Notes: a model not told the origin generated them from the sequence alone. DNA of 64,000 nt from Rhodothermales bacterium (GCA_028284265.1 JANQRZ010000004.1:186001-250000); one strand, 5' to 3'; shown: positions 1-64,000, counted from the first letter of the stretch. Made by a program: numbers and translations.

Positions 1-1197
1 GCCCTCGCCGACAGCACGGGGTTCGACGAGCCGTTCTTCTCGGCCTTTCGCACCGTCAACCCGGAGAGTCGGACGGTGGCTTTCACCTTCGATGAGTTAG
101 AGCCGGACACGCCCTACCGTTACGCGGTCGAGGTGGACAGTGCGCTCGACACGCTGAGGGCCGGGCGCTTCCGCACGATGCCCGACGGCCCAGCCTCGTT
201 TCGCCTCATCGCTTCGGGTTGTGCCCGGACCGGTTCGGACCGGCCGGTTTTCGACGTGATCCAACGTCAGGAGCCGCTGTTCTTTCTCCACCTCGGGGAT
301 ATGCACTACTCCGATATCGAGTCGTCGAACGTGCAGGCCTACCGCGACGCCTACCGCGAGGTGCTGGCCTCGCCGGTGCAGGCCGCACTCTTCCGCGACG
401 TGCCAATTGCCTATACGTGGGACGATCACGACTATGGCCCCAACAACAGCGACCGCCGGGCACCGGGGCGCGACGCCGCACGGCAGGCGTATCAGGAGAT
501 GATTCCCCACTATCCCCTCGCGGCAGGCTCCGGCAACGTGCCGATCTTTCAGTCGTTCTCGGTCGGTCGGCTCCGGTTCATCCTGACCGATCTGCGGTCC
601 TCGCGTCGCCCGTTCCGCCGCGCCCTGCAGAATACCCCGACGATGATGGGGGACCGGCAGAAAGACTGGTTCAAGGAAGAGTTGCTCGCCGCGCACGAGG
701 CGGGCGAGGTGATCGTCTGGGTCAGTAGCGTGCCGTGGATTTACCGGGACAACCCAGAGAGCGACTCATGGGGGGGCTATGCCGAGGAGCGTGAGGAGAT
801 CGCCAACTACATCAAGGAGGCGGGAATTGAGAACATGGTAATCATGGCGGGCGACTCGCACATGACCGCGATGGACGATGGGACCAACAGCGACTACACC
901 ACCGATGGTGACGGCCCCCGCATTCCTGTCATCCAAGCTGCCCCGCTCGACCAGGCAGGCTCGACGAAGGGCGGGCCGTACAGCGAAGGCGAGTTTCCGA
1001 CGCGCAGCCTCTTCCCGCCGCACAACGGTCAGTGGGTGCTGATGGAGGTTGAGGACGACGGGGGCGATGAGCTGTGCATCTCGTGGATTGGCTACCGGAC
1101 GCGATGGGATCGTCCTAGCTCCCGGCCCCTCGTGGACATGAAGCGCTGTTTCGAGGTGCAGGAGGTGGCAGGCGACGGCCTCGGAGCGGGCGAGTGA
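1..1197 (+). CDS. PhoD-like metallophosphoesterase (5' end outside window)
   Basis: The reading frame is open from the first base, so the gene starts upstream and only its C-terminal ~398 codons are visible. A short fibronectin-like segment is followed by a calcineurin-like phosphoesterase fold of the PhoD type (alkaline phosphatase D family, which hydrolyses phosphomono- or diesters outside the cytoplasm). Visible metal-site motifs are GDMHYS, WDDHDYGPNNSD and a late GDSHM. The stop overlaps the start of the next gene by 4 bases (GTGA), so the two are translationally coupled. The downstream gene is a close paralogue. The substrate cannot be told from sequence; phosphodiesterase or phospholipase D-like activity is possible. 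The family call is firm, the biological role is not. Confidence 0.85.
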   Translation, partial: ALADSTGFDEPFFSAFRTVNPESRTVAFTFDELEPDTPYRYAVEVDSALDTLRAGRFRTMPDGPASFRLIASGCARTGSDRPVFDVIQRQEPLFFLHLGDMHYSDIESSNVQAYRDAYREVLASPVQAALFRDVPIAYTWDDHDYGPNNSDRRAPGRDAARQAYQEMIPHYPLAAGSGNVPIFQSFSVGRLRFILTDLRSSRRPFRRALQNTPTMMGDRQKDWFKEELLAAHEAGEVIVWVSSVPWIYRDNPESDSWGGYAEEREEIANYIKEAGIENMVIMAGDSHMTAMDDGTNSDYTTDGDGPRIPVIQAAPLDQAGSTKGGPYSEGEFPTRSLFPPHNGQWVLMEVEDDGGDELCISWIGYRTRWDRPSSRPLVDMKRCFEVQEVAGDGLGAGE

Positions 1198-2615
1198 GGA
1201 CGCAGGCACTCGTCGTTCTTGCCGCGTGCCTACTGCTCGGCGGGTGCCGGAAGTCGGGCGGCGGCGCGCAGTTCGCCGCTGGCATCGTGCAGCCTCCGAC
1301 CACCTTCGTCTGGTCCGGCGCGCTCACCCCCACCTCTATTCGCATCGTGGCCGGGCTGCGGGCAGCGAGTGACAGTGTACGATTGCGCCTAGACCCGGAG
1401 CCGGACACGCTGCGTGGGACGGTGTCGGACGCCTTCACGCTCGCGCCGGGCGGAGCCGTCATCACGGCTGCCCTAGACCATCTCACGCCCGGTGTGCAGT
1501 ATGCGTACTCGTTCGAGGCGGGCGGGGAGGTGCTACTGGAAGGAACGTTTCGCACGCCCGAGGCCGGGCCGTTTTCGTTCGGGGTTGCCGCGTCGGGGTG
1601 TTCGAGCACCGGCTCGAATCGCCCGGTCTTCGAGGCGATTCGGGAGCGCGACCCGCTGTTCTTCCTCCACCTCGGCGATATGCACTACACCAACATCGCG
1701 GTGAACCAGCCCGACGTGTTTCGCCGGGCCTATGGCCGTGTGCTGCGCGCCCCGCGCCAAGCCGCGCTCTATGCCGACACGCCCATCGCCTACGTGTGGG
1801 ACGATCACGACTTCGGCCCAAACGACAGCGACCGGACGGCACCGGGGCGCGAGGCCGCGTGGGAGGTCTACCGCGAACTCGTCCCGCACTATTCGCTCCC
1901 CGCCGAAGGCCCGATCTACCAAGCTTTCACCGTCGGGCGTGTCCGCTTCATCCTGACCGACCTTCGCTCGATGCGCGACCCGAAGACGGACGGTGAGCGC
2001 ACCATCATGGGGGCCGAGCAAAAGGCATGGTTCGAGCGCGAACTCCTCGCCGCGAACAGGCGCTTCCCGCTCATCGTCTGGGTGAGCACGGTGCCGTGGA
2101 TCGCCGACGCCTCGCCGCAGGCCGACCACTGGGGCGGCTTCGCCACAGAGCGTCGCGAGATCGCCGACTTTATCGCTGACAACAGCGTTGAGGGCCTCGT
2201 GATCCTCGCCGGGGACGGGCACATGGTGGCGATGGACGACGGCACCAACAGCGACTACACTACGGACGGCGATGGGCCTGCTATTCCCGTCATCCATGCC
2301 GCGGCACTCGACCGCAACGGTTCGGAGAAAGGCGGGCCGTACAGCGAGGGCGCATACCCCGTTCCCTCTGCGTTCCCCCCGCACCCCGGCCAGTGGGTCT
2401 GGATGGAGGTCACCGACGACGATGGGCCGGAGGTTTGCGCGACGTGGACCGGCCTTCGCACGGCCTCCAGTTCGACGGAGACCGACGAGGTCGTAAGCTG
2501 GGGACGTTGCTTTGCCGCGCCTCTACTCGTTGAGCGGTCCGCTGATTCCGCAGTGGCAGACTCGTTGGTTCGAGACCAGCAGCCGACTATCGCTGTGAGC
2601 CTTTCAGCGCCTTGA
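1194..2615 (+). CDS. PhoD-like metallophosphoesterase lipoprotein
   Basis: A 473-residue protein with a GTG start in a GTGA overlap with the upstream paralogue. The N-terminus (MRTQALVVLAACLLLGGC) is a lipoprotein signal with the acylated Cys near residue 18. An Ig/FnIII-like N-terminal domain (~30-120) is followed by the PhoD catalytic domain with GDMHYT, WDDHDFGPNDSD and GDGHM metal-binding motifs. It is expected to be membrane-anchored and exported. The pair probably arose by tandem duplication, because the motif blocks and C-terminal NSDYTTDGDGP segment are nearly the same in both. Phosphate scavenging is the usual role of the family, but no phosphate-regulation genes are adjacent, so that role is inferred. 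Confidence 0.86.
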   Translation: MRTQALVVLAACLLLGGCRKSGGGAQFAAGIVQPPTTFVWSGALTPTSIRIVAGLRAASDSVRLRLDPEPDTLRGTVSDAFTLAPGGAVITAALDHLTPGVQYAYSFEAGGEVLLEGTFRTPEAGPFSFGVAASGCSSTGSNRPVFEAIRERDPLFFLHLGDMHYTNIAVNQPDVFRRAYGRVLRAPRQAALYADTPIAYVWDDHDFGPNDSDRTAPGREAAWEVYRELVPHYSLPAEGPIYQAFTVGRVRFILTDLRSMRDPKTDGERTIMGAEQKAWFERELLAANRRFPLIVWVSTVPWIADASPQADHWGGFATERREIADFIADNSVEGLVILAGDGHMVAMDDGTNSDYTTDGDGPAIPVIHAAALDRNGSEKGGPYSEGAYPVPSAFPPHPGQWVWMEVTDDDGPEVCATWTGLRTASSSTETDEVVSWGRCFAAPLLVERSADSAVADSLVRDQQPTIAVSLSAP

Positions 2616-2678
2616 GACGAGACCGAGAACGCTGCCGAGCCGGTGGCGTAAATACCAACGCTACTTCGGCACGCTGCG

Positions 2679-2903
2679 ATGGATAGCCTATTCCTTCTCT
2701 CATTCCTCGTGCTCGCCCTCTGGGTCGGGAGCTACGTTGTCCTGATTCGCTGGGTGTTCCGCGACGCCGAGCGGCGAGGGCACGATGGGTGGCGCGCCGT
2801 TGCGCTGGTGTCGATGCTCTGGCCAGCAGGGCTGTTCCTGTGGCTGATGATCCGCTCCGACCTGCACCTCGCCCCGAAGGGCGGCGGCAGCGCGTGGGGC
2901 TAG
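2679..2903 (+). CDS. small two-helix membrane protein
   Basis: A 74-residue protein with two hydrophobic segments (about residues 4-27 and 41-58) separated by a charged loop (FRDAERRGHDGW). The layout resembles the phospholipase D N-terminal-like/PLDc_N small membrane proteins found in many bacteria, whose function is unknown. It starts with ATG 63 nt after the phosphoesterase stop and is followed by a strong terminator hairpin, so it is probably the last gene of that transcript. No enzymatic motif is visible. Confidence 0.65.
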   Translation: MDSLFLLSFLVLALWVGSYVVLIRWVFRDAERRGHDGWRAVALVSMLWPAGLFLWLMIRSDLHLAPKGGGSAWG

Positions 2904-2974
2904 GCATTCGCTGAATGCCGCGATCCTTCACGGTGCGCATGCCGCGATTTTCCTAGTTTCCAATTCCCAACGAG

Positions 2975-3009
2975 ACGCGGACCCCGACTGGCGGGGCCGC
3001 GTTGCTTTT
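2975..3009 (+). terminator. Rho-independent terminator
   Basis: A hairpin of 6 + 4 base pairs around one bulged A (ACGCGG-A-CCCC pairing with GGGG-CCGCGT) and a 7-nt loop, followed by TGCTTTTTATT. It separates the phosphoesterase/small-membrane-protein transcript from tig. Confidence 0.75.
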
Positions 3010-3045
3010 TATTCCCCCTACCTCTGTCGATAACCGCCCGCTGTC

Positions 3046-4374
3046 ATGGACGTTACCATCACCGAACGCTCGCCCGTCGACTTCGACCTCGATATCCGCG
3101 TCACGAAGGAAGAGTTGGAGCCACGCCTGACTAAGGCGCTCAAGGCGCAGCGCAAGCAAATGAACATGAAGGGCTTTCGCCCCGGCCACGTCCCGATGTC
3201 GCTCGCCAAGAAGATGCACGGCGAAGAGATTGCCGCCAAGATCGCCGAGGAGGTGATCGGCGAGGCGTACCGCGACGAGGTGGTCGACGACCCGGAGCGC
3301 GATGTGCTCGGCCAGCCGCTCCTCGCCGAACTCGAGTTCGGACTCGACCAAGACCTCCACGCCGTCGTTCGGTTTGGCGTCCGGCCCGAGATCGAGATCG
3401 CTGATTTGTCTGGCGTTCAGGTTTCGAAGCTCGTGCGCCCGATTGCTGACGAGGACATCGAAGACGAAATCCAGCGTCGCCTGCGCCGCCAAGCCGACCT
3501 CGTTGAGACCGAGGACGCTGCGACTGAGAATGATGTGGTGGTGATCGACATGCAGCGCGTTGATAAGGCGACCGACACGCCGATCATCGGCGAGCGACAG
3601 GAAGGGCAGCAGGTTGAACTCGACGACGAGCGTCTCCGCGCCGAGATGCGGGACGGCCTCATCGGCAAGAAGGCTGGCGATACGTTCAAGCTCGACCTGC
3701 CGAGCGGCGAAGAGGGTGAGACCGATCGCTTCCTCATGACGGTGCAGGAGGTGAAGACCCGCGAGCTGCCCGAACTGGACGAGGACTTCATCAAGACGCA
3801 GACTGCCGACAAGATCGAGACCATCAGCGGCTTTCAGGACATGATCCGCAGCGAGATGGAGCAGGCATGGGACCGGATGTCGAACGAGATGATGCGCGAG
3901 GAGATGGTGCGCCACATCCTCGCCGCCCACGACTTCCCTTTGCCCGAGACGCTCGTCGAAGGGATGCTGGGCCAGATGGCCGAGGACTACGCCAAGCAGA
4001 ACGACAACGCGCTCCCGCCCGGCTTCGACTTCGCTGCCTTCAGTGAAGCCAACCGCGAGACCGCCGAGAACCAAGTCCGGTGGATGCTGCTCCGGGACAA
4101 GTTCGCCGAGGAGGAAACCCTCGACCTGACCGAGGAGGACTTTGAGGCCGAGTTTGAGCGGATGTCGGCGGGCGGTCCGTTTGACACGGACACGCTGAAG
4201 CAGTTCATCGGTCAGCAGCCGCAACTGCTCGAAGGTATCCAGCAGCGCATTGCTACGGACAAGCTGTTTCGGGCGCTCGAAAGCCGGTTCGCCATCGTCG
4301 AGAAGACGCAGGAGGAACTGGAGGCGGAGCACGCCGCATCGGTCGAGGCGGAGGCCGAGGCTGAAGAAGCGTAG
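3046..4374 (+). CDS. tig: trigger factor (ribosome-associated chaperone, PPIase)
   Basis: A 442-residue protein. The N-terminal ribosome-binding domain (~1-145) contains the family signature around GFRPGHVP (~residues 44-51), a version of the GFRxGxxP loop that docks on ribosomal protein L23. An FKBP-like domain (~155-240) and a helical C-terminal chaperone arm (~260-430) follow. The tail is acidic and Ala/Glu-rich, as often seen in the family. It binds nascent chains at the ribosome exit tunnel in the cytoplasm. It is followed by clpP, the classical tig-clpP arrangement, with a hairpin in the 143-nt gap. Confidence 0.96.
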   Translation: MDVTITERSPVDFDLDIRVTKEELEPRLTKALKAQRKQMNMKGFRPGHVPMSLAKKMHGEEIAAKIAEEVIGEAYRDEVVDDPERDVLGQPLLAELEFGLDQDLHAVVRFGVRPEIEIADLSGVQVSKLVRPIADEDIEDEIQRRLRRQADLVETEDAATENDVVVIDMQRVDKATDTPIIGERQEGQQVELDDERLRAEMRDGLIGKKAGDTFKLDLPSGEEGETDRFLMTVQEVKTRELPELDEDFIKTQTADKIETISGFQDMIRSEMEQAWDRMSNEMMREEMVRHILAAHDFPLPETLVEGMLGQMAEDYAKQNDNALPPGFDFAAFSEANRETAENQVRWMLLRDKFAEEETLDLTEEDFEAEFERMSAGGPFDTDTLKQFIGQQPQLLEGIQQRIATDKLFRALESRFAIVEKTQEELEAEHAASVEAEAEAEEA

Positions 4375-4393
4375 CCTTTCGGACGATAGATTT

Positions 4394-4434
4394 GGAGGGC
4401 GGCGGTGCCGGTGGAACCCGGTTCGCCGCCCTCC
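4394..4434 (+). terminator. hairpin between tig and clpP
   Basis: A perfect 11-bp stem (GGAGGGCGGCG with CGCCGCCCTCC) around a 19-nt loop, without a T-run behind it. It may be a weak terminator or a processing/stabilising hairpin that lets tig and clpP be expressed at different levels. Confidence 0.5.
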
Positions 4435-4517
4435 GGTATTCCGGCTCGCATTTTCACCCGCAGGCGTCTGTCTGAAAGCGGTCGCCTGAAGGCTCACCCC
4501 TCCAGCCCCATCGACCC

Positions 4518-5231
4518 ATGATCAGCGACTTCGTCAAATTCGCCAAAGGCATCTCGACGATGCCCGGCGGCATCTACTCCGGCGGCCCCGACGCCGAACC
4601 CGTCAGTGCTCTCGTCCCGATGGTCGTCGAGCAGACCACGCGCGGCGAGCGGTCGTACGACATCTTCAGTCGCCTCCTCAAGGACCGCATCGTCCTTTTC
4701 GGCACGCCGGTCAATGACACGACCTCGAACCTCGCGGTGGCACAGCTTCTGTTCCTCGCGGCGGAGGACCCGGACAAGGACATCAACCTCTATATCAACT
4801 GCCCCGGTGGGCAGGTCTATAGCGGCATGGCTGTCTACGACACGATGCAGTACATCAAGCCCGACGTGGCGACGATCTGCGTCGGTCTCGCGGCGTCGAT
4901 GGGGTCGATCTTCCTCCTCGGCGGAGCAGCGGGCAAGCGCGCTGCGCTCGCCAACAGCCGGGTCATGATTCACCAGCCGTCGAGCGGTGCCCAAGGCATG
5001 GCGAGTGACATCGAGATCCAAGCCAACGAGATTCTCTATATCAAGAAGCGCCTCAACGAGGTCATCTCGCACCACACCGGCCAGCCGGTCGAAAAAGTCG
5101 AGCGCGACAGCGACCGGGACAAGTTCATGAGTCCGCAGGAGGCCAAGGAGTACGGGATCATCGACAATGTCCTCGCCTCCGGTGGAGGTGAGCCGGACAA
5201 GCCGGTGGACGAGCAGGACAGTGAGGGCTAG
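4518..5231 (+). CDS. clpP: ATP-dependent Clp protease proteolytic subunit
   Basis: A 237-residue serine protease of family S14. The triad is visible as Ser127 (GLAASMGS), His152 (MIHQPSSG) and Asp201 (DRDKFMSP). A 30-40-residue N-terminal stretch before the core ([16 protein letters not shown]) is longer than in E. coli, where a propeptide is removed. It forms the tetradecameric chamber that degrades proteins unfolded by ClpX/ClpA in the cytoplasm. clpX, often the next gene, is absent here; a hairpin and a VOC gene follow. Confidence 0.97.
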
Positions 5232-5252
5232 CAGCCTCCAAAACAGCAACAA

Positions 5253-5287
5253 AGCGGGCGAGTCTGCACAGCGCAGGTCCGCCCGCT
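5253..5287 (+). terminator. terminator after clpP
   Basis: An inverted repeat AGCGGGCG / CGCCCGCT (8 bp) around a 19-nt loop, 21 nt after the clpP stop. The downstream T content is low (TGCGTTAGG), so the efficiency is uncertain. Confidence 0.55.
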
Positions 5288-5314
5288 TGCGTTAGGTCTA
5301 AATGAGTAAAGGGT

Positions 5315-5332
5315 GTGACATTTAGATGTCAC
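5315..5332. promoter_or_regulatory. palindrome upstream of VOC gene
   Basis: A perfect inverted repeat GTGACAT-TTAG-ATGTCAC, 57 nt before the ATG of the VOC gene. Size and position suit an operator for a dimeric regulator, but no regulator is adjacent and no copy of it was noticed elsewhere in the window. Confidence 0.35.
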
Positions 5333-5389
5333 TCGGCTTCTGTATCCTGAGTCGTCACGTTTTCTTTTACCCAACACAGGAGGCCCCTC

Positions 5390-5782
5390 ATGGCTGCACA
5401 CGGAACGTTTTACTGGAACGAACTCGCCTCACGCGACGCCGCCGCGGCGAAGACGTTTTACACCTCGCTGATCGGCTGGACCGCCGAGGACATGGAGACC
5501 CCAATGGGGCCGTACACGCTATTCAAGACGGCAGGTGTCGAGAACCCGGTCGGCGGGCTGATGCAGATGACCGAGGAGTGGGGCGACATGCCCTCGAAGT
5601 GGAGCGCCTACATTGCCGTCGATGACGTGGACGCCGCGCTCGCCCGCGTCGAAGAACTCGGCGGTACCGTGCTCGAACCGGCCTTTGATGCGGAGGGCGT
5701 CGGGCGCATGGCGTTCATCCAAGATCCGACCGGGGCGCACATCGCGTTGATGACCCCGGCTCCGGTCAATGAGCCTGCTTGA
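5390..5782 (+). CDS. VOC (glyoxalase/bleomycin-resistance) family protein
   Basis: A 130-residue single-module vicinal-oxygen-chelate protein. It opens with FYWNELASRDAAAAKTFYTSLIGW, of the beta-alpha-beta VOC type, and ends with AFIQDPTGAHIALMTP. The group FYWNEL...GWT...PTGA is commonly annotated as a glyoxalase-like or 27-kDa-antigen (CFP30B-type) protein, usually of unknown substrate. The typical second-half metal Glu appears replaced (AHIAL), so metal-dependent catalysis is doubtful. It stands alone between two terminator hairpins. Confidence 0.8.
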   Translation: MAAHGTFYWNELASRDAAAAKTFYTSLIGWTAEDMETPMGPYTLFKTAGVENPVGGLMQMTEEWGDMPSKWSAYIAVDDVDAALARVEELGGTVLEPAFDAEGVGRMAFIQDPTGAHIALMTPAPVNEPA

Positions 5783-5806
5783 CACATCGCCGCCGCAACG
5801 TTTGCC

Positions 5807-5836
5807 AGCGGGCGCGTCCTTCAGGGTGCGCCCGCT
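5807..5836. terminator. bidirectional terminator
   Basis: A 9-bp perfect stem (AGCGGGCGC / GCGCCCGCT) with a 12-nt loop lies between the convergent VOC gene and the LytTR regulator. It can serve both strands. Confidence 0.6.
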
Positions 5837-5842
5837 TCGGCA

Positions 5843-6632
5843 TTAGCCCAACGTGCCGAGGCGTTCTGCGAGGGCGTCGCGGCGGGAGCGGCTGACGCGG
5901 AGGCGTGTCCCATCGGTGAGCCGCACCGCGTAGTCGCCGCCGGGTGCCGTGAGCAGGGCCTCGACGCGGTCGAGCCGGACGATAGTCGAGCGGTGGATGC
6001 GGAAAAAGTGGGCTGGGTCGAGGCGGTCTTCGAGCGTCTGCATCCGCTCTCGGATGACGAACGTATCGGTGCCCGCGTGGAGTTCGGCGTAGGGGCCGTC
6101 GGCGGCGATGTAGTCGATCCGCTCGACGGGCACGACGCGGAGCTGGCCGCGCATCTCGACGGCGATCCGTTCGAGGTAGTCGGTCGCTGGGTTCGGCGGT
6201 AGTGGTTCTGCTGCATTGCCTGTGAGGAGCGCCCGAAGCTGGTCCTGCAAGGCCCCGGCTTGTCGGAGACGGATCGTGTCGCGGGCACGGGCGAAGGTGC
6301 GGTGGAAGCGCTCGTCCTCGAACGGCTTGAGCAGGTAGTCGAGCGCGGCCAGTTCGAACGCTTGCAGCGCGTGCTGATCGAACGCCGTCACGAACACCGT
6401 CACCGGCATCGTCTCTGGGCCGACCTCGCGCACCACGTCGAGGCCCGTCAGCCCCGGCATCTGCACGTCGAGAAAGACGAGGTCCGGCTGTTCGTCACGG
6501 ATGGCTTTGATAGCCTCGCGTCCGCTTGCGGCGGTGCCGACGATCTCGGCGACTTCCAGCGCCAGCAGGTCGAGCAAGCGCTGGCGGGCGAGCGGCTCAT
6601 CGTCTACCACGAGCACGCGAAGCGGTGCGCTG

Positions 6633-6640
<8 letters not shown>
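5843..6640 (-). CDS. LytTR-family response regulator
   Basis: A 265-residue cytoplasmic regulator. The receiver domain (~7-125) has acidic pocket residues Asp13-Asp14, phospho-acceptor Asp58 (VFLDVQMPG) and the conserved Lys in LLKPFE. A LytTR DNA-binding domain (~165-262) contains FFRIHRSTIVRL, typical of the fold. I take the start at MPNSAPLRVLVVDDE: the frame is open further upstream, but that part is antisense-like low-complexity sequence inside the kinase gene. The start lies 8 nt inside the kinase stop, so the two are translationally coupled. LytTR regulators bind paired direct repeats at target promoters; the targets are unknown here. Confidence 0.92.
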
Positions 6641-7814
<1,174 letters not shown>

Positions 7815-7836
7815 GGAACGCAAAGGAGGTCGCGTA

Positions 7837-7844
7837 CAAAGGTA
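7837..7844 (-). promoter_or_regulatory. -7 element, Bacteroidota-type promoter for the LytS/LytTR pair
   Basis: On the minus strand TACCTTTG matches the Bacteroidota -7 consensus TAnnTTTG exactly, 23 nt before the kinase ATG. No clear TTTG -33 element is visible at the usual distance. Confidence 0.4.
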
Positions 7845-7988
7845 GCTGGAAACGGGGAGACGGATCGCCCGCTTATGCCACGCTCCGTGCACTTCGTGAC
7901 GTGCGTGTGCTGTTCGTGTCAAGGTTGGAATCCTGAGAGCACCTCCGTGCGAATAGAAGCCCGGTTTCAGTCACCAACCTTCAGACCG

Positions 7989-8627
7989 ATGATCTACTCC
8001 ATGAAAGCCAACCTCCGGCGCGGGCTGCTCGCTGCCCTTGCTCTCGTCCTCTTCCTGCCCGTGCAGGCGCAGAACCACCCTGACCGGGCTGAGCGCCTGA
8101 CGCAAGCTCTCGACCTGACCGACGCGCAAACCGCGCTCGTCGAAGACGCCCTGAGCGACGCCGAACCGGGCACCCTGTGGCAACTCGCTGCCGACCTCAC
8201 GCCGACCCTTACCGAGACACAGAAGGAGAAGCTCTTCACGCGCCCTGAACGTCGGGAGCGCAGCGACCGGATGCGACCGCGCGGCGACCGCCGTCGCTCC
8301 GGTGATAGGATGAGCGACGAGGACCGGGCCAAGCAGCGCGAGGCGATGATGGAGAAACGGGCTGAGCACCATGAGGCGATGAAGGCAGAGATGCAGGAAG
8401 CCCTTGGCCTGACGGACGCGCAGGTGCAGCAGCTTGACGCACTCCAAGCCGAACGCCAAGCCGAGCGCGAGCAGCGCCGCGCCGAGCGGGACGACCGAGG
8501 TGCTGAACTCGCCGAGGTGCTGACGCCCGAGCAGCAGGAAATAGCCAAGGTGCATCGTGCCCTTGCGATGCGGCTGCACGCTAGTCGCGGCCATGCCGGT
8601 CGCCACCATCGCGGTCACCGACGCTAG
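7989..8627 (+). CDS. Spy/CpxP-like periplasmic LTxxQ protein
   Basis: About 212 residues (ATG 7989; the ATG at 8001, giving MKANLRRG, is equally likely). A cleavable signal peptide ends at LPVQAQ. The mature part is highly charged and helical, with three LTDAQ/LTPEQ-type motifs: DLTDAQTALVEDAL, GLTDAQVQQLDALQ and VLTPEQQEIAKV. This is the LTxxQ pattern of the Spy/CpxP family of periplasmic chaperones or stress sensors. The central and C-terminal parts are very rich in Arg, Glu and His; the tail is HHRGHRR and could bind metal. It is divergent from the sensor kinase, so it may belong to an envelope-stress response. Confidence 0.72.
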   Translation: MIYSMKANLRRGLLAALALVLFLPVQAQNHPDRAERLTQALDLTDAQTALVEDALSDAEPGTLWQLAADLTPTLTETQKEKLFTRPERRERSDRMRPRGDRRRSGDRMSDEDRAKQREAMMEKRAEHHEAMKAEMQEALGLTDAQVQQLDALQAERQAEREQRRAERDDRGAELAEVLTPEQQEIAKVHRALAMRLHASRGHAGRHHRGHRR

Positions 8628-8643
8628 GTATCGCTAGTCCACT

Positions 8644-8687
8644 GAAGTGCCCCGGATGCTGTCAAGATTGTGTGTCCGGGGCACTTC
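8644..8687 (+). terminator. 13-bp hairpin after the Spy-like gene
   Basis: A perfect 13-bp stem (GAAGTGCCCCGGA / TCCGGGGCACTTC) around an 18-nt loop. It lies 17 nt after the Spy-like stop and covers an upstream in-frame ATG of the next gene, which supports the later start at 8732 for that gene. Confidence 0.65.
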
Positions 8688-8731
8688 GCGGGCAACTCTC
8701 CGTTACCGCACTTCATCAACTCTCACATCTC

Positions 8732-11287
8732 ATGGCTCGTCTTCTACTTTTCCTTGGTGCTCTATGTTTTCTCGCCCTACCCGCTGAGGCCCAGCAGCGC
8801 AGCGGACGCCCCGGCGGCTCCATGCCGACTGGCACGATCTCCGGAGTGGTGGTCGACGACACCGGGGTTGCGATTCCTTCGTCGAGCGTCTCCATCTGGC
8901 GCGTGCCTCGTCGGGCCGACCGCGATACGAGCCTCGTCACCGGTACGATCAGCGAAGTCGATGGGACCTTCCAGATCGACGGCATCCCACCTGGTTCATT
9001 TTACGTTGACGTGAGCCACATCGGCTACGTCTCCGTTCGCATCGAGGACGTGAGCATCGATAGGCAGTCGCGCAACGTCGATCTCGGCGAGATCACACTC
9101 GCGGCGGACGTCGAGCAGCTTGAAGGCGTCGAGGTGGAGGCCGAGCGCGAGCAGGTCGCGGTCCAGATCGACCGAACCGTTTACAACACAGCAGACGATC
9201 CGGCAGCGGCAGGCGGGACAGCCACGACGGTTCTCGAAGCCATCCCATCGGTGGATGTGGATGTGGATGGCAATATCAGCCTGCGCGGTAGTGGGAACGT
9301 GGCGCTCCTCATCAACGGGCGGCCAGCCCCGGTGCCCTCGGATTTCATTGCGGCCTACCTCAAGACGCTACCAGCCGGGACAATCGAGCGCGTCGAGGTG
9401 ATTCCCAACCCATCGGCGCGTTACGAGCCTGACGGGATGAGCGGCATCATCAATATCGTCCTCAAAGAGAACGTCGACCGCGGACTCGGCGGGACCGTCG
9501 CGGTCGGCGGCGATACGCGGGGTGGCTACAACGGGACGGTGACACTGAGCTACGGCAAAGGTCCGTGGAATCTCTCTGGCTCCTACGGTTTCCGCCAGGA
9601 GGAAGGGTTCGGCGGCGGAAGCTCGTTCGCACAGAATCTTTTCGCCTCGCCCGTCACGTTTCTCGATCAGACCGAGGATGAGGACGAGGAGGAAACCTCG
9701 CACAGCGGCACACTCGCCGTGGACTATGCCCTCTCGAAACGGACCTCGCTTAGCGCGTCTGCCCAAGTCGGGCTTCGGGACGAAACGGAGATCGAGACCA
9801 ACGCCTTCCTCGAACTCGACGCTACCGAGGACCCGACCCTTGCCTATGAACGGATCGTCGAGGAACTCAGCGACCGTCAGACTGCTGACTTTCGTCTCGG
9901 CGCGCGCCACGACTTCGGCGCTCGCGGTGAGGCAGCGCATACCCTCGACGTCGAGGCGCGCTACAACACGTCGATCAACGATGGGGATGAGAACTACGAC
10001 CAGCGGCTTGTGGATGCCTTCGGAGGAGGTGCGAACGATCTCGCTCAACTCCAACTGACGACGCGCGAGCGAGACCGTGAGGAGGCGTCGCTCGAAATAA
10101 ACTATGTCCGGCCCCTCGGCGACATCCGAATCGAGGCGGGGTACAAGGGCGATCTCGAGACGAACTACCAGTCGCTTTTCTCCGAGACCTTCGACGAAGC
10201 GACCGGCGCGTTCGTCCCCGACACAGACCTCAATAACACGTTCGATTTCGAGCAGCAGATTCACGCAGGGTATGTCCAAGCGGCTCGCGAATTCGGGCCG
10301 CTCGGCGTGCAGGTCGGTCTCCGCGCCGAGGTCGCGCAGACGACGTTCTCCCTCCTCACGACGGGCGATGACTTCGAGAACGATTACCAGTCCCTCTTCC
10401 CGAGTGCGTTCCTGAGCTACGAGGTGAGCGCGACGACGACGGTCAAGGCGAGCTACAGCCGCCGCATCAACCGGCCCCGGACGTGGTTCCTCAACCCGTT
10501 CCCCAGCCTCGACGATCCGAGCAACCCGCGCCTCGGGAATCCTGCGCTCCTGCCCGAGTACGTCAGCGCGTTCGAGGTGGGGCTTGTGCAATTCACACCG
10601 TGGGGCTCGCTCACGCTCACGCCCTTCTTCCGGCGCACGACCGACGCCATTCAGCGCATCAGCGCGATATGTGCTGATAATCCGCCGGGCATCGCAGGAG
10701 AACTGTGCGGACCCGGTGTCACGACAGTCCGCACGGTGGAGAATGTCGCGACGAACGACTCGTATGGCATCGAACTCATCCAGTCGCTCAGTGGCAAAGG
10801 TGCTTTCGATGGGTTCCGCGGGTTCCTCAGTGTTGAGGGGTTCCGGTTCGTCAGCGATGGGTTGACCTCAGCGGGGGATCTCGAGAACGACTCGTTCGGG
10901 TGGGGCGGTGGTCTCAACGCGAGCTATGCAGTTGGCCCGCGGCTCGGCGTTGGCGGGCTAGACCTTCAGGCGAATGTCCGCTACCGCGCCCCGCTTGAGA
11001 CCGCGCAGGGACGTCGGGGTGCGTTCACGTTTATCAACTTTGCCGTCCGCAAGGCGCTTCTAAACGACAAGGCGAGTTTGACGCTCAGTCTTCGCGACCC
11101 CTTTGACCTCGCCGGGTTCAACTTCACGATTGATCGCCCGACGCTCTATCAAGAGTTCGAGCGGAAATGGGGCGCGCAGCAAGTCGGCCTTACGTTCCAG
11201 TATACCTTCGGCCAGCAAGACCAGCGCCGGGACCGACGCCGTGGCGGTGAGCGCGGCGGTGGGGACTTCGAGGACGGTGAGATCTAG
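8732..11287 (+). CDS. TonB-dependent-type outer-membrane receptor
   Basis: A protein of 851 residues. The signal peptide (MARLLLFLGALCFLALPAEAQ) is followed by a carboxypeptidase-regulatory-like domain (~35-120, beginning GTISGVVVDDTGVAI), a plug domain (~135-240, with NGRPAPVPSDFIAAYLKTLPAGTIERVEVIPNPSARYE in outline) and a 22-strand-type beta-barrel of the OMP_b-brl_3 class to the end. The C-terminal extension is Arg/Gly-rich and acidic (GGDFEDGEI). This family imports siderophores, vitamins or small organics in Bacteroidota. It is not a SusC type, and no SusD follows. The substrate is unknown. It is a single-gene transcript between two strong hairpins. Confidence 0.88.
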   Translation: MARLLLFLGALCFLALPAEAQQRSGRPGGSMPTGTISGVVVDDTGVAIPSSSVSIWRVPRRADRDTSLVTGTISEVDGTFQIDGIPPGSFYVDVSHIGYVSVRIEDVSIDRQSRNVDLGEITLAADVEQLEGVEVEAEREQVAVQIDRTVYNTADDPAAAGGTATTVLEAIPSVDVDVDGNISLRGSGNVALLINGRPAPVPSDFIAAYLKTLPAGTIERVEVIPNPSARYEPDGMSGIINIVLKENVDRGLGGTVAVGGDTRGGYNGTVTLSYGKGPWNLSGSYGFRQEEGFGGGSSFAQNLFASPVTFLDQTEDEDEEETSHSGTLAVDYALSKRTSLSASAQVGLRDETEIETNAFLELDATEDPTLAYERIVEELSDRQTADFRLGARHDFGARGEAAHTLDVEARYNTSINDGDENYDQRLVDAFGGGANDLAQLQLTTRERDREEASLEINYVRPLGDIRIEAGYKGDLETNYQSLFSETFDEATGAFVPDTDLNNTFDFEQQIHAGYVQAAREFGPLGVQVGLRAEVAQTTFSLLTTGDDFENDYQSLFPSAFLSYEVSATTTVKASYSRRINRPRTWFLNPFPSLDDPSNPRLGNPALLPEYVSAFEVGLVQFTPWGSLTLTPFFRRTTDAIQRISAICADNPPGIAGELCGPGVTTVRTVENVATNDSYGIELIQSLSGKGAFDGFRGFLSVEGFRFVSDGLTSAGDLENDSFGWGGGLNASYAVGPRLGVGGLDLQANVRYRAPLETAQGRRGAFTFINFAVRKALLNDKASLTLSLRDPFDLAGFNFTIDRPTLYQEFERKWGAQQVGLTFQYTFGQQDQRRDRRRGGERGGGDFEDGEI

Positions 11288-11305
11288 AAAGAACGCACGA
11301 GCAAG

Positions 11306-11340
11306 AAGCGCCGACGCTATTCTTTAGCGTCGGCGCTTTT
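11306..11340. terminator. bidirectional Rho-independent terminator
   Basis: A near-perfect stem of about 14 bp (AAGCGCCGACGCTA / TAGCGTCGGCGCTT) with a 5-nt loop and a T-run (CGCTTTT). It terminates the receptor gene and lies just past the 3' end of the convergent tRNA gene. Confidence 0.85.
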
Positions 11341-11343
11341 GTC

Positions 11344-11419
11344 TGGTACCGCGTACGGGATTTGAACCCGTGTTACCGCCGTGAGAGGGCGGCGTCCTAG
11401 ACCCCTAGACGAACGCGGC
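11344..11419 (-). tRNA. tRNA-Glu (anticodon CTC)
   Basis: A 76-nt cloverleaf on the minus strand. The acceptor stem GCCGCGT pairs with ACGCGGT (a G-U at the first pair), the anticodon arm CCGCC-CTCTCAC-GGCGG carries CTC, and the T-arm is ACGGG-TTCAAAT-CCCGT. The terminal CCA is encoded. It reads GAG codons, which suit this GC-rich genome. A TATCTTTG -7 element lies about 17 nt upstream. Confidence 0.95.
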
Positions 11420-11435
11420 GTGTTCAGGTGGGCAA

Positions 11436-11443
11436 CAAAGATA
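11436..11443 (-). promoter_or_regulatory. -7 element of the tRNA-Glu promoter
   Basis: Minus-strand TATCTTTG is an exact TAnnTTTG match, placed so that transcription would begin a few bases before the mature tRNA 5' end. The -33 element is not clear. Confidence 0.5.
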
Positions 11444-11482
11444 CTTTGTAAGTCGGCCAATCCAGCCCACTGCACCCGCTTT

Positions 11483-11956
11483 TCACGCCTCATTGCCCAG
11501 CAGCGCATCGTCGCGTACCATCACGATGTGCGGGATGCCTGCCTCGTCGAATACATCCCCGACAGGCTCGAACCCAAACGAGGTATAGAGCGCTTTAAGA
11601 TAGGTCTGTGCGTGTAGTACAAAGGTCGTGAATCCTTCTGTCTGCGCCTCTTGGATCGCTGCTTCCACCATCGCTCGACCGAGGCCGTGCCCGCGCCATG
11701 CGGGGAGCACAGCGAACCGCTCCAGCTTCGCCGCGGCATGGCCTTCGCGCTCTACGGATCGCCACCGGGCCGTGACCACCGGGGTACCGTCTACGAGTCC
11801 GAGTAGGTGGTGGCAAGTCCGGCCCCGAGCCTCGGCGTTGTCCCATTCGTCCCACTCTTCATCCGGCGAACACGCTTGCTCTTCGACGAAGACCCGGTGC
11901 CGGATGCGTCGCGCCTCCTGCCAGTCCGCTTCGGTCGTGACACGTCGAAGTTCCAC
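11483..11956 (-). CDS. GNAT-family N-acetyltransferase (ElaA/YjcF-like)
   Basis: A 157-residue protein with a GTG start. The acetyl-CoA-binding segment is visible as ERFAVLPAWRGHGLGRAMVEAA (motif A, R-G-H-G-L-G), preceded by RIRHRVFVEEQ, typical of the ElaA/YjcF subgroup. The substrate is unknown; small molecules or protein N-termini are possible. It lies 22 nt downstream of the hydrolase gene on the same strand, with which it may be co-transcribed. Confidence 0.85.
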   Translation of the reverse strand: MELRRVTTEADWQEARRIRHRVFVEEQACSPDEEWDEWDNAEARGRTCHHLLGLVDGTPVVTARWRSVEREGHAAAKLERFAVLPAWRGHGLGRAMVEAAIQEAQTEGFTTFVLHAQTYLKALYTSFGFEPVGDVFDEAGIPHIVMVRDDALLGNEA

Positions 11957-11978
11957 TTTGGGGTAGGGGCAAAGCTGC

Positions 11979-13124
11979 TTATTTGAGGTGGCGCTCCAGA
12001 AAGGCGGCTGTTCGGTTGCCGTTTCCAGGCATGATCTTCTCGCTCATCGAGTGGAAGCCTCGATTGGAATTCCCGCCAGCACACTCCGGGTCGTAGGCAT
12101 ACAGTTCGGCATCTTCAGGGATATCCGCTTCATTGGCTTGCAGCGCCTCGAAGTGCTCGAAGGGGACGAGGCCATCACATCCGTGGTGATGAGCGATGGT
12201 ATTTGGGAGTAGGTAGGTGAAGTGTGCAGGCGAACGTTTCAGGAGTTCTAGGCGTGCCGTCTCATAGGAGATTATGCCGTCGGCGAGCGGCTGAAGGAAC
12301 GTGTTGAGCATGTAGGGAACCATCTTCGGGAGTGAAAGCTCCGATCCCAACTCTTCCGATGAGGTGCCTGCCAAGTAGGCTTCGGCGATAGAGCGAACGG
12401 AGGGCGCGAAGAAATCCATAGGACCATAGTAGGTCGCGGCGGCCTGCACGCGGGGATCGCGCAAGCCCATGAGAAGGGCCACGGTGCCTCCTCGACTACC
12501 GCCGATCGTGCCGAAGCTCCGGTCATCGGTCAGCTCAGGGTACGCCCGAAAGGTAGCGGTGACGAGGGCCAAGGCGTCGTCTACGTCCTTGTCCCAGATG
12601 CTGATTTCGCCGTTGGAAAGGAGGTCGCCGATGGGCGTGTTTACCATCGTTTCGGAGCGGAAGGTGGGCACCACCAAGACGCTCTCGCTACCGACATCGA
12701 CGAGTGTACCGGTGACGAAACGCTCTAGTGTTTCGACTAGGTCAAATCCCTGTGCGCCACCGTGCGTGTAGGCGACAACGGGCCAGCCGTCCGCCGGAAC
12801 GACGCCCGGTGGGATACGAACGGCACCGTAGTGCGTGGCAGCAGTGAGGCCAGTCGTATGAGACAGGATGGCGATGCGGCTTCCGTCAGGCCTCGTCTCC
12901 TCGAATGCTATCTGCACATTGCCCGGTGTATACGCTGTGCTGCGTCGGAGAGCTGCCCACTCGCTTTCGATGATTTGGCGCTCTGCAACGGTCGGAGGGG
13001 CGAACAAGCGATCGAGGTCCACCTCGATGGGGACGGGTGCCATCGTATCGCTGCTGTCACAGCCGCTAATCCATACGACAGCAAGCGTCAGGAGAAGGGG
13101 GCCAAAAAGGCGGAATCCAGACAT
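11979..13124 (-). CDS. alpha/beta-hydrolase-fold lipoprotein (prolyl-oligopeptidase-like)
   Basis: A 381-residue protein. The start MSGFRLFGPLLLTLAVVWISGC is a lipoprotein signal with Cys22; an upstream in-frame start would bury this signal and is rejected. The catalytic core shows GTIGGSRGG with nucleophile Ser210, an oxyanion-type THGG (~120-123), a candidate Asp in HHGCDGLVP and a His in GFHSM near the C-terminus. The order fits dienelactone-hydrolase/S9-like peptidases or esterases. It should be anchored to a membrane outside the cytoplasm. The substrate is unknown. Confidence 0.8.
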   Translation of the reverse strand: MSGFRLFGPLLLTLAVVWISGCDSSDTMAPVPIEVDLDRLFAPPTVAERQIIESEWAALRRSTAYTPGNVQIAFEETRPDGSRIAILSHTTGLTAATHYGAVRIPPGVVPADGWPVVAYTHGGAQGFDLVETLERFVTGTLVDVGSESVLVVPTFRSETMVNTPIGDLLSNGEISIWDKDVDDALALVTATFRAYPELTDDRSFGTIGGSRGGTVALLMGLRDPRVQAAATYYGPMDFFAPSVRSIAEAYLAGTSSEELGSELSLPKMVPYMLNTFLQPLADGIISYETARLELLKRSPAHFTYLLPNTIAHHHGCDGLVPFEHFEALQANEADIPEDAELYAYDPECAGGNSNRGFHSMSEKIMPGNGNRTAAFLERHLK

Positions 13125-13238
13125 AATGCTGAGAGAGGAGAGGTGGAGGAATAGAACCCCACTGGGCAAACATAGAACCAAGGCGTACAGTTTCCTCCAA
13201 CTGCGCCCATTCCTCGCTGGCCCTACACACAACCTCCT

Positions 13239-13460
13239 TCAGAGAAGCCCATCGTCGAGGTCGTCATAGCTGCTCAGGCGCTCGACTTCGTGCTGGAAGC
13301 GTGCTAGGGCAGCCGTAGCACGGCGGCAACGGGCCGGATCGTCGGCACAGGCCGCCTCAAGGCCGCCTAGCGCGAGTCGAAACGCGCTGAGGGCCTCGGC
13401 GAAGTCGCGTTCCCGGCGGGTACTTGCGCGCTGCGGCTGAACGAGAAAGACGGTGGCCAT
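13239..13460 (-). CDS. small hypothetical protein
   Basis: A 73-residue charged, Ala/Arg-rich helical protein (about residues 15-65 could form two helices) ending in an acidic tail (SSYDDLDDGLL). It has no signal peptide, no membrane segment and no recognised motif. Codon use is GC-rich like its neighbours. It lies alone between two larger genes, so it may be real, but the evidence is only the open frame and its position. Confidence 0.45.
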   Translation of the reverse strand: MATVFLVQPQRASTRRERDFAEALSAFRLALGGLEAACADDPARCRRATAALARFQHEVERLSSYDDLDDGLL

Positions 13461-13635
13461 GATGTGTCCTGAAACGATACAGGGCCAGTATCAAAGCACG
13501 AGACATGAGGCCTAAGCTCTGGCCGTTTCTGTCAACTTTTCGAGCCGTTCGCTTTGCTGAGACGCTGTTTTCAGGCAGCGGACCCGTAGCTTTCCCTAGC
13601 TCGTCTTGCTCTCGCTCCTCTGACATTCCATTGCC

Positions 13636-14706
13636 TTGATCCACGTCGGCCTGATCTACGGGGGCATGTCCTCCGAACACGAGGTGTCCATTAATTCAGC
13701 CCGGAATGTGCTCGCGGCGCTGCGCTCGGAGCGCTACCGCGTGACTCCGATCCGCATCGACCAGCACGGGCGGTGGCACATCGAGGATGCTTCAATGGCG
13801 ATGCAAGACTTAGAATCTGAGGCGAGAGGCAAGCACGCCCTGTTTTCTCCCATGACTGAGGAGCGAGAGGTGCTGGTTGGCGAGGGGAGGCAGGGCCTGG
13901 AGGCGCTCGCGTTCGACGTGGTATTTCCTGTGCTGCACGGGCAGAACGGCGAAGACGGTCGGGTGCAAGGGTTTCTCCAGACGCTCGGATTGCCTTACGT
14001 CGGAGCCGACGTGCTCAGCTCGGCGGCGTGCATGGACAAGGAGTTCACGAAGCGGCTGCTTCGGGATGCCGGACTGCCCGTCGTGCCGTTCCTCGTAGCG
14101 CGGCAAAACCAGCAGCCGAGCTTCGCGGAGGCCACCGATGCCCTCGGCCCGACGCTCTTCGTCAAGCCTGCCAACTCCGGCTCGTCCGTCGGCACCTCGA
14201 AGGCGGAGGATGAGGCAGGCTACGAGCGCGCGCTCACGGAGGCCTTTGCCTACGACAAGAAGGTGCTCATCGAGACGGCGATTACGGGCCGCGAGATCGA
14301 GTGTGCGGTGATCGGCAACGAGGAGCCGCAAACCGCTGTCCTCGGCGAGATCGTCTCGACAGCCGTGTTCTACACCTATGAGGCGAAGTACCAAGACGCC
14401 GATGCCGCCCGCATGGAGGTCCCGGCGGACTTACCCGACGGGGTTGCGGAACGCATCCGCGCCCTCGCCGCTGACGCCTACCGCGTGCTAGGTTGCGAAG
14501 GCATGGCCCGCGTCGACTGCTTCGTGACGCCGACCTATGAGGTCTTCATCAACGAGATCAACACGATTCCCGGCTTCACTTCGCGCAGCATGTTTCCCGT
14601 CATGTGGCAGCACAGCGGGATGCCCATCGAGAACCTCGTCGATAATCTCATCCAACTTGCGCTCGACCGACATGCCCGCGACGCTCGCCTCAAAACGACC
14701 CGCTGA
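13636..14706 (+). CDS. ddl: D-alanine--D-alanine ligase
   Basis: A 356-residue ATP-grasp enzyme that joins two D-Ala for peptidoglycan precursors in the cytoplasm. The start is TTG, giving MIHVGLIYGGMSSEHEVS; this signature (GG.S.EHEVS) belongs at the extreme N-terminus. Later motifs are FVKPANSGSSVGTSKA (ATP-binding) and EVFINEINTIPGFT (Mg/ATP and D-Ala site). The stop overlaps the ATG of murF in an ATGA junction, so the two consecutive cell-wall enzymes are coupled. Confidence 0.96.
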   Translation: MIHVGLIYGGMSSEHEVSINSARNVLAALRSERYRVTPIRIDQHGRWHIEDASMAMQDLESEARGKHALFSPMTEEREVLVGEGRQGLEALAFDVVFPVLHGQNGEDGRVQGFLQTLGLPYVGADVLSSAACMDKEFTKRLLRDAGLPVVPFLVARQNQQPSFAEATDALGPTLFVKPANSGSSVGTSKAEDEAGYERALTEAFAYDKKVLIETAITGREIECAVIGNEEPQTAVLGEIVSTAVFYTYEAKYQDADAARMEVPADLPDGVAERIRALAADAYRVLGCEGMARVDCFVTPTYEVFINEINTIPGFTSRSMFPVMWQHSGMPIENLVDNLIQLALDRHARDARLKTTR

Positions 14707-16010
14707 TGGCCTACTCGACCGATACCCGCACGCTCCAGCCCGGTAACATCTACGTTGCCATTCGGGGTGAGACGCACGATGGGCACACCTTCATCCCGCA
14801 AGCTATCGGGAAAGGCGCGTCTGGAATCGTTACCGAGCAAGATGTAGACGTGCCTGAGGGGGTAGAGGTCATCCGGGTTGAGGACTCGGTGGAATACCTC
14901 ATCGAGCAGGCCACCGAGAAAGTGCAGCGGCTCGGGCCGGATATCGTGGCGATTACGGGGTCGATGGGGAAGACGACGACGAAGATGGGGGTGCTCGCCG
15001 TGCTGCGCGAGGCGTTTGCGGTGGTCGCCTCCGACGGCAACAAGAACACGCCCCTCGGCCTCTCGCTCCTCGTCCTCAACCGCGACATTACCCCCGACAC
15101 CAAGCTGGTGCTGGAGATGGGGGCACGCCTCGAAGGCGACCTCCGCGAGTTGTGCAGCTATTTCCTACCGACCGTCTCGGTTGTCACGAATGTGCGCGGC
15201 GTTCACGTCGAGACGTTCGGGAGTATCGACGGCGTGCAGCGCGAGAAGTCGGAGTTGGTCCGGGCGCTCGGGCCGGACGGCATGGCCTGTCTTAACGGCG
15301 ACGATCCCCGCGTCCTCCAGATGGCAGATGTGAACCGGGGCCGGACGATGACCTATGGTACCGGCGTGGACTGCGACGTGCGCCCGGATCGGATCACCGC
15401 TGCGTTGCCTATCCTCGGCGAGCCTGCGGTCTACACGGCGCTCGCGGCGATGAGCGTCGGCCTCGCGTTCGGGATGAACGAGGCTACGATCAACCGGGGG
15501 TTGGCGAAGATCGAGCCCGAGAAGGGGCGGCTGAACAGGCTTCGTGGTTTAGGGGGCAGTGTTCTGATTGACGACACCTACAATGCCTCGCCCGATGCGA
15601 CGCTCGCGGCGCTCCGCGTGCTCGAAACACAGGACGGCACGCGCCGCATTGCTTTCCTCGGCGACATGCTGGAGTTGGGCGAGACCGAGGTGGAAGAGCA
15701 CGCCCGCGTCCTCGCGGCTGCCGCACAGTCGGTCGACGCCGTTCATGCTGTCGGGCCGATCATGGCGAAGGCCATCGAGAAGTTGTCGCCGATGCAACGC
15801 GAACGAGTCACGCTGCACGCCACCTCGTCACAGGTCGCCGAGGCAGTGCGGGCAGGCCAAGTGCTAGAGCCTCGCTCTGGCGACGTGTTCTTGGTCAAGG
15901 GGTCGCAGGGCACACGGATGGAGCGCATCTCGGAGGCGTTGCTGCACCCGGACGTGCGGCCCGAGGACGCGCTCCCGCGTCAATCCGAAAGCTGGAAGCA
16001 GATCGCGTAG
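14706..16010 (+). CDS. murF: UDP-N-acetylmuramoyl-tripeptide--D-alanyl-D-alanine ligase
   Basis: A 434-residue Mur ligase. It adds the D-Ala-D-Ala product of the preceding ddl gene to the UDP-MurNAc-tripeptide. The N-terminal substrate domain (~1-80) is followed by an ATPase domain with P-loop GSMGKTTT (85-92) and VVTNVRGVHVETFGS, then a C-terminal domain with DDTYNASPDA and LGDMLELG, which are specific for MurF. The length is slightly short for the family, mainly at the N-terminus. The P-loop Asn/Ser position is Met (GSMGK rather than GSNGK), a tolerated variation. Confidence 0.95.
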   Translation: MAYSTDTRTLQPGNIYVAIRGETHDGHTFIPQAIGKGASGIVTEQDVDVPEGVEVIRVEDSVEYLIEQATEKVQRLGPDIVAITGSMGKTTTKMGVLAVLREAFAVVASDGNKNTPLGLSLLVLNRDITPDTKLVLEMGARLEGDLRELCSYFLPTVSVVTNVRGVHVETFGSIDGVQREKSELVRALGPDGMACLNGDDPRVLQMADVNRGRTMTYGTGVDCDVRPDRITAALPILGEPAVYTALAAMSVGLAFGMNEATINRGLAKIEPEKGRLNRLRGLGGSVLIDDTYNASPDATLAALRVLETQDGTRRIAFLGDMLELGETEVEEHARVLAAAAQSVDAVHAVGPIMAKAIEKLSPMQRERVTLHATSSQVAEAVRAGQVLEPRSGDVFLVKGSQGTRMERISEALLHPDVRPEDALPRQSESWKQIA

Positions 16011-16014
16011 CACG

Positions 16015-17001
16015 CTACTCGCTGTAGACCACCTCAACGAGTACTTGCCCAACCTGCCCCAGACTCCGAGGGCTGACATGCTCCGGCGTGTCGCTCGTGG
16101 TGTGCCACGTAGCGGGAAACGGCTGGTGGATCAGGTCGATGACGGGGATGCCTGCCCGGAGAAACGGAACGTGGTCGTCCTCAATAGCTCCGCCAGGCGT
16201 ATCGATAAACGCCTCGGCCCCGACCTCCTCTGCCGCAGCCCACACCCGCTCCACGAGGCGCGGTGCATACCGCATGGAAAACCCCTCTTTCGGAATCCGC
16301 AGGTTCTCATCGCCGACCAAGTCGACGAGGATGCCGAAGGTCGGGCGGTACGTCGGATTATCGCGCACGAACGCGGCCGAGCCGATGGCGAAGGGCACGT
16401 TCGCGGTCGTGTCGGAGGCATACGTGCCGGAGTCTTCGAGGTCGAAGAAGACGAGGTCCACGCCCACGTCGGGCGCGTCGGTAGCGAGGAGTCGCGCCAT
16501 CTCTAGCAGCACGGCCACGCCGGAGCCGCCGTCGTTCGCGCCGGGCACGGGGTCGCGGTGCTTCGCCGGGTCGGGATCGCGGTCGGCGTGAGGCCGGGTG
16601 TCCCAGTGGGCACACAGCATGATGCGCGTGCCGCTGCCCGGATCGAGATTGAACGAGGCGACGATGTTCGTGCCTTCAACCGTCGTCGAATCGGGCAGCA
16701 GGCTCGTGAATGGCTGTTCGAGCACCCGGTCCGCGAGCGGCGTCAGCGTCTCGACGAGCCATTGCCTCGTCCGGTCGTGGCCTTCGCTGCCCGGCATTCT
16801 CGGCCCGAACTCGACCTGTTGGACGACATCGGCATATGCCCGATCGCCATCGAATGTCGGCTTGGTATCGCTGAGTGACCAAAGGCCGAGCGCGAGCGCG
16901 ACGAGCAGGACGACGGCAGCGGCGAGCACGACGGGGCGGCGCCATACCGGGACGACCTGCCGGGGTACCTTCTTTCGAGCTTTCGCCTTCCGCTTTGCCA
17001 T
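16015..17001 (-). CDS. M28 family peptidase / glutaminyl-peptide cyclotransferase-like, membrane-anchored
   Basis: A 328-residue protein. A basic N-terminus and one transmembrane helix (~22-42) place the catalytic domain outside the cytoplasm. Zinc-site motifs are CAHWDTRPH (His132), GANDGGSG (Asp157), FFDLEDSG (Glu189/Asp190) and a late WHTTSDTPEHVS. The combination matches the bacterial glutaminyl-cyclase branch of M28, which forms N-terminal pyroglutamate on exported proteins. An aminopeptidase activity cannot be excluded. The start codon overlaps the stop of the preceding aminotransferase-fold gene by one base (TGATG). Confidence 0.85.
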   Translation of the reverse strand: MAKRKAKARKKVPRQVVPVWRRPVVLAAAVVLLVALALGLWSLSDTKPTFDGDRAYADVVQQVEFGPRMPGSEGHDRTRQWLVETLTPLADRVLEQPFTSLLPDSTTVEGTNIVASFNLDPGSGTRIMLCAHWDTRPHADRDPDPAKHRDPVPGANDGGSGVAVLLEMARLLATDAPDVGVDLVFFDLEDSGTYASDTTANVPFAIGSAAFVRDNPTYRPTFGILVDLVGDENLRIPKEGFSMRYAPRLVERVWAAAEEVGAEAFIDTPGGAIEDDHVPFLRAGIPVIDLIHQPFPATWHTTSDTPEHVSPRSLGQVGQVLVEVVYSE

Positions 17002-18785
17002 CAGAACCCGCCGCAGAAGGCGTCGGCCTCAGAGTCGTCGGCGAGGATACCCTCGGCGAGACTGAAATACTGAAGCGTGCCGAGGTCGCCTTCGAGTGTG
17101 GCAGGTTCCGGTTCGCCTGCGAGTTGGTCGACGAGCGCACGGGCCTCGTCGAGATAGCGGACATAGCGCTCGGCACGTTCGGCTGCCGTCGGCGGTGGTG
17201 GCGTATCGCTTCTGCTCAAGGCAGCGGCTACCGAGAGCGGAGCCGGGTCAGGCCGCCCGTCGCGGTGCGCCCACGTCCCAGAGCGGACGTGGAAGCGGTA
17301 GAGCGGAAGGAAGCGCGATCCGTGCTCGGCCACGAAGTTAACGGCGTCGATGAGGTAGTCGGCCTCGGTGTCATCCATCGTGTAGTGGAACCCGACACGG
17401 CACCAGCCGGGCTTGACGCCGTGGACCCCGTCGCGCGAGAGGGCGAGGAGTTGACGCGCCCGGTCGAGGCGGATGCCGAGGAGTCGGTGAGCGTACGGCC
17501 CCGCGCACGAACACCCAGCGCGACTCTGAATCCCGAACAGGTCGTCGAGAAGCGTCGTCACAAAGCGAGGATGGAGGTACTGCCCCGATGCACACCGCAG
17601 ATTGAACGAGACGATTCCGACGCGCGACTCAGGGTCGGCGGGGCCGAGAATCTCGACGTTCTCGCCCCAGCGGTCGAAGGCGCGGTGCAAAAGCTCCTGC
17701 TCGCGGTGCTCGATGGCCTCCACGCCGACAGCCTCCTTGATCTGCATCGCAAGGGCGGCGCGGAGGGTCTGCATGATACCCGGTGTCCCGGCCTTCTCGC
17801 GGGACTCGACATCCGTGATGAACTCGTGCCCCTCGGCGTTGACGTAGACCACGGTGCCACCGCCACCGACGCTCGGTGCGAGGTCGTGGGGGTACACACG
17901 CTCGTTGAAGACGAGCACGCCGCATGATCCCGGCCCGCCGAGAAACTTGTGCGGCGAGATAAACACCGCGTCGAGCGCCGCCTCGGGATCGCCCGCCGGG
18001 TTCATGTCGATCTCGACGTAGGGTGCGCTCGCGGCGAAGTCGAAGCAGGCGAGGGCGTCGTGGCGGTGAAGAAGACGTGCCACTTCGTGGACTGGCGTCT
18101 TGATGCCCGTCACGTTCGAGGCTGCCGAGAACGAACCGATCCGCTGCCGACCTTGCCAGCGCGGGTCTTGCAAGAGCGCTTCGAGATGCGCGAGGTCGAG
18201 TTGCCCGTTGTCGTCGAGGTCTACCTCGATGACTGTCGCCAAGCCCTCGCGCCACGTCACCTCGTTTGAGTGGTGCTCATAGGGGCCTACGAACACGACC
18301 GGCTGCCGCGCTCGGAGGTGGCGCTCGAAGGCGTCGGCATCGCCCTTGGCATGATCGCGCCACAGCCCGAAGAGGGCGTGCCGCGTCGCCGGAGGCAGCG
18401 CCACGCCGAGGAGTTGCTGAAACTTGTCGATAGCCCCTGTCGAGCCGGTCCCGCAGGCGATGAGTCGTCCGTCCGGCCCAGCATTGACGGCAGCCTTGAT
18501 GATGTCCTCGGCTTCATGGAGGAGGCGCGTCGTGGCGCGGCCCGTCGTGCTGTCCTCGGTGTGGCTGTTGGCGTAGAGCCGGGCGAGGTCGCCGAGGTAG
18601 TCGTCCACGAAGCGCAGACATCGGCCCGAGGCCGTGAAGTCGGTATAGACGAGCAGCCGCTCGCCGAACGGCGTCGTCACCGGCGTGTCGACGCCGACGG
18701 TCTCAGCGCGGAGCGTGGCGAAGTTGAGATCGGGCAGGGTCATGATGTTCTCCATTGTGTTCCCAGAAGATAGGGGCACTTTCAC
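17001..18785 (-). CDS. class V aminotransferase-fold PLP enzyme with C-terminal extension
   Basis: Up to 594 residues from a GTG in a GTGA overlap with the upstream gene; ATGs 10 and 14 codons later (MENIM, MTLPDL) are also plausible starts. The PLP fold of the cysteine-desulfurase/selenocysteine-lyase type is visible: His170-171 in PYEHHSNEVTWREG, ASNVTGIKTP, FDFAASAPY, and the Schiff-base Lys280 in FISPHKFLGGPGSCG. A Cys-rich segment (SRAGCSCAGPYAHRLLGI) contains a possible catalytic Cys. About 110 extra residues follow the fold and match nothing I recognise. It is not beside suf or isc genes, so an iron-sulfur role is not supported. Confidence 0.82.
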   Translation of the reverse strand: MKVPLSSGNTMENIMTLPDLNFATLRAETVGVDTPVTTPFGERLLVYTDFTASGRCLRFVDDYLGDLARLYANSHTEDSTTGRATTRLLHEAEDIIKAAVNAGPDGRLIACGTGSTGAIDKFQQLLGVALPPATRHALFGLWRDHAKGDADAFERHLRARQPVVFVGPYEHHSNEVTWREGLATVIEVDLDDNGQLDLAHLEALLQDPRWQGRQRIGSFSAASNVTGIKTPVHEVARLLHRHDALACFDFAASAPYVEIDMNPAGDPEAALDAVFISPHKFLGGPGSCGVLVFNERVYPHDLAPSVGGGGTVVYVNAEGHEFITDVESREKAGTPGIMQTLRAALAMQIKEAVGVEAIEHREQELLHRAFDRWGENVEILGPADPESRVGIVSFNLRCASGQYLHPRFVTTLLDDLFGIQSRAGCSCAGPYAHRLLGIRLDRARQLLALSRDGVHGVKPGWCRVGFHYTMDDTEADYLIDAVNFVAEHGSRFLPLYRFHVRSGTWAHRDGRPDPAPLSVAAALSRSDTPPPPTAAERAERYVRYLDEARALVDQLAGEPEPATLEGDLGTLQYFSLAEGILADDSEADAFCGGF

Positions 18786-19342
18786 AGCGTTGACTCCAAA
18801 CTGTCCATGAGCACAAACGCAGCGTCGTACTGCCGAATGAGATCGCGCTCGAAGAAGAGCATGTCCTGAAGCATCGGAATGAAGCCTCGGTGGTTCGAGG
18901 GCAGCGCCTCGCCGCCGAACACGTTGCCGAAGTAGAGAAGGTTGCCCCCGGCTACCGTGATGTCGCGGTAGACGGATTGCATCTCGTGGATGCGACCGGC
19001 CTGGGCGACGATCTCATAGGGGAGGTGCCGGAGCGCTCCGGCCGCCTGCGCCGAGGGCCAGGCGTTGTCAGAGATAAAGGCCGGGCGAAGCTGGATGCTT
19101 GTGCCACCACTGTCGAGTCGGGCGAGGAGTTGCTCGCGGTAGCTCAAGGCTCGTTCGGCTTGGGCGCGGTTGTTCTCGAACTCGGCGCCAAGGCTGGCGA
19201 GGGCTTGAGCCGCGAGCGCCTCGTCGTCGGCGCGCTGCCGCCACTCGTTCGCAGCCAGCGCGAGGAGGACGCTGAGCACGATGAGGGCAACCTGACCGAC
19301 TGCCAAGAGCGCGGATCGTCCGAAGGAGCGTTGTCGGTTCAC
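18782..19342 (-). CDS. membrane-anchored hypothetical protein (DUF6090-like)
   Basis: A 186-residue protein with a GTG start that overlaps the upstream stop by 4 bases. One N-terminal membrane helix (VGQVALIVLSVLLALAANEW, ~15-34) is followed by a helical, probably extracytoplasmic domain. The helix-then-NEWRQRADDE pattern resembles DUF6090-type proteins common in Bacteroidota (from memory). Its stop overlaps the start of the aminotransferase-fold gene (GTGA), suggesting coordinated synthesis. Function unknown. Confidence 0.7.
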   Translation of the reverse strand: MNRQRSFGRSALLAVGQVALIVLSVLLALAANEWRQRADDEALAAQALASLGAEFENNRAQAERALSYREQLLARLDSGGTSIQLRPAFISDNAWPSAQAAGALRHLPYEIVAQAGRIHEMQSVYRDITVAGGNLLYFGNVFGGEALPSNHRGFIPMLQDMLFFERDLIRQYDAAFVLMDSLESTL

Positions 19343-19497
19343 CGCTTTCCCTTTCGTTGTTTCAGGTACTCATCGTACTCCGGCCCGAGTCGTTTTCTCA
19401 AGGCACGCTGTTCTTTCCGTTTGGCAAGGATATCCTGCACAGCATAGCTCACGCCGAGGAAGGTGACGCCTACTAGAATGAGTAGGATAATGCTCAC
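19339..19497 (-). CDS. 52-residue single-pass membrane protein
   Basis: The GTG start at 19497 lies in a GTGA overlap with the pyrC stop, and its own stop forms another GTGA overlap with the next gene. This places it exactly in a chain of coupled genes and is why I prefer it to a longer upstream start. One hydrophobic helix (IILLILVGVTFLGVSYAV) is followed by a strongly basic tail (KRKEQRALRKRLGPEYDEYLKQRKGKR). No family is recognised; a small membrane-associated partner of neighbouring products is possible. Confidence 0.6.
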   Translation of the reverse strand: MSIILLILVGVTFLGVSYAVQDILAKRKEQRALRKRLGPEYDEYLKQRKGKR

Positions 19498-20798
19498 GCC
19501 TCCGTCTCCTCTTTTTTTGCTTCGATGAACTGCCCATTGTTGTAGATCGCCCACGCCCGGCCGACCATCGCGCTGCCGACGAAGGGGGTGTTCTTGCTCT
19601 TCGAGCGGATATGCTCCGCCTCAAAGGTCCACTCGGTCTCGGCGTCGAAGATGGTGAGGTTGGCAGGCTGGCCTTCCTCCAGCGTCGGCTGTTCCAGACG
19701 AAGAATCCGGCGCGGCTCGATGGTGAGCTTGCGCACGGCCTCGGCGACACTCAGCACGCCGGGTTGGATTACCTCACGCCCGATGAGGCCCCAACAGGTT
19801 TCCAACCCAAGGATGCCGAACGGCGCAGCGGTGAACTCGACCTCCTTCTCAAAGCTCGCGTGCGGCGCGTGGTCGGTGCAGAGCACGTCGATGGTGCCGT
19901 CTTTCAGCCCGGCCTTGAGTGCGTCCACATCGGCCTGCGTCCGCAGCGGCGGGTGCATCTTGGTGTGGGTGTCGTAGTCGCTTTCGGCGACGGCCTCGTC
20001 GGTGAGCGTGAGGTGGTGGGCGCACACCTCGGTGGTCATTGGGATGCCTTTCGCTTTCGCTTGCCGGACGATATCGACGGCCTTGCCGGTCGAGATGTGC
20101 TGGACGTGGACGTGCCCGCCGGTGAACTCGGCGAGCATCGCGTCGCGTGCGATCATCACCTCCTCGGCAAGAGCCGGGATGCCGGGCACGCCGAGGCGCG
20201 TGGCGACAGCGCCCTCGTGCATGTGTCCATGCGGGTTCAGGGTCAGGTCTTCCTCGTGCTGGAGGATGGGCGTGTCGAGCGAGCGGGCGTATTCGAGTGC
20301 GCGGCGCATCAGTCCCGCATCCTGCACCGGCGAGCCGTCGTCGGAGAAGGCCACGGCCCCGCCCTCGGCCATGTCGCCCAGTTCGGCGAGGTGCTCCCCG
20401 GCTCGCGCCTTTGAGACTGCCCCCACCGGGTACACATCAACCGCCAACCCTTCGGCGCGCTTGCGGACGAACTCGACCACGTCGCGGGTGGCAATCGGCG
20501 GGTCGGTGTTGGGCATGCAAGCGACGGCGGTGAAGCCGCCGAAGGCCGCGGCGCGGGTACCGGTCTCGATGGTCTCTTTGTGTTCCTGCCCCGGCTCGCG
20601 GAGGTGAACGTGCATGTCCATCCACCCCGGCGAAATTAGCTTGCCACTCGCGTCATAGACCTCGACGCCGTCCTCGGTCTCGATGGTGTCGGCGATGCGG
20701 GCGATCTGACCGTCGCGGATGAGGAGGTCGGCGCGGCGCGTGTCGCCGGTTCCGGGGTTGAGGAGGGTGCCGTTCTGGAGGAGAAGGTGGGGCGTCAT
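19494..20798 (-). CDS. pyrC: dihydroorotase
   Basis: A 434-residue cyclic amidohydrolase starting at MTPHLLLQNG. It interconverts N-carbamoyl-aspartate and dihydroorotate, the third step of pyrimidine synthesis, in the cytoplasm. Zinc motifs are DMHVHLREPGQEHKET (HxH plus substrate Arg), FTAVACMPNT, LQHEEDL, VHVQHIST and CTDHAPH (catalytic Asp). The length and the LREPG signature are those of class I dihydroorotases. No other pyr genes are nearby. It heads a series of three 4-base GTGA overlaps with downstream genes. Confidence 0.95.
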   Translation of the reverse strand: MTPHLLLQNGTLLNPGTGDTRRADLLIRDGQIARIADTIETEDGVEVYDASGKLISPGWMDMHVHLREPGQEHKETIETGTRAAAFGGFTAVACMPNTDPPIATRDVVEFVRKRAEGLAVDVYPVGAVSKARAGEHLAELGDMAEGGAVAFSDDGSPVQDAGLMRRALEYARSLDTPILQHEEDLTLNPHGHMHEGAVATRLGVPGIPALAEEVMIARDAMLAEFTGGHVHVQHISTGKAVDIVRQAKAKGIPMTTEVCAHHLTLTDEAVAESDYDTHTKMHPPLRTQADVDALKAGLKDGTIDVLCTDHAPHASFEKEVEFTAAPFGILGLETCWGLIGREVIQPGVLSVAEAVRKLTIEPRRILRLEQPTLEEGQPANLTIFDAETEWTFEAEHIRSKSKNTPFVGSAMVGRAWAIYNNGQFIEAKKEETEA

Positions 20799-20852
20799 CG
20801 GGCGAGCAGATGGAGGCGAGGGTCGCTCCAAAGGTAACGCCCTGTCGTCGTC

Positions 20853-21377
20853 TCAGCCTGCCACCTTCCATGCATCCTTTGTGAGGGCGTAGCCCCACGT
20901 CTCGCCCTTGGCAGTGCACGCATCCGGCATCTCGTCGGGCGGGAGGTCGACGCGCGCGAAGCCGTTCTTCTCCAACACGCGACCGGAGCCGGGGTTGTAC
21001 GCGAGGACGTGCGCGTAGACGTAGTCCAGCCCCAACGTCTCGAATGCGAACGCAAGCACGAGTCGGAGTGCTGCCGTCCCATAGCCGTGCCCCCAGAACG
21101 GTCGCCCGACCCAGTAGCCGACCTCGGCTTTAGCCTGCGCGCGGTTCACGTCCTTCAGGCTGATGTGGCCGACGACCTCGTCGCCGTTTTTCATAACGAA
21201 GGCGTAGTGTGTCCCGGTTTCGCGCCCCGGCAGGACTCTGTCTTCGATGAAACGAATGGCTCCGTCATCAGGGTAGGGGTGCGGCATGAGGGTCGTCGCC
21301 GCGATGTCGGGGTGGGTAGCGAGGCGCTGGATGGCGGGCGCGTGCTGCCGGTCGGTCGGCTCGATGGTCAGGTTCAT
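20853..21377 (-). CDS. GNAT acetyltransferase, RimJ/RimL type
   Basis: A 174-residue protein. The pattern YWVGRPFWGHGYGTAALRLVLAFAFETLGLDYVYAHVLAYNPGSGRVLEKNGF, in outline, is the acetyl-CoA-binding core of the RimJ/RimL subgroup (G-H-G-Y-G loop, then N...S..VLEK.GF). Members acetylate ribosomal proteins or small molecules; the substrate here is unknown. ATGA overlap with the upstream lipoprotein gene. Confidence 0.86.
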   Translation of the reverse strand: MNLTIEPTDRQHAPAIQRLATHPDIAATTLMPHPYPDDGAIRFIEDRVLPGRETGTHYAFVMKNGDEVVGHISLKDVNRAQAKAEVGYWVGRPFWGHGYGTAALRLVLAFAFETLGLDYVYAHVLAYNPGSGRVLEKNGFARVDLPPDEMPDACTAKGETWGYALTKDAWKVAG

Positions 21378-22273
21378 TCCGCTGGAGGCGTTGGGGTGAC
21401 GGGCGCACCCGGCGGCACGGCGGTCGTGTCGTCTGTGGGAACGGACGAGGGCAGGTCATCGAGGGTAAGGATGCGGCCTTCGTGCAGGCTGATGCTGCCG
21501 ACCCCGGTTGTGACATCGATGTTGGCTTCATTCTGGCCCGGTCCGAGGCGTCCGCTAAAGCGAGTGCCAGCCGGGCTGAGGAAGCGCTTCGTGAAGGTCA
21601 GTCCCTCGGTGGAGATCGTCCCGGTCTGCGTCTGGACGTCCACCCGTACCCCCGCATCGCCAGGCAGCGTGAGAGCGACGTTGCCGTTCTGGGTCTCGAT
21701 CTGCACCTCGGCCTCGGCGGGCAACGCCGCGAAGGCAGCCTGCACGTCGCCCAGTTCGGTTTTGATGGATACGGTGCGCCCCGCCAGCCCGGCGGCCTCG
21801 ACGGAGCCGAGTTCATTCTCTACCGTGACATCGCCCGCTGCGCCGGAGAGACGAATCGTGCCGCGTTCGAGTGCGAGGTTGAGCCGGGCATCACGAGGCA
21901 CCTCGGCCACGACCTCGACGCGGGCCCCTTCGACGCCGTTGCAGCGGAAGGCGTACTGGTAGATTTCGTCGTCGCCTGCCTCCTCGATCGTGAGGCGTTC
22001 GAGGCGAGACTGGGCCGAGGCGAGCGTGGCTCCGCGTGCGATGCGCTCGATGCGGAGCCGCACTTCATCAGTGTCGGTGCCGACAATGGTGATCGAGCCT
22101 TTCTCCGAGTCGAGGACGAGGGTGCGGTCGCCGAGTTGGACAGCGCGCTCGGTCATCGCCCGCGCCTCCTCACGGCCAAGCTGGAGGGTGCCATCCTCGT
22201 CGCTGGTCACGTCATCGCCGGAGCGGCAACCTGCGAGGAGGGACAGGAAGAGAAGCAGGAAAGCGAAACGCAT
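21374..22273 (-). CDS. DUF4097-like beta-helical lipoprotein
   Basis: A 299-residue protein. The start MRFAFLLLFLSLLAGC gives a lipoprotein signal with Cys16; the longer open frame upstream is an antisense shadow of ftsX. After a short acidic linker, the body (~35-270) is made of repeated short beta units (GTIRLSGAAGDVTVENELGSVEA, TELGDVQA, TQNGNVALTLPGDAG, TQTGTIS), the pattern of the DUF4097 adhesin-like beta-strand repeat family. It ends in a Pro/Thr-rich tail. The role is unknown; these proteins often sit next to envelope or anti-sigma genes. Confidence 0.8.
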   Translation of the reverse strand: MRFAFLLLFLSLLAGCRSGDDVTSDEDGTLQLGREEARAMTERAVQLGDRTLVLDSEKGSITIVGTDTDEVRLRIERIARGATLASAQSRLERLTIEEAGDDEIYQYAFRCNGVEGARVEVVAEVPRDARLNLALERGTIRLSGAAGDVTVENELGSVEAAGLAGRTVSIKTELGDVQAAFAALPAEAEVQIETQNGNVALTLPGDAGVRVDVQTQTGTISTEGLTFTKRFLSPAGTRFSGRLGPGQNEANIDVTTGVGSISLHEGRILTLDDLPSSVPTDDTTAVPPGAPVTPTPPAE

Positions 22274-22281
22274 CAGTAGGA

Positions 22282-23190
22282 TCAGGAGAGTTGGATGTGC
22301 TTGATGAACCGCCGGACGGCCATCCACGAGCCGAGCCAGCCCAGTCCGATTCCGACGAGCAGGACGGTTCCGAGTGTCCATAGTGGCGAGCCGCCCGGCC
22401 AGCCCTGCGCCTGAGGCACGGCGCGCAGCAGGAACCCGTACACCGGCCACACGAGCAGGCAGGCGATGATGCCCGCGACGACGCCCTGCGCGATGCCTTC
22501 GACGAGGAAGGGCCGCCGGATGAATGCATTCGTGGCCCCGACGAGCTTCATCGTGCGGATCAGCATGCGCCGGGCATAGATCGTCAGTCGCACCGTGTTG
22601 CCGACGAGGAACAGCGCCGCCGCGACGACGACGAACCCGAGGCCGAGGGCGATGGGCGTGAAGACGCGGAGGTTGCGCTGCACCTTCGCTAGGAGCGGCT
22701 GGTTGTAGATCACCTCGTCCACCCGGTTCCACGAGGCGAACTGCTCGGCGAGGCCGCCGAGGCTGTCGGCATTCGCCCACCGCGGTTCGAGCTGGACGCG
22801 GAACGAGGCGGGGAGGAAGTTGTCCTCGGGCAGCGCGCCTGCCTCCTCGCCGAACTCGCGGCGGAACTCGGCGACAGCCTCTTCCTTCGAGATGTACACG
22901 ACCTCGTCCACCCCGCGTGTGGCTTCGAGCTTAAGCCGGAGCGCGTTCGTGGCGCGCTCGTCTGCCGCGTTGGAGACGAAGACCTGTACCTCGCCGATGC
23001 GCTGCTTGAGCCAGTTGGTGACCTGCGATCCCTGCCACGCCAAGAGGCCGAAGACGGCGATCAGCACGAGGGCGACGGTGAGGGCGCTCGTGGCGGTGAG
23101 GGCAGCAAAGCGCGCCCGCCGGAACCCGGCGAGTCCTTCGCGGACAGTGTAGGAGAGAGGCACGGGCGACGTAGGTGGTGGAGCCGACAA
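22282..23190 (-). CDS. ftsX: cell-division ABC-transporter-like permease FtsX
   Basis: A 302-residue inner-membrane protein with four helices: ~28-50 before an extracytoplasmic domain, then three C-terminal ones (~188-210, 232-254, 272-292). The extracellular loop (~55-185) contains VQVFVSNAADERATNALRLKLE and VYISKEEA, as in FtsX proteins. With the ATPase FtsE it activates peptidoglycan hydrolases during division. The start codon is TTG. ftsE is not adjacent, which is common in Bacteroidota. Confidence 0.9.
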   Translation of the reverse strand: MSAPPPTSPVPLSYTVREGLAGFRRARFAALTATSALTVALVLIAVFGLLAWQGSQVTNWLKQRIGEVQVFVSNAADERATNALRLKLEATRGVDEVVYISKEEAVAEFRREFGEEAGALPEDNFLPASFRVQLEPRWANADSLGGLAEQFASWNRVDEVIYNQPLLAKVQRNLRVFTPIALGLGFVVVAAALFLVGNTVRLTIYARRMLIRTMKLVGATNAFIRRPFLVEGIAQGVVAGIIACLLVWPVYGFLLRAVPQAQGWPGGSPLWTLGTVLLVGIGLGWLGSWMAVRRFIKHIQLS

Positions 23191-23226
23191 AATACGCCGT
23201 GCCGTGCCTCGCTCAACCCCGAGTGG

Positions 23227-23886
23227 CTACTCCTTGCGTAGCCGGATGTTGTCAGGCAATTCGTCCGTGTCGTCGGGCTGGATGGCAACGCCTTTCTCTT
23301 CGAGCAACTGCCCGCACAGGCCGATGGCCTCGACGAGTCCGTTGGCGAGGTCGCCCTGCTTGATGCCGCGCCGAATCGTATCGACGACCTCGATCCACTC
23401 CTCGGGGCTTACCTGCTCGTTGATGCCGGAATCGCCGAGGACTTCGATGCGGTGCTCGAAGAGGGAGACGAAGAGGAGGATGCCCGTGCGATCCCTCGTC
23501 GAGAAGACCTCTTCGTCCAGAAAGGCGAGCGAGGCGCGGCGGTGAACGCGGCGGGCAAGGCGGTCTTCGCCCGCCAGCAGACGCTTGACCGGAGCTATCG
23601 TTGCGAGGAGGGCGCCGACGACCCCCGCGAGCGAGGCGAGGAGCGCGAGTCCCCAGCTCGCGTAGAGCCAGCCGAGTCCCCACCCGTCGTAGAACTGAAG
23701 CACGAGGATGGCGATGAACATGGTTCCCATCGCTGCGACCGACGCGCCTCGCCAGACGGCGACCTCGTAGCGCCCGCTTCGCTCCACGAGATAGGGCACG
23801 ATCTCGCCAGAGGTCCGCTGCTCGGCCTCGGCCACCGCTGTGCGGATGCGGTCTAGGTCGGTATCGGAAAGCGTCGGCGTAGACAT
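23227..23886 (-). CDS. TPM-domain membrane protein
   Basis: A 219-residue protein. It starts LSDTDLDRIRTAVAEAEQRTSGEIVPYLVERSGRY, the opening of the TPM (TLP18.3/Psb32/MOLO-1) domain, here interrupted by two membrane helices (~51-68, 72-94). The domain continues through FLDEEVFSTRDRTGILLFVSLFEHRIEVLGD and ends near residue 205. TPM proteins are putative phosphatases or membrane-protein quality-control factors. It lies 36 nt upstream of ftsX and is probably co-transcribed with it. Confidence 0.82.
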   Translation of the reverse strand: MSTPTLSDTDLDRIRTAVAEAEQRTSGEIVPYLVERSGRYEVAVWRGASVAAMGTMFIAILVLQFYDGWGLGWLYASWGLALLASLAGVVGALLATIAPVKRLLAGEDRLARRVHRRASLAFLDEEVFSTRDRTGILLFVSLFEHRIEVLGDSGINEQVSPEEWIEVVDTIRRGIKQGDLANGLVEAIGLCGQLLEEKGVAIQPDDTDELPDNIRLRKE

Positions 23887-23988
23887 GGGGATGAAGAGAA
23901 GAGCGAGGAGATAGAAAAGATAGAGGAGAAAGAGGTGAAGGAGAAGGCTGCTCTCTTATCCCTCTTCTCTATCTCTTCCCTCTTTCCT
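23887..23988. repeat. polypurine-to-polypyrimidine switch, long imperfect hairpin
   Basis: About 60 nt that are almost purely A/G on the plus strand (to ~23947) are followed at once by about 45 nt almost purely C/T. The arms are partly complementary, for example AGAGGAGAAAGAGG against CCTCTTTCCTCT. It lies between the stop of the M16 peptidase and the start of the TPM gene and could act as a terminator or form unusual DNA structure. Confidence 0.55.
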
Positions 23989-26922
23989 CTACTCGCCCTC
24001 TGGCAGCAGCGTCACCTGCACATAGCGTCCGGTGTCGAGGTAATACTGTGCTGCGCCGCGGACGGCGCCGTAACTCAGGTCTTCGATCAGGTCGCTCTGG
24101 TCGAGGGCGGCCATCGGATCCTCGTCATAGCGGTAGGCTGCGCCGAGTGCGCCGAGCCATGCGCCGTTCTCGCGGAAGGCGAGTTCCTGCGCTCGGCGGT
24201 CGCCCTCGCGGACTTTTTGCAGCACGTCGTTGGTCGGCCCCTCGTCTTTGAAGCGAGCGATCTCGTCGAACACGGCGGCGGTCAGTTCGTCCACCCGCTC
24301 CGGGTCGCAGCCGAAGCCGATGGCGATGGAGTAGAGGCCCGTCATCCGGTCTGAGGTCGCGCTGACTCCGACGCCGTAGACGCCGCCCATGTCTTCACGT
24401 AGTTCCTCGCGGAGCCGGATGCGGAGAGCGTCTTCGAGCGCGCTGAGGAGGAACCGCTCCGCCCGCGCTGAAGCTCGCCGCGCCCCGTAGACCGAGTCCG
24501 CCACCGCCACCGTCTGCCCATCGATCTCGATGGTGCCGTCGTAGTCGAGCGTGTCGAGCCGGACGTTGAGGTTGCCGGAGAACACGAGCTGGACCCGCGC
24601 CTTTGGCTCGATCCCGCGCTGGACCGTTTTCTTGACCACGCCACCGGGCGGACGGATGCCGAGGTCACGCGGTGCCTCCTCGCGACCCGTCGCGGGTAGC
24701 GTGGCGAGGTATTGCTGGACGAGGGGTTCCATCGCCTCGGGCATGAAGGCTCCGACAAAGACGAAGGTGAAGTCACCTGCATCGCGGAAGCGGTCGCGGT
24801 AGACATCGAGTGCCTCTTCCAGTTCGATGTCATCGAGCCGTTCGACTGTGAAGGGCTGGCTGCGTAGGTGGTTCTGAGCGAGCGTCACTTGGAGTGTGTC
24901 CGAGAACGCGGCTTCGGGTCGGGCGCTCCGGTTCTGGAGCACGCCACGTATCCGCTCTTTGTAGGCCCCGAACGCCTCAGCGTCCTCACGCGGAGCCGTG
25001 AAATAAAGGTGGATGAGTTGGAAGAGTGTTTCGAGGTCGTCGGGCGAGGCACTGCCCGAGAAGCCTTCTTCGCGGCTCCCGACATACGGCTGCACGCGCG
25101 CCGCCTCGCCCGCCAGCTTCTTGTCGAGGTCGGTCGCGCTGAACGCGCCCACGCCGCCGATGGCGACGGCCGCCGACGCCTGCTCGGCGGAGTGGAAGAG
25201 GTCATCGGCCACGAGCGACGTGCCGCCGGGGCTGAACGCGGTCACGAGCACCTCGTCCGCCTTGAAGTCGGTCGGCTTGAGGACGACGCGGACGCCGTTC
25301 TCAAGCTCCCACTCCGTGATCCCGCTACCGTCTTGGTAGACCGACGCCGAAGCAATCGCCCCCGGCGCGGGAGGTACCGGGACCAGTGCTTCCGCCGACA
25401 GCGTCTCGGTATAGGGTTCGATAATCCGGCTCTTGACTGCCTCGAACACGGCGCGGAGTTCGGCCTCGGTCGGGACCGGCACGCCTTCGGCTTCGGGCGC
25501 GCTCACGAGGACGACGCGGTTTTCCTCGCCCGTCACCTGCTCGGCGAGCGCATCGAGTTCGGCGAGGGAAATCGTGGGCAAGAGCATCTGCGCTAGCTCA
25601 TACTCGCGTGCGAGGCCGGGGGCGGGATCGTCTTCGAGGAAGAGGGTGACGAGTTCGCCTGCGAACCGGCGCGAGTCGGTCGTCTCACGCTCGTTGTAGG
25701 CGACCTCGAACTCGCGGAGCAGGTCGGCCTTTGTGCGCGTCAACTCGGAGGCGAGGAAGCCGTGCTGGCGGACACGGGCAGCTTCTGTCAGGAGCGCATC
25801 CAGCCCAGTCGGCACACCGCCATCGGCGACGACCGCCTGCATGATGTAGAGGTCGGTCGGGCGCACGAACCCACCCTTGCCGGTGAACGCGCCGAGGAAG
25901 GGCGCGTCGGCCTGCTGCGTCCGTTCGTAGAGGCGGGCGTTGAGCATCCGGTTGTAGAGCCGGTCCATCAGGATGCGGCGGTACGCGCCCACATCGCCCG
26001 CGACACTGCGTGGCTCTTTGTAGAGCACAGCCACGCTCGTCTGCGTCAGTTCGGGATCGGTGGCAATGGCGAAGCGGGTCTCGTCGTGTGGCGGCAGGTC
26101 GAAGCTCGGGCGCGGCGTCGGCTCGGGCGGATTGGTCAGCTCGCCGAACGTGTCACGGATCGTCTGCTCAATGGCCACCGGGTCGAAATCGCCGACGGCG
26201 ACAATCGCCATCAGGTCGGGGCGGTACCACGTTTGGTAGAACGTGCGGAGTCGTTCGTAGGGCGCGTTCTCGATCACGTCCGGCGTGCCGATAGGGAGGC
26301 GTTCGGCGTAGCGCGAGCCGCCGAAGAGAATCGGGAACTGCTCGTCGCGGACGCGCGACTGCGCCCCCTGGCCGAGCCGCCATTCTTCGAGCACCACGCC
26401 GCGCTCCTTGTCGATCTCCTCGCCCTCCATCGTGATGGCCGACGCCCACTCTTTCAGCACGTCGAAGCCGGTGTCGAGGAGGCCCGCGCTGTCGGTTGGG
26501 ACTTGGAGGAGATAGACTGTCTCGTCGAACGATGTGTAGGCATTAAGGTCCGGCCCGAAGCGCATCCCGATGCCTTCGAGATAGTCCACCAGTTCCTGCT
26601 TGGCGAAGCGCTCGGTCCCGTTGAAGGCCATGTGCTCGACGAAGTGCGCGAGGCCGCGCTGGTCCTCGTCTTCCAGCACGCTCCCGGCGTTCACTACGAG
26701 CCGAAGCTCCGCCCGGTTTTGCGGCTCGGCGTTGCGACGGACATAGTAGGTCAGCCCATTGGCGAGTGTCCCCGTCCGCACCGCTGGGTCGAGACCGAGT
26801 GGCTGGGCAAGGAGGGTGGGGTCAAGCGCGACTGTCGGTTCCGGCGGGGCTGCCACCCGCTCGGATGACGAGCAGGCTGCAAAGAAGAGAATCGGGGCGA
26901 GGAGCAGAAGGAGCCAACGCAT
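23989..26922 (-). CDS. M16 family zinc metallopeptidase, lipoprotein
   Basis: A 977-residue protein with two M16 (insulinase/pitrilysin) halves. The start MRWLLLLLAPILFFAAC is a lipoprotein signal with Cys17; the frame runs further upstream, but without signal features. The active N-terminal half has the inverted zinc motif HFVEH (93-97), with the downstream glutamate probably in the KERGVVLEEW segment. The second half (from ~residue 520) lacks HxxEH, as usual for the inactive partner domain. The enzyme should face the periplasm and degrade peptides. The region around ATDPELTQTSVAVLYK is typical of Bacteroidota PqqL-like M16 proteins. Confidence 0.92.
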   Translation of the reverse strand: MRWLLLLLAPILFFAACSSSERVAAPPEPTVALDPTLLAQPLGLDPAVRTGTLANGLTYYVRRNAEPQNRAELRLVVNAGSVLEDEDQRGLAHFVEHMAFNGTERFAKQELVDYLEGIGMRFGPDLNAYTSFDETVYLLQVPTDSAGLLDTGFDVLKEWASAITMEGEEIDKERGVVLEEWRLGQGAQSRVRDEQFPILFGGSRYAERLPIGTPDVIENAPYERLRTFYQTWYRPDLMAIVAVGDFDPVAIEQTIRDTFGELTNPPEPTPRPSFDLPPHDETRFAIATDPELTQTSVAVLYKEPRSVAGDVGAYRRILMDRLYNRMLNARLYERTQQADAPFLGAFTGKGGFVRPTDLYIMQAVVADGGVPTGLDALLTEAARVRQHGFLASELTRTKADLLREFEVAYNERETTDSRRFAGELVTLFLEDDPAPGLAREYELAQMLLPTISLAELDALAEQVTGEENRVVLVSAPEAEGVPVPTEAELRAVFEAVKSRIIEPYTETLSAEALVPVPPAPGAIASASVYQDGSGITEWELENGVRVVLKPTDFKADEVLVTAFSPGGTSLVADDLFHSAEQASAAVAIGGVGAFSATDLDKKLAGEAARVQPYVGSREEGFSGSASPDDLETLFQLIHLYFTAPREDAEAFGAYKERIRGVLQNRSARPEAAFSDTLQVTLAQNHLRSQPFTVERLDDIELEEALDVYRDRFRDAGDFTFVFVGAFMPEAMEPLVQQYLATLPATGREEAPRDLGIRPPGGVVKKTVQRGIEPKARVQLVFSGNLNVRLDTLDYDGTIEIDGQTVAVADSVYGARRASARAERFLLSALEDALRIRLREELREDMGGVYGVGVSATSDRMTGLYSIAIGFGCDPERVDELTAAVFDEIARFKDEGPTNDVLQKVREGDRRAQELAFRENGAWLGALGAAYRYDEDPMAALDQSDLIEDLSYGAVRGAAQYYLDTGRYVQVTLLPEGE

Positions 26923-26987
26923 CGGAAACCTCGGTGGTGGACGGGGGCGATGGGAAGCTACGACAGCCGTTGTCGGTCGCCACGAGG

Positions 26988-27016
26988 GTTGCTCATGCGC
27001 TATCGGCGTAAGTTTG
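26988..27016 (+). promoter_or_regulatory. Bacteroidota-type promoter for purU
   Basis: TAAGTTTG at 27009-27016 matches TAnnTTTG exactly and lies 36 nt before the purU ATG. GTTG at 26988-26991 could be the -33 element, with a 17-nt spacer. Confidence 0.45.
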
Positions 27017-27052
27017 GGTCTGTCTACGCCACCAACGATGTGTCGCTCGCCT

Positions 27053-27916
27053 ATGGAGCCTGTATCACTCGCCCGTCTTCTTATCACCTGTCCCGACCAG
27101 CCCGGCATCGTGGCGGCGGTCAGTGGTTTTCTTCGCAACCACGGGGCCAACATCACCGCGCTGGATCAGCACTCGACCGACCCCGAGGACGGCACGTTCT
27201 TCCTCCGCGCCGAGTTCACCACGCCGCACCTCGACCTCCCGCCCGATGCTCTGGGTTCGGCCTTCGCCCGTGTCGTCGCCGAGCCGTTTGCGATGACATG
27301 GCGGATCGACCCGGCGGGGCCGAAGCGGGTCGCGCTGATGGTGTCGAAGGCAGACCACGCGCTGCTGGAACTCCTCTGGCTCTGGCGGCGCGGTGAACTC
27401 GACGCCGATGTGGCGCTCGTCGTGAGCAACCATGATGCGCTCCGGGATGAGGTGGAGCGGTTCGGCGTTCCCTATCACCACATCCCTGTCACGAAAGAGA
27501 CGAAGCCGGAGGCCGAGGCGCAGGCCCTCGCGCTGTTCGAGGAGGCGGGGGTGGAATTGGTCGTACTTGCACGGTACATGCAGATCCTCTCGAAGGACTT
27601 TGTGGACCGCTACCCGAACCGGATCATCAACATCCACCACTCCTTCCTGCCCGCCTTCGCCGGGGCCGATCCGTACCGGCAGGCGTTCGAGCGAGGTGTC
27701 AAGGTGATCGGCGCGACGGCGCACTACGTCACCGCCGACTTGGACGAGGGGCCGATCATTGAGCAGGAGGTAGCGCGCGTCTCGCACCGCCAGCAGGTGG
27801 CCGACCTGAAGCGGGTCGGGCAGTCTATCGAGCGCGACGTGCTGGCGCGGGCTGTCCGCTGGCACCTCGAAGGGCGCGTGCTGGTCCATGAGAACAAAAC
27901 CGTCGTCTTTGCCTAG
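27053..27916 (+). CDS. purU: formyltetrahydrofolate deformylase
   Basis: A 287-residue protein starting at MEPVSLARLLITCPDQPG. An N-terminal ACT domain (~7-85) is followed by a formyltransferase-fold catalytic domain (~92-287). Catalytic signatures are NIHHSFLPAFAGADPYRQA and GATAHYVTADLDEGPII, with the His and Asp used by this family. It releases formate from 10-formyl-THF, balancing one-carbon pools and feeding PurT-type purine synthesis. Metabolically it fits with metK and ahcY further right, but they are separate transcripts. Confidence 0.96.
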   Translation: MEPVSLARLLITCPDQPGIVAAVSGFLRNHGANITALDQHSTDPEDGTFFLRAEFTTPHLDLPPDALGSAFARVVAEPFAMTWRIDPAGPKRVALMVSKADHALLELLWLWRRGELDADVALVVSNHDALRDEVERFGVPYHHIPVTKETKPEAEAQALALFEEAGVELVVLARYMQILSKDFVDRYPNRIINIHHSFLPAFAGADPYRQAFERGVKVIGATAHYVTADLDEGPIIEQEVARVSHRQQVADLKRVGQSIERDVLARAVRWHLEGRVLVHENKTVVFA

Positions 27917-27974
27917 GCGACTCGGCGGAATCCATGTTCCAAGGCCGACGGTCTTTCCCCAACCAATCACTGTT

Positions 27975-28316
27975 ATGCGCTCCATCTTGTTTTTTCTCTT
28001 CGCAGCCTTCGCCTTCGTTGCTTGCGATACTTCCAATGACGACTCGAACGCCGCCCGAGCCAACAGCACCGTGACGGTGGCCTACGTCGGGGCGCTCGAA
28101 GACGGGACGGTGTTTGACGAGAGCGACGAGGCGACCTTCCCGCTCAATCGGACCATCCCCGGCTTCCAGAATGGCGTGGTGGGGATGGAGGTCGGTGAGA
28201 CCAAGACGTTCAGCGTTCCGCCGGAGCAGGGGTACGGCTCGAACCCGCCGCCCGGCAGCGGCATCCCGCCGAACGCCACCCTCATCTTCGAGGTCACGCT
28301 ACTCGACGTGCAGTGA
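27975..28316 (+). CDS. FKBP-type peptidyl-prolyl isomerase lipoprotein
   Basis: A 113-residue protein. The start MRSILFFLFAAFAFVACDTS gives a lipoprotein signal with Cys17. A short linker leads to a compact FKBP domain (~32-113): VTVAYVGALEDGTVFDES, FPLNRTIPGFQNGVVGMEVGE, and PPEQGYGSNPP...IPPNATLIFEVTLLDV. The usual FPLG reads FPLN. It probably assists folding of exported proteins. It lies 58 nt after purU and 3 nt before a VOC gene. Confidence 0.9.
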   Translation: MRSILFFLFAAFAFVACDTSNDDSNAARANSTVTVAYVGALEDGTVFDESDEATFPLNRTIPGFQNGVVGMEVGETKTFSVPPEQGYGSNPPPGSGIPPNATLIFEVTLLDVQ

Positions 28317-28319
28317 GCG

Positions 28320-28823
28320 ATGTCGCCTGATTCCAAGAAGTCCACGCTGGACCCCCGCGTGCGCATCGGCCACGTTCACCTCAAAGTGGCCGATCTGGAC
28401 CGCGCTCTCGCATTCTACTGCGACGTGCTGGGCTTTGAACTCATGCAGCGGCTGGGCACGCAGGCGGCGTTTATCAGCGCGGGTGGGTACCACCACCACA
28501 TCGGGCTGAATACGTGGGAGAGCGCGGGCGGATCGCCTCCGCCGCCCGGTACGACGGGCCTCTACCATCTGGCGGTTCTCTATCCCGACCGCCGCACGCT
28601 CGCCGATGCCCTGGTCCGACTCGTCCGTGCCGGTATCTCACTCGATGGAGCCGCCGACCACGGCGTGAGCGAGGCGCTCTACCTCTGCGACCCCGACGGC
28701 AACGGCGTCGAACTCTACCGAGACCGGGCCGAGGCCGAATGGCCGCGCTCGCCCGACGGTGCGCTCGCCATGGTCACTCGCCCGCTCGACCTTGACGCGC
28801 TGCTGGCTGAGGCGGATCGGTAA
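28320..28823 (+). CDS. VOC family dioxygenase-like protein (CatE type)
   Basis: A 167-residue single-module protein. Metal-ligand positions are present: His in IGHVHLKVADL, His in TGLYHLAVLYP and Glu in DPDGNGVELYRDR. The phrase GYHHHIGLNTWES is typical of the CatE/catechol-2,3-dioxygenase-like group, which is widespread and mostly of unknown substrate. This one keeps the full His-His-Glu set, unlike the VOC gene at 5390, so metal-dependent activity is plausible. It is probably co-transcribed with the FKBP gene. Confidence 0.85.
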   Translation: MSPDSKKSTLDPRVRIGHVHLKVADLDRALAFYCDVLGFELMQRLGTQAAFISAGGYHHHIGLNTWESAGGSPPPPGTTGLYHLAVLYPDRRTLADALVRLVRAGISLDGAADHGVSEALYLCDPDGNGVELYRDRAEAEWPRSPDGALAMVTRPLDLDALLAEADR

Positions 28824-28827
28824 ACGA

Positions 28828-28901
28828 AGGGTCGCCCTGCATGGTGCGACACGGCCCTCTGGCTTCTGCTTGCTGTCCTCTGGACTCAACTGCCGAGTAC
28901 G
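28828..28901. repeat. intergenic hairpin element, copy A
   Basis: A stretch of about 74 nt that is clearly similar (about 80% by eye) to 32521-32596. It begins with the stem AGGGTCG / CGGCCCT (one G-U pair) and continues with CTTCTGCTTGCTGTCC and CTGCCGAGTA shared with copy B. It sits 5 nt after the VOC stop and could end that transcript. Confidence 0.6.
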
Positions 28902-29048
28902 GCACAGGCTGATTTGCCAGCGTGTCGATGCCGCGTCTCTCGTCCGTTAGTCGTTGGATGGTCCACAAGTAAGCGTTGTGTCGTACGGAAAGACAGCACC
29001 CTGTTTCGGGTGGTCTCACATTCCGACTCACGCTAACCGCTTCGACTC

Positions 29049-29267
29049 ATGGACCACAATCTCACCCCCTCGGTTCTTGTTGCCGCCAACGGCTCGGTAG
29101 CTCCAGACACAGACGACACGGAAACGCCGACCGCGTGGCGGGCGCGTATGCGCCGCCTTCTCATAATCGACTTCGACGGCTTGGACAGCCTCGATCTCGG
29201 GACGCCCAAGGAGTTCGATATCTACATCTGCGGTCTGTTCGAGCGGGAGCGTCCTCCCAAAGCCTAG
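29049..29267 (+). CDS. small hypothetical protein
   Basis: A 72-residue ORF with ATG start and coding-like GC-rich third positions. The N-terminal half is Thr/Asp/Ala-rich and probably disordered. The C-terminal half (RMRRLLIIDFDGLDSLDLGTP) could form a beta strand and helix. No signal peptide. It lies 110 nt upstream of the ECF sigma gene. If it is not a gene, the 553 nt between 28824 and 29376 hold only the hairpin element and the sigma-factor promoter. Confidence 0.4.
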   Translation: MDHNLTPSVLVAANGSVAPDTDDTETPTAWRARMRRLLIIDFDGLDSLDLGTPKEFDIYICGLFERERPPKA

Positions 29268-29320
29268 CCGCAGGCCTGCCCCGTGCCCCCGCAAGAACGT
29301 GGCGGAGGGTAGGTTTCGCT

Positions 29321-29351
29321 TTTGCACCACATACTTCGACGTGTACATTAC
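29321..29351 (+). promoter_or_regulatory. promoter of the ECF sigma gene
   Basis: TTTG at 29321-29324, a 19-nt spacer, then TACATTAC (an imperfect TAnnTTTG), 25 nt before the sigma ATG. Spacing is ideal for the Bacteroidota housekeeping sigma; autoregulation by the encoded ECF factor cannot be judged. Confidence 0.4.
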
Positions 29352-29376
29352 GGGCGTTCACCTACCCAGACCCGCA

Positions 29377-29940
29377 ATGCACGACGTAGACGTTACAGGG
29401 CTTCTGGAAGCCTCACGCGAAGGCAACACTGAGGCTACGGATCGCTTGCTGGCGGCGGTGTATGACGAACTTCGGATGATTGCTGCGGCGCATCGTGCCC
29501 GCAACAAGGTGGGCGAGACGCTCACGGTGACGTCACTGGTCCACGAGGCATACCTCAAGCTGGTGGACGATCAACGGTTGTCCTTCAATGGGCGGGCCCA
29601 TTTTTTCGGCGCGGCCGCCCGCGCCATGCGTCAGGTGGTTGTGGATGCTGTCCGGGCGCGGGGGCGGGAGAAGCGGGGGAGCGGAGCGCGCCCGCTTCGG
29701 CTTGATGAGGCCCCTCCGGTCACGGATGCGTCGCGTTCGGAGGACGTGCTCGCGCTCGAACGTGCGCTCGAACGGTTCGAGGCGGTTGATCCGCGCGCAG
29801 CCCGTGTCGTTGAGTGCCGCTACTTCGCCGGGCTGTCGATCAAAGAGACCGCCGAGGCGCTCGATCTCTCGCCGATGACCATCAAGCGTGATTGGGCAGT
29901 GGCGCGGGCTTGGCTTCACCGTGCTTTGGATGCGCCTTGA
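29377..29940 (+). CDS. ECF-type RNA polymerase sigma factor (Sigma70_ECF/TIGR02999 type)
   Basis: A 187-residue protein. The start MHDVDVTGLLEASREGN is preferred because upstream codons encode the promoter region. Region 2 (~10-85) contains TSLVHEAYLKLVDDQRLSFNGRAHFFGAAARAMRQVVVDAVRAR, in outline the signature of this ECF subgroup. Region 4 (~125-182) holds AARVVECRYFAGLSIKETAEALDLSPMTIKRDW, a helix-turn-helix. Members characteristically lie beside Ser/Thr kinases with TPR tails, as here, rather than beside anti-sigma factors. The kinase probably controls its activity. Confidence 0.93.
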   Translation: MHDVDVTGLLEASREGNTEATDRLLAAVYDELRMIAAAHRARNKVGETLTVTSLVHEAYLKLVDDQRLSFNGRAHFFGAAARAMRQVVVDAVRARGREKRGSGARPLRLDEAPPVTDASRSEDVLALERALERFEAVDPRAARVVECRYFAGLSIKETAEALDLSPMTIKRDWAVARAWLHRALDAP

Positions 29941-30008
29941 GGCTGGGCAGATTGCTGATGGTCCGACCTAGGGCCGCACGGCGTATGGAGTAACAAACCC
30001 CTCGCCCG

Positions 30009-32495
30009 ATGGATATGGATATATCCCACTGGACCCTTGTCAAGGAGAAGTTCTTCGAAGCCTCTGACCTGCCCGAGGCCGAGCGATACGAGGTGCTGAA
30101 TGATCTGGATTACGCCACCCGTGCCGAGGTTGAGGCGCTGCTTGACGTGGCTGATACGGGCAGCGGTGTGCTCGATGTACCGCTCGATACAGGCCTGTTC
30201 GGACTCGGCGTAGAAGCACTCCGCGAAGCACCAGTCGGCGAGACGGTGGCGGACGCGGAGGACGCGCTCGCAGGTGTGCTTGTGGGGCCGTATCGGATCG
30301 AAAAACGTATCGGGCGTGGTGGCATGGGAGACGTCTACCGTGCGAGGCGCGCCGATGGCCTCTTCGAGCGGGCTGTCGCACTGAAGGTGGTGCGCGCCGA
30401 TTCCGACGCCGTGCTGGACCGCTTCTACGCCGAAAGGCGCATCTTGGGCACGCTGGAACACCCCGGTATTGCCCGGCTCATCGGAGCCGGGGCAGAGGAC
30501 GACGGGCCGACCGCCGGACGCCCTTGGCTGGCGCTCGAACTCGTCGACGGTGTGCCGCTCACCGAGGCCGCTGAGGACCTTGATCCCGAAGGCCGCATCC
30601 GCTTGGTGATCGAAGTGGCCGAGGCCGTTCACCACGCGCATCGGCGACTTGTCATCCACCGAGACTTAAAGCCGTCGAACGTCCTTGTAACCACTGGCGA
30701 GGATGGCGTGCGCGCCGCGAAACTTCTCGACTTTGGCATCGCCAAGATCGTGGACCCCGAGGCAGACCCGGACCTGACCGGGCTGCACGCTCGCCGCCCG
30801 ATGACTCGAGGCTATGCCGCTCCCGAACAGATCCGGGGCGAAACCATCACGACGGCGACGGACATCTACGGTCTCGGTCTGCTGCTCTTTGAAGTGCTCG
30901 CCGCGGCTCGTCCGTTTCCTACCGATCAGGGCGTCCGCGTTCTCGAAGAGGCGATCCTTGACCGTGACCTCCCGCTGCCGAGCACCGTGACTCAACCCCA
31001 AGCAGGCGGATTGGAGCCGGAGCGGATTCGCGGCGATCTCGACGCGATCTGCCTGAAGGCGCTAGCGAAGGAGCCGGAGGCCCGGTATGACTCGGCGGAG
31101 GCGTTTGCAACCGATCTCCGGCGGCACCTTGATGGGGTACCGGTCGACGCTCGGGTGCCGTCAATGGGGTATCGCACGCGGCGGTTCGTCAAGCGGCACC
31201 GGGCTGGGGTAGCTGCCGCTTTGCTGGTGGCTGTTGCGCTGATGGCGGGACTGGGGACTGCCTTATGGCAGGCGGGTGAAGCGCGGGCGGCACGGGATGA
31301 AGCCTTGGCGGCGCTCGGCGAGTCAGAGACCTCGCTGGCGCGGGCCGAGGCGGTCACGGATTTCCTGCAAGGCCTCTTCGAGACAAATAACTACATGGGG
31401 CCGGTCGGGGACACGCTCAACTCCATCGAACTACTGGCTCTCGGCGTCGAGCGAGCGCAAGAGCTGACGGACGAGCCTGAGGTGCAAGCGCAGGTGCTCC
31501 AGACGATTGGACTGACGTACTTCGCCATCGATGAGATCGAACAGGCCGACTCGCTCCTGCGCCAGGCCCTCGCCATTCGCACAGCCACGCTCGGACCGCG
31601 CCATCCCGACGTAGCCGAAACCATGGGTAGGCTGGGGTGGCGTCTCTCCTTAGCCGGGGCGTTTCGAGAAGCCGAGCCTTTGTTGCGCGAGGCCGTAGAG
31701 ATTGAGCGGGCGTCCTTACCGGACAATCATCCCCGCATTGCCAGATCCCTGAGCAATCTCGGCGGCATCTTGCGAGTCATGGCGCAGTACGATGAGGCAA
31801 GGGACATCCTCCAAGAGGCCCTGACGACCGCACAAAAGCTTCCAGACGGCGACGAGCGGCGCGAAATCGTATTCGGTGTGTCCTCTGAACTCGGCATGGT
31901 GCATCGGTTGCTGGGCGAGATGGAGGCGTCTGAAACCGTGCTCCGCGAGGCGCTCGCCGCAGCGCGCACGCTCTACGGTAACCATCATGTCCAGACGTCC
32001 ACTGCGCTATCTAACCTCACCGGGGTCCTTCTACGGATGGATCAGCTGGAGGGGGCCGAACGGATGGCTCAGTTGGAGGAAGCCGAGGCACTCGCGCGCG
32101 AGGCGCTCAGCATCAGCCGCGAGCGCCTCGGGGACAACCACCACCACGTCGCCATCGACCTCGGCGTGCTAGCTCACGTCCTCTGGAAGCGGGGCGACAT
32201 GGAACAGGCGGAGGCTATGTACCTCGACTCTGCCGAGCGGCACCGCGAGACACTTGGCGCAGACGCCCCGCACCTCGGACCCCTGCTCTACCACCTCAGC
32301 CAACTGTACCAAGAACAGGGAGCCTACACCGAGGCCGAGACCGCCCTTCGCGGGTCTCTCACCGTCACCTGCGCAGCGTACGGCATCGACCATGTCCACA
32401 CCGGGCGCGTGCAGCAGGCCCTCGCCGACCTGTATGCTGCATGGGGCCAGCCCGCCGGATCAACCGAGTGCCCGGCGGCTCCGCCTGATGTGTAG
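30009..32495 (+). CDS. transmembrane Ser/Thr protein kinase with TPR domain
   Basis: An 828-residue protein. Kinase domain ~95-375: glycine loop GRGGMGDVY (102-110), Lys126 in VALKVV, HRDLKPSN (catalytic Asp219) and DFG (241-243), the PknB-type set. One transmembrane helix (~400-420) is followed by a C-terminal part (~430-810) of tetratricopeptide repeats, recognisable in ALAIRTATLGPRHPDVAETMGRLG and SISRERLGDNHHHVAIDLGVLAHVL. The N-terminal ~90 residues resemble the short helical region found in ECF-paired kinases. It lies 68 nt after the sigma gene. The TPR part is probably outside the membrane and senses or binds a protein partner. Confidence 0.93.
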   Translation: MDMDISHWTLVKEKFFEASDLPEAERYEVLNDLDYATRAEVEALLDVADTGSGVLDVPLDTGLFGLGVEALREAPVGETVADAEDALAGVLVGPYRIEKRIGRGGMGDVYRARRADGLFERAVALKVVRADSDAVLDRFYAERRILGTLEHPGIARLIGAGAEDDGPTAGRPWLALELVDGVPLTEAAEDLDPEGRIRLVIEVAEAVHHAHRRLVIHRDLKPSNVLVTTGEDGVRAAKLLDFGIAKIVDPEADPDLTGLHARRPMTRGYAAPEQIRGETITTATDIYGLGLLLFEVLAAARPFPTDQGVRVLEEAILDRDLPLPSTVTQPQAGGLEPERIRGDLDAICLKALAKEPEARYDSAEAFATDLRRHLDGVPVDARVPSMGYRTRRFVKRHRAGVAAALLVAVALMAGLGTALWQAGEARAARDEALAALGESETSLARAEAVTDFLQGLFETNNYMGPVGDTLNSIELLALGVERAQELTDEPEVQAQVLQTIGLTYFAIDEIEQADSLLRQALAIRTATLGPRHPDVAETMGRLGWRLSLAGAFREAEPLLREAVEIERASLPDNHPRIARSLSNLGGILRVMAQYDEARDILQEALTTAQKLPDGDERREIVFGVSSELGMVHRLLGEMEASETVLREALAAARTLYGNHHVQTSTALSNLTGVLLRMDQLEGAERMAQLEEAEALAREALSISRERLGDNHHHVAIDLGVLAHVLWKRGDMEQAEAMYLDSAERHRETLGADAPHLGPLLYHLSQLYQEQGAYTEAETALRGSLTVTCAAYGIDHVHTGRVQQALADLYAAWGQPAGSTECPAAPPDV

Positions 32496-32520
32496 CGCAT
32501 CTCGTAGACCGAATAGCAAA

Positions 32521-32596
32521 AGGGCCGCCCCGCGTGCTGCGAGACGGCCCTGTGTCTTCTGCTTGCTGTCCGCTGGATCAGGTGCCTGCCGAGTAG
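32521..32596. repeat. intergenic hairpin element, copy B
   Basis: The stem AGGGCCG / CGGCCCT (perfect 7 bp, 17-nt loop) followed by CTTCTGCTTGCTGTCC. It lies between the convergent kinase and ahcY genes and runs into the last codons of ahcY. It is similar to 28828-28901; the stem is kept with a G-U pair there. Probably a terminator for both strands. Confidence 0.6.
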
Positions 32597-33873
32597 TCGG
32601 TGGCGTAGGCGACCTGTTCGTCGGTGAGGCTGTCGATCTCTAGCCCCATCGTTTCCAGCTTCACGCGGGCGATCTGCTGGTCGAGTTCTTCGGGGAGATC
32701 GAGGACGGTGTTCTCCATCGTCTCGCCGGCCTCGTGAGCTTTGATCAGTTCGAGGTGCGCTTGGAACTGGTTGGCAAAGCTCATGTCCATCACCTCGCTC
32801 GGGTGCCCCTCGGCGGCAGCGAGGTTGACGAGGCGACCGTCGGCGAGGACGTAGATCTTGGTGCCGTTGTCGAGGGTGTACTCGCGGTTGTCGGTGCGGA
32901 TCATCCGCGTGTCCTGCGAGATCTCGGCCAACTCCTTGAGGTTCAACTCCACGTCGTAGTGGCCCGTGTTGCAGACGATGGCTCCTTCCTTCATCGTCTC
33001 GAAGTGCTTGCCGCGGATCACGTCCTTCATGCCGGTGGCGGTGACGAAGATGTCGCCCACCTTGGCAGCTTCTTCCATCGTCATCACGCGCATCCCGTCG
33101 AGCGTCGCCTTGAGGGCGGCGGTCGGCTTGATCTCGGTGACGATGACGTTCGCGCCCATGCCCTTGGCACGCATCGCGACGCCGCGCCCGCAGTGGCCGT
33201 AACCTGCCACGACGAAGTTCTTGCCCGCCACGAGGACGGACGAGCCGCGCAGAATGCCGTCGAGCGTGGACTGGCCGGTGCCGTAGACGTTGTCGAAGTC
33301 CCACTTCGTCTCGGCGTCGTTGACGGCGTAGACCGGGTAGCCGAGCTTGCCGTCGTCGGCCATCGCGCGGAGGCGGTGAACGCCAGTCGTGGTCTCCTCG
33401 GAGCCGCCGATGATGTCGTTCAGCTTCTCGGGGAACTGCGAGTGGACGCGGAAGATGAGGTCGGCCCCGTCGTCGAGCGTCGTGTCTGGCGTCTTGTCGA
33501 TGGTGCGGTCGATGGACCAGTAGAAGCCCTCGGTGTCTTGGCCGTACCAAGCGTAGATCTCGACGCCGTTGCCGTCGCCTTTCGGTCCGGCAGCGAGGGC
33601 GGCGGCGACCTCGTCGTTGGTCGAGAGCGGATTGCAGCCGCTCCAGGCGACTTCGGCCCCGCACGCAGCGAGCGTCTCGATCAGCACGGCGGTCTCCTTC
33701 GTGACGTGGAGGCAGCCAGTGATCTTGTAGCCCTCGAACGGCTTGGTCCGCGAGAACTCCTCGCGGATCTTCATGAGCACGGGCATCCGGCTCTCGGCCC
33801 ATTCGATGCGCTTGCGGCCCGCCTCGGCGAGCGAAAGGTCGGCGACCTTGTAACGTCCTTCTTTGTGGTCCAT
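32578..33873 (-). CDS. ahcY: adenosylhomocysteinase (S-adenosylhomocysteine hydrolase)
   Basis: A 431-residue NAD-dependent enzyme that splits S-adenosylhomocysteine to adenosine and homocysteine. The start MDHKEGRYKVADLSLAEAG is the usual N-terminus. Signatures are TGCLHVTKETAVLIETL, GCNPLSTND and the NAD-binding VAGYGHCGRGVAMRAKGMGANVIVTE, in outline. The length fits the shorter bacterial form without the ~40-residue insertion. It follows metK by 82 nt on the same strand, so production and recycling of the methyl donor are linked. A small hairpin lies in the gap. Confidence 0.97.
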   Translation of the reverse strand: MDHKEGRYKVADLSLAEAGRKRIEWAESRMPVLMKIREEFSRTKPFEGYKITGCLHVTKETAVLIETLAACGAEVAWSGCNPLSTNDEVAAALAAGPKGDGNGVEIYAWYGQDTEGFYWSIDRTIDKTPDTTLDDGADLIFRVHSQFPEKLNDIIGGSEETTTGVHRLRAMADDGKLGYPVYAVNDAETKWDFDNVYGTGQSTLDGILRGSSVLVAGKNFVVAGYGHCGRGVAMRAKGMGANVIVTEIKPTAALKATLDGMRVMTMEEAAKVGDIFVTATGMKDVIRGKHFETMKEGAIVCNTGHYDVELNLKELAEISQDTRMIRTDNREYTLDNGTKIYVLADGRLVNLAAAEGHPSEVMDMSFANQFQAHLELIKAHEAGETMENTVLDLPEELDQQIARVKLETMGLEIDSLTDEQVAYATDYSAGT

Positions 33874-33915
33874 AATTGCCTTAAGGTTGGGGTTCAGAGT
33901 CGAGCAAGAGAACAC

Positions 33916-33930
33916 GCGGCAGCCTGCCGC
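33916..33930 (-). other. small hairpin in the metK-ahcY gap
   Basis: GCGGCA-GCC-TGCCGC, a 6-bp stem with a 3-nt loop. It is too short and lacks the surrounding conserved elements to be called a SAH or SAM riboswitch. It may modulate ahcY expression relative to metK. Confidence 0.35.
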
Positions 33931-33955
33931 AGGTTCGACATTTGCGGCTTCTTAA

Positions 33956-35125
33956 CTAGGCGACGGCCCCGGCAGCCTGCTTGAGGGCGTCCACATGGTC
34001 CAACTGCTCCCACGAGACATCGGTGCGTCCGAAGTGGCCGTAGGCAGCGGTCGGTCGGTAGATCGGGCGGAGCAGGTCGAGGCGCTGGATAAGAGCCTGC
34101 GGGCGGAGGTCGAACACCTCGCGCACAGCAGCGACGAGCGCAGCGTCGGAGACGGCCCCGGTACCGTAGGTGGTCACGTCGATGCTCACCGGCTCGGCGA
34201 CGCCGATGGCGTAGGCGACTTGCACAAGCACCTCCTCGGCTAGCTCTGCCGCGACGATGTTCTTGGCGACATGGCGAGCCGCATAGGCCGCGCTCCGGTC
34301 CACCTTCGAGGGGTCCTTGCCGGAGAACGCGCCGCCGCCGTGCGCGCCCTTGCCGCCGTAGGTGTCCACGATGATCTTGCGCCCAGTCAGGCCCGTGTCC
34401 CCGTGCGGCCCACCGACGACGAAGCGCCCGGTCGGGTTGACGTGGAGGATGAGGTCGTCGTCAAGCAACTCAGCGGGGAGAACAGCAGGGAGGACGTGCT
34501 GGCGGATGTCGGCTTCGATCTGCTCCAGCGTCACGTCCTCGTCGTGCTGGGTCGAGAGGACGACGGTGTGGATGCGGCGGATGGTGCGGCGGTCGTCCTC
34601 GTACTCGACCGTCACCTGGCTCTTGGCATCAGGGCGGAGGTAGGTCATGATCTCGCCCGCCTTGCGGATGCGGGCTAACTCCTTGACGAGGCCGTGCGAG
34701 CAGACGAGCGCAAGCGGCATCAGCTCCTCGGTTTCGTTGGTGGCATAGCCGAACATCAGGCCTTGGTCGCCCGCGCCTTGGTCGGGGTTGAGGCCCGCGT
34801 TCTCGTCCACGCCCTGCGCGATGTCGCCGCTCTGCTCGTGGATCGTGACGAGCACACCGCAGGAGCGGGCGTCGAACTGGAGCGCCGGGTCCGTGTAGCC
34901 GATCTCCTCGATCGTCTGGCGGGCGACTTCCTGCACGTCCACGTAGGTGTCCGACGTCACCTCGCCGGAGACGACTACGAGACCCGTCGTGCAGAGCGTC
35001 TCGATAGCGCAGCGACTCTGGGGATCGCCTTTAAGGAAGGCGTCGAGGAGGGCGTCGGAGATCTGGTCGGAGACCTTGTCCGGGTGGCCTTCGGAGACGG
35101 ATTCGGAAGTAAAGAGATAGGCCAT
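33956..35125 (-). CDS. metK: S-adenosylmethionine synthetase
   Basis: A 389-residue enzyme making S-adenosylmethionine from methionine and ATP. It starts [25 protein letters not shown]. Family signatures are [12 protein letters not shown] and [19 protein letters not shown], plus [11 protein letters not shown] near the ATP site. The ahcY gene follows, forming a SAM-cycle pair. A plausible Bacteroidota-type promoter lies 44 nt upstream on this strand. No riboswitch fold is obvious in the leader. Confidence 0.97.
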
Positions 35126-35168
35126 GCGCGCAGTATCGGTAGGGCGGGTCAAGTTGGTAAAGAGGAGG

Positions 35169-35200
35169 CGAAAATAGCCTATATACGGGGTGCTTTCAAC
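35169..35200 (-). promoter_or_regulatory. candidate metK promoter
   Basis: Minus strand: GTTG (35200-35197), a 20-nt spacer, then TATTTTCG (35176-35169), one mismatch from TAnnTTTG. Confidence 0.4.
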
Positions 35201-35280
35201 CAGAACGCTGCAACACGGCGGAGCTACCTGCCGTTCTAACCGGAACTTCGCAGCGTGTGCGCCGGACCTTATCCGAGCGG

Positions 35281-35312
35281 ATTGCTTTCAAATGCGCGCC
35301 ACCGTAGTTTTT
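35281..35312 (+). promoter_or_regulatory. candidate acpP-fabF promoter
   Basis: ATTG (35281-35284), a 20-nt spacer, then TAGTTTTT (35305-35312), one mismatch in each box from the Bacteroidota consensus, 66 nt before the acpP ATG. It is divergent from the metK promoter. Confidence 0.4.
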
Positions 35313-35378
35313 CCTGTAGTACGGGCGCGCCCGGCGTCGTCCCTTAACCCGCCTTTTCACCCCTCACCCTCTCCCAAC

Positions 35379-35618
35379 ATGGCTGATACTGAAGCCCGCG
35401 TCACTTCCATCATCGTCGAGAAGCTCGGCGTGGACGAAAGCGACATCAACCGCGACGCCTCCTTCCAAGATGACCTCGGCGCGGACTCCCTCGACACGGT
35501 CGAGCTCATCATGGAGTTCGAGAAAGAGTTCGACATGACGATCCCCGACGAGGACGCCGAGAAGATCGCTACCGTCGGTAACGCCATCGACTACGTCGAG
35601 GCCAACCGCACCGCCTGA
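35379..35618 (+). CDS. acpP: acyl carrier protein
   Basis: A 79-residue acidic four-helix protein. The phosphopantetheine is attached to Ser37 in [13 protein letters not shown]. The start [17 protein letters not shown] gives the standard ACP length; the frame upstream is open but lies in the promoter region. It carries growing acyl chains in type II fatty-acid synthesis and is followed by fabF, the usual arrangement, with a hairpin between them. Confidence 0.97.
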
Positions 35619-35653
35619 GCGGTCGCTCTGCTCACCGCTGAGAGTCTGACCCT

Positions 35654-35724
35654 GCGGGGACGTGGAGAGCGGGCGAAGAGGAGGACTTCGCGTTCTCGGC
35701 CTCGCCGCATCTCCCCGTCCCCGC
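35654..35724 (+). terminator. large hairpin between acpP and fabF (attenuator)
   Basis: A 15-bp stem with one mismatch (GCGGGGACGTGGAGA / TCTCCCCGTCCCCGC), a structured loop with an inner 6-bp stem (GCGAAG / CTTCGC), and TTATT after it. It probably ends or stabilises a fraction of acpP transcripts so that ACP is made in excess over FabF. Confidence 0.6.
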
Positions 35725-35786
35725 TTATTCGCTAGACCGCCGACCCGTTCGCCGGCGTCGGTCGTTCCTGCCGACCCCTGTTTGCT

Positions 35787-37052
35787 ATGGACCCCTTTCC
35801 CCCCGGCCGCCGCGTCGTCGTCACTGGTCTTGGTGCCCTCACCCCCATCGGCCTGAGCGCTGAGACGTTCTGGGAAGGCATGATGCGCGGCGAAAGCGGC
35901 GCCGCCCCCATCACGCACTTCGACCCCGAGCCGTTCGCCACGACGTTCGCCTGCGAACTCAAAGGGTTCGACGCGGGCGACTACCTCGACCGCAAGGAGG
36001 CCCGCCGCCTCGATGCGTTCTCGCAGTACGCCCTCGTGGCTTCCGATCAAGCGCTCGCCGATGCGGGCATTGACTCGGCCTCGCTGTCAGAGCAGGAGAA
36101 GCAGCGGATCGGGGTCGTCTTCGGGTCGGGGATCGGCGGGATGAAGCTGTTTCAGGATCAGGTCATCGAGTTCCATGAGAACGGCCCGCGCCGTCTCTCG
36201 CCGTTCTTCGTGCCCTACATGATCCTCGACATCGCACCGGGCCTGATCTCGATGCGGCATGGATTCCAAGGACCGAACTACGCGACCGTCAGCGCGTGCG
36301 CGACGAGCAACAACGCCATCGGCGACGCCTTTATGCTGATCCGCAACGGGATGGCGAACACGGTCGTCTGCGGCGGCACAGAAGCTCCAGTTACCAAGAT
36401 CGGCGTCGGCGGCTTCGCCGCGATGCGAGCGCTCTCGACGCGCAACGACGAACCGGCCACCGCCAGCCGTCCGTTCGACGCAACCCGCGACGGGTTCGTA
36501 ATGGGTGAAGGTGCCGGGGCGCTCGTGCTCGAAAGCCTAGAGCGTGCCCGCGAGCGCGGCGCTGAGATTTACGCCGAACTCACCGGCTTCGGGATGAGCG
36601 CCGACGCCTATCACATCTCGGCCCCGCATCCCGAAGGAGCCGGGGCGCGCCTCGCGATGCAGATGGCTCTCGACACGAGCGGCATCAAGGCCGAGGACGT
36701 GGACTACCTCAACATGCACGGCACCTCAACGCCGCTTGGCGATGTGGCCGAGACCGAGGCCATCAAGAAGGTCTTCGGCGCGCACGCCTACGAGATGAAC
36801 CTCTCGTCCACCAAGAGCATGACCGGTCACCTCCTCGGGGCCGCCGGAGCCATCGAAGCCATCGCGTCGATCTACGCCGTCAAGCACGGCCGCATTCCGC
36901 CGACGATCAACTTCGAGACGCCGGACGAGCAGTGCGACCTGAACTACACGTTCAACGAGCCAGTCGAGCGCGAGGTCAACGTCGCCGTCTCCAACGCCTT
37001 CGGCTTCGGCGGGCACAACACGACGCTCGTCTTCAAGAAGTTCGAGGAGTGA
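35787..37052 (+). CDS. fabF: 3-oxoacyl-[acyl-carrier-protein] synthase II
   Basis: A 421-residue condensing enzyme that elongates acyl-ACP with malonyl-ACP. The catalytic set is visible as Cys171 ([12 protein letters not shown]), His311 ([11 protein letters not shown]), Lys343 and His348 ([14 protein letters not shown]). The C-terminal NAFGFGGHN is also conserved. It is a cytoplasmic homodimer. It is downstream of acpP, with a structured hairpin in the gap. Confidence 0.97.
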
Positions 37053-37060
37053 GTCGCTCT

Positions 37061-37339
37061 ATGGACCCCGACCTTGACGGCAACAGCATCTCAGTACCTT
37101 TTGATTCTGGAGATGCTGGTCGCTTTGAGTTCGAGGTTTATCCTGACCGTATCGATACAGGTGACGCAGTCGTACTAGCCCTCGACCGCGAGGCCTGTCG
37201 CTCGCTCGCAAACATCTTCAGCCAGCTTGCCGAAGGTGGTTATCCCGACGGGTACCATGTTCACCTCGGATGGGACGAGCAGGAATCGTCCGGCCCCGGG
37301 TTTCGGATCGTGCTGACGGAGGGTGGTCGCGTAGGGTGA
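37061..37339 (+). CDS. small hypothetical protein after fabF
   Basis: A 92-residue acidic protein that begins 8 nt after the fabF stop, so it is probably translated from the same mRNA. It alternates short beta-type stretches (SISVPFDSG, RFEFEVYPDRID, VVLALDREACRSLANIFSQLA, GFRIVLTEGG) with one helix. No signal peptide and no family recognised. Its position suggests a link with expression of the fatty-acid genes only by proximity. Confidence 0.65.
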   Translation: MDPDLDGNSISVPFDSGDAGRFEFEVYPDRIDTGDAVVLALDREACRSLANIFSQLAEGGYPDGYHVHLGWDEQESSGPGFRIVLTEGGRVG

Positions 37340-37367
37340 CGGAGGACGCGGGGTGCTCTTCGTGGCA

Positions 37368-37715
37368 TCAAGCCTCAGTCCACACGGCGAGTTCGTTGCC
37401 GCTCGGATCGGTGAAGTGGAAGCGCCGGCCGCCGGGGAAGCCGAACGGCTCCGTTGTGATCGTTCCGCCTGCTGCTCGGACGGCCTCTAGGCTCGCCTCC
37501 AAGTCAGAGGAGTAGAGGATCACGAGCGGGCCACCCGTCCGCAAGGCGTCTGTCTCCTCCATCCCGCCGACTTCGCCCTCGCCTCCTCGGATGCCCGCGT
37601 AGGTCGGGCCGTAGTTATTGAACGCCCACCCGAAGGCATCGCCGTAAAACCGCTTGGCCTCGCCGAGGTCGCGCACGGCGAATTCGATGTAGTCGATGGT
37701 GTGGTGCCTAGGCAT
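37368..37715 (-). CDS. VOC family protein
   Basis: A 115-residue single VOC module starting MPRHHTIDYIEFAVRDLGEAKRFYGDAFGW. The opening IEFAV replaces the usual metal-binding His with Glu, and the last segment (RRFHFTDPSGNELAVWTE) supplies a Glu, so metal binding is possible but unproven. Annotated relatives are glyoxalase-like proteins of unknown substrate. It starts 5 nt after the thrS stop, suggesting co-transcription. Confidence 0.82.
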   Translation of the reverse strand: MPRHHTIDYIEFAVRDLGEAKRFYGDAFGWAFNNYGPTYAGIRGGEGEVGGMEETDALRTGGPLVILYSSDLEASLEAVRAAGGTITTEPFGFPGGRRFHFTDPSGNELAVWTEA

Positions 37716-37720
37716 GAGGT

Positions 37721-39721
37721 TTAGCGTCCCAGCGCCTCGTTGATCTCTGTTTGGATTTGCTCTACGAAGTCGGCGGTCGATGTCGCGCCTTGGTCGCCCT
37801 CGCCGTGGCGGCGGACGCCAACAGAACCGGACTCCTGCTCCTTTGCCCCTACGATGAGCATATAGGGCGTCTTCGCTACCTCGGCGTCGCGGATCTTGCG
37901 GCCCACCTTCTCGCTGCGGTCGTCGAGTTCGGCGCGGAGTCCGGCAGCGCGGAGCTGATCGAGCACGGACTGGCCGTAGTCGTTGAAGGCATCCGAGACG
38001 GGGAGCACCTTGATCTGCGTCGGTGCGAGCCACACGGGGAAGTCGCCGCCGGTGTGCTCGATGAGGACGCCGATGAATCGCTCCAGCGAGCCGAACGGTG
38101 CGCGGTGGATCATCACCGGGCGGACGCGGTTGTCGTGTTCGTCGATGTAGGTGAGGTCGAAGCGCTCGGGGAGGTTGTAGTCCACCTGCACCGTGCCGAG
38201 CTGCCACTCGCGCCCGAGGGCGTCCTTGACCATGAAATCGAGCTTCGGCCCGTAGAACGCGGCCTCACCTTCCTCCTCCACCGTGTCGAGGCCCATCTCG
38301 GCGGCGGCGTCGCGGACGGCGGCCTGCGCCGTCTCCCACTGCGCGTCGTCGCCGATGTACTTCTCGGTGTTCGATGGATCGCGGAGCGAGACCTGGGCGC
38401 GGAAGTCGTGAAAGTCGAGGGCGCGGAAGACGAGGAGCGTCAGGTCGATAGCGTCCTTGAACTCGTCCTTGACCTGCTCGGGCGTGCAGAAGATGTGGGC
38501 GTCGTCCACGGTGAAGCCGCGCACGCGGGTCAGTCCGCCGAGTTCGCCCGACTGCTCGAAGCGGTAGACCTGCCCGAACTCGGCGAGGCGCACCGGGAGG
38601 TCGCGGTAGGACCGAGGGGCGTGGTCGTAGATCTGCGTGTGGTGCGGGCAGTTCATCGGCTTGAGGAGGTAGCCCTGCTCGTCCTCATGGCCCTCGTGCG
38701 AGCGCTCGTCAGGGTGCTCACCGTGCGGGATCACCGCGCCGCCGCGCTCCAGCATCGGCGGGAACTGGCTGTCGGCGTAGTAGGGGTAGTGGCCGCTGGT
38801 CCGGTAGAGGTCGAGCCGCCCGATGTGCGGAGTGATGACTGGCTCGTAGCCACGCCGGAGTTGCTCGTCTTTGAGGAAGTCCACCAGCGTCTCGCGGAGG
38901 ACGGCCCCCTTCGGCAGCCACATCGGCAGGCCGGGACCGACCCGGTTCGAGAACATGAACAGGCCGAGTTCCTTGCCGAGCTTGCGGTGGTCGCGCTGCC
39001 GGGCGAGTTCGAGCCGCTCTAGGTGCTCCTCCAGCATAGACAGCTTCGGGAAGCTGACGCCGTAGATGCGGGTGAGTTGCGGGCGGGTCTCGTCGCCGCG
39101 CCAGTAGGCCCCCGCGATGTTGAGGAGCTTGGGATACTTGATCGGCTTCGTGCTCGGGATATGCGGCCCCCGGCAGAGGTCCACGAAGTTACCCTGCTGG
39201 TAGAACGTAATGGTCCCGTCCTCCAACTCCTCGATCAGTTCGAGCTTGTAGCCATCATCCTTCTCGCCGAAGTAGTCGAGTGCCTCCTGCTTCGAGACCT
39301 CGCGGCGCTCGTAGCGGTTGTCTTGCTTCGCCAACTCCTTCATCTTCGCCTCGATCTGTTCCAGATCGTCGGGCGAGAGCGTGTCGATGTCGGTGCGGCT
39401 GAGGTCTACGTCGTAGTAGAACCCGTTGTCGATGGCCGGGCCGATGCCGAACTGCACGCCGGGGTGGAGCGCTTCGAGGGCCTCGGCCATGAGGTGGGCC
39501 GTCGAGTGCCAGAACGCGGTCTTGCCCTCGTCGGTGTCCCACGTTAGGATGGCGACGGTCGCGCTGTTGGGGAGTGGGCGGTGGAGGTCGCGTACCTCGC
39601 CATCAACGCTGACCGCGAGGGCGGCGCGGGCGAGGCCGGACGAGATAGACTGGGCGAGGTCGTAGCCGCTGCTCCCGTCGGGGAGGTCGCGGACGGAGCC
39701 GTCGGGAAGCGTGATCTGCAT
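37721..39721 (-). CDS. thrS: threonyl-tRNA synthetase
   Basis: A 666-residue class II synthetase started at MQITLPDGSVRDL, the beginning of the TGS domain (~1-62). An editing (SAD-type) domain follows with HSTAHLMAEAL (zinc-site HxxxH) and FVDLCRGPHIPST. The catalytic core has motif 2 (FGQVYRFEQSGEL), the zinc-binding KPMNCPHH and motif 3 (MIHRAPFGSLERFIGVLIEH). The anticodon-binding domain occupies ~570-666. It charges tRNA-Thr. No T-box leader is seen. Confidence 0.97.
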   Translation of the reverse strand: MQITLPDGSVRDLPDGSSGYDLAQSISSGLARAALAVSVDGEVRDLHRPLPNSATVAILTWDTDEGKTAFWHSTAHLMAEALEALHPGVQFGIGPAIDNGFYYDVDLSRTDIDTLSPDDLEQIEAKMKELAKQDNRYERREVSKQEALDYFGEKDDGYKLELIEELEDGTITFYQQGNFVDLCRGPHIPSTKPIKYPKLLNIAGAYWRGDETRPQLTRIYGVSFPKLSMLEEHLERLELARQRDHRKLGKELGLFMFSNRVGPGLPMWLPKGAVLRETLVDFLKDEQLRRGYEPVITPHIGRLDLYRTSGHYPYYADSQFPPMLERGGAVIPHGEHPDERSHEGHEDEQGYLLKPMNCPHHTQIYDHAPRSYRDLPVRLAEFGQVYRFEQSGELGGLTRVRGFTVDDAHIFCTPEQVKDEFKDAIDLTLLVFRALDFHDFRAQVSLRDPSNTEKYIGDDAQWETAQAAVRDAAAEMGLDTVEEEGEAAFYGPKLDFMVKDALGREWQLGTVQVDYNLPERFDLTYIDEHDNRVRPVMIHRAPFGSLERFIGVLIEHTGGDFPVWLAPTQIKVLPVSDAFNDYGQSVLDQLRAAGLRAELDDRSEKVGRKIRDAEVAKTPYMLIVGAKEQESGSVGVRRHGEGDQGATSTADFVEQIQTEINEALGR

Positions 39722-39902
39722 AGGGGACGTGAGCGAGTGAAGCCCCACGATACACGAATCGCACCCCACTGGACGGTGAAGCGCTATTCAAATCGGCGGC
39801 AGGTCTCTGCACGCGGCGCAGTGCTGGGGCATTCGCTAGCGAGTCGCCTAGGCGAGGTTATGTATCGTAGCTTCTTTGCACTGCTAGGCTACGTTCTTCT
39901 CC

Positions 39903-40946
39903 ATGGGTATCACCATTCATGACGTGGCGCGCCGCGCGGGCGTGTCGATCTCGACCGTGTCTCGTGTGCTCAATGACACGACCGCGGTTCACGAGGACAA
40001 ACGACGCTCCGTCATTGAGGCAGCGGAGGCGCTCGGATACAGTCCCAACCCGGCTGCCCGCAGCTTGCTCGGCAAGAAGACTGGCGGCATCGGTGTCCTG
40101 CTGCCCCACGTAGGGGGCGAGTTCTTCGCCGAGTTGCTCAACGGCCTCGACGAAGCGGCGCATGCGAGCGGTCACTTTCTGGTGATCTCGACTTCCTATC
40201 GCCACCGCGATGAGTTCAACGCGGCAATCCGGGCGATGGACCGGCGCGTGGATGGGCTTATCGTCATGGCCCCCGAACTTGATGCAGAGGGTGTGGCGTC
40301 TATCCTGAGTTCGGGCAATGCGGTGTCCTTTATCAACACGTTGGTCGAGGAAGGGTCCGCTGATGTATTGAACTTCGACAACTTTGGTGGGGCGCTCGCG
40401 CTAACCCAGCACCTCCTCGGCCTAGGGCACCGTCGAATCGCTCTCATCAAGGGGCCGTCGGGTGCGTGGGATGCGCAAGAGCGTGTGCGAGGCTACCGGG
40501 CTGCGATGGCCGAGGAAGGGATAGAGGACACCGCAAGCCTTGAGTTCGAAGGAGAGTACACTTCGATTGCGGGCTATGACGCCACGGGCGCAATCCTTGA
40601 AGCCGTTCCCCAGCCGACAGCCATCATCGCCGCGAACGACGATTGCGCAGCAGGTGTACTCAGTGCGCTGAGCGAAGCTGGAGTCAGTGTTCCCCATGCG
40701 GTGGCTGTTGCGGGATTCGACGGGATACCTAGCACGCAGTACACGCTGCCGCCCCTAACAACCGTCCGGGTGCCCATTGGCGAGATTGGCTACCGAGCCG
40801 TCAGTCGGCTTGCAGCCCGGATTGAGGATCAAGAAGGAGAGGTGGCTACGCAGTACGAGACGGTTCCGGTCGAGCTAGTAGTACGTAAATCTACAGTGGC
40901 AGCGCTGCCAGATTCCGCTGACCTAGGCGCCGCTTCAACCGGATAG
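39903..40946 (+). CDS. LacI-family transcriptional regulator of the glucan locus
   Basis: A 347-residue protein. The N-terminal helix-turn-helix (ITIHDVARRAGVSISTVSRVLN, ~3-24) and hinge helix (NPAARSLLGKK) are followed by a periplasmic-binding-protein-like effector domain (~62-330). It ends just before a perfect 20-bp palindrome at 41003 of the type bound by LacI regulators, upstream of eight carbohydrate genes on the same strand. The simplest reading is a repressor released by a glucan-derived sugar. The effector is not known. It is divergent from thrS. Confidence 0.92.
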   Translation: MGITIHDVARRAGVSISTVSRVLNDTTAVHEDKRRSVIEAAEALGYSPNPAARSLLGKKTGGIGVLLPHVGGEFFAELLNGLDEAAHASGHFLVISTSYRHRDEFNAAIRAMDRRVDGLIVMAPELDAEGVASILSSGNAVSFINTLVEEGSADVLNFDNFGGALALTQHLLGLGHRRIALIKGPSGAWDAQERVRGYRAAMAEEGIEDTASLEFEGEYTSIAGYDATGAILEAVPQPTAIIAANDDCAAGVLSALSEAGVSVPHAVAVAGFDGIPSTQYTLPPLTTVRVPIGEIGYRAVSRLAARIEDQEGEVATQYETVPVELVVRKSTVAALPDSADLGAASTG

Positions 40947-41002
40947 GTCAGCGTCGCAGGATGGTCTCGGGGAGAGCGGTGGGGCATAAGATGTTAATGT
41001 CA

Positions 41003-41022
41003 TTTTGAAAACGTTTTCAAAA
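41003..41022. promoter_or_regulatory. LacI-family operator, perfect 20-bp palindrome
   Basis: TTTTGAAAACGTTTTCAAAA is fully self-complementary, with the central CG typical of LacI/GalR/CcpA-type operators. It lies 57 nt after the regulator gene and 77 nt before the next ATG. Its left part coincides with the -33 box of the promoter at 41004-41034, so binding would block RNA polymerase. No second copy was noticed in the window. Confidence 0.8.
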
Positions 41023-41034
41023 CTATTATATTTA
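41004..41034 (+). promoter_or_regulatory. promoter of the plus-strand glucan operon
   Basis: TTTG (41004-41007), a 19-nt spacer, then TATATTTA (41027-41034), one base from TAnnTTTG. The region is strikingly AT-rich in this GC-rich genome. Overlap with the palindromic operator indicates negative control. Confidence 0.65.
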
Positions 41035-41098
41035 CAAAGCCCCGTCCTATATTGGCGTGGGCTCCAACGAACGCACCCCTCCTAGACCGCTACCGACC

Positions 41099-42070
41099 AT
41101 GACTTTTCTGCTACAGCCTTTCGCTTCCTCACGGCGCGGCTTCGATGGCATCCTTGCCTTGGCCGCTTTCGCCCTACTGGCCGCCACGGCGCTGGCTCCT
41201 CAGACGGCCCATGCGCAGGTCATCATTGACGATTTCAACGATGGCAACGTGGACGACATCATCACCTTCGCTGGCGGTGCCGACATGATCGGCATCGGCG
41301 TCGGCCCCGGCATCGGCGAAGACGGCACCGCTGACACGGGCCTCTCGATCGGCATCAACCCCGGCGCGGGCGGCGGCTTCGCGGGCTTCGTGGTCCCCGG
41401 CGGTGACGGCACCACCGACGTCACGGGCACGGAGTACCTGACGTTCTTCCTCGATCCGGGCACCATCGCGGCGGGCAACCAGCCGCTGAAGCTGGAGATC
41501 AACCTGCAGGAGGACCTCAACGGCGATGGGATGTTCGAGAACGGGGGCACGACCGAGGATGAGTTCCGGGCGGAGTACCTCGTGATGCCGGGTAGTGGCT
41601 ACCATCTGGTGCAGATTCCGCTGGCGTCGTTCACGGACGAGAACGCGAACACGCCGGGCGCGGACGACGGGTTCGACTATGCGAACCTGCTGCAGGTGGT
41701 GTTCGCCTACGGTGGGCTGCAGGGGCCTGAGTTCACCTTCCTCATCGACGAACTTGGCTTCAGCGACGCTGTGACGGTGGCCAACGAGCCGGGCACGCCG
41801 TCCGGCACGGCTTCCCTGAGCAGCGCCTACCCGAACCCGTTTGCTTCGCGGGCACAGTTCAACCTGACGCTCGACAACACGGAGTCCGTGCGCGTCGAGG
41901 TGTTTGATGTGCTGGGCCGCCGCCTTGCGCTTCTGCACGACGGGCCGCTCGCGGCGCAGACTGTACACACGTTCGACCTCAACGGGAGCGCGTGGAGCAA
42001 CGGGATGTATCTCTACCGCGTCACCGGCGAGACGTTCAGCGAGACGCGCCGAGTGGTTCTCACGAAGTAA
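41099..42070 (+). CDS. T9SS-sorted secreted protein with carbohydrate-binding-like module
   Basis: A 323-residue protein. A signal peptide (to ~AQTAHAQ, residue ~40) is followed by a beta-sandwich module (~42-225) containing YLTFFLDPG, LKLEINLQEDLNGDG and FTFLIDELGF, which resembles CBM11-like jelly rolls. The C-terminus (~240-323) is a type IX sorting domain with SAYPNPF, VEVFDVLGRR and NGMYLYRVTG. It should be exported to the surface or medium. The module is closely similar to that of the incomplete gene at the right edge of the window. First gene after the operator, so probably an abundant glucan-binding protein. Confidence 0.8.
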   Translation: MTFLLQPFASSRRGFDGILALAAFALLAATALAPQTAHAQVIIDDFNDGNVDDIITFAGGADMIGIGVGPGIGEDGTADTGLSIGINPGAGGGFAGFVVPGGDGTTDVTGTEYLTFFLDPGTIAAGNQPLKLEINLQEDLNGDGMFENGGTTEDEFRAEYLVMPGSGYHLVQIPLASFTDENANTPGADDGFDYANLLQVVFAYGGLQGPEFTFLIDELGFSDAVTVANEPGTPSGTASLSSAYPNPFASRAQFNLTLDNTESVRVEVFDVLGRRLALLHDGPLAAQTVHTFDLNGSAWSNGMYLYRVTGETFSETRRVVLTK

Positions 42071-42095
42071 TCTCACCTAGCGAGTAACGGATCCT

Positions 42096-44198
42096 ATGCC
42101 GCCACGGATCATCCCCGCCATCGCGGTCGGCAGCCGCCTACGTGCTGCTGCCGACCGCCACCTCGGAGCTACAGCGCTGCTCGCGCTCGTCATCGCTGCG
42201 ATGGTCAGCCTCACACCGCAGGCTACCGCCCAGCTATTGGACAGGGACGATGCCGGGGCACCGGGCACAGACCTCATCGCTTCCGGTGGTGTGGTCGTAG
42301 CGGACTCTGTCTACCGGGACTATCCTTCGGCGGACACCACGGAAGCGCTTCGCAAGGTGCCCATCGGTTTGACCGCCTTCGGGTACTACCGGCTGTTCGT
42401 CTACAGCCGCAACATCACGAACCCATATCCGAGTCTCGGCCCCTTCAACCGGGTGTACAATGTGGGCGACGGTTATCGTGAGCCGCTGCTCTCCGTCAAC
42501 GTCCTGGGTCGGCCGAGCGGGCGAGCCAGCTTCGGGACCGAACTCCTCCTCTTCTCCTTCTACGATGGGTCCGAGACGTTCGAGACCAATGCAATTACAC
42601 TCAACCTCGGACTCAATTTCTACGGCAACTTCCGAACCGAAGCGGGCAACTTCGGTGTCCGCGCGGGGGGCATCCACTGGTACAACCTGAGCCCGTTCAC
42701 GATCGGCGTTTACCAGGTCCTTGACCGGTTCTCGATCTTCGACCGGACGCCGTGGGAAGGAGTCAACGGTACGGAGAAATACTCGAACTACTTTGCGACG
42801 GGACAGGCCAATCCTGGAGATCAGCGCTGGAATTACCAAGCTTTCCAAGGGTTCATCCTCGACGGTCGTCGACTTCCCGGCGGTTTCGGTTTCGATGCCT
42901 TCTGGGGTAAGACGCAGCCCAACGGCGGCCTGCCGGGGGCTATCGACGATCCAAGCGAGACGGTGGCTGGCGAGGGCGAAGCGGGGGACGTCCCGACCTA
43001 CCAGGGCTTCGCCGGTGAGTCGCGCGTCCTGCCCAGCTTCATCACGGGCGGGCGTCTGCAGAAGGAGTTTGGCGATAACATGGTTGCCCTCAACACGATC
43101 TACAGCTATCGCACGCTCGACAGCCTCTCCGCCGAGCGCCGGGACTATCAAGTGCATACCGCCTCGTTTGATGCCAACGTGTCCGGCGTCAACCTGTCGG
43201 GCGAGCTAGGCGCGAGCAAGTTCGACAGCCCGGAATACACCTCAGAGTGGGGCGAGGCGCTTATGGTCCGGGCGAAGACGACGCCCGAGGTGACAGGCCT
43301 TCCGCTCGACGTGCAGCTTTACCAGATCGGGCGGCACTTTTTCAACGAGAACGGCGAGATCGCAACGAGCAACAACCCGGAGATCAACGCCAGCTTGGCA
43401 GGCTGCGGTGGGAACCAGATCGTACCGGGGCAAGCGTCGGTCGGCGGTCTCGTCACCCAAGTCAACCAACTCGCCCACAACCGGCGCGGCATCAACGTTA
43501 ACACGGCGTGGGCAGGCGGACCGGCCAAGCTGGCCGTTGGTTGGGGCCTCGCCCACGAACTCGCTCCGACGACGTCGGAGTTGTCGTACGTCCATCGCAT
43601 CAACGGCCTCGCCGTCTCGCGCATCTACAATCCCTTCTTTGCCCAAACTTGCTTGGACCCATTTGGGCCGTTCGGGCGGCAGTACGGGTTCTTCCGAGGT
43701 GTCTTCGAGCGCGTGCAGACCACAGACGTGGATCAGGTCACCGGTACCCCCACCAACCGCAAGTACTACCACGCCGTCGACCTCCAGGCCAAGTTCCAGG
43801 GACGTACGCTCGGTGGGCGCAATATCTATCTGTTCTACCTCGGGAGCTTCGGGTCCGCCAACCGTACGGCCCGCGCCCTGCCGACCGACGATGACACCTA
43901 CCTGTTTGTCCAGTATCATGAGTTCGACCTCTATCTCGAACTGGTCGACAACTTCCTCTTGGCCGGGTACCTCGGTCTGGAGAAGGTGAACGGAGGACGC
44001 TTCACGGACGTCGACCAAGCCAGCGGTAAGCCACGCGATCAGCGCGGTGTCGGTATCGGACTCGGCTTCGACTGGGCAATCGCATCCAACGCTGGTTTGT
44101 ACGTCCGCCACCGCTGGATGGACTTCGAGGACCGCAGCTTTGCGGTCGACAACTACGGGGGCCGTGAACTCACCCTCGAACTCAAAATCTTTTTCTAA
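42096..44198 (+). CDS. large outer-membrane beta-barrel protein, candidate glycan porin
   Basis: A 700-residue protein. A long N-terminal signal region ends near ATAQLL (~46). The rest is rich in alternating amphipathic beta strands (FRTEAGNFGVRAGGIHWYNL, NYFATGQANPGDQRWNYQAF, and final LTLELKIFF ending in Phe, the outer-membrane assembly signal). Neither a plug domain nor a SusC-like N-terminal domain is present. I do not recognise a family. It lies 25 nt after the T9SS protein and 11 nt before a second barrel, within a glucan operon, so transport of oligosaccharides is the natural hypothesis. Confidence 0.75.
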   Translation: MPPRIIPAIAVGSRLRAAADRHLGATALLALVIAAMVSLTPQATAQLLDRDDAGAPGTDLIASGGVVVADSVYRDYPSADTTEALRKVPIGLTAFGYYRLFVYSRNITNPYPSLGPFNRVYNVGDGYREPLLSVNVLGRPSGRASFGTELLLFSFYDGSETFETNAITLNLGLNFYGNFRTEAGNFGVRAGGIHWYNLSPFTIGVYQVLDRFSIFDRTPWEGVNGTEKYSNYFATGQANPGDQRWNYQAFQGFILDGRRLPGGFGFDAFWGKTQPNGGLPGAIDDPSETVAGEGEAGDVPTYQGFAGESRVLPSFITGGRLQKEFGDNMVALNTIYSYRTLDSLSAERRDYQVHTASFDANVSGVNLSGELGASKFDSPEYTSEWGEALMVRAKTTPEVTGLPLDVQLYQIGRHFFNENGEIATSNNPEINASLAGCGGNQIVPGQASVGGLVTQVNQLAHNRRGINVNTAWAGGPAKLAVGWGLAHELAPTTSELSYVHRINGLAVSRIYNPFFAQTCLDPFGPFGRQYGFFRGVFERVQTTDVDQVTGTPTNRKYYHAVDLQAKFQGRTLGGRNIYLFYLGSFGSANRTARALPTDDDTYLFVQYHEFDLYLELVDNFLLAGYLGLEKVNGGRFTDVDQASGKPRDQRGVGIGLGFDWAIASNAGLYVRHRWMDFEDRSFAVDNYGGRELTLELKIFF

Positions 44199-44209
44199 CC
44201 GCCACTCGC

Positions 44210-46018
44210 ATGCGCCCACTCTTTCGAACGTGTCTGCTCGTCTCGGCCCTGACACTGCCGCTGGCACCCGGCGTCGTCGCGCAGGGTGCCCCGGATGCCG
44301 AGGATGGTCCCGGCGTCCAATTCAACGGCTACGGTCGTAGCTACATTCAGCAGACTGGTCTCGGGGGCGAGGTCCTCGATCCCGACACGCTTGCTGTCGA
44401 GAACATCGCCGACGGCGAGTTCGTGCTCGACCTCGCGGTAAACGCCCAGCCCAACAGCGTCACCGAAGTGCAGGCCGTCATCCGGATGCGAAACGAGTTC
44501 GGAGGCTTTTTCGGGGCGGGCGCGACGCTGGAGGTCCGCGAATTGTGGGCACGCGGCGTCATCGCCGACGTGCTGCGCTACCGGATCGGCGACATGGACA
44601 TGGCGCTTACGCCTTACACGCTTTTCCTGCCGGACGCGGACGCTGTGGTGAACGCTCCCGAGCTGTTTCGACCGCAGCGCGAAGCCGTCTACTACGATGA
44701 GTTCTACACCGGCTTCAACACACGCCGCCTCCAGGGTGCAAAGGTCGACTTCGGCCTGGCCTTTGACCGGGGGCTTGACGCGGTGGACGTGCAGCTCTTC
44801 CTAGCCCGGCTCCGTGCGACGGACCTGCTCAATGTCCCCACCCGATTTATCGGAGGTGGGCGTGCGGCCTTGGTTGCCGGTCCCTTCGGGTCCTACGGTA
44901 CCATGGCGAAAGCCGGGGTCAACGTGGCCTATACGTGGGACGACCTCAAGTCAGGTGAGGCGAACACCGGCATCCGCAACGCGGTCATTTCGCTCGACGG
45001 TGATCTGACTATCCTCGATCAGGACGCCTATGATTTGCATCTCGTCGGCGAAAGCGGCTGGTCGCTCGTCCGGCTTAAAGAGAACACCAACGACGAGGAA
45101 GCGGAAGAGGCCGGGGAGCCTGTCGATGAGATCTTTGTCGAGGACACGGATACGTTCATCGAGATCGGTTTGGCAGGCACGCTCAAGGACCAGCACATCG
45201 GCCTGTCTGCGATGTTTGTCAACGTCGGCCCGGAGTTCTACAGCGCTGCCGCGCAGAGCAAGCGGATCGACTACACGCGCACGAAGTCTACCTTTAACCG
45301 TGTCGGAGCCGATGCCATCGTCCGGCCGGTTGCTCTCTTCGACATCACGCGGGATGCGGCCCTCTACACGTCCCGCATTGGGGACAACCTGATGATGTAC
45401 GATCCGCGCTATGGGAACGTGCTGCCCTTCGGCCGGGCCACACCCAACCGGCGCGGTGTCCGGCTCGGTGCTTCGTATACGCCGGACAACCTCCCGGTTG
45501 ATGCCGCGCTGGACTTTGCTGCACTCACAGAGATTCGGGGTGAGGGGACGGAGGAACTGAAAAACTTTATCCTGTTGCGCGGCGAGGCCAACGTGGCCGT
45601 CAATGAGTTCTTCGAGTGGGACCGCATGATCGGGATCACCCTCGGGACGCAGGTCGAGAACACGAGCCGGAGCGGGGAGCCTGCCGAGGAAGTCGATCTC
45701 TCGTCGGTGCTGTTCGAGGCGGGTGCGTCCGCCGAGGTCTACGACCGGCTCGATGTGCTCGTTGGGGCCAAGCTCCGCACCTCGACCGGGCGTGACTACT
45801 TGCCGCAGATTGAGAACTTCAACGATATCCGCGACTTCTTCGAGCCGTTCGTGACGGACGATCAGGAGTCGCTCGTGGGGGCGGGGCTCCGCTACCGGTT
45901 CCGGGACGGGATCGCGCTCACGGTGCAGTACCAGCACTTCAGCTATGGCAGCGATGTCAATCCGGATGCTGATTACACGCTGGGTCAGATCTTCGCTCTC
46001 TACACGATGACGTTCTAG
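44210..46018 (+). CDS. second outer-membrane beta-barrel protein
   Basis: A 602-residue protein. The signal peptide ends near APGVVAQ (~25). The remainder has the alternating pattern of a large barrel (VQFNGYGRSYIQQTG, RYRIGDMDMALTPYTLF, LGASYTPDNLPVDAALDFAAL, GLRYRFRDGIALTVQYQHF) and ends in FALYTMTF with a terminal Phe. No plug, no TonB box, no known family recognised. Together with the preceding gene it could form a transport or export pair. The next gene begins 3 nt downstream and encodes a lipoprotein, suggesting tight coupling. Confidence 0.75.
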   Translation: MRPLFRTCLLVSALTLPLAPGVVAQGAPDAEDGPGVQFNGYGRSYIQQTGLGGEVLDPDTLAVENIADGEFVLDLAVNAQPNSVTEVQAVIRMRNEFGGFFGAGATLEVRELWARGVIADVLRYRIGDMDMALTPYTLFLPDADAVVNAPELFRPQREAVYYDEFYTGFNTRRLQGAKVDFGLAFDRGLDAVDVQLFLARLRATDLLNVPTRFIGGGRAALVAGPFGSYGTMAKAGVNVAYTWDDLKSGEANTGIRNAVISLDGDLTILDQDAYDLHLVGESGWSLVRLKENTNDEEAEEAGEPVDEIFVEDTDTFIEIGLAGTLKDQHIGLSAMFVNVGPEFYSAAAQSKRIDYTRTKSTFNRVGADAIVRPVALFDITRDAALYTSRIGDNLMMYDPRYGNVLPFGRATPNRRGVRLGASYTPDNLPVDAALDFAALTEIRGEGTEELKNFILLRGEANVAVNEFFEWDRMIGITLGTQVENTSRSGEPAEEVDLSSVLFEAGASAEVYDRLDVLVGAKLRTSTGRDYLPQIENFNDIRDFFEPFVTDDQESLVGAGLRYRFRDGIALTVQYQHFSYGSDVNPDADYTLGQIFALYTMTF

Positions 46019-46021
46019 CTC

Positions 46022-47059
46022 ATGCGATTGATGCACGATTCAAACACGACGCGGCACCCGTTCGGGCTGGTTTGGGGCTGCACCTTCGTTCTTCTTCTAA
46101 GCGCGGCTTTTCTCGGCTGCGACCATGCCACGGAAGCCGCTGGCCCTAGCCTCATCGTTCGCTTCGGCGAGTTCGAGCTTCAGGAGTCCCTCAGCGCCAG
46201 CCGAGACTCCGTGGACTTCGCTATGGGCGAGAGCGTGAGCTTCAGCGCCCGGTTCAACAAGCCCGTCAACTGGACGGTCGAGATCACTGGCCAGGAGAGT
46301 GGAGCCATCAAGCGCGTGCAGGGCTTCTCCAATGAGCTAACCGAGGAGAACGCGCGCTGGGTTGGAGGGACGACCCAACTCCCGCTTTTCCGCCAAGAAC
46401 CCGTCAGTGCTGTGCTCCTCGTTTCGGATGAGGATTTCGTGGCACCCGACACCGTTCGGATCGGCGTGCTCTCGGAGCGCTCATACCCCGGCAATGTCGT
46501 GACCAGCTTCGAAGATGATGACGAGGCTGTTGCAACGCTCCGGAATTTTGAGTTCGAGCTGGATGCTGCTTCAGGTCCAAGCATGGAGGTGCCCGCCGCC
46601 GCAGGTGAGACGTTCTACCTCCTGCGCGGTACCGACACCGTGGTCGATAACTTCTTCGTCGGGTTGGCCGAGATCACGTCGCGGAGCAACGACGGCTACT
46701 TCATGGTCCCCACGAATGTGCCGGAGAACCTCTTCTTCAATGCGTTCCTTTACAATTTCGGTAGTTCAAATACCATTGCCATCCTTGATGTCGTTGTGGA
46801 TACCAACGGCAACGGTACGTTCGAGGACGGCACGGACGCCATCTTTGGCTCGGGTGACATCCGGCTAGATGAGCCAGGATGGTCGCAGTTCTCACAGTCC
46901 ATTGCGGAGTTCGGGCTGACCGAAGCGCAGACGCAGCAGATTGTAGCGGTGCGCCTCGTGCTCATCTCCGACAACAACAGCCAGCCAGATCCTCGCGAGC
47001 CTGTCGATTTCGGTGTCGACTACATCACATTCACGGCGGGCGGTCCTCTCAGACCGTAG
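46022..47059 (+). CDS. surface-type lipoprotein of the glucan operon
   Basis: A 345-residue protein with an N-terminal lipobox (VLLLSAAFLGC, Cys33). An Ig-like domain (~40-150, with FGEFELQESLS and GESVSFSARFNKPVNWTVEI in outline) precedes a jelly-roll module (~155-340) that includes VVTSFEDDD, DVVVDTNGNGTFEDG and VDFGVDYITF, similar in kind to carbohydrate-binding modules. No catalytic motif. By position it resembles surface glycan-binding proteins that feed an outer-membrane channel. The start 3 nt after the barrel gene supports a joint function. Confidence 0.72.
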   Translation: MRLMHDSNTTRHPFGLVWGCTFVLLLSAAFLGCDHATEAAGPSLIVRFGEFELQESLSASRDSVDFAMGESVSFSARFNKPVNWTVEITGQESGAIKRVQGFSNELTEENARWVGGTTQLPLFRQEPVSAVLLVSDEDFVAPDTVRIGVLSERSYPGNVVTSFEDDDEAVATLRNFEFELDAASGPSMEVPAAAGETFYLLRGTDTVVDNFFVGLAEITSRSNDGYFMVPTNVPENLFFNAFLYNFGSSNTIAILDVVVDTNGNGTFEDGTDAIFGSGDIRLDEPGWSQFSQSIAEFGLTEAQTQQIVAVRLVLISDNNSQPDPREPVDFGVDYITFTAGGPLRP

Positions 47060-47076
47060 CTAAAGCACGTAGTCCC

Positions 47077-48354
47077 ATGATTCAGCGACGCTCTTTCCGG
47101 CCTATCGCCTCTTCTGCTTTGTTCCTAGCAGGTGCCCTGCTGGTGTCCGGGTGTGTGCAGTTCCAGCCAGCGATGCTCTATTCCGGGATGGAAGCCGCGC
47201 CCGTGCCTGAGCGTCCGCGCACCCTCTCGCTCGCCGCCGAACCGATCATCTTCGACGATCAGACAGACGACACGATCTGGTTCCAAGATGACGCGCGCTG
47301 CACGCAGGGCGAGGTGACCTCGGATGTGGTCTACGCCGGCCAGCGTGCGGTCGCGGTTTCGTGGAACCGCAATGCCGACGGGTGCGAATGGGCAGGCTTC
47401 GGAATCGGTTGGGACGGGTGGGCTGGCAAGGACCTCTCCGAGTTGCTCCCCTATGCCGCCATCGAGATGCACGTGCGTTCCAAAGAAGGCACGATGTACG
47501 GCTTGCCCATCGTGCTCACGTTCGAGGACTATTCGGGTGGGATGGGCTTTGCTTACACGGGCAACGGCTACTTCGAGCGTTCCGTCATCGACGAGGACTG
47601 GCAAAAAGTGACAGTACCGCTCGCCAACTTCGATAACGAGATTGAGAACCTTGACATCACGAACGTCAAGCAACTCATGTTTGAGTTGCAGGGATCGGGC
47701 AGCATCTACATGGACGAGGTGAAACTCATCTTCTACGAAGAGCAAGAGCAAGAGCCGTGGCTCGTCGAAGAACCGCGCCCCGATCCAACCGCGCTTCCGA
47801 TTCAACTCTTCGACGACTCGTTCATCAACGACAACGGTTGGGGCCTCGTCTCCGATGGCTGCCAGACCGTCGAACTCACAGACGCCGACCCGTCCACCGG
47901 CTCTGCGGCGTTGCACCTGCGCTGGGACCTCAGCCCCGATCTGTGCTACCAAGGGTCGATGGGCGTAAGCTGGGATAAGTGGTACCCGATTGATATGACT
48001 GAGGTCGTCGAGCAGACGGCGATCCAGTTCGATGTGCGCTTGACGTCCGGCACGTCTCAGAGTATCCCACTCCGCTTTGGAATTGAGGATTACAACCGTC
48101 AGTTCTCTGGAGCGAAACTGGACGGAAGCTACACGGAGTCTGGCCGGTTTACATCCGAATGGCAGACGGTGACGATCCCGCTTGTCAACCTGCGAGGCGG
48201 TGGCTTCCAACTGGCCGCTGCCCCGGCGACGACTGGCAATGTAGCTGAGCCTCAAGGTCGCGCCGATTGGGGCAACGTCAAGCAGCTCATCATCTACATG
48301 GACGAAGCGGGCGAGGTCCTCCTCGACAACATTCGCCTCGTAGAGATCAACTGA
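47077..48354 (+). CDS. lipoprotein with two carbohydrate-binding-like modules
   Basis: A 425-residue protein. Lipoprotein signal (LAGALLVSGC, Cys26), then two tandem beta-sandwich modules: ~55-230 and ~248-424. They share the plan IIFDD/IQLFDDSF at the start, WAGFGIGWDGW/GSMGVSWDKW in the middle and a DEVKLIFY/DNIRLVEI close. This matches CBM11-like jelly rolls, some of which bind beta-glucans. Conserved Trp and Cys residues could form the binding face. A candidate surface glycan-binding protein for the barrel transporters. Confidence 0.78.
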   Translation: MIQRRSFRPIASSALFLAGALLVSGCVQFQPAMLYSGMEAAPVPERPRTLSLAAEPIIFDDQTDDTIWFQDDARCTQGEVTSDVVYAGQRAVAVSWNRNADGCEWAGFGIGWDGWAGKDLSELLPYAAIEMHVRSKEGTMYGLPIVLTFEDYSGGMGFAYTGNGYFERSVIDEDWQKVTVPLANFDNEIENLDITNVKQLMFELQGSGSIYMDEVKLIFYEEQEQEPWLVEEPRPDPTALPIQLFDDSFINDNGWGLVSDGCQTVELTDADPSTGSAALHLRWDLSPDLCYQGSMGVSWDKWYPIDMTEVVEQTAIQFDVRLTSGTSQSIPLRFGIEDYNRQFSGAKLDGSYTESGRFTSEWQTVTIPLVNLRGGGFQLAAAPATTGNVAEPQGRADWGNVKQLIIYMDEAGEVLLDNIRLVEIN

Positions 48355-48398
48355 CACGCGCGTCGGGGTCTCCCGTCCAGCGCACGGCCTCCATCGAT

Positions 48399-49808
48399 AT
48401 GAAAGCACTCATCCGTGCGGTCACCTGTGCCGCCCTCCTCGCCTTTAGCCTCTCCGTCCAAGCTCAGACCGACGGACGGTCTACTCTCAACGAGCAGTCG
48501 GAAGAAGCCGCAGCCGTTACGGCTGTGCCTCTCGCGAATCAAGGGGCTATCCCCGTCGAGCTTCGCCAAGACGAGGATGGAGGCTGGACGCTGTATCGCG
48601 GCGGCGAGCCGTACTACATTAAAGGGGTCGGTGGACAGGTTCACCTCGACCGCGCTGTGGAATATGGGGCCAACTCGATCCGGACGTGGGGGGCTGGCGA
48701 GGCGATCGGCGTGCTCGATAAAGCGCACGAAATGGGACTGAGTGTCGTCTTCGGTCTGTGGGCCGGGGTGGAACGCCAAGGGTTCGACTACAACGACGGC
48801 AAGGCTGTTGCCGCGCAACTCGCACGCTTCCGTGAGGTGGTCCGAGCGTACAAAGACCACCCAGCCATCCTGATGTGGGGACTTGGCAACGAAAACGACC
48901 TGTTCTATACGGACTACAAAGTCTGGGATGCCCTCGGTGACATCGCAGAGATGATCCACGAGGAGGACCCCAACCACCCAGTGATGCATGTCACCGCTGG
49001 ACTCGACGTGGCCGAGGTGCAGCTCATCAAGGAACGTGCTCCTGCGATTGATGTCTACGGCGTCAACACCTACGGCGAGCTTGTCGGCGGGACACGCGAG
49101 TTTCGCTCATATGGATACGACGGGCCGAGCGTTGGCACCATGCTCCGGCGAGCAGGGTGGGACGGTCCCTACGTTATCGCAGAGTGGGGACCGGACGGAC
49201 ACTGGGAGGTGCCCAAGACCTCTTGGGGGGTGCCCATCGAGCAGACGAGCACGCAGAAAGCGAGGGTCTACCGTCTCCGCTATGAGGACGGTATCGCTGC
49301 CGATGACGAGTATTGCATCGGTTCCTATGCGTTCCTCTGGGGGCAAAAGCAAGAGACGACACCAACGTGGTACGGCATCTTCACGCCCGGCGGCTACGAA
49401 ACGGAGGTGTCGGATGTGTTACAGTACGTCTGGAGCGGCTCGTGGCCTGACAACCGAGCCCCTCGCATCGAGGGCTTCACGGCGAATGGTCAGGATATGC
49501 TTGCGAGCGTCTACGCTGATCCGCTCGACATCGTCACCTTCGTGGCAGATGTGAGCGATCCCGAGGGCGAGGATATCCGCTATGAGTGGGAGCTGCTTCC
49601 CGAGAGCACGGACATCCGTGCCGGTGGTGATGCGGAGGCCCGCCCCGATGCTGTCAGAATCAGCGTCGTCAGCCAAGAGGGCGGGACGCTCACCATCCAA
49701 ACGCCGCGCCTCGAAGGGCCGTACCGGATGTTCATCTACGCCTATGACGACGATGGGAACGTCGCGACGGGCAACTTCCCGTTTTACGTCGGACAGCCTG
49801 CCCCGTAG
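48399..49808 (+). CDS. secreted clan GH-A glycoside hydrolase (GH2-C/GH72-like TIM barrel)
   Basis: A 469-residue protein. The signal peptide ends near LSVQAQ (~23). A TIM barrel (~62-370) opens with YYIKGVGGQ and NSIRTWG, has the acid/base pair Asn164-Glu165 (WGLGNEND) and the nucleophile Glu262 (VIAEWGPDGHWE). A C-terminal Ig/cadherin-like domain (~385-465) follows. The glutamate arrangement is that of clan GH-A. The N-terminal motif recalls GH2 catalytic domains and beta-1,3-glucanosyltransferases, but the exact family cannot be fixed by eye. A cytoplasmic paralogue is encoded at 58010. Confidence 0.82.
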   Translation: MKALIRAVTCAALLAFSLSVQAQTDGRSTLNEQSEEAAAVTAVPLANQGAIPVELRQDEDGGWTLYRGGEPYYIKGVGGQVHLDRAVEYGANSIRTWGAGEAIGVLDKAHEMGLSVVFGLWAGVERQGFDYNDGKAVAAQLARFREVVRAYKDHPAILMWGLGNENDLFYTDYKVWDALGDIAEMIHEEDPNHPVMHVTAGLDVAEVQLIKERAPAIDVYGVNTYGELVGGTREFRSYGYDGPSVGTMLRRAGWDGPYVIAEWGPDGHWEVPKTSWGVPIEQTSTQKARVYRLRYEDGIAADDEYCIGSYAFLWGQKQETTPTWYGIFTPGGYETEVSDVLQYVWSGSWPDNRAPRIEGFTANGQDMLASVYADPLDIVTFVADVSDPEGEDIRYEWELLPESTDIRAGGDAEARPDAVRISVVSQEGGTLTIQTPRLEGPYRMFIYAYDDDGNVATGNFPFYVGQPAP

Positions 49809-49832
49809 GTACTCGCCGCGTCTGGCGGGTAT

Positions 49833-49857
49833 AGCATGCACCGACTTGGTGCGTGCT
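49833..49857 (+). terminator. intra-operon hairpin before the GH16 gene
   Basis: AGCATGCACC-GACTT-GGTGCGTGCT, a 10-bp stem with one T-G pair and a 5-nt loop, in the 82-nt gap before the GH16 gene. No T-run. It may be a processing site or partial terminator. Confidence 0.45.
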
Positions 49858-49890
49858 CCCACACGCTTTCATTCTGCAACAGAGCTCATC

Positions 49891-50805
49891 ATGATCTATC
49901 GTCTCGCACTTCCTCTGGCTTTCGTCGCTGTTGTGGTCGTCGGTCTCGCCGGCTGTGACAACTCGGTCGAGCAAGTCATTCCCGATCCCGAACTCACGCC
50001 CGAGGGCTGGGCGCTCGTGTGGTCCGACGAGTTCGACGGGACCGAGGTTGACACGATGAAATGGGAGTTTCAGCTCGGCGATGGTTGTCCTGATCTCTGC
50101 GGGTGGGGCAACGCTGAGCTCCAGTCTTACAGCGCAGAGAATGCCACCGTAGCAGACGGCGTGCTGACGATTACGGCTCGCCAAGACACCCTGACGGGTG
50201 ATACTAGGTACACCTCCGCTCGCCTCCGCACGCTCGGGAAGGGTGACTGGACCTACGGTCGATTCGAGGTCAAAGCCAAGCTCCCGATCGGGCAGGGCCT
50301 GTGGCCGGCCATCTGGCTGCTCTTCAGCGAAGACACCTACGGCGGCTGGGCAGCGAGTGGCGAGATCGATATCATGGAGGCCATCGGCAGCGAGCCTGGC
50401 GAGGTATTCGGTACGCTCCACTACGGTGGACCTTTCCCCGATAATCAGTTCTCCGGCGAGGCTTTCGAACTCGCCGCAGGCACCATAGCCGATGACTTCT
50501 TTGTGTTCACAGTTGAGTGGGACGAGGCTATTCCTGACAATCCGGATACCGAAGACGTTGACGAGTTCGTGCCTACGACCATCCGCTGGTACATCAACAA
50601 CGTGCTCTATCAGACCCAGACCGAAGAAGACTGGTTTTCGACAGGCGCAACCGGGGGCAATACGGCTGCACCGTTCGACCATCCCTTCCACATGATCCTC
50701 AACGTCGCAGTCGGGGGCAACCTACCGGGCAACCCTGACGAGACGACCGTTTTCCCGCAGACGATGGAAGTGGACTACGTCCGCGTCTACGAGCGGAGCG
50801 AATAA
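49891..50805 (+). CDS. GH16 endo-beta-1,3-glucanase (laminarinase type), lipoprotein
   Basis: A 304-residue protein. Lipobox VVGLAGC (Cys22) anchors it to the membrane, probably at the surface. The GH16 domain (~40-303) has LVWSDEFDG, CGWGNAELQ, the LWPAIWLL strand, and the catalytic ExDxxE as GEIDIMEAIG (Glu158 nucleophile, Asp160, Glu163 acid/base), the form with the extra residue seen in laminarinases. Trp and His residues (WSDEF, HPFHMILNVAVGG) shape the cleft. It would cut laminarin or mixed-linkage glucan into oligosaccharides. This is the strongest indicator of the locus substrate. Confidence 0.93.
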   Translation: MIYRLALPLAFVAVVVVGLAGCDNSVEQVIPDPELTPEGWALVWSDEFDGTEVDTMKWEFQLGDGCPDLCGWGNAELQSYSAENATVADGVLTITARQDTLTGDTRYTSARLRTLGKGDWTYGRFEVKAKLPIGQGLWPAIWLLFSEDTYGGWAASGEIDIMEAIGSEPGEVFGTLHYGGPFPDNQFSGEAFELAAGTIADDFFVFTVEWDEAIPDNPDTEDVDEFVPTTIRWYINNVLYQTQTEEDWFSTGATGGNTAAPFDHPFHMILNVAVGGNLPGNPDETTVFPQTMEVDYVRVYERSE

Positions 50806-50856
50806 ACGGCTTCATTGTCTGGCATCGCCTGATCTAGAGCACGCGCCGAGATACAC

Positions 50857-53037
50857 GTGATAGAGCCTCGGATTCGGGCGTTGCTCGATGCGATGACGCT
50901 GGACGAGAAGATCGGCCAGTTGTGCCTCGTGATGGGCGGCGAGGGCACCATCCCAGATTGGATCGGTGACGCCGTAGTGCGGGGCCGCGTCGGGGCCGTA
51001 CTCAACGAGGTTCACGTCGATACGGTAAACGAACTTCAGCGCCTCGCCACAGAGGAGAGCCGACTCGGGATCCCGCTGCTCAACGGCCGTGATGTCATCC
51101 ACGGCTTCGAGACCATCTTCCCGCTTCCTCTCGGTCAGGCGGCAACGTGGAACCCGGAACTCGTCGAACGTGGCGCGCGGATCGCTGCGCGAGAAGCAGC
51201 CGCGGCGGGGGCCAACTGGAGCTATGCGCCCATGCTCGATATCGGGCGCGATCCGCGCTGGGGTCGCATTGCTGAGACGTTTGGGGAAGACCCGTACATG
51301 ATCAGCGTGATGGGCGCTGCGATGGTGCGCGGCTTTCAAGGCGGGAACCTTGCAGCGCCCGACGCGGTCGCAGCCTGCGCGAAGCACTTCGCTGGGTACG
51401 GTGCCAGTGAAGGCGGACGCGACTACAACACGACGAATATCCCCGAGCACGAGCTTCGAAACGTGCACCTCGTACCGTTCAAAGCAGCGCTCGACGCTGG
51501 AGCGGCCTCGCTCATGGCCTCGTTCAGCGACCTGAACGGGGTGCCAGCCACGGGCAACCGGTGGCTATTGACCACCGTTCTGCGAGACGAGTGGGGCAGC
51601 GATGCGCTCACCGTCAGCGACTGGAACTCCGTCGCCGAGTTGTACACGCACGGGCTGGCGGCAGACCACCGCGAGGCCGCCTTCGAGGCGATGACCGCCG
51701 GGCTGGACATGGAGATGTCGAGCACCACGTACATCGACCACGTCCATGCCCTCCTCCAAGCCGGGCGCATCACGGAAGAGCTGATCGATGCCCGCGTAGC
51801 CAACGTACTGCGTCTCAAGTTCCGCCTCGACCTGTTCGAGAATCCCTACACCGACCCTGCCGCGTTTCCTGCGCCCGCCAATGCCAACCACCTCGACGCA
51901 GCCCGGCTTGCAGCTACGCAGAGTGTTGTGCTGCTCAAGAACGACGAGCGAGCGCTGCCTCTCACTGCGGACCGGCTGAGTCGCCTTGCTGTGATCGGCC
52001 CGCTCGCCGACGATGAATACGAGCAACTCGGCACCTGGGCCTTCGACGGCAACCCGGAGCACAGCCAGACACCGCTCGGTACGCTTCGCAAGCGTTTCGG
52101 CGATGCGATGGAGATTCAGTACATACGGGCGCTAGAGACGACGCGCAGCCAGAGCCGGGACGGATTTGGTGATGCCATCAAAGCCGCCAAGCAGTCGGAC
52201 GCCGTGCTGCTGTTCTTGGGCGAGGAGGCCATCCTCTCCGGCGAAGCGCACTGCCGCGCCGACATCGGGTTGCCCGGCGCGCAGGAAGCGCTCATCGACG
52301 CGCTCGCAGCGGTCGGTACGCCGCTCGTGCTCGTCGTGATGGCAGGCCGCCCGCTCACGTTGGAGTCAGTTCTCGACAAGGTCGATGCCCTCTTGTTCGC
52401 GTGGCATCCGGGCACGATGGCGGGTCCGGCACTCGTGGACCTGCTGTTCGGTGACGTTTCGCCATCGGGTAAGCTGCCGGTGACGTTCCCCCGGATGGTA
52501 GGCCAGGTCCCGCTCTACTATGCCCACAAGCATACGGGACGCCCGCCGACGCCGCATACCAGCACCCACATCGACGACATCGAGCCGCGTGCCGTGCAGA
52601 CGTCGGTCGGCAACACCTCATTCTACCTAGACGCTGGGTACACACCGCTCTTCCCGTTCGGCTTTGGGTTGTCCTATGCCGCGTTCGAGTACGCCCACAT
52701 CGAAACGAGCATCCACGAAATAATGCTTGGTGAGACGCTCACTGTGACCGCCGAACTAACCAACGTGGGCGATTGCGAGGCCGACGAGGTAGTGCAACTC
52801 TATGTCCGCGACCTCGCGGGAAGCGTGACCCGGCCCGTGCGTGAGCTAAAAGGTTTTCAGCGTGTCAGCCTCGGTCCTGGTGAGCGCACGACCGTCGCTT
52901 TCCAACTTCACACCGACGACCTCGCGTTTTACGACCGGCACATGCAGCGCGTCACCGAACCGGGTACTTTCCACGTCTGGATCGGCGGCGACTCAACCAC
53001 GGAGCTACGTACGGAGTTCGTCGTGACGGCAGGCTGA
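50857..53037 (+). CDS. GH3 beta-glucosidase
   Basis: A 726-residue protein with a GTG start and no signal peptide, so probably cytoplasmic. The GH3 N-terminal barrel (~1-320) contains GRDVIHGFETIFP, KHFAGYG (176-182) and the nucleophile Asp255 in LTVSDWNSV. The alpha/beta sandwich domain (~350-560) carries a candidate acid/base Glu in LGEEAILSGEAHCR, and a fibronectin-III-like domain closes the protein (~640-720). It likely releases glucose from short beta-glucan oligosaccharides. Last gene of the plus-strand operon, ending 8 nt before the convergent transporter gene. Confidence 0.93.
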   Translation: MIEPRIRALLDAMTLDEKIGQLCLVMGGEGTIPDWIGDAVVRGRVGAVLNEVHVDTVNELQRLATEESRLGIPLLNGRDVIHGFETIFPLPLGQAATWNPELVERGARIAAREAAAAGANWSYAPMLDIGRDPRWGRIAETFGEDPYMISVMGAAMVRGFQGGNLAAPDAVAACAKHFAGYGASEGGRDYNTTNIPEHELRNVHLVPFKAALDAGAASLMASFSDLNGVPATGNRWLLTTVLRDEWGSDALTVSDWNSVAELYTHGLAADHREAAFEAMTAGLDMEMSSTTYIDHVHALLQAGRITEELIDARVANVLRLKFRLDLFENPYTDPAAFPAPANANHLDAARLAATQSVVLLKNDERALPLTADRLSRLAVIGPLADDEYEQLGTWAFDGNPEHSQTPLGTLRKRFGDAMEIQYIRALETTRSQSRDGFGDAIKAAKQSDAVLLFLGEEAILSGEAHCRADIGLPGAQEALIDALAAVGTPLVLVVMAGRPLTLESVLDKVDALLFAWHPGTMAGPALVDLLFGDVSPSGKLPVTFPRMVGQVPLYYAHKHTGRPPTPHTSTHIDDIEPRAVQTSVGNTSFYLDAGYTPLFPFGFGLSYAAFEYAHIETSIHEIMLGETLTVTAELTNVGDCEADEVVQLYVRDLAGSVTRPVRELKGFQRVSLGPGERTTVAFQLHTDDLAFYDRHMQRVTEPGTFHVWIGGDSTTELRTEFVVTAG

Positions 53038-53045
53038 GTTCTTGC

Positions 53046-54500
53046 CTAGCCTGTCTCGCTAGCGGTGGCACCACGCCGTGCTTCTAGCTCTGCTCGCACA
53101 TCGTAGGCTGTCTCCTCGGTGATCGGGAACCGCCACACGGCCCAGATTGCAATGGCCGACGTGACTGCCGGGATGACCACGTCGAAGATGCGCATCAGGA
53201 AGAGCGTCTGTTCGGTCTGCGCGCTGCCGAGTTCCACGGCGAAGCCGGTTGCGTTGAGGAGGAAGCCGCCTGCCGCGAGCGCCGCTGCCATCCCGAGCTT
53301 GACGACCCACCAGTAGATCGAGCCGAACATGCCCTCGCGTCGTTCGTAGCTCGTGATCTCGTCGAAGTCCACCACATCGGCAATCATGGACGGGACTAGG
53401 GTGAAGAGGCCACCGAGCCCGAACGCCATGAGAGGCGCGGGGAGCATCACCAGCCACGGAATCTCCGGGTTGTAGGCCGGCCACTTCAGCAGGTAGCCCA
53501 CGACCGATATCCCGATGGCGATCATCAATGCCCGCCGCTTCCCGATCTTCGTTCCGAGCCACGTCACGAACACGACGACCGCGAATGTGGCCACCGCGCC
53601 AACCGACCCGGCATAGCCCGCGTACTGTGCGCCTAGCGTCTCGTTGCCGCCGCAGACGTAGTAGATGATCACGTAGAACTGGAACGACGCGATCAGCATG
53701 AACCCGTTGAAGATCAGGAACGTCGCTGCGCAGAGCAGGAGGAAGGGGCGTGACTGCAGCACCGTCCCGAAGCCCTGGAAGAACGACTTGAGGATGTTCA
53801 GCATCCCCCCGCTGCTAGTGGCTTTGCCTTCGGCTGTAGCTACGGCTTTGAACGGCTCGCGCAGGAAGATTGCCGGGAGCACACCGATCGCTATCACGAT
53901 GACAGCGATGATGATGGCAAGCCCCGCCGCGCCCTCGCGCTGGTTGGCGAAGAAGCCCTCGTAGGACATGATCCACAGGAACCACGGCGAGGCGACGTAG
54001 GCGAGCTGCCCGATGAAGTTGGACGTGCCCATGAGCCGCGTGCGCTCATGGTAGTCCGCCGTCAGCTCGAAGCCGAGTGCCACCCAGGGTGTCGCCCAGA
54101 CCGTGTAGGCGAGGTAGAAAAAGAGCGAGCCGATCAGGAAGTAAACGAAGTAGAACGTCTCGCTCCGCCCCTCAGGAAGCTGCCACAGGAAGATGAAAAT
54201 GAGGCCGACGGCAATGGCGCCTCCAAAGATGTAGGGTCTGCGGCGGCCCCACCGCGTCCGCGTATTGTCGGAGATATACCCCATCATGGGGTCGGTGAAG
54301 GCGTCGGTGATGCGCGGGAGCGCGCCGAGGAGTCCGACGAGTGCCGGGTTCATCCCGAAGCCGAGGTTCAGGACGATCATCATCCCGCCACTCGCACCTG
54401 CTAGCAGGTTATTGACGAAGGCCCCCAGCCCATAGATGATGCGGTGGCCAAAAGAGATACGGTCCTTCGCAGCGGTCTCGTGGTGGACGGGAGCGTTCAT
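53046..54500 (-). CDS. GPH-family (MelB-type) sugar:cation symporter
   Basis: A 484-residue inner-membrane protein with about 12 helices. The family loop GYISDNTRTRWGRRRPYIFGG lies between helices 2 and 3, and the C-terminal half has FDEITSYERREGMFGSIY, both typical of glycoside-pentoside-hexuronide symporters. It would import di- or oligosaccharides with Na+ or H+. It begins 1 nt after the stop of the phosphorylase gene, so the two are co-translated, linking uptake to phosphorolysis. Confidence 0.92.
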   Translation of the reverse strand: MNAPVHHETAAKDRISFGHRIIYGLGAFVNNLLAGASGGMMIVLNLGFGMNPALVGLLGALPRITDAFTDPMMGYISDNTRTRWGRRRPYIFGGAIAVGLIFIFLWQLPEGRSETFYFVYFLIGSLFFYLAYTVWATPWVALGFELTADYHERTRLMGTSNFIGQLAYVASPWFLWIMSYEGFFANQREGAAGLAIIIAVIVIAIGVLPAIFLREPFKAVATAEGKATSSGGMLNILKSFFQGFGTVLQSRPFLLLCAATFLIFNGFMLIASFQFYVIIYYVCGGNETLGAQYAGYAGSVGAVATFAVVVFVTWLGTKIGKRRALMIAIGISVVGYLLKWPAYNPEIPWLVMLPAPLMAFGLGGLFTLVPSMIADVVDFDEITSYERREGMFGSIYWWVVKLGMAAALAAGGFLLNATGFAVELGSAQTEQTLFLMRIFDVVIPAVTSAIAIWAVWRFPITEETAYDVRAELEARRGATASETG

Positions 54501-54501
54501 G

Positions 54502-57500
54502 CTAGCGTGCTGGTGGGAGGTCTAGGTCGATTCGTGTGATTCGTCCGGTGCGTCCGAATACCTCAGCGCTGAGGTCACGGCTGAGAGCGTCGCCTTCAAT
54601 CTCGGTCACGGTTCCGTCCACTTCAGTGATGCGAACCGCGAGCGCATCGGCGCGGCGGTAGACAACCGGAATCTGGCAGTAGGTGAACGCCAAGCTGTCG
54701 GCGTTGAGGTCAATCGTTTGCGCGTTGCCGTGAAGGTCGAGGTAGCGGAACGTCGCCGCGTTGTGGAGGAACTCATCAGCCCGAAGAAGAGCGGGGCGGA
54801 AGACAATCTGCCCATCCCGGACCAGCAGACCCAACTCGCCCCAACGGCACAGGATATCCTCTTTGACCTGGCCCGTCATGCCGGGCTGCTTCGCGCCCGC
54901 ATGGCCCGGCGTGTGGGAGTAGGCGTCGGTCGGGAAAGCGCCGTACTCTTCCGGTGTCTTGTTTACGCCGAGACCAGCCCGGATGTCGTAGTAGGCAGCG
55001 GCGAGGCGTTCGAGGACAGTGGCATCTTCTCCGGCAGCGTGGGCGCGGAAGAAGGTCTCTTGGGTAGCGAGGGCGAGTTTGGAGACCATGTGCCAGTAGA
55101 TGCTTCCTAGTCCCTCGTAGCCGAAAAACGTGCCCGAGCGCCCGGTGTAGGCGCGGTGGTTAAAAATCTGCTCGAACGTGTCGAGCACATGCTTTGCCTC
55201 GCGGTCCACGAGGTCGGCGTATCCCTTCGCGCGGAGGGCGTCGAGGGCAGTCTGCACACTGGACTTGTTGCGGAAGGTGCCGTTGAAATGGATGCCGCCG
55301 CGCCGGTCCTGCACGATGAGGCTGCGGTCGCCGTCAGCAATCAGGGTTCGGAGCAACTCCGATTCAGCTACCGCTTCGGGCGGGAGGTTGTTCTTCGAGA
55401 GGAAGTCCGGGAGGTCACGGTCGGGGTAGAGGGTGTAGCTGTGCTGGTCTGGGCGGTAGAGGTCGCTCATCCGCATCGCTTCGAGCACGTCGGCGGACGC
55501 TTCGGGGGAGAGCACACCGGCGTCGAGCGACGCGACCTGACCTTCGAGCATCGCGTAGAGATGCGACACCGAAACCTCGTCGCCCTCGACCGCCATCAGG
55601 TTGTAGGCGTGGAAGAGGCCATCGTCGCGCCGGTTGACCGCGATGGTATGATCTAGGAACGCTGTCGCTCGTTCGATGAGGGCTTGGATGTCGGTATAGG
55701 CAACCTCGTCCGTCTCACCGGAAAGGCCAGCCTCGTAGAGCCGTTCGCGGTGGGTGCTCCCGGCAAGGCCGAGGGCATCGACGATCTGCTTGCGCTCGGC
55801 ATCGCTCAGGTTGCGGCCTGCGAGGTCTGCGTGCTGCTCGAAGGCTGCTGCGACGTTGCCTAGCAACTCGGCGACCTCCGCAGAGAGTGTGGTGTGCTCT
55901 CCCGGGGCGTCGCTAAGTAGGGTACGGAGGAAGGCGAGGTACCGCCGGACGGCGAAGAGGGTCACCATCGAGACGCCGTTGCCGACGAGCGCGTTGTTGG
56001 CGTCGTTCCACTCGGGGCGCTGGGTGTTCATCCAGATGCCGCCCTCGGGGATGAAGTTGGTCAGCTTGGCGAGGACCGTGACGAGGAGCTTCTCGGCAAA
56101 CGTCACCCGAAGCACGTTGCCGCTGCCGTCCCATAGCAATTTGCCGTCGGCCCCGACGGATGCCACACGCTCAGCGATGCGCTCCTCTTCGTCGTCGTCA
56201 TAGACGACGGTGTCGTGTGGGTTGCGGAGGAGGTCAGCGTAAGGCTTGATCCGGTAGGGGACGTTCGCATAGCTGTATAGCCGACGTGCGAGGATGTCGC
56301 TCAGGCGGCCCGGGTCATGGTCGTGGAAGAGGGTGAGAAGGCGGAGGAGGTAGATGATCTGGTGGTCGCCCCAATAGCCGATGTACGACCACGGGTCGTC
56401 CGGCTCGATGATCTCCCAGTCGATGCCCTCGTCGGTGATCCGGTACGGGTTGTAGCCGTCGGCGGTCGAGGCGTTGACGAAGGTGGCGATGATCCCTTCG
56501 AGGAAGCCGGGGAACGAGCGGCTGAGTGCTTCCCAGTTTTGGAAGATGTCGCGCCAGTTGCCCTCGTAGCCTCGCTTCATCGAACCATCTTGGTTCGTGG
56601 TCTCGATGGAGAAGTGGTTCCACGGGCGGCTCGGGTCCCCGTGGCGGCGGCTGAAGTGCAGCGGGAGATAGGTGGTGCAGAGTCGTTGCAGGTCCGCGCT
56701 TCCTGCTTGCGCCGACTCGTGTAGGGCTTGGATGGAGAGACGCTGGGGAAGGCCGTTGAACCAGTCTGCGTGGGCCTCGGCGACGGGCGCGTTGAAGTGG
56801 GTGATGTAGGCGCGTACGTCCTCGCGGTTGACGACGTAGCCCTCGTCGAAGATGCCGCCCCGCATGATGTTGAAGAGGACGTTCATCCGGTGGCGCGCGG
56901 TCGTCATACGCTCGCCCGTGCGCTGCTCACCATCGGATGCGGCGATGAGGTAGCGAAGCCGGGCGCGGCCAGCCTCGATGTCGCGGTTCAGGTCGTCGCG
57001 GAGCGCGTCAGGGTCGGCAAGGCGGTCTTGGAGGTTGATTACATCAGCGACGTCCTGCTCGATGTCCGCTACGAGATCCCAGTCATGCGCCTCGCCCGGA
57101 TCGAGGTTTAGTGTAGCGTGAACGAAATACGCTCCCCGCTCGGCGCGCACGGCGTCTTCGGTCTTGACGGCGTGCCCGGTACGGAAGCGGTCGAGCTGGC
57201 GCGCTGAGAGCAGGATGGCTTCGGCGTCAAGGCCAACAGACCACACGGTGGTCGCCTTCAGCGCTTCGCTCGGCTCGGCTTTGTCGACGGGGATAGCGCT
57301 CAGGGTGAACAGCCCGAGGGGTGTGTTAGGGACGCGCTCGTTCTTCTTGTACGCATCGGCGAGGACGCTCCGCTCGGTTTGCATCGAGCGTTCGATCCCG
57401 TAGGGCATCAGGTTTTGCACGCCGTCGAGAAGGCGCACCGAGACGGGGCCAGAACCGTGGTTCTTCAGCACCGAGCGCTTGACGAACCCAAACGTTTCGC

Positions 57501-58023
57501 TCGTCTGCCACGTAATCGAGAAGGTGAGACCGAGGTCCTCATTGACTTCCTCGAAACGGAGCGTATCGCCGTGTATGCTCTTGTAGAGCGTGCGTCGGAC
57601 GGCGTAGAGTCCGGCATAGCGATCCGAAAACGGTTCCCAGAGCGAGTGCCGAGCCTCGCCATTCTGAGAACGGTTGACCAGAAAGAGCGTCTTCGGCCCG
57701 GTCAGGTCGCGCGCGTCGTGAATCTTGTCAACCGTCGTGTAGGGGAAGAGCGCATGCTCCGGATTGCCCCTCCCCGCCGAGACAGAACCATTGCTGGAGG
57801 CGAAGAGCCAGTGGTCCGTGCCGCTTACGACAGAGATAAAGAAGGGCGGCATCCGGTCGACATTCTCGATCCGGTAGAAGCGCATACCGTCGCGCTCAAC
57901 GAAGTCGCCCTCCACCGGGTGTCGCTCGGTCCGAAGGGGTGTGCGGCCTACGTAGATGGGAGTCGTGTCCGAGGTGGGCACTGGCTCCGTAGGGAGAGAG
58001 AGAGTCGCTTCAGTCACTGACAT
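54502..58023 (-). CDS. large GH94/GH149-type beta-glucan phosphorylase
   Basis: A 1173-residue cytoplasmic protein started at MSVTEATLSLPTEP; the start lies 14 nt inside the preceding gene. An N-terminal beta-sandwich (~20-330, with SVVSGTDHWLFASSNGS and GNPEHALFPYTTVDKI) precedes an alpha/alpha-barrel. Asp674 in RPEWNDANNALVGNG matches the catalytic WND of clan GH-Q phosphorylases. GH94 enzymes are usually ~800 residues; the ~1100-1200 length and the glucan context favour GH149 (beta-1,3-glucan phosphorylase) or GH161. It would use phosphate to release glucose-1-phosphate from imported oligosaccharides. Family number is an inference; the phosphorylase fold is well supported. Confidence 0.82.
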   Translation of the reverse strand: MSVTEATLSLPTEPVPTSDTTPIYVGRTPLRTERHPVEGDFVERDGMRFYRIENVDRMPPFFISVVSGTDHWLFASSNGSVSAGRGNPEHALFPYTTVDKIHDARDLTGPKTLFLVNRSQNGEARHSLWEPFSDRYAGLYAVRRTLYKSIHGDTLRFEEVNEDLGLTFSITWQTSETFGFVKRSVLKNHGSGPVSVRLLDGVQNLMPYGIERSMQTERSVLADAYKKNERVPNTPLGLFTLSAIPVDKAEPSEALKATTVWSVGLDAEAILLSARQLDRFRTGHAVKTEDAVRAERGAYFVHATLNLDPGEAHDWDLVADIEQDVADVINLQDRLADPDALRDDLNRDIEAGRARLRYLIAASDGEQRTGERMTTARHRMNVLFNIMRGGIFDEGYVVNREDVRAYITHFNAPVAEAHADWFNGLPQRLSIQALHESAQAGSADLQRLCTTYLPLHFSRRHGDPSRPWNHFSIETTNQDGSMKRGYEGNWRDIFQNWEALSRSFPGFLEGIIATFVNASTADGYNPYRITDEGIDWEIIEPDDPWSYIGYWGDHQIIYLLRLLTLFHDHDPGRLSDILARRLYSYANVPYRIKPYADLLRNPHDTVVYDDDEEERIAERVASVGADGKLLWDGSGNVLRVTFAEKLLVTVLAKLTNFIPEGGIWMNTQRPEWNDANNALVGNGVSMVTLFAVRRYLAFLRTLLSDAPGEHTTLSAEVAELLGNVAAAFEQHADLAGRNLSDAERKQIVDALGLAGSTHRERLYEAGLSGETDEVAYTDIQALIERATAFLDHTIAVNRRDDGLFHAYNLMAVEGDEVSVSHLYAMLEGQVASLDAGVLSPEASADVLEAMRMSDLYRPDQHSYTLYPDRDLPDFLSKNNLPPEAVAESELLRTLIADGDRSLIVQDRRGGIHFNGTFRNKSSVQTALDALRAKGYADLVDREAKHVLDTFEQIFNHRAYTGRSGTFFGYEGLGSIYWHMVSKLALATQETFFRAHAAGEDATVLERLAAAYYDIRAGLGVNKTPEEYGAFPTDAYSHTPGHAGAKQPGMTGQVKEDILCRWGELGLLVRDGQIVFRPALLRADEFLHNAATFRYLDLHGNAQTIDLNADSLAFTYCQIPVVYRRADALAVRITEVDGTVTEIEGDALSRDLSAEVFGRTGRITRIDLDLPPAR

Positions 58024-59320
58024 AGAAGGGAATGTTGGCGTGGGCCGCGTGGCCTTGGCCGTCGTAGATGTAGACAAAGAGGCGGTAGGCACCGGACTCA
58101 TCGGGTGCAGCCACCGTCGTTTGGGCGGCATCCGGCGTAGCGACCGCTTCAGACAGGAGGTCGGGTACGCTCTCGTCGTCGCCGCCGTGGCTCAGGTCCG
58201 TGCTCTCCTTGCGGACCTCCCACGCATAGCGTAGCGCGTCGCCGTCGGGGTCAAACATGACGATCTCCGCCGGAGTGGTTTGGCCGGGTGCGAGGGTGAT
58301 GCCGTCGTAAGCGGTTTGGCCGCCGAGGGTGACGGATTGGATACGCGATGTGCGATTCTCGGGCCACGCGCCGTTCCAGAGATAGTGCATCACGTCCACC
58401 GACTCGGTCTCCTCGCCCGTGGGGAGGAAGAGACCATACCACGTCGGGGTGCGTTCTTGCTTCTGGCCCCACAGGAAGACGTAGGAGCCGAGACCGTGCG
58501 TCGTGTCAGACGCGATGGCTGTCTCGTAGCGCTCGCGGTAGAGATCAGCCTTGACCGTACTGTCGTTCTCGATGGGCGCGCCCCACGGCGTCGTGGCGAT
58601 TTCCCAGTGGCCGGTTGCGCCCCACTCAGTGACCATATAGGGCCCGTCCCAACCTGCCTCGTCGAGCCGCTGTTCAAGGTTCTCGATATCGGCGTAGAAC
58701 TGAACACTGAGGAGGTCGAGGTCGGGGGCGCGCACCTTGATCTCATCGACGAGGTCTTTGCTGATTCCGGCGAGCATCGTTGTGGTCAGGTGGTTCGGGT
58801 CGATCTCATGGATCATCTCCGAGATTTCGCCGACGGCGTCCCAGACCTTTGGGTTCGTCGCTTCGAGGTTCAACTCATTGCCGATGCCCCACATCAGAAG
58901 GGCCGGGTGGTCTTTGTACTTCATCACCTCGGCGCGGATGCGCTCCAACTGCTCGGCGACCGCCTCTTCGTCGTCATAGTCGAACCCGAAGACGCCGCGT
59001 CCTTGGCCGGGGCGCTCACGGGCGACCTCCAAGCCCATCGTGACGAGGAGGCCGTTGGCGTAGGCTTCGTCCAAGACCTCCAGCCCGGTCTTTTGTCCAT
59101 TGTCGGTGCGCCAGGTGCGGAACGAGTTGGCCCCGTGCTCGGCCAGCCGCCCGATATCGCCGAACTCCAGCCCCGCGCCCTTGATATAGAACGGCTCGCC
59201 ATCGACATGAACCTGATAGCGCCCGTCCTCATGTAGAAGTTCTACATGAACGGGGCCTTTGGCCCCGTCGGTGAGGGCGGAGGCGTCAGAGACGGTATCG
59301 TGGTAGGCAGTCGGCAGCAT
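58010..59320 (-). CDS. cytoplasmic clan GH-A glycoside hydrolase, paralogue of the 48399 enzyme
   Basis: A 436-residue protein without a signal peptide when started at MLPTAYHDTVSDAS. It parallels the secreted enzyme throughout: FYIKGAGLEFG, NSFRTWRT, acid/base Asn148-Glu149 (WGIGNELN), nucleophile Glu232 (VTEWGATGHWE), WGQKQERTPTWYGLF and the same C-terminal Ig-like domain (FDPDGDALRYAWEVRKESTD). The likely role is hydrolysis or transglycosylation of imported oligosaccharides. It overlaps the phosphorylase gene by 14 nt and follows the sugar-porter gene by 38 nt. Confidence 0.82.
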   Translation of the reverse strand: MLPTAYHDTVSDASALTDGAKGPVHVELLHEDGRYQVHVDGEPFYIKGAGLEFGDIGRLAEHGANSFRTWRTDNGQKTGLEVLDEAYANGLLVTMGLEVARERPGQGRGVFGFDYDDEEAVAEQLERIRAEVMKYKDHPALLMWGIGNELNLEATNPKVWDAVGEISEMIHEIDPNHLTTTMLAGISKDLVDEIKVRAPDLDLLSVQFYADIENLEQRLDEAGWDGPYMVTEWGATGHWEIATTPWGAPIENDSTVKADLYRERYETAIASDTTHGLGSYVFLWGQKQERTPTWYGLFLPTGEETESVDVMHYLWNGAWPENRTSRIQSVTLGGQTAYDGITLAPGQTTPAEIVMFDPDGDALRYAWEVRKESTDLSHGGDDESVPDLLSEAVATPDAAQTTVAAPDESGAYRLFVYIYDGQGHAAHANIPFYVSD

Positions 59321-59358
59321 GGAGACGCAGGCAGTCGGGTTCGCAGTGGGGCGTTTGC

Positions 59359-60897
59359 TCAAGAGGTGCGGACGAGTTGGGCTTCCAGCTCTTCGAGCGA
59401 CTTGCCCTTTGTTTCGGGCACGATGAAGATGACGAACACGAGGCCGACCGCGGCGAAGATGCCGTAGATCAGGAAGGTCAGAGAACTGCCGAGCGTCGCC
59501 AACTCCCACGGGAAAATCTGCTGCACGAGGAAGCTGACCGCTGAGTTGATGAGGCCGACGAACGAAATCGCGATGCCACGAATCCGGTTGGGGAACAGCT
59601 CAGAGAAGAGCACCCACATCACCGGGCCGAGCGAGATGGCGAAAGATGCAACGAAGCCCAGAATGCCGATCAGGATCAGCATCGGGTTCATCGAAATAGC
59701 GGATGTGATGAGCGGGGCCTCGAAGGCCGTCGCGGCCTCTACCCCGATAGCACCTTGGAGGGCGGTCTTGAAAGCCACATCGCTGTCGAACGTCTGCCCG
59801 ATGAGCGGTGTGAGAGCATCGGCTTGGGCGGCGTCTACAATAGCTGTTGCCTCTGCCGGGAGCGTATACGTTGCCTGACCGAAGCCGTAGGCCAGAATCA
59901 TCATACACGCCGTAATGCCGATCAGGCCGATGATGAGCAGCGGTTTACGGCCGAGCTTGTCGATCAGGGCGATCGCGAGGAGGGTGAACACGAGGTTGAT
60001 CACGCCCACGAAGATGGCCTGTACAAACGACGCATCGGTTCCAATGCCGGACTGCTCGAAGATGGTCGGTGCATAGAAGAACACCGAGTTGATCCCTGTG
60101 GCCTGCTGGAGCACGCCGATCACGATGCCGATAGTCAGGACGAGCCGGAGCGAGGGCGCGAGCAGGTCGCGGATGCTGCCTTTTTCCAGTTCGGCGTCCT
60201 TCGCCATGCTCTTCTGGATCTCATCCAGTTCTTGCACCGCCGCTACATTTCCGACGGCCATTTGCATGATGGGGAGCGCCTCGTCTTTGCGGCCTTGCAT
60301 GAGCAGCCAGCGCGGGCTACGCGGCACGAAGAACAGGCCGACGAAATAGAGGACGGCGGGCATGGTCTCTAGCCCGAGCATCCACCGCCACTCGTTGCCC
60401 GCAATCATGGGTGTCGAGTCGGCGAGTTGGAGAATGAGGTAGTTCGTAAAAAAGGCCACCGTGATTCCGATCACGATGTTCAACTGGTTGAACGAGACCA
60501 TCTGGCCCCGGACCTCGGGTGGGGCGATCTCGGCGATGTAAAGCGGTGCGATGATGAGCGAAGCGCCCACGCCAAATCCACCGATCATCCGCGCAATCAC
60601 CAGAACGGTAAACGACGGGGCGAAGGCCGACGCAATAGCTGATATCGCGTACAGAATAGACGCAAAAAAGAGAATACGTCGCCGTCCAAACCGGTCGCTC
60701 AGTGGCCCCGCGGCCATCATGGCGAGTGTGGCAGTCAGCGTAAGAGACGCGACGGAGAAGCCAAGCTGGGCCTTCGACAGCGAGAACTCAGTCTCGATAA
60801 ATCCGACAACCCCGGAGATAACGGAGGCATCGAAGCCCATGAGAAAGCCGCCGAGTGCGACGATCAGGGCGGTTCGGATGACGTACAGGCGGTTCAT
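59359..60897 (-). CDS. MFS sugar-porter family transporter
   Basis: A 512-residue inner-membrane protein with 12 predicted helices. Sugar-porter signatures are GPLSDRFGRRR, PLYIAEIAPPEVRG, VPRSPRWLL, LIDKLGRKPLL, and the closing VPETKGKSLEELE. The extracytoplasmic loop before the ninth to tenth helix (~residues 345-390) is unusually long. It probably imports glucose or a disaccharide by proton symport. It complements the GPH symporter in the same gene series. Confidence 0.93.
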   Translation of the reverse strand: MNRLYVIRTALIVALGGFLMGFDASVISGVVGFIETEFSLSKAQLGFSVASLTLTATLAMMAAGPLSDRFGRRRILFFASILYAISAIASAFAPSFTVLVIARMIGGFGVGASLIIAPLYIAEIAPPEVRGQMVSFNQLNIVIGITVAFFTNYLILQLADSTPMIAGNEWRWMLGLETMPAVLYFVGLFFVPRSPRWLLMQGRKDEALPIMQMAVGNVAAVQELDEIQKSMAKDAELEKGSIRDLLAPSLRLVLTIGIVIGVLQQATGINSVFFYAPTIFEQSGIGTDASFVQAIFVGVINLVFTLLAIALIDKLGRKPLLIIGLIGITACMMILAYGFGQATYTLPAEATAIVDAAQADALTPLIGQTFDSDVAFKTALQGAIGVEAATAFEAPLITSAISMNPMLILIGILGFVASFAISLGPVMWVLFSELFPNRIRGIAISFVGLINSAVSFLVQQIFPWELATLGSSLTFLIYGIFAAVGLVFVIFIVPETKGKSLEELEAQLVRTS

Positions 60898-60951
60898 AGG
60901 CCCAGTGTGTTGAGGTGGGACGGCCTTGGTAGGGTGAAGGATACAAGAGAC

Positions 60952-60994
60952 GAGGGGAAGGCGGCAGCAAAAAGATCACTTCCACCTTCCCCTC
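60952..60994 (-). terminator. hairpin between T9SS protein and sugar porter
   Basis: A 10-bp perfect stem (GAGGGGAAGG / CCTTCCCCTC) with a 23-nt loop in the 136-nt gap. Only a weak T-run follows on the minus strand. It may reduce read-through from the binding-protein gene into the transporter genes. Confidence 0.5.
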
Positions 60995-61033
60995 TCTCTT
61001 CGGTCATGCAGAGGCTAGTCTGTCATGCGGAGA

Positions 61034-62749
61034 CTAGCGCACGAGCGTCAGGCTTCCTGTCTTGGCCTGATCGCCAGCGGTGAGCTTCCAGACGTAGAGG
61101 CCACTCGCCAGGTCCTGCCCGTCGAAGCGTGCCTCGTGCTGGCCAGCTTCCACGGTGCCGTCCACCAGCACGGCGACCTCGCGGCCCATCACGTCGTAGA
61201 CGACGAGTTGCACGTCCGTCGCGGCTTCCACGGCGAACGGAATCGTCGCGGAGCGGCTGAACGGGTTCGGGTACGCGGCGTCCACCGTCAGCGCACGGGC
61301 GGCAGCGGTCTGCGGTGCAGCCGTGCCAGCGCCAACGAACTCGAGGTCATCCCAGAAGTACGTGTCTTCCGTTTTCGACGGAGGACCGGGGCACTGGAAG
61401 TCGAAAAAGATCGACGCCTTGTTGTACGTGCTTGCGAAGTTCAGCGGTGCGGTGCCGGGCGACTCATTGCTGAAGTCGTAGACCAGCGTCTCCCACGCAC
61501 CGGCGACCGTCGTGAGCTCGTCAGTCTCGACGCTGATCGTGGGATCGTCGAACTTCTCGACCTTGAGCTTGACCGAGATACCCGCCGCCGGTGACCAGAC
61601 GCGCACGCTCATGCTTGTCTCGCCCGGAGCAAACGGGATCGGGTTAGCGAAGCCGCTGGCGTTGGCGACGGTGGTACCAGCGAAGCACTCGGCACCGAGC
61701 GTGCGGATGGACTGCACCACCATGTTGCCTCCACGACCAGCAGGGTCGGCAACGATCGAAGAGGAGTTGCCGCCGAAGTCGACGAGTTCGTAGTCGATCC
61801 CATCATCAAACGTGATCGGCAGGTCGATGGTAGACGGCTCGCCTTCTTTCTCGAAGGTGAAGCTGTCCGAGGCGATCTGCTCTCCGCCCATCGAGACCGC
61901 GAGGATCAGCGTGTAGGTACCCTGTGGAGCGAGGCCCGGCACGTTGCTTGTGAAGGTGATCGGTCCGCGCGTTGCACCCGCCGGGATCGGTACGGTCTGC
62001 GGGCCTTGGACCGGGCCAAACGAGCCGCCACTGGGGAGGATCGCATCGATCCGCGCCGAGACGATCTTCGTAGCGTCCGTCGTGTTGGTGAGCGAAACGG
62101 AGTAGGAGATCGAGCCGCCCGTGAAAGGAATGACGGTCGAGCCGACGGGGTCGAGGGTGACTTCTACGTCATCCGGGATATCACCGAAGGTGAGGTCATC
62201 CCAGAGGTACGTGTCTTCCGTTGTGGACGGAGGACCGGGGCACTGGAAGTCGAAAAAGATCGATGCCTTGTTGTACGTGTTCGCGAAGTTGATCGCCGCG
62301 GTGCCCGGTGACTCGTTGGAGAAGTCGTAGACCAGCGTCTCCCAGCCACCGGCGACCGTCGTGAGTTCGTCGGTTTCGACGCTGATCGTGGGATCGTCGA
62401 ACTTCTCGACCTTGAGCTTGACCGAGACGCCCGCTGCTGGCGACCACACGCGGACGTTCATGAAGGTCTCGCCCGGAGCGAACGGGATGGGCGACGTGAA
62501 GCCGCTGGCGTTGGCGACCGTGGTGCCAGCGAAGCACTCGGCACCGAGCGTACGGATGGACTGAACGACCGTGTTGCTGGCGTCGTCAGGGTCGGCGATG
62601 AGCGAGGAGGAATTGCCGCCGAAGTCCACGAGTTCGTAGTCGATGGCAGCCTCGAAGTCCACTGGCAGGCTGATCTGCGCGTGCGACAGCGGAGCCATCA
62701 GCACAAACGCGGCCAGCGCGCATAGGGTAGTGAATAAGTTGTTCTTCAT
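61034..62749 (-). CDS. T9SS-sorted secreted protein with duplicated carbohydrate-binding-like module
   Basis: A 571-residue protein started at MKNNLFTTLCALAAFVLMAPLSHAQ (signal peptide). Module 1 (~25-190) and module 2 (~308-470) are near-identical jelly rolls (DYELVDFGGNSSS, AECFAGTTVANASGF, VKLKVEKFDDPTISVETDELTT, FFDFQCPGPPS). An Ig-like spacer (~195-300) separates them. The C-terminus (~488-571) is a type IX sorting domain with AAYPNPF and LVVYDVMGREVAVL. No catalytic residues are recognised. It is probably displayed on the surface, binding glucan through two sites. Confidence 0.82.
   Translation of the reverse strand: MKNNLFTTLCALAAFVLMAPLSHAQISLPVDFEAAIDYELVDFGGNSSSLIADPDDASNTVVQSIRTLGAECFAGTTVANASGFTSPIPFAPGETFMNVRVWSPAAGVSVKLKVEKFDDPTISVETDELTTVAGGWETLVYDFSNESPGTAAINFANTYNKASIFFDFQCPGPPSTTEDTYLWDDLTFGDIPDDVEVTLDPVGSTVIPFTGGSISYSVSLTNTTDATKIVSARIDAILPSGGSFGPVQGPQTVPIPAGATRGPITFTSNVPGLAPQGTYTLILAVSMGGEQIASDSFTFEKEGEPSTIDLPITFDDGIDYELVDFGGNSSSIVADPAGRGGNMVVQSIRTLGAECFAGTTVANASGFANPIPFAPGETSMSVRVWSPAAGISVKLKVEKFDDPTISVETDELTTVAGAWETLVYDFSNESPGTAPLNFASTYNKASIFFDFQCPGPPSKTEDTYFWDDLEFVGAGTAAPQTAAARALTVDAAYPNPFSRSATIPFAVEAATDVQLVVYDVMGREVAVLVDGTVEAGQHEARFDGQDLASGLYVWKLTAGDQAKTGSLTLVR
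61343..61798 (-). repeat. intragenic repeat encoding module 2
   Basis: About 456 nt, very similar (about 87% by eye) to 62192-62644, with one 3-nt length difference. Most changes are in third codon positions. It reflects a duplication of a ~150-residue module within the T9SS gene. Confidence 0.8.
62192..62644 (-). repeat. intragenic repeat encoding module 1
   Basis: The partner of 61343-61798. Blocks such as CGGAGGACCGGGGCACTGGA and GATCGTGGGATCGTCGAACT are unchanged between the copies. Confidence 0.8.
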
Positions 62750-62823
62750 GGTTATAACGGGTGTAGTGAGTTGGGAAGGTGCCAGCGCAGGTTGCGTGGC
62801 TTGGTGAAGGGACCTATCAGTGA

Positions 62824-62860
62824 AGCGAGAGAGGGCGGTGGGGGATGCCCCTCTCTCGCT
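62824..62860 (-). terminator. terminator of the right-edge T9SS gene
   Basis: A perfect 12-bp stem (AGCGAGAGAGGG / CCCTCTCTCGCT) with a 13-nt loop, 16 nt beyond the stop of the right-edge gene on the minus strand. It separates that gene from the next T9SS gene. Confidence 0.65.
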
Positions 62861-62876
62861 CCCGTTGTGGTGAGTC

Positions 62877-64000
62877 TTAGCGCACAAGGGTAATGCGGCC
62901 TGTCTCGACCTGCGTACCACTGACGAGGCGGTAGATGTAGACACCGCTCGGCAGGCTCGCGCCGTCGAACGTCACGCTCTGCTGACCGGCTTCCAGCGTG
63001 CCGTCCACCAGCGTAGCGACCGCGCGACCGCGCACGTCATAGACCACGAGTTGCACCTTGGCGCTCTCTTCGAGCGAGAAGGCGATCTCGGTCCGCTCGA
63101 CGAACGGGTTCGGGTAGGCTGCGACTTCGCTTGTGCGGGCAGCGGCTTCAAACGTCGGCCACGGATCGGCGTCGACGAGCGTCCACTCGGTCGAGGTGCC
63201 AGCGGCGCGACCACCCGAGGTCACGGTCACGTTTACCGCGTCAGTAGCAACTGAGGCGCTCGTGTTCGGGCCAGCGCTGATCTCGACGCTGTAGGTAGCA
63301 GTCGGAGCGGCACCCGGAACGCCGAGGGAGAAGCCGAGCGTCGGCGAGCACGTCATCGCCGGGAGGCTGCCGCTCTGGACGACGCCCGGTCCAGCGACGG
63401 AGTTGTTCCCGAGGAAGGCCTCGAAGTAGATCACACCGCTGACGGGGTTGCTCGTGTTGTTGCAGACGATGTAAGTGAAGTTAGCCGTACCGGGGGCGTT
63501 GACCGTCTGCGACTCCGGGCTTGCGTCAAGCGTGAACGGATCGAGGTCTTCCTCGACCTCGCCGAAGAACATGTCGTCCACCTCGATCTGGAACTCGTCA
63601 CCGCTCGGCAAGCCGATGGCGACGACGACCTCGAAGAGCTTGTTGAAATCGAACCCGTCGTCCGAGCCTGCGAAGACCGAGTTGTCATCGGCGAAGGCGG
63701 CCAGCGGAATCGCGACGAACTGCCACGCCCCGGCATCGCCAGTCTCGATGAGGTAGGTGGCCTGATACTCGTCCTCGGTACTTCCGTCGTAGGCACCGTT
63801 CATGTTTACGTCTTCGTGGAGGTTCAGCTCCAGCACAAGCGGCGTGTTGGTCGCATTAACGACCGGGCGGAGGTAGAACCCGATGTAGTCATTTACGCTC
63901 GTGGCGACAGTGCCGCCGCTGGGGCTGGTGATCACGAAGCCGGCGAAGGATCCGGTCTCAGCAGGGTTGAGGCCAACGGAGACGGCCTGCGTGCTGCCGC
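62877..64000 (-). CDS. T9SS-sorted carbohydrate-binding-like protein (5' end outside window)
   Basis: The frame remains open to the right edge of the window, past an internal GTG at 63935, so the start is missing; the visible codons encode about 373 residues. The N-terminal module (VSVGLNPAETGSFAGF, YIGFYLRPV, LVLELNLHEDVNMNGAYDG, FQIEVDDMFFG) is clearly homologous to that of the protein at 41099. An Ig-like domain follows, then a sorting domain with AAYPNPF, LVVYDVRGRAVATL and SGVYIYRLVSG. It is probably a secreted glucan-binding protein. The start of its transcript is beyond the window. Confidence 0.82.
   Translation of the reverse strand, partial: GSTQAVSVGLNPAETGSFAGFVITSPSGGTVATSVNDYIGFYLRPVVNATNTPLVLELNLHEDVNMNGAYDGSTEDEYQATYLIETGDAGAWQFVAIPLAAFADDNSVFAGSDDGFDFNKLFEVVVAIGLPSGDEFQIEVDDMFFGEVEEDLDPFTLDASPESQTVNAPGTANFTYIVCNNTSNPVSGVIYFEAFLGNNSVAGPGVVQSGSLPAMTCSPTLGFSLGVPGAAPTATYSVEISAGPNTSASVATDAVNVTVTSGGRAAGTSTEWTLVDADPWPTFEAAARTSEVAAYPNPFVERTEIAFSLEESAKVQLVVYDVRGRAVATLVDGTLEAGQQSVTFDGASLPSGVYIYRLVSGTQVETGRITLVR

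Follow-up and report, generated by a model that had tools for sequence, protein, structure and literature searches.

A predicted two-barrel and lipoprotein module in the SusC-SusD position of a probable beta-1,3-glucan utilisation locus

Glycan-utilisation loci of Bacteroidota are usually detected and counted by their SusC/SusD pair, and laminarin is a very large algal store of carbon. The 1,3GUL of Bacteroides uniformis has the gene order TBDT, SGBP-A, SGBP-B, GH16, GH158, GH3 (PMC7157763). A canonical locus in genome G163 has the order SusC, SusD, a lipoprotein resembling the LP2 described below (65 bits), GH16, MFS, GH158, GH149, and in other Bacteroidota GH158 is found in such a canonical locus, in a GH149-GH158-porter cassette, or alone. 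The locus described here, which lies in a 64,000-nucleotide stretch of DNA from a Rhodothermales bacterium (the window), is itself a variant of the known beta-glucan utilisation locus, and includes genes for two predicted outer-membrane barrels, B1 and B2, followed by a lipoprotein, LP1. We consider, with a probability of roughly two in three, that B1-B2-LP1 serves as the module for uptake across the outer membrane in a beta-1,3-glucan (laminarin-type) locus, doing the job of SusC-SusD while being unrelated to that pair and having neither plug nor TonB box. The features of the locus in the window are:

39903..40946, + strand: LacI-family regulator (Pfam LacI 7.7e-18, Peripla_BP_3 6.3e-38)
41003..41022, no strand: perfect 20-bp palindrome TTTTGAAAACGTTTTCAAAA, putative LacI-family operator
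41057..42070, + strand: type-IX-secreted protein with a weak CBM11-like match (TIGR04183 4.6e-11, Por_Secre_tail 4e-07)
42096..44198, + strand: B1, 700 aa, intact ORF, plug-less outer-membrane barrel with about 24 predicted strands
44210..46018, + strand: B2, 602 aa, intact ORF, plug-less outer-membrane barrel with about 22 predicted strands
46022..47059, + strand: LP1, 345 aa, intact ORF, lipoprotein predicted to be surface-exposed, with acidic residues following the lipidated Cys
47077..48354, + strand: LP2, CBM30-like and SGBP-B-like lipoprotein (PF21582 5.3e-14, PF18329 1.1e-07, on a longer frame)
48399..49808, + strand: GH158 (endo-beta-1,3-glucanase family) with signal peptide (phmmer to GH158 structures 9oro 1.7e-92 and 6pal 3.1e-62)
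49891..50805, + strand: GH16 lipoprotein (PF00722 7.2e-14; lipobox then acidic residues, by eye)
50857..53037, + strand: GH3 beta-glucosidase-type enzyme (PF00933 1.2e-75; no signal peptide seen)
53046..54500, - strand: MFS_2 inner-membrane sugar transporter (PF13347 1.1e-63)
54502..58131, - strand: GH149 1,3-beta-glucan phosphorylase (NF058639, 1632 bits against a cut-off of 1150)
58010..59383, - strand: second GH158 (48% identity to the first, E 6.2e-113)
59359..60897, - strand: MFS sugar porter (PF00083 4.7e-108)

The operon thus runs from the T9SS-secreted CBM-like protein through B1, B2, LP1, LP2, GH158 and GH16 to GH3, and the opposite strand carries the MFS_2 transporter, the GH149 phosphorylase, the second GH158 and the sugar porter. 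Similarity of the first GH158 (48399..49808) to 9oro is near full-length (residues 52-465). GH158, GH16 and GH3 are co-encoded with glycan-binding-type lipoproteins, an association kept in relatives, and the substrate of the locus is probably beta-1,3-glucan because these three enzymes occur together with GH149. The LacI-family regulator gene is kept beside the locus in Rhodothermota. Between this gene and the operon sits the palindrome, overlapping the best promoter-like site, and the LacI-family core TGAAAACGTTTTCA within it has no second exact copy in the genome; palindrome-like sites hold the same position in related loci, and in three also precede the sugar porter gene. The type-IX-secreted CBM-like protein precedes B1 in Rhodothermota loci and does not adjoin B1 in every lineage.

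A sequence-only reading of this DNA had described B1 and B2 as barrels with signal peptides, alternating beta patterns and a terminal Phe, lacking a plug, TonB box or recognised family, and closely spaced with a lipoprotein next, and the analysis bore this description out. Signal peptides were read by eye in both proteins, both end in Phe, and a C-terminal aromatic residue is kept among homologues. Within-strand alternation of hydrophobicity was 1.85 for B1 (1.35 +/- 0.20 in within-strand shuffles, z 2.4) and 1.93 for B2 (1.30 +/- 0.21, z 3.0). The ORF coordinates give gaps of 11 nt between B1 and B2 and 3 nt between B2 and LP1. None of B1, B2 and LP1 scored above the curated cut-off in Pfam or NCBIfam, including the OprB, OprD, Alginate_exp, FadL and Porin_4 families (the same reading had proposed profile searches against alginate-export, OprB and FadL-type families), and a match to a family with an unrelated role was likewise looked for and not found for B1 or B2. 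Homologues scanned singly (30 B1, 32 B2, 24 LP1) gave nothing beyond weak generic barrel matches, among them Porin_4 in 2/32 B2 homologues (best 5e-4). PDB profile searches with B1 and B2 returned zero matches, and PDB searches by phmmer and profile gave nothing usable for the identity of B1, B2 or LP1. The plug domain (PF07715) had no match in B1, B2 or their homologues, and inspection by eye of the N-terminal stretch of the 30 B1 and 32 B2 homologues found no conserved TonB-box-like motif. Homology between B1 and B2 was rejected (hhalign probability 1.4%).

Structure prediction of each barrel alone, also proposed by that reading, was performed with AlphaFold2 using family alignments, and both models are large, plug-less barrels of moderate confidence (B1, pLDDT 71.8 and pTM 0.72; B2, pLDDT 73.9 and pTM 0.74). 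The strand numbers of 24 (B1) and 22 (B2) are a reading of DSSP output, in which long connections between strands alternate with short ones, and may carry an error of up to two. An N-terminal plug does not fit, because the first predicted strand begins after just 89 residues of B1 and 35 of B2, counting the signal peptide, and in B1 this stretch is unconserved. Comparison with Foldseek and VIA-align placed B1 and B2 in a tie with many large barrels (usher, TonB-dependent, OprD and AlgE types), the top score for both models being the FimD/PapC usher (Z 15.8 and 16.1, tied with other barrels). The family of B1 and B2 was therefore left unassigned, as tied scores of this kind are those of generic barrels. 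A large unplugged pore would be harmful to the barrier unless gated, and long conserved loops (B1 193-248, 275-313 and 412-462; B2 340-413) may block the lumen. The highly conserved loops B1 193-248 and 501-528 and B2 340-413 are candidates, on these models, for constriction or LP1-contact sites.

LP1 carries a lipobox and an export-type signal. When counted from the conserved Cys in the main set, acidic residues at positions +2 to +6 average 2.5 in LP1, with a minimum of 2, and 0.2 in LP2, which has no export signal; SusD controls average 2.0 by the same type of count. At least two acidic residues are present in 52/66 of the wider LP1 set, and C-x-K-[DE]-[DE], the minimal lipoprotein export signal shown in Capnocytophaga (PMC5080379), in 17/66, although the LP1 described here is from Rhodothermota and the Capnocytophaga rule may not carry over. 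LP1 is predicted to be surface-exposed because of this acidic signal after the Cys, and LP2 may face the periplasm despite its resemblance to SGBP-B. Neither lipoprotein matched SusD_RagB or a SusD-like domain. As judged from gene neighbourhoods, the invariant lipoprotein partner of the barrels is LP1 rather than LP2.

Genome searches and fetched loci showed that the order and strand of B1-B2-LP1 are kept in Rhodothermota, Saprospiraceae, Lewinella and Cryomorphaceae. Among the carriers in culture are Lewinella cohaerens, Cryomorpha ignava and Roseithermus sacchariphilus. The order is near-invariant over 72 B2 places (Rhodothermota, Saprospiria and Flavobacteriales), down to approximately 30% identity; under a strict neighbour rule, B1 was found in 69 and LP1 in 68 of these, and the remainder are explained by places at the end of a contig, by a gene broken in the draft (one case), and by over-long frames in GC-rich genomes, for which tblastn locates the missing neighbour in position. 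Recurrence in all comparable loci argues that the arrangement is not due to chance. In the distant genome G079 (25-32% identity) the order is B1-B2-LP1-LP2-GH3-GH16-GH158, adjoining an SSF symporter. Within the order of G079, which was taken as Flavobacteriales since Cryomorpha ignava falls in it, a profile that included the G079 member detected B2 homologues in 105/299 sampled genomes, and B1-B2-LP1 was present in 40/40 loci fetched. GH158 was nearby in 40/43 B2 places with ample flanks; loci of this glucan type have LP2 and GH158 as neighbours, in addition to GH16, GH3, GH149 and sugar porters. In trees of B2 and GH158 the Rhodothermota copies are nested within Saprospiria/Lewinella relatives, which suggests, as far as these trees go, that the lineage of the window gained the locus horizontally, as one block.

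SusC and SusD are absent from these loci. Hidden Markov models were built from local SusC and SusD, with five SusD loci as controls, in which the SusD proteins, all held out, scored at least 260 bits and the SusC proteins, 4/5 of which were within the training set, scored >1000 bits. No SusC or SusD match >100 bits was found in the 72 B2 neighbourhoods, and the SusC model, which gives real SusC >1000 bits, does not pick up the B1 and B2 frames. In the genome of the window SusD_RagB is matched once, on a contig other than this one, and SusD-like_3 not at all; the sole TonB-dependent receptor of the window is unrelated and lies 31 kb away. SusD elsewhere in the genome is common among carriers yet not required, because 12/34 carrier genomes of the order of G079 have no SusD_RagB match, and G008 and G013 carry the module with zero SusD match genome-wide; several near-complete carrier genomes have no SusD match whatsoever. 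B1-B2-LP1 occupies the SusC-SusD slot, as it is placed ahead of an SGBP-B-like protein as in the 1,3GUL and in G163. The sequence-only view of one or more channels plus a surface lipoprotein, SusCD-like in plan and non-homologous, is thus supported by a conserved unit over approximately 70 loci, positioned in this slot of SusCD-free beta-1,3-glucan loci and including a lipoprotein with a surface-export-type signal.

In some genomes there is another, diverged B1-B2-LP1 set, which lacks LP2 and GH158 and lies among sulfatases, type-IX-secreted CBM4/9 proteins and, in certain cases, GH3. Four sulfatase-linked sets form one clade with full support in each of three trees (B1, B2 and LP1), although these trees were made with a fast method and have long branches, and their depth is to be read with care. 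Because the sets form one clade per tree, B1, B2 and LP1 can be taken to have duplicated and diversified jointly. On gene content, B1-B2-LP1 is the smallest unit and seems to have been reused for another, probably sulfated, substrate. A positive shift of pore-lining charge was expected in the sulfatase-linked paralogues and was not found in four genome pairs; inward charge was lower for B1 in 4/4 pairs and mixed for B2.

Other roles for the barrels can be weighed against this evidence. It could be that only one barrel is the glycan channel, and that the other assists by flipping LP1 to the cell surface or anchoring it there, perhaps along with other surface proteins; the lack of a detectable relationship between B1 and B2 (hhalign 1.4%) means that their roles may differ, and LP1 follows the barrels throughout and bears an export signal. 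We regard this as unlikely, since similarity to a known lipoprotein exporter was not found and export signals of this type serve many unrelated surface lipoproteins (PMC5080379). Slightly less probable still is that B1 and B2 are diverged substrate-selective porins (OprD, AlgE or OprB-like) through which separate diffusion occurs with no complex, an explanation consistent with OprD-type porins and AlgE being among the tied top structural matches (Z ~12-15) and with the weak Porin_4 match in two B2 homologues (best 5e-4). The predicted 22-24 strands, however, exceed 16-18, the top structural rows include ushers and TonB-dependent barrels at tied scores, and the strict linkage of two unrelated barrels to LP1, together with their joint duplication, points to a common unit.

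It is very improbable that, instead of importing glycan, the barrels serve to export or anchor another cargo, for example a polysaccharide or binding proteins secreted by the type IX system. Structural similarity to the exporters AlgE and FimD equals that to importers, and type-IX-secreted proteins adjoin the Rhodothermota loci, but the neighbours that could be recognised serve catabolism (GH158, GH16, GH3, GH149 phosphorylase, sugar porters and sulfatases) and homologues of the type-IX protein of the window are not beside B1 in every lineage. A role as a T9SS component or in LPS assembly was dropped because zero match was found and the neighbours are catabolic.

If B1-B2-LP1 is the uptake module of the locus, a working scheme can be proposed in which we infer complex formation, transport and its direction, pore passage, substrate size and energy source. 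The surface GH16 and type-IX-secreted binding proteins would trim and hold the glucan, and LP1 would catch chains at the surface and dock on the barrels, so that oligosaccharides could traverse B1 and/or B2. LP2 would bind glucan, on the periplasmic side or at the surface, GH158 would shorten it in the periplasm, the MFS porters would bring the products inward, and GH3 and GH149 would complete breakdown in the cytoplasm, with the LacI regulator governing the operon. The uptake module lies outside every family found in the searches and may constitute its own class. The broader proposal is that B1-B2-LP1 is a separate class of outer-membrane glycan importer, in which two unrelated plug-less barrels and a surface lipoprotein work as a single TonB-free complex, that it has adapted to two or more classes of substrate (beta-1,3-glucan and sulfated glycans), and that it is widespread in Flavobacteriales, Saprospiria and Rhodothermota; in our judgement this proposal is evenly balanced. 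In a search limited to open-licence papers on SusCD-independent loci no description of this module was found, which is weak evidence.

Because the module takes the place of SusC/SusD in a beta-1,3-glucan (laminarin) locus, B1-B2-LP1 is probably an unrecognised route for algal sugar uptake in marine Bacteroidota and Rhodothermota. Scans based on SusC/SusD would miss loci with B1-B2-LP1, and B2 homologues are present in approximately one third of sampled genomes of one order. An import route so far unrecognised would, if true, alter estimates of laminarin consumers, and if the barrels are TonB-free, larger oligosaccharides could be taken up without an energised step at the outer membrane.

In comparison with SusC-SusD, the plan is alike in that genes for a barrel and a surface-type lipoprotein head a glycan locus, with another binding lipoprotein and the enzymes encoded after them; here, however, there are two unrelated barrels rather than one, without plug, TonB box, SusD or sequence similarity. 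Downstream of its uptake genes the 1,3GUL of B. uniformis (PMC7157763) likewise encodes an SGBP-B-like lipoprotein together with GH158, GH16 and GH3, whereas here B1-B2-LP1 replaces the TBDT and SGBP-A, GH149 and sugar porters are added, and LacI or Reg_prop/Y_Y_Y/LuxR regulators are found in place of a hybrid two-component system. The FimD/PapC usher is a large barrel with the top, tied, structural score, but usher accessory domains and chaperone or pilin genes are absent here and the context is unrelated. Passive oligosaccharide porins (OprB, LamB, ChiP, CymA, AlgE and OprD type) are likewise plug-less barrels with no visible TonB dependence, and B1 and B2 differ from them in having larger predicted barrels, no convincing sequence match, and a strict pairing of two barrels with a lipoprotein.

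In trees of B2 (the second plug-less outer-membrane barrel) and of the endo-beta-1,3-glucanase GH158, Rhodothermota copies fall inside Saprospiria/Lewinella, which suggests that the locus at window 39903-60897 was transferred horizontally. Further features are listed here.

Window 58010-59383: second GH158, sharing 48% identity with the window's other copy
Window 61034-63998: two neighbouring type-IX-secreted proteins, both with FlgD-like matches
Window 8672-11284: TonB-dependent receptor, plug and OMP_b-brl_3 barrel
L201:350-2074, +: ~575-aa protein adjoining sulfatases
L203:2688-4361, -: the same
L206:15203-16951, -: the same

The second GH158 is part of a GH149-GH158-sugar-porter cassette that is also found by itself in other genomes. 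The type-IX-secreted pair, one member of which has a weak CBM35-like match, may be further surface binding proteins. The TonB-dependent receptor lies 31 kb from the B1-B2-LP1 (barrel pair and lipoprotein) module and does not belong to it. At window 29299-32492, the gene immediately after one for an ECF sigma factor encodes a TPR-repeat Ser/Thr kinase.

Sulfatases and CBM4/9 type-IX-secreted proteins surround the second B1-B2-LP1 sets in L199, L201, L203 and L206 (loci from other genomes), suggesting a sulfated substrate for these sets. The ~575-aa protein recurring beside sulfatases in three of them, without a Pfam match in a scan of the L201 and L206 copies, is possibly an unrecognised glycoside hydrolase.
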